DNA from: Anaerocolumna aminovalerica
GTDB taxonomy: Bacteria; Bacillota; Clostridia; Lachnospirales; Lachnospiraceae
NCBI RefSeq assembly: GCF_900115365.1
Contig: NZ_FOWD01000041.1
Span: 1-35,799 of the forward strand
Length of the DNA: 35,799 nucleotides
Direction of reading: 5' to 3'
The position numbers and the translations under genes are program-made. Within the stretch, counting starts at the first letter, position 1. Each line of letters begins with the position of its first letter. Below are positions 1 through 35,799 of this stretch, one piece after another. The notes beneath the pieces were generated by a model. It was not told the origin of the DNA. It ran no database searches and saw only the letters and a program-made list of their open reading frames with translations.

Positions 1-168
1 AAGACATACAGGAACTGGTCTGAAGGAATTTTGAATGCCTTTAAATATAAATATACCAACGGCCCTACGGAAGGCTATAATAACAAAATCAAGGTACTTA
101 AAAGAATATCTTTTGGAGTCCGTAACTTTAAGCGTTTTCGGACAAGAATTATTCATTGCTCTATCTGA
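1..168 (+). CDS. ISL3-family transposase, C-terminal fragment (cut by window edge)
   Basis: Reading from base 1 gives 55 residues ending in TGA at 166-168. The sequence runs through RNWSEGILNAFKY, then TNGPTEGYNNKIKVLKR and FGVRNFKRFRTRI. The block N-G-P-T-E-G-Y-N-N-K-I-K is the conserved C-terminal part of the DDE domain of ISL3-family transposases, containing the last catalytic glutamate. The reading frame is open to the window edge, so whether the full gene is intact cannot be judged here. The open frame beginning at base 35 is a different frame and is not the gene. Known of the family: these enzymes move insertion sequences by cutting terminal inverted repeats and leave short target duplications. 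Confidence 0.9.
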   Translation, partial: KTYRNWSEGILNAFKYKYTNGPTEGYNNKIKVLKRISFGVRNFKRFRTRIIHCSI

Positions 169-316
169 TGATAACTGGACGACAAAAAATGAAAATGAAG
201 AGGCTTATTTGGCATGCCCAAAAACAGGAATTATAGACACAAACATAAAAATGGTTCTAAATACAGTAATGGAGCAGGATTCAGAGAATCCCACCCCAAA
301 ACTTGACAAAGAGCCT
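1..316 (+). mobile_element. Right end of an ISL3-family insertion sequence
   Basis: Downstream of the transposase fragment, bases about 290-316 read CCCACCCCAAAACTTGAC followed by AAAGAGCC. Its reverse complement (GGCTCTTTGTCAAGTTTTGG) resembles the terminal inverted repeat I associate with clostridial ISL3 elements, so the element probably ends near 316. The other end lies outside the window, so neither the paired repeat nor the target duplication can be seen. Bases 169-290 carry no recognisable gene. Confidence 0.65.
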
Positions 317-371
317 GTTTTTTGACATTATAAACATACAGGTGCTTAATTTTATTTTACGGATATTAGGT

Positions 372-887
372 CTAGACCCCTCTTATCTTTTTCCACTTAC
401 GAATTTTACTGCGGAAGGATTTGAAAGGTGCTACTGTGTTTATATGAACCCATTTCCAAATAGGCCAATTAGAGGCCGTAGAAGCTGCCCATTTTCTGCC
501 GCCGGGCTGAAATACCTGATCCTCACTAAAACTTTGAACCCACTCTGTAAACTCATTAACGGTACTGATAAACATTATCCGCAGCTGTTCCAGTGAATAA
601 CTGCTGTATTTATCATAAAATCCTTGGTACAAGGCACCTAGCTTATTCCATTTTAGTCCAGGTGCAGGTGTTATGACCTCTATGCCAGCTAACTCGTCCT
701 TATCCCAACTACGGATGAGATTCATCCACCCAAGCTGATATGCAATAATTTCCTGAGGTGTTCTGTCAACACCGTCAAGCCGAAGGTTTTTGTCAGCTTC
801 CTGTACATCATCGAATTCCTTTATGAAGACATCTGCGGTTTTTTTAATTTCATCAGTTAGACTCTTGATACTGATATATTCATTCAT
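372..887 (-). CDS. ClbS/DfsB-family four-helix bundle protein (DUF1706-like)
   Basis: A 171-residue soluble protein with no signal peptide or membrane segment. Length and pattern fit the ClbS/DfsB (DUF1706) family: an N-terminal helix, the central RTPQEIIAYQLGWMNLIRSWD stretch, TPAPGLKWNKLGALYQ, and a C-terminal aromatic/basic tail around NWPIWKWVHINTVAPF. Known of the family: E. coli ClbS (about 170 residues) protects against the DNA-alkylating toxin colibactin, but most relatives have no tested function. The start ATG (885-887) overlaps the stop of the upstream TfoX-like gene in an ATGA arrangement, so the two are probably translationally coupled. No colibactin genes are visible, so a general DNA-damage or small-molecule protection role is only inference. 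Confidence 0.8.
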   Translation of the reverse strand: MNEYISIKSLTDEIKKTADVFIKEFDDVQEADKNLRLDGVDRTPQEIIAYQLGWMNLIRSWDKDELAGIEVITPAPGLKWNKLGALYQGFYDKYSSYSLEQLRIMFISTVNEFTEWVQSFSEDQVFQPGGRKWAASTASNWPIWKWVHINTVAPFKSFRSKIRKWKKIRGV

Positions 888-1150
888 TTGATTTCTCCCT
901 TATGCTGCTTATAAAATTCCTTTAAAGATTCCTTGGTATCCTCATCAAGATAGTGCCATCTTATACCCTGAATCGCACCTTCCAGTGCGGAAAGCCGCAT
1001 GATACAAGCAGATGGATCATTGGCCAGGATGCGCAGCCAAGCTTTCCGGCTTCCAACCTCTTGCAGCTGTTGGATTGTGGTAATGCCAACATCGGAAAGC
1101 TGAGCTTCCAGTTTTGTGGCAATGTTTGGCAGTGTGGATAATTCTCCCAT
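884..1150 (-). CDS. TfoX C-terminal-domain protein
   Basis: An 88-residue protein starting at an ATG preceded by AAGGAGG at a suitable distance. The opening, LSTLPNIATKLEAQLSDVGI, followed by TTIQQLQEVGSRKAWLRIL, is the helix-hairpin-helix-like pattern of the TfoX C-terminal domain. The N-terminal TfoX domain is absent. Known of the family: full-length TfoX/Sxy proteins activate competence genes in gamma-proteobacteria, while stand-alone C-terminal versions in Firmicutes have no established role. It is the first gene of a two-gene unit with the ClbS-like gene (4-nt overlap). A type IV pilus operon lies 4 kb away, but nothing in the sequence links the two. Confidence 0.8.
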   Translation of the reverse strand: MGELSTLPNIATKLEAQLSDVGITTIQQLQEVGSRKAWLRILANDPSACIMRLSALEGAIQGIRWHYLDEDTKESLKEFYKQHKGEIK

Positions 1151-1480
1151 TCTATATATCCTCCTTATTCCATTATAATCTTTAATAGTACTTGTCCTTA
1201 TATAGGAATTATTCTAAAGCTGTAGTATATCTTTAAAAGCCTGAAAAAAGCTTATTGTTATGTCCGTTTCTATTTTAACTTCTATGTTCCTGTTATAAAC
1301 TAAATTTACAAAAAAATCAAGTAAAATATGGATGTGAATATGAAGTTTTTCGGGTATTATTATTTTTATTAATAGATGGTTTTACTTGACAAAATAATAA
1401 CGGAATAATATTATGTGGTTATATATTTAGATATGCATTATATGTATTTTATTATAGTTTTCATTTGTGGGAGGTTAATG
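1151..1480. other. Divergent intergenic region (330 bp)
   Basis: Separates the minus-strand TfoX/ClbS unit from the plus-strand ABC genes, so it should hold promoters for both. A clear plus-strand promoter is at 1386-1414. On the minus strand a TATAAT (complement of 1172-1177) lies close to the TfoX start, but no convincing -35 box accompanies it. The rest is AT-rich and I see no gene in it. Confidence 0.6.
1386..1414 (+). promoter_or_regulatory. Sigma-A promoter of the ABC transporter pair
   Basis: TTGACA (1386-1391), a 17-nt spacer, then TATTAT (1409-1414): a perfect -35, near-perfect -10 and ideal spacing. Transcription should start near 1421, giving a leader of about 60 nt before the ATG at 1481. 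Confidence 0.8.
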
Positions 1481-2194
1481 ATGCTAAGTATTCATAATTT
1501 TAGTAAAGTATACAAAGGCGGTAAAAAAGCAGTAGACAATTTGTCCTTGGAAGTAGAAGCAGGGGATATATATGGTTTTATTGGACATAACGGAGCCGGA
1601 AAGACTACAACGTTACGTGCAATTGCAGGAGTTTTGGATTTTGAAGAAGGAGATATTCTGATCAATGGAATGTCCATTAAGAAAGAGGGAGTTGCCTGTA
1701 AAAAAGTAACTGCTTATATACCGGATAATCCAGATCTATATGAACATTTAACCGGTATTCAATACTTAAACTTTGTAGGCGATATTTATTCCATATCTAA
1801 ATCAGAACGGGAAGAATTGATTAAAAAGTACGGTGATGCATTTGAAATGACTTCAAATATGGGGGATTTATTATCTTCTTACTCACATGGTATGAAGCAG
1901 AAACTTGCTCTTATATCAGCCTTGATCCGTAAGCCAAAGTTATTATTGTTAGATGAGCCTTTTGTAGGGCTAGATCCAAAAGCATCACATACATTAAAAA
2001 CTTTTATGGCAGAGATGTGCAAAGAGGGCAGTGCAATCTTTTTCTCTACTCACGTATTAGAAGTTGCAGAAAAGCTATGTAATAAAATTGCTATTATTAA
2101 AGGTGGTAAATTAATTGCATGGGGTAACACAGAAGAAGTAAAAGGTAACCAAAGCCTTGAAGAATTATTTATGGAATTAATCGAACAAAAATAG
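1481..2194 (+). CDS. ABC transporter ATP-binding protein
   Basis: A 237-residue cytoplasmic ATPase that would energise the permease encoded next. Visible motifs are Walker A GHNGAGKTT (about residues 35-43), signature YSHGMKQK (about 132), Walker B LLLLDEP (about 150-156) and the switch histidine in FFSTHVLE. The frame is open upstream to 1415, but GGAGG at 1470-1474 lies 6 nt before ATG 1481 (3 nt before ATG 1478), so 1481 is chosen. This is the ABC-2 exporter type, in which one ATPase serves a separate large permease gene. The substrate cannot be inferred from sequence. Confidence 0.88.
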   Translation: MLSIHNFSKVYKGGKKAVDNLSLEVEAGDIYGFIGHNGAGKTTTLRAIAGVLDFEEGDILINGMSIKKEGVACKKVTAYIPDNPDLYEHLTGIQYLNFVGDIYSISKSEREELIKKYGDAFEMTSNMGDLLSSYSHGMKQKLALISALIRKPKLLLLDEPFVGLDPKASHTLKTFMAEMCKEGSAIFFSTHVLEVAEKLCNKIAIIKGGKLIAWGNTEEVKGNQSLEELFMELIEQK

Positions 2195-2210
2195 AAAGGT
2201 GTGGTTATTT

Positions 2211-3797
2211 ATGAGAGAAATATGGTTACTGACCAAAGTTCAATTAGGTACTACCTTTGATTTCAATATTTCCCAAAAAAGCAGAAATATTAAAAAAAGA
2301 AGTCCATTCTTTATAGTTGGGGTGTCTGCATTGCTTTTATTACTTGCAGGAATATCTTTCTTCTACAGTTTTATGCTGGGTTCTAATTTTAAACTATTGG
2401 GAACCATAGAAATTCTGCCAGAATTTATGATGGCAATTACTTGTCTTATTACAATAATAACTACTGTCAATAAAGTGAAAGGAACCTTGTTTGGTTTTAA
2501 AGACTATGATTTTGTTATGTCTTTGCCTGTAGCCACCAGTAAAATTGTAGCAAGCCGGTTATTGCTATTGTATTTATTAAATATTCTTTTCACAAGTATA
2601 GTAATGGTACCAAATACTATCGCTTATGGTATATTAGTAAAACCATCTCCTATATTCTACATCATTAGTATTGTAATGATGTTATTTATACCATTGGTAC
2701 CTATGATAATTGCAATGATTATTGGAACAGTTATTGCGGTTGTGGCCTCCAGATTCCGCCATAGTAATCTTGTGAATCTTATCATTGTTACAGCATTTTT
2801 TGTACTTTATATGGTATTTACATTTACTGCTGATTCAGCTGAAAAAATGGGTGAAATAACAACGGCTATTACCAACCAGGTAGATAATATGTATCTGCTG
2901 GCAAGAATGTTTCGCCAGGCAGTTTGTGAATATGATATAATATCCATTGTGTTATTTGTTGGCATATCCTTAGGAGCATTTGTTCTGTTTTCCCTTATGG
3001 TTGGAGTTAAGTTTAAGAGTATTAATACAAAGATTCTTTCTAATTTTACAAGGGGCAATTATAAAGTAGGCAGTTTGAAACAATCTACACCATTTAAAGC
3101 TTTATTGATAAAAGAAGCAAAAAGATATTTTTCCTCTACTTTGTATGTTCTTAACACAGGATTTGGTATTGTAATAATGTTTTTAGGTTCTGTTGCATCT
3201 TTATTTCTTAGTAAAGAAACATTGGCAGAAATCATTAATGTGCCTGTACTTGGAAGTGAATTCGGCCAGATAATTGCAATTATGTTTGGATTTTGCGTTG
3301 CTATGACTAATGTAACAGCTTGCTCCATCTCCTTGGAAGGAAGAAATTTGTGGATATTAAAAGAATCACCCTTAAGGACAAAGACTATATTTAACAGTAA
3401 AATTGCTTTGAATCTTATTTTAACCGTACCAGCTGTTATCATAAATTCGATTATTGTATTTATAGGACTTCATTTATCTTTACTGGATTTATTTATGATC
3501 ATACTATTACCAACAGCATTTGCATTTTTTGTATCTATCTTTGGATTATTAATAAATCTTAAAATGCCGAATCTAAACTGGACTTCCGAAGTGTCGGTTA
3601 TTAAGCAAAGCGGTGCAACTACAGTTGCTGTTTTATTTAATATGTTTATATCCTTTTTACCTTTTATATTGATGTTTGCACTAAATATAAGGCCGGCAGT
3701 CATCAATGGCGCTATGGCACTGGTATTAATAATCCTTAGCAGCATTATGTATGGATATATTAATACAAAGGGTGATAAAATATTTGCGCAATTGTAA
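2211..3797 (+). CDS. Large ABC-2-type permease, partner of the upstream ATPase
   Basis: A protein of about 528 residues, highly hydrophobic, with roughly a dozen predicted membrane segments arranged in two blocks around a soluble loop (about residues 280-310). There is no extracellular lipoprotein or MacB-like domain. The frame is open from a GTG at 2199, but AAAGGTG at 2195-2201 sits about 9 nt before ATG 2211, which begins MREIWLLTKVQLG, a typical amphipathic N-terminus for this permease type, so 2211 is preferred. It follows the ATPase stop by 16 nt and shares its promoter. The pair forms one exporter of unknown substrate. Confidence 0.78.
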   Translation: MREIWLLTKVQLGTTFDFNISQKSRNIKKRSPFFIVGVSALLLLLAGISFFYSFMLGSNFKLLGTIEILPEFMMAITCLITIITTVNKVKGTLFGFKDYDFVMSLPVATSKIVASRLLLLYLLNILFTSIVMVPNTIAYGILVKPSPIFYIISIVMMLFIPLVPMIIAMIIGTVIAVVASRFRHSNLVNLIIVTAFFVLYMVFTFTADSAEKMGEITTAITNQVDNMYLLARMFRQAVCEYDIISIVLFVGISLGAFVLFSLMVGVKFKSINTKILSNFTRGNYKVGSLKQSTPFKALLIKEAKRYFSSTLYVLNTGFGIVIMFLGSVASLFLSKETLAEIINVPVLGSEFGQIIAIMFGFCVAMTNVTACSISLEGRNLWILKESPLRTKTIFNSKIALNLILTVPAVIINSIIVFIGLHLSLLDLFMIILLPTAFAFFVSIFGLLINLKMPNLNWTSEVSVIKQSGATTVAVLFNMFISFLPFILMFALNIRPAVINGAMALVLIILSSIMYGYINTKGDKIFAQL

Positions 3798-3810
3798 AGA
3801 ATACGAAAAG

Positions 3811-3842
3811 AGAAGGAGGCGGCTGCGGCAGCCTTCTTTTAA
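3811..3842 (+). terminator. Intrinsic terminator after the ABC pair
   Basis: AGAAGG pairs with CCTTCT around a GC-rich interior in which CTG/CAG can also pair, followed by a short TTTT run. It lies 14 nt after the permease stop. Confidence 0.6.
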
Positions 3843-3956
3843 GATTTGGGAATAACAGATTCAGCCATCTGTGCATACAAATGAAACTTTAAAGAATACT
3901 ATACTTAAAACATAGAATAATCATGGATTAAGAATATATTCTTTGGAGGTGTCATT

Positions 3957-4748
3957 TTGTATTGTCATATAGAGGAATTACACAATATACCAACAAATAC
4001 ATTGGGAGAGCCTAAAAAAATCCTGGTGGATTCCTATACATGGTCTAATAATGGACAAACAGGTAAGACCTATACTTATAGAATGAGTAATGAAAGATAT
4101 GAACGTCCTATCAATAAAGCCTATAGTATTAGTTTATGTAAGGATGAAACCTATTCACTTTGTGTGATTCATTATTATGATTTAGTTGATTATGATTTAG
4201 AAGATTGCATTGGTGAAAGTAAAATTGATTCTATAACAAAACAAACCAATATCAGCAGTGATGAAATATGGTCAATTATAAAGTCGGAGGTTAGGCCCTT
4301 ACAAGAAAGAATTCTGAATGAATATCAGCAAACAGAGGAATATCTGGCACGAAAACATCACCAAGAGGTGCTGAAAGAATATCGCAGAGCCAAAGAGGAT
4401 TTTCAAAAAGAATATGGTATAGCTGCCAGTGAATATGACAGATGCTATAATGTATTTGGTGAGTTAATGAACTCTGAATATTTAAATCAACTGAATCAGA
4501 TACTTGAAGAAAGAATCAATTTAAAAAAGAATAGCAAGAAATACCGTAAATATGCCTACCAGGAAAATTTTAATAATTATTATAACAGCAGCAGTAACAG
4601 CAGTGAGTTTAACGATGACGAAAGAGAAATGCTTGGCAAGTTCTATAAGATACTGGCTAAAAAATACCATCCGGACTCTAATCCGGATATGGATACCACT
4701 TCGGAAATACTTTTAATTAATAAACTTAAGAAATCATGGAGGGTTTGA
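3957..4748 (+). CDS. J-domain protein with the J-domain at its C-terminus
   Basis: A 263-residue protein starting at TTG 3957, with GGAGG at 3945-3949 seven nt upstream; no ATG gives a better start. The last 45 residues (FYKILAKKYHPDSNPDMD, then LLINKLKKSW) contain the HPD tripeptide flanked by helices II and III of a DnaJ J-domain, which stimulates Hsp70 ATPase activity. Residues about 100-200 are charged and helical (EYRRAKEDFQKEYGIA), probably a coiled coil. The N-terminal 100 residues match nothing I recognise. There is no Gly/Phe linker or zinc-finger region, so this is a class C J-protein. It stands alone between a terminator and its own terminator, so the client is unknown. Confidence 0.75.
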   Translation: MYCHIEELHNIPTNTLGEPKKILVDSYTWSNNGQTGKTYTYRMSNERYERPINKAYSISLCKDETYSLCVIHYYDLVDYDLEDCIGESKIDSITKQTNISSDEIWSIIKSEVRPLQERILNEYQQTEEYLARKHHQEVLKEYRRAKEDFQKEYGIAASEYDRCYNVFGELMNSEYLNQLNQILEERINLKKNSKKYRKYAYQENFNNYYNSSSNSSEFNDDEREMLGKFYKILAKKYHPDSNPDMDTTSEILLINKLKKSWRV

Positions 4749-4771
4749 ACCTTCCTAAATATAGGAATTAG

Positions 4772-4811
4772 AAAGCAGCAGAAACATTTTTTTGTTTTGT
4801 TGCTTTTTTTA
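4772..4811 (+). terminator. Intrinsic terminator after the J-domain gene
   Basis: AAGCAGCAGAAACA (4773-4786) pairs with TGTTTTGTTGCTT ending at 4805, with one or two imperfections, and runs into TTTTTTT. This is a good factor-independent terminator isolating the pilus operon downstream. Confidence 0.8.
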
Positions 4812-4841
4812 TTTTATATTTGGCGAAATGTTAATTTAAGG

Positions 4842-4869
4842 TTGTTAAGACAGCAGCATATGATATGAT
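4842..4869 (+). promoter_or_regulatory. Probable promoter of the type IV pilus operon
   Basis: TTGTTA (4842-4847), a 16-nt spacer, TATGAT (4864-4869), placed between the preceding terminator and pilB, with a predicted leader of about 55 nt. The -35 is two bases from consensus. It is the best candidate in the only sizeable gap before the operon. Confidence 0.55.
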
Positions 4870-4930
4870 AGGGCTAAAGTACTATTAATCTAACAAGAAC
4901 TAAAAATAACAGGAGTCAGTGAGGGCAGGA

Positions 4931-6628
4931 ATGGATTTTAGAAAAAATAAAAAAAGATTGGGTGATATATTAATCCAGGAAGGTCTTATTAAAGAAACTG
5001 ACCTGAAGATAGCTTTATCAGAGCAAAAAAAAGGTAATCGTAAATTAGGTGAAACATTAGTTGATTTAGGTTATGTAAATCAACTTTCTATTGCTAAAGC
5101 ACTTCAGAAACAACTTAACATAGATATTGTACAACTTACGGGTATTAAAATACCAACAGATATTCTTGCCTTGGTTAACGAACAAATTTTGCGAAAATAT
5201 ATGCTAATTCCTTTCGAGTTTGATAAAAAGGATCCTAATACCCTTAGGGTAGCAATGTCAGACCCTATGGATATTATGGCTATTGATGATTTGTCTATCA
5301 TAACTAACTTTAAGATAGCACCGGTTATATCACTTCCGGGAGAAATTGCTGCAACAATAGACAGGTACTATGGGAATGCGGAAGCCATGGAGGTGGCAGA
5401 ACGGTATACCAAAGAAAAAGAAATTTTGGACAAAGAGAAGGAAGAAAAAGAAAATAATGAAGATATAAATAATTCGCCTATTGTTATATTGGTGAAGACC
5501 ATGATAGAACAGGCCGTAAGGCAAAGAGCAAGTGATATACATATAGAACCATTTGAAAAAGCTATACGCATACGATACCGGGTTGACGGATTGTTGAAAG
5601 AGATTATGAACTATGACAGCAGCTTGCTCTCAGCTGTTGTAGCAAGAGTTAAGATTCTGGGGAATATGGATATCTCTGAAAAGAGAAAACCCCAGGATGG
5701 GCGAATAGCTATGGTGATTGACAGAGAAGAATATGACATTCGTGTATCAATTTTACCGACGATTTTCGGAGAGAAGATAGTAATGAGACTTACCTCTAAA
5801 AGAGGTCTTACAAAGGACAAGAAAGATCTTGGATTTACTGATGAAGAAATGGAGAAGTTTAATGCCATCCTTTCTAAACCTCATGGGATGATATTAGTAA
5901 CCGGACCCACTGGAAGCGGTAAGTCAACAACACTTTACACAGCACTTAGTGAGCTGAATAAGGAAGATGTTAATATTATTACGGTAGAAGATCCGGTAGA
6001 GGCTAATATTGATGGAATCAATCAGGTTCAGGTAAATCCAAAGGCAGACTTGACCTTTGCCAGTGCTCTCAGATCCATCCTAAGGCAGGATCCGGATATT
6101 ATTATGATTGGTGAGATTCGGGATAATGAGACTGCAGAGATTGCCATAAAAGCATCCATAACCGGTCACCTTGTAGTAAGTACTCTTCATACTAATAGTG
6201 CAGCAAGTAGTATTACAAGGTTAGAAGACATGGAAGTTGAACCTTACCTTATTGCCGATGCAACTATTGGTGTTATAGCCCAAAGGTTAGTAAGAAGACT
6301 ATGCCCCTATTGTAAGAAGGAAAAGCAGGCGGATAAATTAGAGAAGGAATTGCTTGGGCTTAAGGAAGAAGAGGAACAGGTAATCTATGAAGCAATAGGA
6401 TGTCATATGTGCAATGAGACAGGATATTTTGGCCGTATCGGAATATATGAAATTATGCCTTTAACACCTGCACTTAAAGAATTAATAAGTAAAAAAGGTA
6501 ATGCTATAATGATTCATAATCTGGCATTATCAGAGGGAATGAAGACTTTGAAAACCAGTGTATCAGAAAAGGTATTCCATGGTATTACTTCAATTTCTGA
6601 AATGAAGAAAATTTTATTTGATGATTAA
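4931..6628 (+). CDS. pilB: Type IV pilus extension ATPase PilB
   Basis: A 565-residue GspE/PilB motor that hydrolyses ATP in the cytoplasm to push pilin subunits into the growing pilus. In order: N-terminal MshEN-type domain (GDILIQEGLIKETDLKIAL); Walker A GPTGSGKST (about 325-333); Asp box and Walker B within RQDPDIIMIGEIRDNETAE; His box GHLVVSTLHTN; and a tetracysteine zinc site, CPYC (458-461) and CHMC (491-494), typical of PilB and absent from PilT. The frame is open from GTG 4919, but GAGGG at 4921-4925 is correctly spaced for ATG 4931, so that start is preferred. First gene of the operon, 20 nt before pilT. Confidence 0.93.
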   Translation: MDFRKNKKRLGDILIQEGLIKETDLKIALSEQKKGNRKLGETLVDLGYVNQLSIAKALQKQLNIDIVQLTGIKIPTDILALVNEQILRKYMLIPFEFDKKDPNTLRVAMSDPMDIMAIDDLSIITNFKIAPVISLPGEIAATIDRYYGNAEAMEVAERYTKEKEILDKEKEEKENNEDINNSPIVILVKTMIEQAVRQRASDIHIEPFEKAIRIRYRVDGLLKEIMNYDSSLLSAVVARVKILGNMDISEKRKPQDGRIAMVIDREEYDIRVSILPTIFGEKIVMRLTSKRGLTKDKKDLGFTDEEMEKFNAILSKPHGMILVTGPTGSGKSTTLYTALSELNKEDVNIITVEDPVEANIDGINQVQVNPKADLTFASALRSILRQDPDIIMIGEIRDNETAEIAIKASITGHLVVSTLHTNSAASSITRLEDMEVEPYLIADATIGVIAQRLVRRLCPYCKKEKQADKLEKELLGLKEEEEQVIYEAIGCHMCNETGYFGRIGIYEIMPLTPALKELISKKGNAIMIHNLALSEGMKTLKTSVSEKVFHGITSISEMKKILFDD

Positions 6629-6648
6629 AAGAAAGCAGGGGAAAAGGT

Positions 6649-7704
6649 ATGGTTACTATAGAAGAATTACTACAAATCGCCAAGGATATAGGAGCATCCG
6701 ATCTCCACATTACAGTTGGGCTGCCTCCAAAGTGCAGAGTTAACGGTGAACTGCAGGATGTGGGGGACATTAAATATCTGCCTAATGATACATCGGAATT
6801 AATAATGCCTATTGTTCCGGAACATTTCAGAACTTCTTTAGAGCTAAAAGGGGAAGTGGATTTTTCCTACTCTATTCCCAATCTGGGCAGATACCGTGTC
6901 AATGTATTTAAACAAAGAGGTTCCTATGCAACGGCAATTCGCCTGGTAGGTACAACAATTCCAAAACCGGAACAGCTGGGAATTCCAAGTTCTGTTGTAG
7001 AACTAACAGCTAAGAAACGAGGACTTGTATTGGTAACGGGGCCTACGGGAAGTGGTAAATCAACATCACTGGCTTCATTAATTGATGTGATTAATTCCAA
7101 TTATAATACCCATGTAATTACATTAGAAGATCCTATTGAATATCTGCATCATCATAAAAAGTCCATTGTAAATCAGAGGGAGATAGGATTGGATACCCAA
7201 TCCTATAGTAATGCCCTTAGAGCAGCTCTTCGGGAAGATCCGGATGTTATACTGGTTGGAGAAATGAGGGATCTGGATACTATTTCTACTGCTATTACAG
7301 CTGCTGAAACAGGGCATCTGGTATTCTCTACATTACATACTATTGGTGCTGCTAGCACCATTGACCGAATTATTGATGTATTCCCCCCTCATCAGCAGCA
7401 ACAGATTCGTATCCAGCTGGCAACAGTTTTAGAAGCTGTAATATCCCAACAACTCATTCCTCTTTCAGGTGAAAAAGGAAGAGTGGCGGCTTTTGAGTTT
7501 ATGCATGCAAACGGGGCTATTAAAAATCTTATCAGAGAAGGGAAAGGGTTTCAGATTCCTTCCATTATCCAAACGAATAAAAAGTCTGGCATGCAGATGA
7601 TGGATGATGCAATTTTTAATTTATATATAAAACGAAAAATAGATTCTGAAAATGCACTTCATTTTGCACAGGATCCCATTGCACTTGAACGAAAATTATT
7701 CTAG
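6649..7704 (+). CDS. pilT: Type IV pilus retraction ATPase PilT
   Basis: 351 residues, the usual PilT length. The start MVTIEELLQIAKDIGASDLH and VGLPPKCRVNGEL form the PAS-like N-terminal domain. Walker A GPTGSGKSTS lies near residues 131-140, followed by REDPDVILVGEMRDLDT and GHLVFSTLHTIGA. The zinc-binding cysteines of PilB are absent, and the C-terminal helix-rich region (QLATVLEAVISQQL) is PilT-like. A dedicated retraction motor implies a dynamic pilus able to support twitching, adhesion or DNA uptake. It follows pilB by 20 nt with RBS AAAGCAGGGG. Confidence 0.93.
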   Translation: MVTIEELLQIAKDIGASDLHITVGLPPKCRVNGELQDVGDIKYLPNDTSELIMPIVPEHFRTSLELKGEVDFSYSIPNLGRYRVNVFKQRGSYATAIRLVGTTIPKPEQLGIPSSVVELTAKKRGLVLVTGPTGSGKSTSLASLIDVINSNYNTHVITLEDPIEYLHHHKKSIVNQREIGLDTQSYSNALRAALREDPDVILVGEMRDLDTISTAITAAETGHLVFSTLHTIGAASTIDRIIDVFPPHQQQQIRIQLATVLEAVISQQLIPLSGEKGRVAAFEFMHANGAIKNLIREGKGFQIPSIIQTNKKSGMQMMDDAIFNLYIKRKIDSENALHFAQDPIALERKLF

Positions 7705-7711
7705 GAGGATG

Positions 7712-7735
7712 TGTGGAAAATCAAGATTTTCCACA
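7712..7735 (+). promoter_or_regulatory. Hairpin in the pilT-pilC gap
   Basis: An 11-bp perfect stem: GTGGAAAATC (7713-7722) and GATTTTCCAC (7725-7734), plus one further T-A pair outside, with a tiny AA loop. No T-run follows, so it is not a standard terminator. It lies 8 nt after the pilT stop in the 87-nt gap before pilC and could stabilise or attenuate the mRNA. Confidence 0.55.
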
Positions 7736-7791
7736 GGGCAAATTTGTGCTGCTGTCTAAATTCGCAGGTTTGCGGGAGAATGGAGGATTAA

Positions 7792-9006
7792 ATGAACAGT
7801 TATTCTTATCTTGTCATTAATAAGAAGGGAAAAGTACAAAAAGGCAGTATAGAAGCAATTGATGAGGAGAAAGCAAAATTCCTATTAAAAGCAGAAGGCT
7901 TTCTTCCGGTATCATTAGAGAAACAAAGCTTTTTAAATAAAGATATTAACATAACTGTTGGAAACCCTGTAAAGTCCAGAGATTTAAGTGTATTTTGCAG
8001 ACAATTTGTAAGTATTCTGACTGCCGGAGTTTCGGTGGTAAATGCACTGGATTTACTCACCCAGCAAACGGAGAATAAGGTGCTCTCAGAGGCAATTAAA
8101 GAAGTTCAAACTTCTGTTGAAAAAGGTGAGGGTCTTGCAGATGCCATGAGGGAACAAAAGAAAGTATTCCCTTCTATTCTTACTAATATGGTTAAGGCAG
8201 GGGAAGCCTCAGGAGATTTGGAGACCGTCTTTGAGAGACTGGCAATACATTTTGAGAAAGAGACAAAATTAAAGCTTCAAATGAAGAAGGCTTTGATATA
8301 CCCAATTATCGTTGGTTTAGTGGCTGTAGCAGTCTTAGTAGTTATGATGCTCTTTGTTGTTCCCAACTTTATGGCCATGTTTGCTGATATGAATATTGAC
8401 ATGCCATTCATGACCAGGCTTGTCATAAGAGTTAGTGATTTCATGGTTACAAGATGGTATGTACTGATTGTTGTGGCAGCCTGTATCATAATTGGGTTCT
8501 CCCTATATAAAAAGTCAACTGCCGGCAGGGAGACACTTGGGCGTATAGCCTATAAGGTACCTTTTTACGGAAAGTTTATTATGAAATCCATTTCTGCCAG
8601 ATTAACCAGAACACTATGTACTTTGCTGGCTGCCGGTATCCCTGTGATTGAAGCGTTGGATATTACCGCAAGAACCATGGATAACGTAGTTGCTAAAGAC
8701 GCTCTGCTTCTGGCTAAAGAAGATGTTGCCAAAGGAATACCACTTTCCATTCCTATTAAGAATGCTGGAATATTCCCCCCAATGGTATATCAGATGATTA
8801 AAATAGGTGAGGAATCCGGTGACATTGAGAGTATGCTGGAAAAGGTTGCAGACTACTATGACGAAGAAGTGGAAGCTGCAGCACAAAGATTGACAGCTGT
8901 TTTGGAGCCTGCCATTATTATCTTTCTGGCTTTTATGGTAGGAATAATTATCATGGCAATAATGCAGCCAATGCTTGCCATGTATGAGGGGCTTGGTAAT
9001 CTATAA
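7792..9006 (+). CDS. pilC: Type IV pilus inner-membrane platform protein PilC
   Basis: A 404-residue GspF/PilC protein that forms the membrane platform coupling the PilB/PilT motors to the pilus. Two tandem T2SF domains are visible, each beginning with the same pattern: FCRQFVSILTAGVSVVNAL (about 65-83) and RLTRTLCTLLAAGIPVIEAL (about 270-289), with VKAGEASGDLE and IKIGEESGDIE repeated in the same order. Three membrane segments occur (about 170-195, 220-240, 375-398). A good RBS (GGAGG) precedes ATG 7792. It is downstream of pilT and upstream of the major pilin. Confidence 0.93.
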   Translation: MNSYSYLVINKKGKVQKGSIEAIDEEKAKFLLKAEGFLPVSLEKQSFLNKDINITVGNPVKSRDLSVFCRQFVSILTAGVSVVNALDLLTQQTENKVLSEAIKEVQTSVEKGEGLADAMREQKKVFPSILTNMVKAGEASGDLETVFERLAIHFEKETKLKLQMKKALIYPIIVGLVAVAVLVVMMLFVVPNFMAMFADMNIDMPFMTRLVIRVSDFMVTRWYVLIVVAACIIIGFSLYKKSTAGRETLGRIAYKVPFYGKFIMKSISARLTRTLCTLLAAGIPVIEALDITARTMDNVVAKDALLLAKEDVAKGIPLSIPIKNAGIFPPMVYQMIKIGEESGDIESMLEKVADYYDEEVEAAAQRLTAVLEPAIIIFLAFMVGIIIMAIMQPMLAMYEGLGNL

Positions 9007-9025
9007 GTATGTTAAAGGAGATAAT

Positions 9026-9054
9026 TTATCAGGAAATTATGAATTTCCTGATAA
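9026..9054 (+). promoter_or_regulatory. Strong hairpin upstream of the major pilin gene
   Basis: A perfect 13-bp stem, TTATCAGGAAATT (9026-9038) and AATTTCCTGATAA (9042-9054), with a 3-nt loop. No T-run follows, so termination is unlikely. It lies between the pilC stop (9006) and the pilin start (9117), where a 5' stabiliser of a processed pilin mRNA would sit. Confidence 0.65.
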
Positions 9055-9116
9055 TTATTAATATATTGGCATTTGTTAAAATGCCTAGAAGAATAAATTT
9101 AAAAAGGAGAGTAGAA

Positions 9117-9608
9117 ATGGAAAGGGAAAAAAAGAAAGAAATAAGAAAAGCACTAAATAACAAAGGGTTCTCATTAGTGGAACTAATTATCGTTATTGCT
9201 ATTATAGCAATACTGGCAGGTGTGTTAGCACCACAATTGATTAAGTATCTTGATAAGTCCAAGAAAGCAGCAGATGTTCAAACAGCGCAGACAATAGCTA
9301 CAGCAGTGAATGTGGCATTGGCAAATGAAGCGGCATATGAAAAGGCTGTCTCTCAGAAGATATCGGTAGCGTTAACAGCAGATGCGACAAATAATGCTTT
9401 CCTAAAAGAACTTCAAGATATTCTTGGTAAGGTTAGTGATGGTTCAAAAGCTCCTAAACCTAAATATAAATCAGACGTTTATAAAGATTTTTATATTTAT
9501 TTTAAGCCTGATAAAACTTTTGAGATTTATGTTGGAGATGATCTGCCTAATACGGAGGATCAAGTCTCACTTATTTTATATCCAACAGTTGGAACACAAT
9601 ATAAATAA
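9117..9608 (+). CDS. Major type IV prepilin
   Basis: A 163-residue prepilin. The leader MEREKKKEIRKALNNKG is positively charged and ends in Gly17; processing before Phe18 gives a mature N-terminus FSLVELIIVIAIIAILAGVL with Glu at +5, the class III signature. The C-terminal domain is short and lacks a cysteine pair. The frame is open from 9009, but AAAGGAG at 9103-9109 places the start at ATG 9117; the upstream extension would encode a hairpin region with no signal. Its place between pilC and pilD, its size and its flanking hairpins suggest that it is the main subunit rather than a minor one; that ranking is inference. Confidence 0.88.
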   Translation: MEREKKKEIRKALNNKGFSLVELIIVIAIIAILAGVLAPQLIKYLDKSKKAADVQTAQTIATAVNVALANEAAYEKAVSQKISVALTADATNNAFLKELQDILGKVSDGSKAPKPKYKSDVYKDFYIYFKPDKTFEIYVGDDLPNTEDQVSLILYPTVGTQYK

Positions 9609-9618
9609 CAACTTTCAC

Positions 9619-9652
9619 AACATCAAACAAGACATTGTTCTTGTTTGATGTT
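9619..9652 (+). promoter_or_regulatory. Strong hairpin downstream of the major pilin gene
   Basis: A perfect 13-bp stem, AACATCAAACAAG (9619-9631) and CTTGTTTGATGTT (9640-9652), with an 8-nt loop, starting 10 nt after the pilin stop. It is followed by CCTAAAAAAGG rather than a T-run, so it is more likely a 3' stabiliser or partial attenuator than a full terminator. pilD follows 20 nt later with its RBS directly after. Confidence 0.65.
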
Positions 9653-9672
9653 CCTAAAAAAGGAGTCTATCC

Positions 9673-10434
9673 ATGAAACCGGAACCAATCATCTGCTTTA
9701 TTATCTTTTTATACGGTATCATAATTGGCAGCTTTCTTAATGTCTGCATTTACCGTATCCCTTTAAAAAAGAATATCGTTACAACCCCTTCCCACTGTAC
9801 CCAATGCGGTTACCGGTTACAGTGGTATGAGCTAATTCCTATAATGAGTTATCTTTTCTTAAGGGGAAGATGCAGAAAGTGCGGCAGTAAGATATCCATA
9901 CAATATCCCATTATAGAAGGGCTGAACGGGGTTCTTTATGTATGGGTGTTTTTAATACATGGGTTAACTCCGGTGAGTGTGATATATTGTTTATGCGTTT
10001 CAGCACTTATTGTAATGAGTGTTATTGATTTCAGAACATATGTGATACCGGCCGGGATCAATATATTTTTGGGAATAGCAGGCATTATCCGGGTTCTTTA
10101 TGATTTTGAGAATTATATGGATTATATCATAGGTTCTGTGGGTGTCAGCGGTTTCCTTCTTCTTATCTATATTATAACCAGAGGGAAAGGAATTGGGGGA
10201 GGAGACATTAAACTTATGGCTGTAATCGGGTTAATCCTTGGATGGAAGTATAATATATTAGCTTTTGTACTTGGATGTATCTTGGGATCCGTGATTCATT
10301 TAATTAGAATGAGAGTAAGTAAAAAGGATAGAGTATTAGCCTTTGGTCCTTACCTTTCAGCAGGTATTATGATTGCTATATTATATGGAAAGCCAATAAC
10401 TGATTGGTATATAGGGTTATATATAAGTGGATGA
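9673..10434 (+). CDS. pilD: Prepilin peptidase / N-methyltransferase PilD
   Basis: A 253-residue integral membrane aspartyl protease that removes the prepilin leader and methylates the new N-terminus. The N-terminal cytoplasmic domain has two zinc-binding pairs, CTQC (42, 45) and CRKC (67, 70), as in bifunctional enzymes. The catalytic aspartates are Asp119 in SVIDFRTYVIP and Asp178 in the GIGGGD motif. About seven membrane segments are present, the first being IICFIIFLYGIIIGSFLNVC. AAGGAG at 9660-9665 gives start ATG 9673. Substrates would be the class III prepilins of this operon. Confidence 0.93.
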   Translation: MKPEPIICFIIFLYGIIIGSFLNVCIYRIPLKKNIVTTPSHCTQCGYRLQWYELIPIMSYLFLRGRCRKCGSKISIQYPIIEGLNGVLYVWVFLIHGLTPVSVIYCLCVSALIVMSVIDFRTYVIPAGINIFLGIAGIIRVLYDFENYMDYIIGSVGVSGFLLLIYIITRGKGIGGGDIKLMAVIGLILGWKYNILAFVLGCILGSVIHLIRMRVSKKDRVLAFGPYLSAGIMIAILYGKPITDWYIGLYISG

Positions 10435-10448
10435 TATAGGAGGAAGAT

Positions 10449-12110
10449 ATGTCAAACAGGGTAATTAGTATAGAAACCGGACTTCACATTACCAGAATTT
10501 GTGAAGTTGAGAATAAGAAGAAAAATCCAAAGGTATATCAATGCATTTCCTTTCCAACACCGGAAGATACATATGAAGATGGATTTATCCGCAATAAGGA
10601 GAAGTTTGTTGAAGCAGCAAAAGATAAAATTGTTGCAGCAAAGCTGAAGAGCACCAGGGTTATTTTCACCATTGCATCAACAAAGATTGCCAATCGTGAG
10701 ATTGTAATTCCCTATGTTAGTGATAATCGTATTAAAGATATAATAGAAACCAATGCCACGGACTATTTCCCGGTGGAGATATCAGAATATACCATTACAT
10801 ATGGAATATTAGAAAAGATAATAAATGGAAAAGAAAAAAAGTTAAGAATTTCTGTATTAGCAGCACCAAATCAGCTGATTAAAAATTATTATAGCGTTGC
10901 TAAAATGTTAGGTTACCAGGTAGAAGCCATTGACTATATTGGAAATAGTATATTTCAGGTCTGTAAAAAGCAAGGGGGAACAGAAACCGGATTAATTGCT
11001 CAGATACAAGAAGATTCCACGCTTCTTAGTTTTCTTGAGGGTGGAGTGCTGACCTTTCAGCGCACTATACAATATGGTACAAATTCTATTACTAACACAT
11101 TAGTAAATAGTAGGTATTATGATGTTAACAACGATAATGAGGCATTACAGCTGCTAAGCAACAATGCGTTAATCAATAGGGAATTTGAACCTCATGTAGA
11201 GGAAACAGCAGCGATTACATTAGAATATTCCAAAGAATATACAGACAATGGGTTGGAGAATACTGCCAGACAAGAGTTAACGGAATCTCTGTACCTTCTT
11301 GTTAATAATATAATTAGAGTTCTGGATTATTATCTTTCAAGAAATGAAGAAAAAAAAATACATATCATGTATCTGACAGGACAGGGTACCAAAATAAAAG
11401 GTCTCAGTAAATTACTTTCTAACGAGACTGGTATACATACGAAAAAGATAGAGACTCTCAGTGGTGTAATTTTCGATAAGAATATTGAGTTTAAGGCTGA
11501 AAATCAGGGCGATTACCTCTCCTGTATCGGAGCAGTTATGAATCCTATTAATTTTATGCCAAAGGACTACTTAGCTACTGTAGAAAGGAAGAGTAGGGTT
11601 CACTTAAGAAGGGTTCTTCTAGGCGGTTCTGTGGCTATTAGTATTATATTTGTTTTAACGGCCTATATTGGGTATCGTACAGAAAGGCTGGAGAAAGATA
11701 GGCTGGAAGCACAGATTAAGGAACTGTCAGAGGCTGAACAAATTTATAAGGACCATAAAGAAGCCAAGAATCAGTATAACAGTATAAAGGCTATGTATGA
11801 TCTTACCCTGGGAAATAATGAGGGTTTAAATTCTCTCATTACAGAGTTGGAGGAAAAATTGCCATCTAAGAGCAATATCAATACTATGAATATAACGGAT
11901 ACTCAAATTTCCTTAAATATAAAGACAGGTTCCAAAACAGAAGCCGCCAAAGTAATAACACAGTTAAAAACAATAGATGCCCTTACTGAAGTGCAAACAG
12001 AGAGTATTATGGAACAAAGGGATGAAAATGGTAATATCACAGTAGAGTTTACGGTTTCCGCTAAATACAAAGAAGGTTTTACAAAGGAGGATAAGGATGG
12101 AGATAATTAA
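10449..12110 (+). CDS. PilM-PilN fusion protein (actin-like ATPase joined to membrane assembly protein)
   Basis: At 553 residues this is far longer than PilM (about 350) or PilN (about 200). Residues 1-365 look like PilM: MSNRVISIETGLHITRICEV resembles the actin-fold phosphate 1 loop, TDYFPVEISEYTI is typical, and MYLTGQGTKIKGLSKLL is the adenosine-binding region. Residues 366-374 read PINFMPKDY, resembling the short cytoplasmic INLLP motif by which PilN normally docks onto PilM. A membrane segment follows (about 388-408), then a coiled coil and a small alpha-beta domain as in PilN. The two partners are thus fused exactly at their normal contact. It overlaps pilO by 14 nt. Confidence 0.82.
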   Translation: MSNRVISIETGLHITRICEVENKKKNPKVYQCISFPTPEDTYEDGFIRNKEKFVEAAKDKIVAAKLKSTRVIFTIASTKIANREIVIPYVSDNRIKDIIETNATDYFPVEISEYTITYGILEKIINGKEKKLRISVLAAPNQLIKNYYSVAKMLGYQVEAIDYIGNSIFQVCKKQGGTETGLIAQIQEDSTLLSFLEGGVLTFQRTIQYGTNSITNTLVNSRYYDVNNDNEALQLLSNNALINREFEPHVEETAAITLEYSKEYTDNGLENTARQELTESLYLLVNNIIRVLDYYLSRNEEKKIHIMYLTGQGTKIKGLSKLLSNETGIHTKKIETLSGVIFDKNIEFKAENQGDYLSCIGAVMNPINFMPKDYLATVERKSRVHLRRVLLGGSVAISIIFVLTAYIGYRTERLEKDRLEAQIKELSEAEQIYKDHKEAKNQYNSIKAMYDLTLGNNEGLNSLITELEEKLPSKSNINTMNITDTQISLNIKTGSKTEAAKVITQLKTIDALTEVQTESIMEQRDENGNITVEFTVSAKYKEGFTKEDKDGDN

Positions 12111-12828
12111 AAAACTGTCAGAGAGAGAAAAGAATTTACTGTTCATTTTGCTTATATTTATTATCTTATTCTGCTCCTATCAATTTGGCTATGTGAAACT
12201 TACTGGGAAAATAGATACCTTAAGTAGTGATAACCTGGAATTAAGCGTGAAACTGAATGATTTAATACAAAAAGATGTTGCAAAAGAAAAATATATTGAA
12301 GAAACCAATAAGATGTTAGCAGATACCCAGGATATGTTCAATCACTTAGCTGCTTCTATGACCCAGGATAAGAATACCATATTTGTTACGAAATTGGAGA
12401 AGGAAGCGGATATGATAGTAAGTGCTATTTCCTTTGGAGATATTACCCATATTTATGATTCGAATCGGGAAATGAATAATACCACAGATCAGACTGCCAA
12501 TGACACATCCAATGGCTCAGATACCACAGATGTGACAGCAGAAAGGAAGGGTTTAAAAGGATATCAGTCATCCATCACTATAAACTATCAAACTAATTAT
12601 AGCGGATTTAAAAAAGCTATTGATTTCATAAATAATTACCATGAGAAAATGAGAATTCAATCTATAACAGCTGCATTCGATAGTACAACAGGTAACTTGA
12701 CAGGAACCATAACAATAGACCTGTTTATGGTGTCAGGGGAAGGACGGGAAGCAGAGCTATTTGATATCTATGGAATTGACCTGGGGACGGATAATATATT
12801 TGGAACTTTTGAACTTCCGGTAGAATAG
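12097..12828 (+). CDS. pilO: PilO-like pilus assembly protein
   Basis: A 243-residue bitopic protein with a short cytoplasmic start, one membrane segment (LLFILLIFIILFCSYQFGYV, about 15-34), a coiled coil (about 40-100), a polar Thr/Asp-rich linker (about 130-150) and a ferredoxin-like C-terminal domain (SSITINYQTNYSGFKKAIDF). This is the PilO plan; PilO pairs with PilN and links the PilM complex to the filament. An excellent RBS (AAAGGAGG) lies inside the end of the previous gene, and the 14-nt overlap implies coupled synthesis. Assignment rests on architecture and position rather than on sequence motifs. Confidence 0.72.
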   Translation: MEIIKKLSEREKNLLFILLIFIILFCSYQFGYVKLTGKIDTLSSDNLELSVKLNDLIQKDVAKEKYIEETNKMLADTQDMFNHLAASMTQDKNTIFVTKLEKEADMIVSAISFGDITHIYDSNREMNNTTDQTANDTSNGSDTTDVTAERKGLKGYQSSITINYQTNYSGFKKAIDFINNYHEKMRIQSITAAFDSTTGNLTGTITIDLFMVSGEGREAELFDIYGIDLGTDNIFGTFELPVE

Positions 12829-12856
12829 ATAAGCTATACATAAGGATTAAAGTAAT

Positions 12857-13873
12857 ATGGAGGGTATGATGGGCGGAGAAAGAAAAAAATTATTCCAAAT
12901 AGGTAATAAAGGGTTCTCTTTAGTGGAACTTCTGGTTGGTATAGCAATTATTGCTCTTGTCTTCGGCCCTATACTAAAGAATTTTCTTGCCTCAGCCAGA
13001 GTGAATGCAAAAGCAAGAAAAGTACAACAAGAAACTATCCTGGCACAGAATATTGTGGAAGATGTAAAAGCAAAAACCATTCTTGAAATTGCATCCACCT
13101 ATAATGATAATACAATTGTTCATGATGATAAAACAATCTACACTAAGAAGCTGGTTCAGGATGGAAAGAATAAATATGATGTACAAATAACCATTGATAA
13201 GGATGTTTACAAAGACGTCAATTCTGATGGTGATCTGACAGGTTATAATAATTATAAAATGCCTGTTATTAATGATATTAATGAAATGAAGAATGTAATA
13301 GCCACAGAGAACCGTGAAACATCCATGGCAATTTCAGTATTACATAATAATTACAGATGGTACCGGGAACAGAGGAAAACCGATACAGGATATACAGTTG
13401 GTGAGTATTCGGAAGATGACATTAGAACGAATCTAACCCGGGACATACAGGTTAATATCAAGAATCTAAGCGGAAACATTGAAGTCAGAGTGGAGGCAGT
13501 ATATACCTGCGGAGCCGTTCCCGGAAGCGGCATTGAAAGCTATGTTCTCAAAGAAACAGACTATAATAGTGATATGAATGGAATCTATGTTTTCTATAGA
13601 CCTATCATCCGTGATAAAGTTACGATACATAAAGATAGTACTATAACAGATACCATTGACTTATTTCTTGTCAGTCAAGACACCAGCTATGGAATTATAG
13701 TGGATAATCCTGACTTTGTTCCTATTTATAATAATGTATCATTAACCAGCCCTTTGGTTAAGAAAGAGACTAAAACCAGGTTGTATGATGTTACCGTAAA
13801 ATTATTTTCGGCAGGTGCGGATTATGATACCGCTGCTCCCTGTGTAACCTTTCATATAATAAAGGAGGAATAA
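12857..13873 (+). CDS. Minor pilin (PilV-like), 338 residues
   Basis: A class III signal is clear: IGNKG (Gly19), then FSLVELLVGIAIIALVFGPI with Glu at +5. At 338 residues it is much longer than the major pilin and is probably a minor or tip-complex subunit. Residues about 120-131 (DVNSDGDLT) resemble a calcium-binding loop of the D-x-N-x-D-G type, although the usual acidic residue at position 12 is Asn. Three in-frame ATGs (12857, 12866, 12869) compete; AAGGA at 12842 serves the first and GGAGGG at 12859 the third. The choice does not affect the mature protein. Confidence 0.82.
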   Translation: MEGMMGGERKKLFQIGNKGFSLVELLVGIAIIALVFGPILKNFLASARVNAKARKVQQETILAQNIVEDVKAKTILEIASTYNDNTIVHDDKTIYTKKLVQDGKNKYDVQITIDKDVYKDVNSDGDLTGYNNYKMPVINDINEMKNVIATENRETSMAISVLHNNYRWYREQRKTDTGYTVGEYSEDDIRTNLTRDIQVNIKNLSGNIEVRVEAVYTCGAVPGSGIESYVLKETDYNSDMNGIYVFYRPIIRDKVTIHKDSTITDTIDLFLVSQDTSYGIIVDNPDFVPIYNNVSLTSPLVKKETKTRLYDVTVKLFSAGADYDTAAPCVTFHIIKEE

Positions 13874-13876
13874 TTT

Positions 13877-15988
13877 ATGAGGAAAGACAGGCATTATTTT
13901 ATAAATAATGAAGGTTCTGCTATGATTATTATAATTGTATGTATTGCTTTTCTTACGATTATATCTTCTTTATTACTGACCATAACATGGAATCATATTC
14001 AAATGAAGAGTATAAATCAGAAATCAAAGGCAAATTTTTATGAAGCAGAAACTGCTTTAACAGAGATTCGGGCAGGAATTGAAGAAGTTACTGCTGATTC
14101 ATTAGAGATAGCTTACAATGTGGCAATGGAGAATTATCTGAATGAGACCATAGATAAAGAAAACCTGTTCTCACAGACTTTTATTAACGAGATTGCAAAG
14201 AAACTAGGAGATGGTATTGATCTAACCACTTATGAGCCTGCAACAATCCGGGGATACATAAAGGAACCTAATGCCATGTTAACAACCAATGCTGACATGG
14301 GTGAAAATAAAATAGTAATAGATGGAGAGAATCCAAGTAAACCGGGATACATTATTATAAAGAACATAAAGCTAAGTTACATAAACAGTGAGAATTATAA
14401 AACAACCTTGTCCACCGATATAAAAATTATGGTTCCTGACATGGCTTTTCACGCCTACAATAGCGGTACCAACGTATTTGCTGACTATGGCCTCATAGCG
14501 GATCATAGTATATCTCTTAATACGGTTAATAATGTTAAAGTATATGGAAATGTTTACGCCGGTAATGGGGGAATCATTCTGGAGAATGCCTCCTTTCTCA
14601 CCATGGGGCGGGGGAGTAATATTATAACAAGAGGAAATATTGATGTTAAGAATCGCAGTAACCTGCAGATTCTTGATAATCCAAATATATGGGCAAAGAA
14701 TATTACCACATTCCAGAATATAAATGCCGGTACGGAAATGCCCACCACTATTCAGATCAGTGGTAAATGTTATGTGGAAAACGATCTGACACTTGGGGCA
14801 AAGAAAAGTGATGTTACTTTATCCGGTGAATATTATGGATATGGAAATGAGCATATTCCTGATAAAAGCAGTGCAGTTATAATAAATGGGCTTAAATCAA
14901 CCCTTAATTTATCAAATCTGAAACGATTACTTATAGCAAGAAGAGCTTATCTTAACCCAAGTACCGGCGGCAATGAATATAATGAAAACCTTCAGGGGGA
15001 TATTTGGACAGGGGAGTCTTTGGCAATAAAAGGGAATCAATATGCCTATTTGGTACCAAGTGAATGTTTATGGCAGGACATTGATTCCAATTCAGCAGAA
15101 CCTAAGAATGTAGGGAATCCGGTATCCTATGATAAATACTTACGAAGAAAAAATAAAACGGACGGTTTAGGGGACGCTCCCATGGTTTCATTAGCTCCAG
15201 AGATTGCCTGCTATGCCAATGGCTACACTACCATATTCTATAATCATGGACCCCGTAAAGAGGTATTCTTTTTCCTTACATTTGCTAACGAAGAGAAAGT
15301 CAATGAATTTCTGAAATACTATTACAGACAACAACAATTAGACGAAGAAAGCAAGATGGAGACAAGGATTAAGAGTTTTGCAGGCAGTATATCAATAAAT
15401 ACCGAATCCTCATGGATTATGTCTCCGGGGCATCTGCTTACGTACCAAGAGGAAAGCGGTGCGGGGCTTGTGGAGGGTACTGTCACACCGGATGGAAGTA
15501 CAATACAGTCTATAGCGGATCAATTAAAGGAAAGATATAAGATATTGTCTCAGGAACTTTCGGAGCCACACTTGAGAGCTGTATATGACCCTGCCTCAGT
15601 ATTCCGATCTATTATAGACATTTCAAAGATTTTACCATTCACAGATCAAGTTTATACCATAGACAGCAATCATAAAGCTTATGTTGTAGATGGTGATTTT
15701 ATCACAACTTCGGGTATGCAAGGAATTGTTGTTGCAACTGGGAATGTAGTTGTTAATGGCAGCTTCACCGGATTAATCCTGGCTGGAGGAGACGTCAGTC
15801 TTTCAGCGGGATCCACAGTAACGGCTTCAAAACAGGTTGTAAATACTATAATTAATAAAAACACGGAATTAAATACTATTTTTAGAAATTTAGTGGTGAA
15901 TGAGGATGGTTCTAACTTGGGAGATAATAGCCGGATCATAGTATCTGAGTTAATCGGTTATGAAAACTGGAAATTGAATGAAGAATAA
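13877..15988 (+). CDS. Very large PilX-like minor pilin / pilus-associated protein
   Basis: A 703-residue protein. The N-terminus (FINNEGSAMIIIIVCIAFLT) has the PilX-like shape, a short polar leader followed by a hydrophobic helix, and could be cleaved after Gly13, but it lacks the Glu at +5 found in its neighbours. Residues about 200-330 are rich in short alternating strands with Asn/Gly turns (KVYGNVYAGNGGIILENA, NITTFQNINAGTE), suggesting a beta-helix. A similar stretch recurs near the C-terminus (VVATGNVVVNGSFTGLILAG). PilX-type proteins are usually below 250 residues, so the extension may be an adhesive or ligand-binding domain. It starts 3 nt after the previous stop, with RBS AAAGGAGG. 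Confidence 0.7.
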   Translation: MRKDRHYFINNEGSAMIIIIVCIAFLTIISSLLLTITWNHIQMKSINQKSKANFYEAETALTEIRAGIEEVTADSLEIAYNVAMENYLNETIDKENLFSQTFINEIAKKLGDGIDLTTYEPATIRGYIKEPNAMLTTNADMGENKIVIDGENPSKPGYIIIKNIKLSYINSENYKTTLSTDIKIMVPDMAFHAYNSGTNVFADYGLIADHSISLNTVNNVKVYGNVYAGNGGIILENASFLTMGRGSNIITRGNIDVKNRSNLQILDNPNIWAKNITTFQNINAGTEMPTTIQISGKCYVENDLTLGAKKSDVTLSGEYYGYGNEHIPDKSSAVIINGLKSTLNLSNLKRLLIARRAYLNPSTGGNEYNENLQGDIWTGESLAIKGNQYAYLVPSECLWQDIDSNSAEPKNVGNPVSYDKYLRRKNKTDGLGDAPMVSLAPEIACYANGYTTIFYNHGPRKEVFFFLTFANEEKVNEFLKYYYRQQQLDEESKMETRIKSFAGSISINTESSWIMSPGHLLTYQEESGAGLVEGTVTPDGSTIQSIADQLKERYKILSQELSEPHLRAVYDPASVFRSIIDISKILPFTDQVYTIDSNHKAYVVDGDFITTSGMQGIVVATGNVVVNGSFTGLILAGGDVSLSAGSTVTASKQVVNTIINKNTELNTIFRNLVVNEDGSNLGDNSRIIVSELIGYENWKLNEE

Positions 15989-15999
15989 GAGGTGTAATT

Positions 16000-16491
16000 A
16001 TGGCGGATGGTAATAAGGGATATACACTGATTGAACTAGTCATAGCACTTGGAATATTTATAATCATCACATCAGGAGTCTTAATATTACTAAATGGAAT
16101 TGCCATGACAGATACTAAAGAAGCGGCGAAAAGTGTGGATGCAATTCTGGAAAAGCTGAGATTGGATACTATGGCAAAGGGTTCAAAATCTTATCTGCAT
16201 ATATATTATTATGGCAATGGAATTTATATGAAAGTATCCAATGAGCAGAATAGTGCTCTTGCAGAGTTGGATTCCGATTCCGGTAAAAGAATAGGCCGTA
16301 AAATGTCTGTTTACTATTGGGAAAATGGGGGTACAGAGAAGTTATTAGAAAGTGATGAGAGTATCGCAATCAGTTTTAATAGAAGTTCCGGTTCATTCTC
16401 ATCTAATTATAGCAGTATTAAATTCACGTATTCTAATCGAAGTTCGGTTATTAAATGTATAAAAGAGACAGGTAGGCATGAGGTAAATTAG
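16000..16491 (+). CDS. Minor pilin, 163 residues
   Basis: A very short leader, MADGNKG, precedes YTLIELVIALGIFIIITSGV, giving a class III cleavage site after Gly7 and Glu at +5. The remainder is a small soluble domain ending in a Ser-rich strand region (SSGSFSSNYSSIKFTYSN). RBS GAGGTG lies just after the preceding stop. It is presumed to join the initiating complex of minor pilins at the pilus tip; which GspH/I/J/K equivalent it represents cannot be decided here. Confidence 0.82.
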   Translation: MADGNKGYTLIELVIALGIFIIITSGVLILLNGIAMTDTKEAAKSVDAILEKLRLDTMAKGSKSYLHIYYYGNGIYMKVSNEQNSALAELDSDSGKRIGRKMSVYYWENGGTEKLLESDESIAISFNRSSGSFSSNYSSIKFTYSNRSSVIKCIKETGRHEVN

Positions 16492-16511
16492 GGAGAAAAG
16501 GGGGAATCCCT

Positions 16512-17018
16512 GTGACACAAAGAGAAAAAGACAATAGAGGCTTCACATTCATTGAACTGTTAACAGCTGTATCAATTTTGGCGATTGTTATGGTCTCTTT
16601 AGCTTTTATCATGAGTTATAGTTCCGGAAATTATAGAAATCTAAACGATGAAGTCATATTGCAGACAGAAGGGCAGATTATTATTAACCAAATAAATGGT
16701 CTGATCATTGAAGGGTATAATGTAAAGTTTAGTCCAAGTGGTGAACTTACAATATATCAGGAAGATGTTACCTATGTTATTCTCTTTGATACTATCAAAC
16801 ACCAGCTTGATTTTAAGAAATTTACCCCAGAGGGTATTCAGATTGGTAACAAAGAATTATTAGGTAAATATGTAGAAGAATTTCAAGTGGTGGATACTGG
16901 AGCTGATGATTCTAATAAACAAATCAAGGTATCTTTAAGCCTAAAAAAAGAAAAGAGTACCTTTCAACTAAAGAATCAGGTCATTACCTTAAGAAACAAG
17001 ATAAAACCTGTACCATAA
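16512..17018 (+). CDS. Minor pilin (PilW/GspJ-like), 168 residues
   Basis: Starts at GTG 16512, with a G-rich RBS (AAGGGGG) upstream. The leader MTQREKDNRG is followed by FTFIELLTAVSILAIVMVSL, with Glu at +5. The C-terminal domain (LTIYQEDVTYVILFDTIKHQLDF) resembles GspJ/PilW minor pilins, in which beta-strands pack on the helix. It lies between another minor pilin and the giant surface protein. The GspJ/PilW assignment is tentative; prepilin status is clear. Confidence 0.82.
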   Translation: MTQREKDNRGFTFIELLTAVSILAIVMVSLAFIMSYSSGNYRNLNDEVILQTEGQIIINQINGLIIEGYNVKFSPSGELTIYQEDVTYVILFDTIKHQLDFKKFTPEGIQIGNKELLGKYVEEFQVVDTGADDSNKQIKVSLSLKKEKSTFQLKNQVITLRNKIKPVP

Positions 17019-17036
17019 TGGAAGGAGGTTCATTCA

Positions 17037-20000
17037 TTGAAAAAATTGTTTGGAAAAATAAAAGAGTGTAGCTATATGAAGTCCTATAATGGTTTAAAAT
17101 ATACTTTCGTAACCGTACTGGTTCTTTCTCTTCTTCTCATTATGCCTCAAATAATAATGTGGGTACAGGCTGCAGTTATATCTAAAGGAGAAGCAGTTAC
17201 CGATTGGATTCCAAATCAATCCGGCGAAAAGGGGACGAAGAACAATCCATTTGTCATACTTGAGATTGTTCCTTATGAAGGATATGGAGAGATTGGATAT
17301 TTAATAGATGGATGTGAGCCAGTTGATATGGATAGGCTTCGTTACTCAGGTGATATGACAACGGTAACAGCAACTAAAGCCTCCTCTGCAGTTTGGGGCA
17401 TACAGTATCAATTTCCGGATGAGAAAGGGATTCCATCGGATTGGATTACCCAAAATGGTGAAAAGACATTGTACGGATATTATGAAAGAGTGGGAGAAAA
17501 TGAGGGACTATTTCAGGAAGTTGTTGATAAAGCAACGGGACAGGTCAATTACGTTAAAGTGGATAATGGGAATATAGTTTGGAAAACTGTTTTTGGTATG
17601 AGTGAGGAAAAAGTAGAGAATAAAAGAAAACTTGAGTTTATTGGTGATAAAGTCTATACAAGCCGAACAGATAATCAGTTTAAAAAAGGATATGCTTATG
17701 CTTATACTAATCATAATTATTTTTTAAAGGATGTATTAGAAGTTTCGGAAAATGATATAAAAGATTATCATATTTTAGTCAAAACCGTGGAACCAAAGGA
17801 TCTAAATGAGCAGCTGGAATGGATAGACAGAGCGGATTTAATATCTATTAGTCCCAAATCCCATATTGTTAATCTTCCTGAAATATGGGAAAAATATAAC
17901 CTTGCCGGTAAGCCGGCTAAACCCCACCCGTGGGATGGATTTGGCAATAACGATTTAAGCTGGGATGCAGTTGTCCGCATATTTAAGAAAGTAAATATTG
18001 AAAAAGATTATGGGGCTATTATATTTGATTGGACTGTGTACACAAATCCACCAACCAGCACAAGTAAACTGGTAACTCCTTACCAGACAGATTATTATGG
18101 AAATGGGACAAATCATACAAATGGAAGTGAATGGGGAAATTCCAATAATGTATATAAGTTAGCCTTGATGTCAAGAACCATGAATCCGGTTCTATTTTAC
18201 AATCTATTTCTAAATGAGAATCAAGAGGCATTAATAAAGAATGGAGCCTTCGTGAATCAAAAAGGGGACGGCAAAAATTATTGGTGTCAAAGTACCTTTA
18301 TGCCCACCCAAAAGGATGGTTCTCTGGCATGGGATGCCCATTGGGATACATTGTGGGAAAAATTTAGGCTAAATCCTTATATGAGTGGTAACGTAAGTGT
18401 TACAGGAAGAATTTATACTTATAATGGAGATTGCACTTTGTCACAAAATTTTGTGAATGATAAGATAGGTGAAACAAAATATACGGAAGATTTTTTTGAT
18501 TATTTGGAAGAGAAGAGAGAAAAAAATACCCCTGCTAATGCAATTAAATTTATTCTTGGTTCTCAAAGCCATGAGTCAGTTCAAGATATGCCCCTTAAGA
18601 TATTGAATATCGAACCGACCAATGAGTTTACACTAAACACATATAGATTGCGGGCTTTGTTACCTAATTATATTGGAAAAATAGATATTGTTCAAATGAC
18701 TTCTGCTGAATTTGTGGGCAAGATAGAAGATTTGAATAGTACTTATGATGGAATCTATCTTGGAATGAATTGTGGAGGATATAATACGAAATCCCAAAGA
18801 AATCCGGATTATGGAAAGAATTCGTCCAATGACCCACAGTACATAGATTTACCCTATTACAATGATAATCAACTTGATGGAAAGATTTATCTTCATGTTG
18901 GAGATTTGATCAAAGGTAACCGTTTTGAAGTAAATTGGCTTCCGGGAGGTACGAATACATCCACAAGGAATACTACAAGGATGCCAGGTAATGATATTAC
19001 AAAGCAGAAAAAAAACGAGCTGGCTGATTTTATAAAAGCAGGATACCCGGTATTGGTTGATTCTAAGCTGTATCATACAGGATCAGATCTGACAGAACTT
19101 GTAGTAGATAAAACATCAAATATATATGCCTTAATTAAAGAAAATAAAGAAAGAGCGAATCTGTTAAATATTGCAGAACTGCCTGTTAGGAACATCCAAA
19201 GTAAGATAAACACAGATAAACCAACTTTGTTGATTAACTCGGCTCCTACTCCCTACAAGGGCATATTCAATAATGGGACTATTAGTGCCGATAATTACAT
19301 TAATGGCAGTAATATTAATTTTAGAAACCTGGTATATAACTACACAATTCTTGAAAAGGATACTAGTAAAACCTTCCAGGTAAAACTCTATATTGATGCC
19401 AACTCAGACGGAAGATTTGACGAAACAGAACTTAATATGATTCAGACAGGAGTTACTCCAAACACACCACATAAACTAACCAAACGTTTAGCAATGGACT
19501 ACTTTGGAGTCATACCATGGAAACTGCAAATCGTTGATGAGAAGCAAACGGAAAATCGAGATGAGATTTCAGGTTTTTCAGCTGTAAAACGATCTGATTC
19601 TGAGAAAGAAACAATTCGTGTCCTACAGATTAACCAAAATGGCAGCAGTACTACATTAACCCTTCAAAATAATCCACAATTTCGTAAGTTTACGGAGAAT
19701 CTTAACGATTATAAAGTTATTTTTGAAACGAAGACCATCTTAGAATTTGAGAATATGTATTCAGGATATAATAATTATTTTGATATAACCTCAGAAGGAA
19801 CAAAAAAGAATACGGATAAATTAAAAAATTATAATATGTTGATTCTAGGTTTTAGTGATGTTTATGGACCCATAAAGAATGAATCTGCATTGAATAATAT
19901 AAAATATTTTATTGAAAAAGGAAAAAGTGTTCTCTTTACACATGATACTACTTCTTTTAATAATGAAAGTTCTCAGGCTAATGAGTTTGGATATTATTTT

Positions 20001-20942
20001 AATAAGGATTTTAGAGATATATTAGGAATGGATCGTTTTGGTGTACGAAATCCCGGTGGAGTACTAAAAGAATATAATGATATTCCAATGTCACCAACAG
20101 GAGTTTTGTATCCCCAGATTCACGGATACAATTCCTATGCCTTAAAAAGGATAGCAGATAATTATGTGAATCTAACATTTAAAGGATTAAGTCCAAGTGC
20201 TGACAATAATATAACAACAACGGTTACAAAACTGAACCAGGGACAGATTACCCAGTACCCTTATGTAATTGATGATACAATCAGTGTGGCAGATACCCAC
20301 GCACAATATTTTCAACTTAACTTAGAAGATCCAAGTATAGTTGTATGGTATTGTCTGGCTAAAGGAAACAGCGATGGAAGCACTGCTGATATATATGGTA
20401 TGTCACCAAATGATGCTTCCAGCTATTATTATATCTATAATAAAGGCAACATTACATACTCCGGTGTTGGACATTCTCCAGTTGGAAATAGTGAAATGGA
20501 GGTTAAGCTATTTGTTAACACCATGATAGCAGCTTACAAAGCATCCATTAAGCCCCCTATAATCCAGATTCTGAATGAAGAAGAATGCGTTTTTACCCCG
20601 GATGAAGTTTATGGAACAGATGATATTCTTGAAATTAAATTTATTCCATGGGATTTTAACCTATCCAGTCAGGAACTTGGTGTAAAAGTTCAGATTGCCG
20701 GAGGAGATAAGCTGGAAATATATGATAGGTATGGCAATAAGATGAATAGTGAGTTACTTGGTAAAGATGGTGAACGTTTAATAAAATTAGAAAATGGTAA
20801 CATTTATACCGCTCATTATAAAAGAAGCCTTTTTGCAGACGAGAAATATAGAAACATTCATTTCTATATTGAGAATAAGGCAGGTTATTATGGAGAAGAA
20901 GAACTGGAATTAAAGGAAAGAGTTTTATTTAATTTATATTAA
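17037..20942 (+). CDS. Giant surface protein of the pilus operon (DUF5057-like)
   Basis: A 1301-residue protein starting at TTG 17037, with AGGAGG 8 nt upstream. One membrane anchor or signal segment (FVTVLVLSLLLIMPQIIMWV, about 24-43) precedes a long extracellular part opening with NNPFVILEIVPYEGYGEIGY, the start I associate with DUF5057 proteins in clostridial pilus loci. A second copy-like start occurs near residue 520 (MPLKILNIEPTNEF) and a third near 865 (KETIRVLQINQNG), suggesting repeated Rossmann-like units that include NMLILGFSDVYGPI and FIEKGKSVLFTHDTTS. Residues 787-798 (DANSDGRFDETE) form a canonical EF-hand-type calcium loop. There is no cysteine pair or LPXTG anchor. The role is unknown; a pilus tip or substrate-binding adhesin is inference. 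Confidence 0.65.
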   Translation: MKKLFGKIKECSYMKSYNGLKYTFVTVLVLSLLLIMPQIIMWVQAAVISKGEAVTDWIPNQSGEKGTKNNPFVILEIVPYEGYGEIGYLIDGCEPVDMDRLRYSGDMTTVTATKASSAVWGIQYQFPDEKGIPSDWITQNGEKTLYGYYERVGENEGLFQEVVDKATGQVNYVKVDNGNIVWKTVFGMSEEKVENKRKLEFIGDKVYTSRTDNQFKKGYAYAYTNHNYFLKDVLEVSENDIKDYHILVKTVEPKDLNEQLEWIDRADLISISPKSHIVNLPEIWEKYNLAGKPAKPHPWDGFGNNDLSWDAVVRIFKKVNIEKDYGAIIFDWTVYTNPPTSTSKLVTPYQTDYYGNGTNHTNGSEWGNSNNVYKLALMSRTMNPVLFYNLFLNENQEALIKNGAFVNQKGDGKNYWCQSTFMPTQKDGSLAWDAHWDTLWEKFRLNPYMSGNVSVTGRIYTYNGDCTLSQNFVNDKIGETKYTEDFFDYLEEKREKNTPANAIKFILGSQSHESVQDMPLKILNIEPTNEFTLNTYRLRALLPNYIGKIDIVQMTSAEFVGKIEDLNSTYDGIYLGMNCGGYNTKSQRNPDYGKNSSNDPQYIDLPYYNDNQLDGKIYLHVGDLIKGNRFEVNWLPGGTNTSTRNTTRMPGNDITKQKKNELADFIKAGYPVLVDSKLYHTGSDLTELVVDKTSNIYALIKENKERANLLNIAELPVRNIQSKINTDKPTLLINSAPTPYKGIFNNGTISADNYINGSNINFRNLVYNYTILEKDTSKTFQVKLYIDANSDGRFDETELNMIQTGVTPNTPHKLTKRLAMDYFGVIPWKLQIVDEKQTENRDEISGFSAVKRSDSEKETIRVLQINQNGSSTTLTLQNNPQFRKFTENLNDYKVIFETKTILEFENMYSGYNNYFDITSEGTKKNTDKLKNYNMLILGFSDVYGPIKNESALNNIKYFIEKGKSVLFTHDTTSFNNESSQANEFGYYFNKDFRDILGMDRFGVRNPGGVLKEYNDIPMSPTGVLYPQIHGYNSYALKRIADNYVNLTFKGLSPSADNNITTTVTKLNQGQITQYPYVIDDTISVADTHAQYFQLNLEDPSIVVWYCLAKGNSDGSTADIYGMSPNDASSYYYIYNKGNITYSGVGHSPVGNSEMEVKLFVNTMIAAYKASIKPPIIQILNEEECVFTPDEVYGTDDILEIKFIPWDFNLSSQELGVKVQIAGGDKLEIYDRYGNKMNSELLGKDGERLIKLENGNIYTAHYKRSLFADEKYRNIHFYIENKAGYYGEEELELKERVLFNLY

Positions 20943-20976
20943 AGTAAATCAAAAGAATAGGGAAGATGGTGATGAA

Positions 20977-22152
20977 ATGAATAAAGCATACCAATATAGC
21001 TGTACATTACTGAAACTAGAAAGATTAAAACAAAATAAAGGGCAAAAAGAAGTGTGTTATGGAATTTGTGTCCCTTCATATCTAAGTAAGATAGAACGAA
21101 ATCAAGTAACACCTGATTCTCATATATTAAAGCAGCTTTTTGAGAGATTGGATATTGAGTTTTACTGTGAAGAATCATTTATGGAATATTATAATGAGTT
21201 AATTGAAAGTTACTTTGAACAAATGTCTTATCATCTTGAAAAAAGTGCTTATAAGGAATTACAATCCGCAGATAAAAAATTATCTTATAGTCCCTTGGCA
21301 ATTGACTGGTTAATAATACAAGCATATGAAGATAATAAGGAATCATTAAAGCAATTATCACAATGTCTGGACAGTATGAATAATAAACAACGTGCTTATT
21401 ATTATATGGCTTTACCATTGAAAAAGGAGGAAGAAAAAGAAATCATTGATTTGTATATTCAAGCTTTTAATATATTAAATAATAGTTATAGTTTGGTTAA
21501 GCTTATTCTAGCGTATTATAGAATTAGCCAATATGACAAAGTTCATGAATACGTAGATAAATGTATATCTCTTGCCCTTGAGGAAGGAAATACATGGGCG
21601 TTGGGTTTCTGTTATCGTATGGTGGGCACTGTATATGCATGTTTACACATTGAAGATTTAATGTTACCTGCCTATCAAAGGGCGATACATCTTTTGCAAA
21701 ATACATATTGGAAAGAAGAATTAAGTGAGATTCATTATAATATGGGTGCAACATATTTACAAAGCGGTAATTACAGTCTGGCATTAAAATATTTAAATAT
21801 GGTTACCTGGGAGAATGATTTTTTATTATATCATAAGAAAGCCTTGGCTTACATTCGGAGTGAAAAAATGGATGTTGCAGAAGAGTTTATCAATGCTATG
21901 AAAAACTGGATAAAAGACAATGAAAAGAAAGGGAATACAATAGAAGTTGAAAAGATAATGCTGGAAGAAGCTTTATATGAGTGTAAGGAAGATTATCTGG
22001 ATGATCCTAACTTTATCAATATTATGGAAACTTTAATGGACAGATTAAAATCAGAAAGACATAAGGGGTATGTTCTTTTTTATAAAAGTATTTTAAAAAA
22101 AGCTTATTGCAGACAAAGAAAATATAAAAAGGCTCTGGAATTATTTAGTTGA
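20977..22152 (+). CDS. HTH (Xre-type) regulator with TPR repeats
   Basis: 391 residues. The N-terminal 65 residues form an Xre-type helix-turn-helix (LERLKQNKGQKEVCYGICVP, then SYLSKIERNQVTPDSHILKQ). The remainder is all helical with TPR-like pairs, for example YRMVGTVYACLHIEDLMLPAYQRAI and IHYNMGATYLQSGNYSLALKYL. This is the layout of peptide-responsive RRNPP-type regulators, but no partner peptide gene was found nearby. It starts 34 nt after the giant pilus protein, with no terminator or clear promoter between, so it may be co-transcribed with the pilus genes and control them, or act on the MFS gene downstream. Function is inferred. Confidence 0.75.
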   Translation: MNKAYQYSCTLLKLERLKQNKGQKEVCYGICVPSYLSKIERNQVTPDSHILKQLFERLDIEFYCEESFMEYYNELIESYFEQMSYHLEKSAYKELQSADKKLSYSPLAIDWLIIQAYEDNKESLKQLSQCLDSMNNKQRAYYYMALPLKKEEEKEIIDLYIQAFNILNNSYSLVKLILAYYRISQYDKVHEYVDKCISLALEEGNTWALGFCYRMVGTVYACLHIEDLMLPAYQRAIHLLQNTYWKEELSEIHYNMGATYLQSGNYSLALKYLNMVTWENDFLLYHKKALAYIRSEKMDVAEEFINAMKNWIKDNEKKGNTIEVEKIMLEEALYECKEDYLDDPNFINIMETLMDRLKSERHKGYVLFYKSILKKAYCRQRKYKKALELFS

Positions 22153-22223
22153 ATTTCTTATAATATAATAAAAAGCTCATTTAAATGATATAATTCAGCC
22201 AAGAATTTCTCACAAATAACTAC

Positions 22224-22252
22224 TTGTTGTTACCTTAGTTGATTTATATAAT
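22224..22252 (+). promoter_or_regulatory. Promoter of the MFS transporter gene
   Basis: TTGTTG (22224-22229), a 17-nt spacer, TATAAT (22247-22252). It lies 30 bp upstream of the MFS start, whose RBS is GAGGAGAG. Confidence 0.65.
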
Positions 22253-22282
22253 AGACATAAAAATACTGAGGAGAGTGAGAGT

Positions 22283-23518
22283 ATGAAGAAGAGAGGTCTA
22301 TGGACTAAGAATTTTAGCCTTATTACAATATCCACAATTTTATCTGCTATTGGCGGAGAAGCAATGAATTTACCAATCAGTCTTTTGGTCTTCGAGGAAA
22401 CAAAGTCTACTTTCATGGCAGCATTAATTATGATCTGCGGCATGCTACCGGATATTATTTTACCCATATTTCTGGCACCGATTATTGATAAAGGAACCAA
22501 AAAGAAATGGATTGTGGGACTGGATGTTCTTATGGCGGTTGTATATTTAATTATGGGGATATACACTTTAAAACATAAGTTTATATTTGCATTATATGCT
22601 ATATTTACACTGCTAATTGGAACTATATCCGTTTTTTACAGACTGGCTTATGATTCTTGGTATCCGGATTTAATTCCCGCTGGACATGAACAAAAAGGTT
22701 ATGCGGTAAGTGGAGGCATTTATCCTACTGTGACTATTATAATGGCACCTCTTTCAACTTACCTTTATGATAGAATGAATTTAGGATATATATTTATCCT
22801 TGTGGCTTTCATTGGTTTAGCAAGTGTTATCCTAGAAAGTATGATAACAGAAACGAAGCATGAGGCAGAAGGTACGTTAACCTGGGATATGTATAAACAA
22901 GATTTTCTGGAGGGATTTTCTTTTTTAAAGAAAGAAAAAGGTATCCGGAACATTTATACATATATGAGTATCACAAACGGTGCATCCCATGGTATAGGAG
23001 TGGTTACACAAGCTTTCTATCAAACACAGGCATGGCTTACGGTTACCATGCTTGGATTCTTAAAGAGCAGTGAAACAATGGGCAGAATTATTGGCGGTTT
23101 TGTTCAATACAATAAAGAAATACCTGTTAAGAAAAGATATGATTTTACTAAATTAGTATATTCTATTTATGATTTATTGGATTCTTTCCTGCTTTTCATG
23201 CCATATCCCGCAATGCTTATCAACCGGTTCCTTTGCGGAGTATTGGGTTCCCAAAGTGCAACCATCCGTTCCGCCGCCGTACAATCTTATTTACCTCCTG
23301 AAATGAGAGCAAGAGTAAATGCATTGTTTCATGTTATCTTCGCCATCGGAGGTATATTGTTTCAACTGCTGGCAGGATTATTAGGATTGTTCATACCTTA
23401 CAGATTAGTTGCTTTGTTTCTTGGTTTGGTGACGTTTCTCAGTATGATTTTATTTATTTGGCTGCCTAAGGAAGTAAATAGGAAAGTCTATGAAGCTACA
23501 AGAGAAGTGATTAAATAA
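22283..23518 (+). CDS. MFS transporter
   Basis: A 411-residue polytopic membrane protein with about 12 hydrophobic segments, for example ITISTILSAIGGEAMNLPIS and FAIGGILFQLLAGLLGLFIP. The loop after segment two (APIIDKGTKKKWIVGLDVLM) matches the MFS motif A region, typical of the MFS_3-like efflux group. The start is supported by GAGGAGAG upstream and by its own promoter. The substrate is unknown. The stop codon at 23516-23518 lies inside the first bases of palindromic repeat A; argH at 30127 ends in the same way at repeat C. Confidence 0.85.
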   Translation: MKKRGLWTKNFSLITISTILSAIGGEAMNLPISLLVFEETKSTFMAALIMICGMLPDIILPIFLAPIIDKGTKKKWIVGLDVLMAVVYLIMGIYTLKHKFIFALYAIFTLLIGTISVFYRLAYDSWYPDLIPAGHEQKGYAVSGGIYPTVTIIMAPLSTYLYDRMNLGYIFILVAFIGLASVILESMITETKHEAEGTLTWDMYKQDFLEGFSFLKKEKGIRNIYTYMSITNGASHGIGVVTQAFYQTQAWLTVTMLGFLKSSETMGRIIGGFVQYNKEIPVKKRYDFTKLVYSIYDLLDSFLLFMPYPAMLINRFLCGVLGSQSATIRSAAVQSYLPPEMRARVNALFHVIFAIGGILFQLLAGLLGLFIPYRLVALFLGLVTFLSMILFIWLPKEVNRKVYEATREVIK

Positions 23519-23975
23519 AAATTTGTTGCAGTAGGACGCTTTGCTCTGTAGTTTGTTGAGAACTCAGAAAGTGCTCATTAAAGCTTTCATAATGACTCAA
23601 TTTATATGTCAAGGATAACAGGGTATATATTATAAATTTTGCTACCTTACCCTGTCGGCCGGATTACGCAAAATTTATAATATACACCCTGTTATCCTAA
23701 TTTAGTTTATGAGAGTCATTATGAAAGCTCAATAAGTACTTTCTGATTTTAATTTATGTTGTGAAGCAAAGCTGTTTATGAAATAATTTTAATTATATCA
23801 ATCAAGTTTAAATATATTTATTATACTTAAGAAAATAAATTCTCTATCAGACAATAACTATTATTCTTTCCATATAAATAAAACAAATAGGTTCTCATTT
23901 CATATTATCTGTTTTAATAGTTTTAAATAATTCTATATCTATCTATATAAGTTTTAAATATCTATTCCAAAAGAA
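23513..23975 (-). repeat. Palindromic repeat element, copy A, with long flank
   Basis: The core palindrome spans about 23530-23775. The inner stem is 23613-23640 paired with 23670-23697 (28 bp, one G-T wobble on the minus strand); the loop is 23641-23669. The outer arms share CAGAAAGT and AGCTTTCATAATGACTC in inverted form. The orientation is opposite to copies B and C. The flank 23776-23975 matches the left flank of copy C. No coding frame is present. Confidence 0.9.
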
Positions 23976-24110
23976 TTAAAAGCCTTTTCGAAACCTCCAA
24001 AGTTCAATTTATACATTGAGGTAAAGTTGTGTATTGAAACTTGTATTTAATTTAGTGCTTTAATTAATATTAACAATTCATTTAGTATACCCATGGACTT
24101 GTGTCAATAA
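23976..24110. other. AT-rich spacer without a recognisable feature
   Basis: Lies between repeat A and the left end of the IS3-family remnant. I see no open frame, hairpin or promoter worth naming. Confidence 0.5.
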
Positions 24111-24764
24111 TGTAGACACAAAAAGTATAACTTTTGATGCCGCTTATGCTGCTTCATTAGCAGCCTTTGGAGTCAAATAATTAATGGTATCATGAATCCT
24201 TTTTCTGTTGTATCAGGATTCAATATATTCAAATACAGCCTTACGGGCAGCATTGAAATCATTGTATTTATGATGATTGATCTCTTCCTTTTTTAGCACG
24301 GAATGGAAGGATTCAATACATGCATTATCATAAGGATTTCCTTTTCGGCTAAAAGAATGAATAATACCTTTGAAAGACAGGTAATCCTCAAATATCCTAC
24401 TGGTATACTGTGTACCCAAATCGCTGTGCAGAATGATGCCTTCAATAACCTTTACATTTAAACATGCATTTTTAACTGCCTTCATAGCCAATTCGGCTGT
24501 CATGGAAGTATCATAGGCATAACCGATAGAGTTTATTTCTTCTTTTTCTGATACTTTAACTGGAGATAGCTGCTTAATCCAACTATAAATCCTTACATTT
24601 GTGACGCCATATTCATTTCTCAAGTAAGAAACTGAACTACCTGAATTATACAGATCTACAATCTGTTGTTTGAATTCTTCCGAATAATGAGTACCGTTCT
24701 TGGACATTGTTTAACACACCTTTCTATGAAACATTTTATCGTGTTAAACTTTTCGTGTCCATAC
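24111..24764 (-). mobile_element. Internally deleted IS3-family element
   Basis: Terminal inverted repeats are visible: TGTAGACACAAAAAGTATAA at 24111-24130 on one side and, as complement, TATGGACACGAAAAGTTTAA from 24764 downward on the other (about 16 of 20 match). The element is only about 650 bp, roughly half of a normal IS3 element. The missing half corresponds to the end of OrfA and the first half of OrfB, so it could move only if a full-length relative supplied transposase. Confidence 0.75.
24144..24707 (-). pseudogene. IS3-family transposase remnant: OrfA head fused to OrfB tail
   Basis: The open frame (24213-24707, 164 codons) begins like OrfA: THYSEEFKQQIVDLYNSG and YGVTNVRIYSWIKQLSP. 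After about residue 58 it jumps to the second half of OrfB: SMTAELAMKAVKNACLNV, HSDLGTQYTS (second catalytic Asp) and NPYDNACIESFHSVLKKEE (catalytic Glu). The first catalytic Asp region (DITYI) is missing, so the product cannot be an active DDE enzyme. The frame then hits TGA after EYIES, where relatives have Trp; reading on gives YNRKRIHDTINYLTPKAANE before TAA at 24144-24146. There are thus two independent lesions, an in-frame deletion and a nonsense change. Confidence 0.88.
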
Positions 24765-24843
24765 GTATATGCTAACACCATAAAATTAATATCATGAAGT
24801 AGTATGTACGTTTTATTTACTGGTTTGTAAAATAATCGTTAGT

Positions 24844-25087
24844 AACAGCTTTGCTGACAACATAAATTGAACTCAGAAAGTGCTAAATAAGCTTTCGTAA
24901 TGACTCTCATAAACTTTAAATTAGGATAACAGGGTGTATAGGATTGATTTTGCGTAATCCGGCCGACAGGGTAAGGTAGCAAAATCAATCCTATACACCC
25001 TGTTATCCTTGAACAATATAAATTGAGTCATTATAAAGCTTATAAAGCACTTTCTGAGTTCTTCACAAACTTCAGGGCAAAGCGTAC
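24844..25087 (+). repeat. Palindromic repeat element, copy B
   Basis: The inner stem 24924-24951 / 24981-25008 is 28 bp and perfect; the loop is 24952-24980, beginning GCGTAATCC and ending GGTAAGGTAGC. The outer arms GAACTCAGAAAGTGCT (24869-24884) and its complement (25046-25061) are a perfect 16 bp. It has the same orientation as copy C but lacks the long AT-rich flank shared by A and C. It lies about 80 bp from the IS3 remnant. Confidence 0.9.
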
Positions 25088-25307
25088 GTGCATTAATAAA
25101 CTAAATTTATTTGGCTACCTTATATTCATGAGGTATTCTGACATGCCTTGTCAGCCAGATCAGGTAGAAAATATAGACTTTTTTTCAATATAAAAATTTG
25201 CGGCTAAGTTCCTTTGCTGACTACATTTTAACAAGAAAAAGATTATTTTCTTGCTTTTCTTCGGTTGAACGAATACAATGTCGCTATATACATTGAGAGA
25301 ATGGGAA
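25088..25307. other. Non-coding leader region of the resistance operon
   Basis: No gene is seen. It contains a terminator-like hairpin, CAAGAAAA (25232-25239) / TTTTCTTG (25246-25253), followed by CTTTTCTT, and a candidate promoter, TTGAAC (25265-25270), 16 nt, TATACA (25287-25292). Together these would isolate the operon from upstream transcription and start its own. Confidence 0.4.
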
Positions 25308-25491
25308 ATGGAATATATTACTGTTCGGGAGCTGCAGAGAAATGGGGCATCACGGAGCATGGGTGCAGAAACTCTGTGAGGAATATAAAATTAAGGGCGT
25401 TGGTGCCTTCAGCCGGATATGGATGATACCGAAAAATGCGAAAAAGCCTGCAGACGGAAGATCAAAACTGGAAAGGAGTGCAAAAAAATGA
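25308..25491 (+). pseudogene. Frameshifted small HTH (excisionase-type) DNA-binding protein
   Basis: Three successive frames give one recognisable protein: MEYITVRE in the first, AEKWGITE in the second, and VQKLCEEYKIKGVGAFSRIW plus MIPKNAKKPADGRSKLE in the third. This is the common clostridial helix-turn-helix protein of about 65 residues (YITVREAAEKWGI-type), broken by two single-base losses, near 25336 and near 25358. Its stop TGA (25489-25491) overlaps the response-regulator ATG (25488) as ATGA, so the intact gene was probably once translationally coupled to the two-component system. Sequencing error is possible but would need two events within about 25 bases. Confidence 0.75.
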
Positions 25492-26189
25492 ATGAAAAAA
25501 TTTTAATAATAGATGATGATGTTGACCTATGTAAATTACTTAAAAAAAACTTAGAAACAGAAGGGTACCAGGTTACTGTATGCCATGACGGAGAAAACGG
25601 CATATTGGAGGCTGATAAAAACAGCTATCATCTGATAGTTTTGGATATCATGCTTCCTAAGAAAAGTGGGTTTGATGTTTTATACGATATCAGAAAAACA
25701 AACCTTGTTCCCATTTTAATGCTGACAGCTAAGGACAGCGAAGCAGATAAGGTGTCCGGACTACGGATGGGAGCAGATGATTACCTTACCAAACCTTTTA
25801 GCAACAATGAATTTTCCGCTCGAGTTGCTTCTCTTTTACGAAGATATACTGTTTTCAGTTCAAATAATGAACATTTTGAGCCCGCCATCGACATAGGAAA
25901 TCTTCACATCGACATCTCTAAGCATGAAGTAAGTATGAATGGTATAACAATTGACTTGACTGCAAAAGAATTTGATTTACTGCATTTTTTTGCCCAAAAC
26001 CAAGGAAAGGTATTCACTAAAAAACAGATTTATCGTGGGGTATGGGATGACGAATATGCTTTTGACGATAACAATATCATGGTGCATATACGCAGGCTGC
26101 GTAAAAAAATTGAGCCAGACCCAGAAAATCCAACTTATATTTTAACTGTTTGGGGTGTTGGATATAAATTTGTTGGTGATAGTGTATGA
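25488..26189 (+). CDS. OmpR-family response regulator of the resistance cassette
   Basis: 233 residues. The receiver domain has the acidic cluster DDD (9-11), phospho-acceptor Asp53 in VLDIMLP, the Thr/Ala switch in LMLTAKD and Lys102 in LTKPF. The C-terminal winged helix (about 130-230) includes LTAKEFDLLHFFAQNQGKVF and VHIRRLRKKIEP, typical of OmpR/PhoB and VanR-like regulators. The frame is open further upstream, but AAAGGAG at 25472-25478 supports ATG 25488. Its stop overlaps the kinase start (ATGA at 26186). It is expected to activate the transporter and UppP genes on cell-envelope stress; that target is inferred from gene order. Confidence 0.9.
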   Translation: MNEKILIIDDDVDLCKLLKKNLETEGYQVTVCHDGENGILEADKNSYHLIVLDIMLPKKSGFDVLYDIRKTNLVPILMLTAKDSEADKVSGLRMGADDYLTKPFSNNEFSARVASLLRRYTVFSSNNEHFEPAIDIGNLHIDISKHEVSMNGITIDLTAKEFDLLHFFAQNQGKVFTKKQIYRGVWDDEYAFDDNNIMVHIRRLRKKIEPDPENPTYILTVWGVGYKFVGDSV

Positions 26190-27100
26190 CAGCAGTTGTA
26201 ATTGTAATTCTTTTCTGCCTTTGTTCTGGACAATTTCTTTATATAAGACGCATAAAAAAGCAGGAACAAGATTGGCTTAATATACTGCGTGGTATTCAGG
26301 GTGGGGAGCGTGACAAGCTTTTTGCAAAGGGTAATGGACAAATAGCGGACATTAGCTATGAACTTAATAAAATTATAGATACCAACCTAATTCAGATTGC
26401 ACAGCTTAAAAAAGCGGATGAGGCAAATAAACAGATTTTAACGGGGCTTTCCCATGATGTAAGGACTCCTCTTGCTTCTCTCCTTGGTTATCTGGAGGCG
26501 CTTCAAAAAGGTTCTCTGGATGAAGTAGAGAAACAGGAATATCTTGAAGTAGCTTTTCGCAAAGCAAATGATTTAAAAGCTTATGTAGATATGCTATTTG
26601 AGTGGTTTAAACTCAGCTCCAATGAACAGCAGTCTGTAATTGAAACGGTTGATATCAATGAGCAAACTCGTGAAATTATAATTGAGTGGCTGCCGGTATT
26701 GGAACAGTCAAATATCGCTCTGTCCGTAAACATTAGAGATGAAGATCTACCGGTGTCTATTGACCGAATGGCATACAGCCGTATATTGAATAACCTGATG
26801 CAAAACGCTATTCAGCACAGCCATTGTACACAAATATCCATTATCATTAGACAGGATGTAAACAGGGTGCTTATTTCTGTTGTCAATAATGGACAAATCA
26901 TACCCGAAGATCAGTTACCGCATATATTTGAACGTTTGTACAAAGGCGATCGTGCCCGTACAGGGAAAGGCAGCGGGCTGGGGCTTGCTATTACTAAAGA
27001 ACTGGTGACCAATTTACACGGTGAAATCTCTGTATCCAGTACACAAAATGAGGGAACAAAATTTCAAATCAGCCTTCCTATCCAAGTAAGGAAAAAGTAA
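26186..27100 (+). CDS. Sensor histidine kinase of the resistance cassette
   Basis: A 304-residue kinase with one N-terminal membrane segment (VVIVILFCLCSGQFLYI) and almost no extracellular part, so any signal is likely sensed in or near the membrane or through the partner transporter. The H-box GLSHDVRTPLASLLGYLEAL has His90. The ATPase domain shows the N-box (NLMQNAIQHSH), a degenerate G1 with VNNGQIIPEDQLPHIFERLY, and GSGLGLAITKEL. It overlaps the response regulator by 4 nt. Similar small kinases accompany bacitracin and lantibiotic transporters in Firmicutes. Confidence 0.88.
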   Translation: MTAVVIVILFCLCSGQFLYIRRIKKQEQDWLNILRGIQGGERDKLFAKGNGQIADISYELNKIIDTNLIQIAQLKKADEANKQILTGLSHDVRTPLASLLGYLEALQKGSLDEVEKQEYLEVAFRKANDLKAYVDMLFEWFKLSSNEQQSVIETVDINEQTREIIIEWLPVLEQSNIALSVNIRDEDLPVSIDRMAYSRILNNLMQNAIQHSHCTQISIIIRQDVNRVLISVVNNGQIIPEDQLPHIFERLYKGDRARTGKGSGLGLAITKELVTNLHGEISVSSTQNEGTKFQISLPIQVRKK

Positions 27101-27163
27101 GATTTAAGAAAGACCTGTGTCAGCTTTCATTGATAAAATAAAATGGAAAGGAGGCAATTCAAT

Positions 27164-28087
27164 ATGAATGATTATGTAATTGAAACTGTCGGACTGACAA
27201 AACAGTATGGTATGCAGTTCGGAGTAAATGATTTATCACTCCATGTTCCAAAAGGAAAAATATACGGCTTACTTGGCAGAAATGGAGCAGGCAAAACAAC
27301 TACAATGCGGATGCTCCTAAATCTGATTCGTGCAACAAGTGGAACAATCCAATTGTTTGGTAAGGATTATCTTGAAAATCCAAATAAGATCTATCGAAAA
27401 ATCGGCTCTATCATTGAAAGCCCCGGATTTTATGAGAATTTGACCGGACAAGAAAATCTGCAAATTCTTGCTCGTCTCCGTGGACAGCATCGCAAGGACT
27501 CAGTACAGCAAGCACTTGAAATTGTTGGGCTGGATATAGAAAACAGAAAAGTGTATTCACACTATTCTATGGGAATGAAACAAAGGCTTGGAATTGCCGC
27601 CGCCATTATGCATGAGCCGGAGCTACTAATATTGGACGAGCCAATCAACGGACTTGACCCTATTGGAATCCATGAAATACGCAAATTTTTATTAAGTCTC
27701 TGCAAAGAAAAAGGAGTTACGGTTCTCATATCCAGTCATGTTTTGGACGAGATTGAGCAGATTGCAGATATGATCGGTGTGATGCATGAGGGACGTTTGA
27801 TAGAAGAAGTATATATGGACGAGTTGCGCCGCCGGAATCGCCAGTATGTGGAGTTTGAAGTTTCGGATGTAAATAACGCAGCGGTGCTTTTAGAGAGGCT
27901 TTTTGATATCTCCGATTATGAGGTCTGTGATGACAAAACGATACGAGTTTTTGAACGTATTGAGCATAGGGGTGAGATCACCCGCCAGTTTGTACAAAAA
28001 GACATCTTAGTAACAAAGGTGCAGATAAGCTCCGAGAAACTGGAAGACTATTTTTCTACCCTGATTGGAGGTGGTGGCATTGGCTAG
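27164..28087 (+). CDS. BcrA-like ABC transporter ATPase
   Basis: A 307-residue ATPase of the BcrA/LanF type. Walker A GRNGAGKTT (38-46), signature SMGMKQRLGIAAAI (from about 134), Walker B LLILDEP (Asp near 158) and switch SSHVLDEIEQIAD are all present. A C-terminal extension of about 80 residues (EFEVSDVNNAAVLLERLFDI) is usual in this family. RBS AAAGGAGG (27147-27154) supports ATG 27164 over the earlier in-frame ATG at 27143. It is encoded upstream of a small permease and UppP, the order of bacitracin-resistance loci. Lantibiotic immunity remains an alternative. Confidence 0.85.
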   Translation: MNDYVIETVGLTKQYGMQFGVNDLSLHVPKGKIYGLLGRNGAGKTTTMRMLLNLIRATSGTIQLFGKDYLENPNKIYRKIGSIIESPGFYENLTGQENLQILARLRGQHRKDSVQQALEIVGLDIENRKVYSHYSMGMKQRLGIAAAIMHEPELLILDEPINGLDPIGIHEIRKFLLSLCKEKGVTVLISSHVLDEIEQIADMIGVMHEGRLIEEVYMDELRRRNRQYVEFEVSDVNNAAVLLERLFDISDYEVCDDKTIRVFERIEHRGEITRQFVQKDILVTKVQISSEKLEDYFSTLIGGGGIG

Positions 28088-28829
28088 CCTTATCTGCTGT
28101 GAGCTTTTGAAGCTCAAACGGGCAAAAATACTTTTAATCAGCTTTTTGGGAGCTATGGCTACACCGTTTATGATGTTTATAGAAGCCTTGCAAACACACT
28201 TCGAGCATCCGGAACAGGTAATTAGGCTAGTTGATTTATATGATAGTAGTTTAGTTTATGTTATGTTGCTGATGAACATGATGGTTTATGTGATTATTTC
28301 AGCCTATTTGTTCAGCCGTGAATATACAGAAAAGACCTTAAAAATGATATTGCCTGTACCCATTTCAAAAACAAAATTTATTGCTTCTAAATTTATCATT
28401 TTATTTCTTTGGATTATGGTGCTAACTATTACCACATGGGCAGGTATCTTGCTTTCGGCGGCACTTTACCATGTAATTTTTGGTATGACAGGATTCGTAT
28501 TTGAAATTGCCTTGGAGTGGCTTGGCATAATGTTAGTCAGCGGCGTTCTGATGTTTTTGACCATATCTCCATTTTCATATTTAACAGTAAAAGCGAAAAA
28601 CTTGGTTACACCAATGATTGCTGCCGCCGCCATCGTGATGGGTAGCGCCGCTTTATCCAATCAAGAATTAGGTGCCCTATATCCTTGGACAGCGACATAC
28701 TTTCTCCTCAAAGGAAAGCTTGCAAGTACGGGTTATCCCCCATCACTAGCCATTGTTATCATCGCCTTGGTGTCCATCCTTGGATTCTTAACCACATTTG
28801 TTTATTTCAAAAAGGAGGATATTAAGTAA
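28080..28829 (+). CDS. BcrB-like ABC transporter permease
   Basis: A permease of about 249 residues with six hydrophobic segments, including [18 protein letters not shown] and [21 protein letters not shown] cytoplasmic stretch ([20 protein letters not shown]) is characteristic of ABC-2 permeases of the BcrB/LanE type. TTG 28080 is preferred as start because GGAGG (28067-28071) lies 8 nt upstream; it overlaps the ATPase end by 8 nt. With the ATPase it would form an exporter that clears bacitracin or a similar peptide from lipid targets. Confidence 0.82.
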
Positions 28830-29671
28830 TGGAATTAGATTTTATAGAAATACTAAAAGTCATTTTTCTTGGCATTGTTGAGGGAATTACGGAGTGGCTG
28901 CCTATCAGCAGCACGGGTCATATGTTGCTTGTGGATGAATTCATTAGTCTGAACATGAGTGATGCCTTTAAGGAAATGTTCTTTGTGGTTATACAACTTG
29001 GTGCCATTCTTGCGGTTGTGGTTATGTTTTGGAAAAGTATGTTTCCCTTTCAATTTAAAGATAAAACACAACCTGTAATTAAAAAGGACACTTTTTCCTT
29101 ATGGTTTAAAGTAGTAGTTGCCTGCATACCGGGAGCTGTCGTTACACTGCTTTTTGACAATTACATTGAGGCACATTTGCATACGCCAGTTGTGATTGCG
29201 GCAGCTTTGATTTTTTACGGTGTAGCATTTATCGTGATAGAAACATGGAATAAAAAGCGTGTTCCCGGTGTTGACAAGTTATCTGAAATTACCTACCAGA
29301 CCGCGCTCTTAATTGGATTGTTTCAGGTGTTGTCAATCATACCAGGCACGTCCCGATCTGGCGCAACCATCATTGGTGCATTGTTGATTGGTGTGTCACG
29401 TGTTGCAGCTGCAGAATTTACATTTTTTCTTGCCGTGCCGGTCATGTTTGGATTAAGTGCAATCAAACTAATTAAATTTGGCTTTGATTTTACCGGTGGG
29501 GAATTATTTACCTTGGGACTTGGCATGGCGGTTGCGTTCTTTGTATCTGTCCTTGTGATTAAGCTTCTTATGGGATATATTAAAAAGCATGATTTTAAGG
29601 TGTTTGGATGGTATCGTATTGTTCTTGGTATCACTGTTCTACTTATATTTGCAGGGCGACAATTTGTCTAG
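28829..29671 (+). CDS. uppP: Undecaprenyl-diphosphate phosphatase UppP (BacA/BcrD type)
   Basis: A 280-residue membrane phosphatase converting undecaprenyl pyrophosphate to the monophosphate carrier for peptidoglycan synthesis; extra copies confer bacitracin resistance because bacitracin binds the pyrophosphate form. The two active-site motifs are intact: [14 protein letters not shown] (residues 18-31) and PGTSRSGAT (172-180). About eight membrane segments occur. The start overlaps the permease stop as TAATG. Being encoded behind a BcrAB-like transporter and a two-component system, it is more likely a dedicated resistance copy than the housekeeping one. Confidence 0.93.
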
Positions 29672-29689
29672 CCAGACGGCGGTTTTTTC

Positions 29690-30132
29690 TTTTGAAAAAT
29701 AGATTAATGTAGATAGATATAGAAATTTTTAAAGGTATTAAAACAGATAATATGGGATGAGAACCTATGTTTTTATATGGAAAGACTAATTGATTACTGG
29801 AAGAGGACTAAGTATAATTAATATATTTAAATTTGATTAATGAAAGTAAATTATTTCATAAACAGCTTTGCTTCTCAAATAAATTAAATCAGAAAGTACT
29901 TATTAAAGCTTTCGTAATGACTCTCATAAACTAAATTAGATAACAGGGTGTTTATTATAAATTTTGCGTAATCCGGCCGACAGGGTAAGGTAGCAAGATT
30001 TATAATAAACACCCTGTTATCCTTGAATATATAAATTAAGTCATTATGAAAGCTTTAATGAGTACTTTCTGATTTCCAACAAACTACAGAGCAAAGCGTC
30101 CTACAGCGTCCTACTACAACAAATTTTTATTT
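29690..30132 (+). repeat. Palindromic repeat element, copy C, with long flank
   Basis: The core palindrome spans about 29861-30109. The inner stem 29938-29965 / 29995-30022 has one G-T wobble and one mismatch at its base; the loop 29966-29994 is identical to that of B. The left flank 29690-29860 matches, in inverted form, the outer flank of copy A. The right end carries a tandem duplication (GCGTCCTACA then GCGTCCTACT, 30097-30116) that copy A has only once. It ends at the argH stop codon. Confidence 0.9.
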
Positions 30133-31500
30133 TGTCAAATATTCCTCATTGATAGTAATGACTTTTTCCATTGCTTCTTTTCCAGGGGCTCCAATGGTAT
30201 TGCGTTTCCCGACACAGGTTTCTAAACTGATAGCATCATAAATATCATTTTCAAAGACAGGACAAATTTCTTTGTATTCAGTTATGGTCAACTGATCTAG
30301 GGAGATGCCTTTAGTAATACAATATAAAACCAGTTGCCCAACAATGCCATGGGCATCCCGGAAAGGTACACCTTTGTTTACCAGATAATCAGCTGCATCC
30401 GTTGCATTGGTAAAGCCATTTTTGGCACTGGTTTCCATAGCAGATTTATTGAATTTCATGGTAGAAATCATTCCGGTAAACAGGGCAATACAGCCTTTTA
30501 CTGTATCAATGGCATCAAAGGTCAATTCTTTATCTTCCTGCATGTCTTTATTGTATGCAAGAGGAAGGCCTTTCATGGTGGTTAGAAGGGAAACTAAAGC
30601 ACCATATACGCGTCCTGTTTTTCCTCTTATTAATTCTGCTATGTCCGGATTCTTTTTTTGGGGCATAATACTGCTTCCTGTGGAGTAGGAATCATCCAGC
30701 TCTACAAACTGGTATTCATTGGTATTCCATATGATGATTTCTTCACAAAAACGGCTTAAATGCATCATAATTATAGATAAGCTGCTTAAGAATTCGATTA
30801 AATAATCTCTGTCGGAGACGGAATCCATACTATTTAAAGTAGGTCCGTAAAAATCCAGCAAACTGGAAGTATATTCACGGTCAAGAGGATAGGTAGTACC
30901 TGCCAGTGCCCCGGAACCGATAGGTGAATAATTCATTCGTTTATAAATATCATCTAGTCTGGAACGGTCTCTTTTAAACATCTCAAAATAAGCCCCCATA
31001 TGATGGGCCAAGGTAATTGGCTGGGCTTTTTGCAGATGTGTAAAGCCGGGCATATAGGTGTTAAGATTATCTTTCATAATTTCATGAAGTACTGTTAATA
31101 AATCCTTTAAGAGCAGATTTATTTTAACAACCTCATCTCTTGTATATAATTTCATATCTAATGCAACTTGGTCGTTGCGGCTTCTTCCTGTGTGAAGTTT
31201 TTTTCCTGTATCCCCGATTCGCTCTATTAAATTAGCTTCAACAAAACTGTGAATATCTTCCTGGCTACCATCAATGACTAAAGTACCTTTCAGAATATCT
31301 TCCTTAATACTATTTAAACCTAGTATAATAGAACTTTTCTCGGCACCTGTTAAGATATTCTGTTCTGCCAGCATGGTTACATGGGCAATACTTCCTTCAA
31401 TATCCTCTTTGAAGAGTTTTTGATCAAAGGATATAGATGCATTAAAATTATGAACCAGTTGATTGGTTTCCTTTGTAAAACGGCCGCCCCAAAGTTTCAT
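30127..31500 (-). CDS. argH: Argininosuccinate lyase ArgH
   Basis: 457 residues, normal for the family. It cleaves argininosuccinate to arginine and fumarate, the last step of arginine synthesis. The start [20 protein letters not shown] and the fumarase/lyase signature [12 protein letters not shown] (about 274-285) are intact, as is the region [12 protein letters not shown]. The frame is open further upstream, but GAGG in the leader is 8 nt from the ATG at 31500 and only 2 nt from the ATG at 31506, so 31500 is preferred. argG is not nearby. The stop codon abuts repeat C. Confidence 0.93.
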
Positions 31501-31576
31501 ATTCATTACCTCGTTTCTTTTATTTATAGTATTCATAGTAAGGGGTATGTACATATTTCTTTATAAAATGATTAAA

Positions 31577-31594
31577 TATGCATATATATGATTA
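31577..31594 (-). promoter_or_regulatory. Possible ARG box (ArgR operator) at the argH promoter
   Basis: TATGCATATATATGATTA matches the general ARG-box pattern TNTGNATWWWWATNCANA at all defined positions except two, and sits directly downstream of the argH -10 box, where a repressor would block initiation. AT-rich DNA makes chance matches likely, so this is only a candidate. Confidence 0.35.
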
Positions 31595-31623
31595 ATTATA
31601 CAATAAAGTCAGGAGTATTTCAA
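31595..31623 (-). promoter_or_regulatory. argH promoter
   Basis: Reading the minus strand: TTGAAA (complement of 31618-31623), a 17-nt spacer, TATAAT (complement of 31595-31600). Transcription would start near 31588, giving a leader of about 90 nt. Confidence 0.75.
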
Positions 31624-31683
31624 TAGTTATTCCAATATTGTGGATTTTCCTATTCCAAAACGTGGATTTTCAAAGACAGCTCA

Positions 31684-31790
31684 ACAAAAAATATGCTTGA
31701 TATCTTAACAGAGCAGTTTTAGAATATAATAGCACTTAAAACTTTTTTAATTGCTGTTATGTTCCCTGTCTGTTTTAAAATATCAAGCAT
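31684..31790 (-). terminator. Long-stem terminator-like structure after the M32 peptidase gene
   Basis: On the minus strand, ATGCTTGATAT (complement of 31780-31790) pairs with ATATCAAGCAT (complement of 31693-31703), with further partial pairing inside (a smaller hairpin around ATAACAGCAATTAAA). The 3' arm is followed by ATTTTTTG. It lies about 50 nt past the peptidase stop and before the argH promoter. The roughly 75-nt interior is unusually large for a terminator. Confidence 0.5.
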
Positions 31791-31840
31791 AGATTATGGA
31801 TTAATGATTCTATTTAAGTCGGGTTTTATTAATAGAATGA

Positions 31841-33346
31841 TTATAATTCATACAGTTTTGTATATTTTTCGGTTAAATATCTTACATAGTAATCTGGGTT
31901 CAGAGGTTCTTTCATCATATCCATTAGCAGTTCATTAGTATTCTTGGAAGCTCCATACTTATGAATATGCTCCTTTAAATATTCGCTAATGGGAGCCAGA
32001 TTCCCTTCTTCCAGATAGGAATGGAATGGCATTATGGCTTCCATATGATAATAAATCTGGGCAGCAATTGCACTGCCGATAGCATAGGATGGGAAATATC
32101 CTATATTGCCGCAAGACCAGTGAATATCTTGAAGGATGCCATTTGAATCAGAAGGAGGTTCCACTCCTAAATATTCTTTATATTTTTGATTCCATATAGC
32201 AGGAAGGTGGTGGATACTTGCCTCACCTGCAAATATCATTTTCTCAATTTCATAACGAATAATGATATGCAAGGAATAGGTCAATTCGTCTGCTTCTGTA
32301 CGAATTAGATTAGGAACGGATTTATTGATACCCTTAATAAAGGAATCTAAAGAGACATCCTTTAGTTGTTCCGGAAAAGTTTCTTGTAATTTTGAAAAAA
32401 CAGGAATCCAGAAGGATTTACTTCTCCCGATGATATTTTCAAAAAATCTGGACTGGGATTCATGCATACCCATGGAAGCTCCAGTTCCAACCGGTGATAA
32501 GGTAATGGCAGAATCTACATTCATCTCATATAATGCATGACCTGTTTCATGTATTATGGAGAAGATTGCACTTTCCAGATTATGTTCCAGAAAATGATTC
32601 GTAATACGAACATCCTGATTATGCAATTTTGTTGTAAAGGGATGGGCACTTTCTGCAATTACACCTCTTGATAAATCAAACCCAACATACTGACTGATAA
32701 AGTTACAGAATTCCTTCTGTTTATCTATTTCAAAGGATTCATAATTATATTCTTTTTTAATCATATCATTTTTCTTAACAACTTCTTTTAAAAGCGGAAC
32801 AATGGCAGATTTCACCTTGTCAAAGAATACATCCAATTCCTTGGTATTAAAACCTTCTTCATAATCATTCAGTAAAACATCATAAAGCTCTTGCCCTTCT
32901 TTAACACGATAACCTGCAAACTTTTTATTATAATTCATGATTTCTTCCAAATAAGGTGCAAAGGAAGGATAATGGTTCTCTTGTTTTGCTTTTGACCATA
33001 TACCGGGAGCCTTTGCAATTAATTCTTGATAGGCCTGGTATTCTTCAGGTGGAATATGTTCCATTTCCTCAAAGGTTTTTCTAAGTTTTTTCACTATGGC
33101 TTTTTGATTAAAATCTAATTGTTTCTGTTCATCTTCTTCACTTAATTTATCCAGTAGGCTTTTAACATCCTCATTAATTAAGCTGTTATAATATTCACTG
33201 GAAAGAATTCCAATACTTTTTGCAGTAAGTTCCATGGACTTTTCCGGTGCCAAAGTTTCGCTATCCCATTGAAATAGTACAAGGGCAGTTTCTAGAGCAG
33301 TAGATTTTTCCAAGTGCTTCATTAATTTTGAATATATTTCGCTCAT
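31841..33346 (-). CDS. M32-family metallocarboxypeptidase (thermostable carboxypeptidase 1 type)
   Basis: A cytoplasmic zinc carboxypeptidase of about 501 residues. The metal site HETGH lies at residues 266-270, with the third ligand Glu296 in MHESQSRFFEN; both are family hallmarks. The N-terminus (LEKSTALETALVLFQWDSET) and the IPPEEYQAYQELIAKAPGIW region also match the M32 pattern. The frame extends upstream to 33412, but AAAGGA is correctly placed for the ATG at 33346 (MSEIYSKLMKHLEK), giving the usual length. It probably has its own promoter in the gap shared with eno. Its likely role is peptide turnover. Confidence 0.92.
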   Translation of the reverse strand: MSEIYSKLMKHLEKSTALETALVLFQWDSETLAPEKSMELTAKSIGILSSEYYNSLINEDVKSLLDKLSEEDEQKQLDFNQKAIVKKLRKTFEEMEHIPPEEYQAYQELIAKAPGIWSKAKQENHYPSFAPYLEEIMNYNKKFAGYRVKEGQELYDVLLNDYEEGFNTKELDVFFDKVKSAIVPLLKEVVKKNDMIKKEYNYESFEIDKQKEFCNFISQYVGFDLSRGVIAESAHPFTTKLHNQDVRITNHFLEHNLESAIFSIIHETGHALYEMNVDSAITLSPVGTGASMGMHESQSRFFENIIGRSKSFWIPVFSKLQETFPEQLKDVSLDSFIKGINKSVPNLIRTEADELTYSLHIIIRYEIEKMIFAGEASIHHLPAIWNQKYKEYLGVEPPSDSNGILQDIHWSCGNIGYFPSYAIGSAIAAQIYYHMEAIMPFHSYLEEGNLAPISEYLKEHIHKYGASKNTNELLMDMMKEPLNPDYYVRYLTEKYTKLYEL

Positions 33347-35221
<1,875 letters not shown>

Positions 35222-35468
35222 TACTAACTTATAAGCTGAATTTCTCTTTTCCTAACAAAGAGATAGTTTAATTAATTTAATTTTTAGTAAAGAAGCAATC
35301 AAAAATTATAAAAAAGAGATAGTAAAAATTAATAAGAAAAAATCAAAAGGGAAAATCAATAAGGTTTAACCAGAAATAATTAAGTAAGAAAAGACAGACA
35401 AAATCACTAAAAAGTAATTATTAAGTGATAGTCAATAAGAAAAATAAATAAGAAAGAAGTAATAAAAA
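35222..35468. other. A-rich non-coding stretch after eno, with a weak terminator
   Basis: A small hairpin, TCTCTTT (35243-35249) / AAAGAGA (35257-35263), lies 21 nt after the eno stop, but a proper T-run does not follow directly; it may be a weak terminator. From about 35270 to 35470 the plus strand is extremely A-rich, with repeated AAGAAAAAA-like runs and few pyrimidine tracts. No gene is visible. Confidence 0.4.
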
Positions 35469-35799
35469 GAGACCGTTTCAAAGTCCGTGTAAACTCAAAA
35501 AACTGACATAAAATTTTAATAGTTATTTATGGGCAAGGCCATTTTTCTGTGGTTCTTGCCCATGCTTGTATTATAAATCTGTTTTTGGGGTTGTCAAGTA
35601 AAACTCCCCTTCGGCAGTCTTAATACCTTAATTTTTCCGTTTTTAGGATAACCGTTCTTCAAAGAATATCTCCAACTGGGAGTGAATCTGTCCCCAGTCC
35701 TGACGGTGCCCTGTCCATTTTTTCGTGATGTCCATCGTGGCCAGATACAGCATTTTTAGCAGACTGTCGTCTGTGGGAAATACGGTCTTGCTTTTCGTA
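35469..35799 (-). mobile_element. End of an IS256-family insertion sequence
   Basis: The element enters from the right. After the transposase stop, about 170 bp of non-coding sequence leads to GAGACCGTTTCAAAGTCCGT at 35470-35489, which looks like an IS256-type terminal repeat. A hairpin, GGGCAAG (about 35531) / CTTGCCC (about 35557), lies inside. The other end and the target duplication are outside the window. Confidence 0.6.
35643..35798 (-). CDS. IS256-family transposase, C-terminal fragment (cut by window edge)
   Basis: The minus strand encodes 51 residues: TKSKTVFPTDDSLLKMLYLA, then TMDITKKWTGHRQDWGQIHS and QLEIFFEERLS, with a TAA stop at 35643-35645. The pattern FPTDxSLLKMLYLATMDITKKWTGxRQDW is the conserved C-terminus of IS256-family transposases. 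The frame is open to the window edge, so nothing can be said about the completeness of the gene. Confidence 0.92.
   Translation of the reverse strand, partial: TKSKTVFPTDDSLLKMLYLATMDITKKWTGHRQDWGQIHSQLEIFFEERLS

Follow-up and report, generated by a model that had tools for sequence, protein, structure and literature searches.

Palindromes beside argH in Anaerocolumna aminovalerica as probable hairpin ends of MITE-like elements moved in trans

What are the three long palindromes, A, B and C, found near argH in a 35,799-nt stretch of Anaerocolumna aminovalerica DNA (the window), and what keeps their stems paired? As pointed out in the earlier note on this DNA, they share one fixed loop, the same in the three copies when A is read on its opposite strand; the five stem positions that vary do carry a matching change on the opposite arm (by eye), and the two stem imperfections appear as G-T when read in the B/C orientation. 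This orientation is antisense to the direction of entry into A and C from the neighbouring genes, in which the imperfections are A-C. Inner arms are 31 nt long in A (97% complementary) and B (24923-24953 / 24979-25009, 100%), 29 nt long in C (29939-29967 / 29993-30021, 97%), and are separated in all copies by 25 nt as scored, or 29 nt with the closing GC/GC included. Each palindrome is bigger than was described at first, being a hairpin of about 240-270 nt that runs from GGACGCTTTGC to GCAAAGCTG. Folding of A yields -100.6 kcal/mol; shuffled sequences average -50.8 (z -11.2), and none of 200 equalled A. The features of the region are:

23512..25110, no strand assigned: putative complete unit A...B (right tip near 25110 approximate)
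23513..23528, + strand: AT-rich outer tip AAATAAAAATTTGTTG at A, containing the MFS gene stop codon (23516-23518)
23513..23790, + strand: copy A, putative left hairpin end of the complete unit (type 1, truncated core)
23612..23698, + strand: inner stem and loop of A (arms 23612-23642 / 23668-23698)
24095..24773, - strand: decayed IS3-family insertion inside unit A...B (ORF 24213-24707)
24828..25085, - strand: copy B, putative right hairpin end of unit A...B
25488..26189, + strand: passenger, OmpR/VanR-type response regulator (family level only, below curated cut-offs)
26186..27100, + strand: passenger, sensor histidine kinase (family level only, below curated cut-offs)
27164..28087, + strand: passenger, ABC transporter ATPase (closest NCBIfam model lantibiotic protection, below its cut-off)
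28065..28829, + strand: passenger, ABC-2 permease
28829..29671, + strand: passenger, undecaprenyl-diphosphate phosphatase (UppP/BacA)
29700..30132, - strand: copy C, left-arm-type end, inverted, adjoining argH
30117..30132, - strand: matching AT-rich tip at the C side, containing the argH stop codon (30127-30129)

The family is far larger than the three copies first described, and its members are not stand-alone motifs. A 251-base query from A gave 80 matches in A. aminovalerica, one palindrome being often counted on both strands, and 42 ends were catalogued; the palindromes appear to be the hairpin ends of a multi-copy, non-autonomous mobile element. The loci fetched contain ten pairs of inverted ends with spacings of 0.5-1.2 kb and two longer pairs (A-B in the window, and locus L035), the units in this genome measuring about 0.9 kb. 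Unit A...B matches two other complete units, C the left arm only. Matches to one such unit (L028) cover 23512-24094 and 24774-25085; the ORF at 24213-24707, in the stretch between them, matches only part of an IS3 transposase model. From these alignments, A and B can be read as the two ends of one complete unit split by a decayed IS3 copy, and C as the left arm of another unit, inverted. The IS3 piece, as a decayed insertion within the unit, does not qualify as a transposase belonging to the cassette.

Target duplications were sought in this genome and in a relative. In Anaerocolumna AGMB13025, both ends were read in 13 elements, nine with a core (251-252 bp) and four coreless (92-96 bp). Exact 6-7-bp duplications flank nine of the 13, including three of the four coreless elements, and are absent at the other four. 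In A. aminovalerica duplications are ambiguous, consisting at best of AAATTT on both sides of A...C and 8 bp in locus L032, and clear ones were not found at several units. The duplications in the relative establish the family as a transposon; in A. aminovalerica the identity comes from structure and copy number. The elements of 252 bp and 92-96 bp that have GATTTGAGAGTCAAAAGC at their ends are, as MITEs are, short, non-coding and bounded by terminal inverted repeats. Passenger genes inside inverted repeats devoid of a transposase of their own, the mark of mobile insertion cassettes, were found in the window and at locus L081, where a NUDIX gene has a core end on one side and a coreless end on the other, and TAA flanks the unit on both sides (by eye). 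In M. senegalensis the cargo of such a unit is a piece of a gene that looks, by eye, GrpB-like. The palindromes would belong, as a variant, to the palindromic MITE / mobile insertion cassette kind. Our preferred reading, given a probability of roughly 0.78, is that the three palindromes form the ends of non-autonomous palindromic MITEs, DNA transposons that are moved in trans and whose stems are kept paired at the DNA level.

Each end would be a long hairpin with a short terminal motif at its foot, and a unit would consist of two facing hairpins around non-coding DNA, or around passenger genes in the manner of mobile insertion cassettes; that arrangement is seen directly, and the cargo may be mobile as well. 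A transposase supplied in trans probably moves the units. A search by short motifs, which took in solo or distant ends and part of the ends in A. aminovalerica, with a pattern unfit for M. senegalensis ends, yielded among the matches listed neither an autonomous element nor a transposase bounded by such ends. A 6.9-kb end pair (L225) considered as an autonomous element encloses ordinary genes (by eye). PF01797 (Y1/RAYT transposase) was matched in one of the seven carrier genomes searched, that of A. aminovalerica, and RAYT/Y1 mobilisation was rejected as a common mechanism, the other six having no Y1 match. Plasmid or phage origin was rejected too, copy A having no blastn match in plasmid and phage collections, as was a viral one, the exact core pattern being absent from viral contigs.

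Ends adjoin stop codons far more often than by chance. Among 40 ends tested, 25 have a long ORF nearby, and a stop codon falls within the outermost 30 nt of 21 of these, compared with 174 of 780 random non-coding positions. The units would choose AT-rich sites that coincide with stop codons or lie immediately downstream of them, with duplication of 6-7 bp; both the duplication and the placement are observed. Copies are also oriented: 31 of 35 in C. fimetarium and nine of 12 in M. senegalensis lie in sense after genes, and 63 of 82 copies, some of them shared with these two counts, are sense to the upstream ORF (42 vs. 14 where both neighbours are co-directed). A copy follows the formate-tetrahydrofolate ligase gene (by eye) in both M. 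senegalensis and C. fimetarium. Conservation of position at one gene was rejected, all-against-all comparison of sense upstream proteins, from which the M. senegalensis fhs copy was left out, giving two weak pairs only (27% and 33% identity); chance is therefore sufficient for the coincidence.

The strand bias after genes is what one would expect if the palindromes were functional structured RNAs of 3' UTRs, engaged for example in protection of mRNA 3' ends, processing or regulation, which spread as mobile units under selection on the RNA fold. This and the other alternatives concern the maintenance of the fold, and are compatible with mobility. The conserved, covarying core speaks for it as well, but most of that core is gone from the window copies, and neither intrinsic terminators (1 vs. 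4.6 expected, in a scan limited to loops of 3-8) nor promoters (25 vs. 25.0) are in excess in 23400-30300. As to mismatches, a functional RNA is expected to tolerate G-U and avoid A-C. Overall, G-U and A-C mismatches number 74 and 61 in 80 copies from five groups, 86 and 68 in another count. G-U prevails in outer stems taken alone (53 vs. 29), in line with an RNA; no G-U excess is seen in the core (33 vs. 46 in one count, 21 vs. 32 in another) or in A. aminovalerica (34 vs. 38), whereas nine tRNAs from the same loci gave 17 G-U and no A-C. Lacking a clear RNA strand signature, the mismatches favour maintenance at the DNA level, and we consider the RNA alternative improbable. Covariation, seen in the earlier note as a sign of selection on either an RNA fold or a DNA hairpin recognised by a protein, is real and reaches the conserved core in several genera; the mismatch counts do not favour the RNA half of that proposal, and a DNA hairpin fits them better.

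They also fit better the caution expressed there, that template-switch correction may keep quasi-palindromes perfect. Pairing might be a mere by-product of such switching, one arm being repeatedly rewritten from the other and the fold being unselected. The lack of a clear strand signature agrees with this, as does the finding that, in C. fimetarium, DNA beyond the shared unit is complementary across the two sides of one copy (mean score 10.2 for own sides vs. 7.0 for swapped ones; 0 of 5000 permutations, n=31), though nested units may account for part of it. The same test gave no signal in AGMB13025, where two copies only were usable. Switching leaves unexplained the near-invariant core motifs common to different genera and the bulges and internal loops kept in the core helices, and as a full account it is a tentative, minority possibility. 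In the MITE reading that we prefer, pairing would be kept mainly on DNA, by copying from arm to arm in replication or by recognition of the DNA hairpin.

The loop fixed in A, B and C is itself a truncated relic. A core of about 115 nt is present in Anaerocolumna, Mobilisporobacter, [Clostridium] fimetarium and Lachnoclostridium and Herbinix MAGs, with near-invariant motifs (CCTTwCCyTC, AGCCTC, GAGTCT, TCrGCCGG), and comparison with it shows that the 29-nt loop was left by its deletion. The same core is found inside hairpins whose terminal repeats are of three kinds or more. Movement does not depend on it, coreless copies having target duplications too, and its conservation implies some function outside the MITE explanation. 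The core might act as a signal at the DNA level: a protein of transposition or replication would recognise it as an extruded hairpin or a fold of the single strand, somewhat as attC sites in integrons are read. Motifs kept across genera with no RNA strand signature, and one core with differing terminal repeats, suggest so; the duplications at coreless derivatives and the abundance of type-1 ends with the core reduced to its rim (27 in fetched loci) make this rather unlikely. Also unlikely, and a step further, is that three or more unrelated sets of transposon ends have carried one conserved folded core, read as DNA by a protein or as RNA in 3' UTRs; the core would then mark a modular system, mobilised in trans, whose insertions fall exactly at the 3' ends of genes and may bring passenger genes with them.

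No known RNA family matches the palindromes at its cut-off. Rfam gave no match at gathering level in the window; searches of core loci up to E 5 gave 12 and one matches, all under gathering scores and hence also against an RNA role. These were microRNA families on long stems (best E 5.5e-6, 40 bits vs. a cut-off of 180) and one CRISPR-repeat family (E 0.53). A second core type had no match up to E 5. Nor is the family named in the titles and beginnings of abstracts searched, weak evidence of absence, as subscription papers lay mostly outside the search.

Among repeats of Firmicutes, bcr1-bcr3 of the Bacillus cereus group are described as short non-coding hairpin repeats, MITE-like, present in tens of copies, about half transcribed and often within UTRs, and reported from that group only (PMC3446304, PMC6542083, PMC2267715). 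Our elements are likewise short, non-coding, hairpin-forming and present in tens of copies; unlike bcr1-bcr3 as so described, they have a sequence-conserved core common to several genera with differing terminal repeats, and cargo genes lie between their ends. Mobile insertion cassettes (MIC231 of IS231, the qnrD mic) are described as inverted repeats around passengers with no internal transposase gene (PMC3913671). Inverted repeats flank passengers in the same way here. The terminal repeats of those cassettes are short; the ends here are hairpins of about 250 nt with no known partner insertion sequence. Integron cassettes have one attC each, in tandem arrays, and a tyrosine integrase; compared by architecture, both kinds have folded ends beside small passengers (NUDIX and GrpB-like genes here), but two inverted ends with target duplications are found here. 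REPs are palindromes of 20-40 bp moved by RAYT (Y1) transposases, and differ in size and in the enzyme, mostly missing here. REP/REPIN elements are likewise intergenic palindromes, often in inverted pairs (PMC3733652, in part).

If our reading is correct, it adds to mobile DNA a palindromic family that stands out in two ways: landing at stop codons, so that insertions should be nearly harmless, and sharing a core independent of the ends, which calls for a host or transposon protein reading that core. Strong stem covariation with no clear RNA strand signature would also call for caution wherever covariation is used to find RNAs in mobile repeats.

The argH-M32 order is conserved in 11 relatives, in which the fetched flanks of about 1.5 kb yielded neither the cargo operon nor the MFS gene, and no core, loop or end motif either. 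In the window, the interval from B to C holds the two-component system, ABC transporter and BacA/UppP genes, bracketed, unlike mobile insertion cassettes, by one complete unit (A...B) and one arm (C); the elements, if mobile as proposed, suggest a route by which this cluster reached the side of argH.

The three palindromes of the window, A (23513..23790, + strand), B (24828..25085, - strand) and C (29700..30132, - strand), were found as the earlier note had given them, but are larger than described there: each is the tip of a hairpin of ~240-270 nt, starting with GGACGCTTTGC and closing with GCAAAGCTG. With a 251-base stretch of copy A as query, the same genome (GCF_900115365.1) yielded 80 matches, first-look candidates of which 40 were scored, the palindromes often matching on both strands. 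The loci fetched around them have 42 listed ends, including ten inverted pairs spaced 0.5-1.2 kb and two spaced wider, and many of the remaining unpaired ends lie at contig edges; A, B and C are thus ends of repeated units. The family is one of palindromic non-autonomous transposons, of the MITE or mobile-insertion-cassette kind, marked by precise placement at gene ends and by a modular conserved core. The anatomy of the window, obtained by alignment of two complete units located elsewhere in the genome, is listed with a second cargo unit.

23512-24094 and 24774-25085: unit A-B, a single unit by alignment to the complete units, A being the left end and B the right end
679 bp: insertion splitting unit A-B, carrying a decayed IS3-type transposase
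B-C interval: genes for a response regulator, a histidine kinase, an ABC ATPase, an ABC-2 permease and UppP/BacA
29700-30107 in the alignment, tip to 30132: copy C, opposite direction, matching the left arm only
Locus L081 of the same genome, 6912-9003: second cargo unit, with a NUDIX hydrolase gene between a core end and a hairpin end that lacks the core

The hairpins of Anaerocolumna AGMB13025, whose genome is complete, terminate in GATTTGAGAGTCAAAAGC, matched there 43 times at up to three mismatches (reversed control, 0). Both ends were read in 13 elements, nine with the core (251-252 bp) and four coreless (92-96 bp). Exact direct repeats of 6-7 bp flank nine of the 13, including three of the four coreless ones; the elements thus transpose, and can do so without the core. 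Unlike in AGMB13025, target duplications are ambiguous in the window's genome. Related ends far exceed the control in two other Anaerocolumna genomes and in the Lachnoclostridium MAG UBA1308 (101 vs. 14, 88 vs. 8, 66 vs. 5), and are not enriched in Mobilisporobacter senegalensis (9 vs. 10). The terminal repeat varies with lineage: the window's genome carries GACGCTTTGC ends, as do most M. senegalensis copies and two contigs of an uncultured Anaerocolumna; most copies of [Clostridium] fimetarium have GTGAGTGAATATTAATTT ends, other Anaerocolumna and UBA1308 have GATTyGAG-type ends, and further types occur in Herbinix and in a small number of M. senegalensis copies. One and the same core resides in hairpins of every type. 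GATTyGAG ends additionally host a second, different core; such a structured core was seen in Anaerocolumna hairpins with the same GATTCGAG-type ends (L233:2263-2532, L231:3499-3771, L228:19434-19696), and an Rfam search of the L233 copy up to E 5 matched nothing.

No transposase with these ends was found in searches by end motif, among the ends inspected and the matches listed, the own-genome end pattern not fitting M. senegalensis ends. Y1 transposases were matched in one of seven carrier genomes searched, the window's own. Y1-type matches reside there at 17 places, many at contig ends (C27, C55, C50, C7, C13, contig tips). Short tandem repeats follow several hairpins in C. fimetarium (L082:7880-7990, L085:6362-6470, L092:4540-4649, L088:5937-6046), their unit varying (ataaaag, gccaaaa, aagcataaagac) as if added on insertion. 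A tandem pair of copies, with starts 263 nt apart and a shared spacer, occurs in the same species (L089:5191-5605).

The short fixed loop of A, B and C (type 1) is identical in 23 of 27 cases in the own-genome loci fetched. Seven other ends have in its place the structured core of ~115 nt, and two more core ends are cut by the contig end or shortened. The loop is the counterpart of the two rims of the core, of which it is a relic. Under strict filters, a covariance model built from eight cores matched 3 of 397 family genomes, the window's own among them, and only the latter among 299 phylum genomes. Permissive searches gave 44 matches in this genome (some places being matched on each strand), 12 in M. 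senegalensis and 62 in C. fimetarium; scanning named genomes with a DNA pattern gave 81 stretches, 80 of these listed. Carriers among the matches listed are C. fimetarium, M. senegalensis, Anaerocolumna strains and MAGs, UBA1308 and a Herbinix MAG. The pattern matches in Methylobacterium and Halorubrum, two in all, appear fortuitous. Four core motifs are near-invariant (CCTTwCCyTC, AGCCTC, GAGTCT, TCrGCCGG). No Rfam family reached its cut-off in the window or the core loci; below it, microRNA families give matches on the long stems (best E 5.5e-6, 40 bits vs. a cut-off of 180).

Stems covarying around a fixed loop had earlier been read as an RNA fold or a DNA hairpin recognised by a protein. 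In an alignment of 56 cores, 25 of 32 predicted pairs show a both-sided change with pairing kept in at least one sequence, and 92.9% of cells are paired, vs. 74.6% after shuffling and 33-39% after sliding one strand by 1-3 columns; the effect is large, even though the structure has the advantage of coming from this very alignment and the sequences share ancestry. The RNA reading is possible for the core, yet the strand mismatch test does not favour it. Functional RNAs tolerate G-U pairs, and mostly not A-C pairs; nine tRNAs of the same loci have 17 G-U and no A-C. Outer stems of 109 copies have 86 G-U and 68 A-C mismatches (34 and 38 in the own-genome subset, 36 and 16 in named genomes), the 56 cores 33 and 46. 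Watson-Crick-only consensus folds of five groups (80 copies, own genome left out) gave 74 G-U and 61 A-C, that is 53 and 29 in outer stems, 21 and 32 in the core. Outside the own genome the outer stems lean towards RNA. As copies are non-independent and misalignment accounts for some mismatches, the test is a leaning, not proof. In C. fimetarium, the two flanks of a copy are complementary to each other even outside the shared unit (score 10.2, vs. 7.0 for swapped flanks; 0 of 5000 permutations, 31 copies), as expected under arm-to-arm copying; nested units may contribute. L100:4265-4419 with its flanks is one case among others.

Placement was monitored at 40 of the 42 own-genome ends. An ORF of at least 100 codons stops within 160 nt of 25 of the 40, compared with 780 of 3360 random non-coding positions drawn from these loci with element DNA left in (Fisher p 1.6e-7). 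At 21 of these 25 ends the stop codon lies in the element's outermost 30 nt (random, 174/780; p 2.4e-10). At several ends, including A and C, the TAA within the tip AAATAAAAATTT is this stop codon, which the neighbouring gene may thus owe to the element. Placement just 3' of a gene, in the sense direction, was seen for 31 of 35 C. fimetarium copies and 9 of 12 M. senegalensis copies; the L081 copy of the own genome is an exception. Among 89 distinct copies, a set overlapping partly with these counts and including two chance matches, 63 are sense, 19 antisense and seven lack an upstream ORF. Copies L072:6246-6399 (M. senegalensis) and L086:3247-3398 (C. fimetarium) both follow a gene ending ITGLF, read by eye as formate-tetrahydrofolate ligase.

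Eleven relatives that have an argH orthologue (75-84% identity) retain the argH-M32 peptidase order. In the ~1.5 kb argH flanks fetched from them, neither the MFS gene nor the cargo operon was found, except for an ABC ATPase match in L237 (53 residues, 43%), nor were core, type-1 loop or end motif; the B-C segment therefore probably arrived at the argH site. The closest NCBIfam model of its ABC ATPase is lantibiotic protection, with a score below the model cut-off. Sets of response regulator, histidine kinase, ABC and UppP/BacA type often protect against bacitracin-like peptides, and the B-C genes may do the same.

The L081 cargo unit lies between a tex-like and an aspartate kinase gene, and in M. 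senegalensis an end pair surrounds a GrpB-looking piece (all read by eye). Cargo units share the layout of mobile insertion cassettes (PMC3913671). Elsewhere in the window, ORFs read by eye at 4919-20942 form a type IV pilus-like cluster (assembly and retraction ATPases, prepilins, prepilin peptidase).
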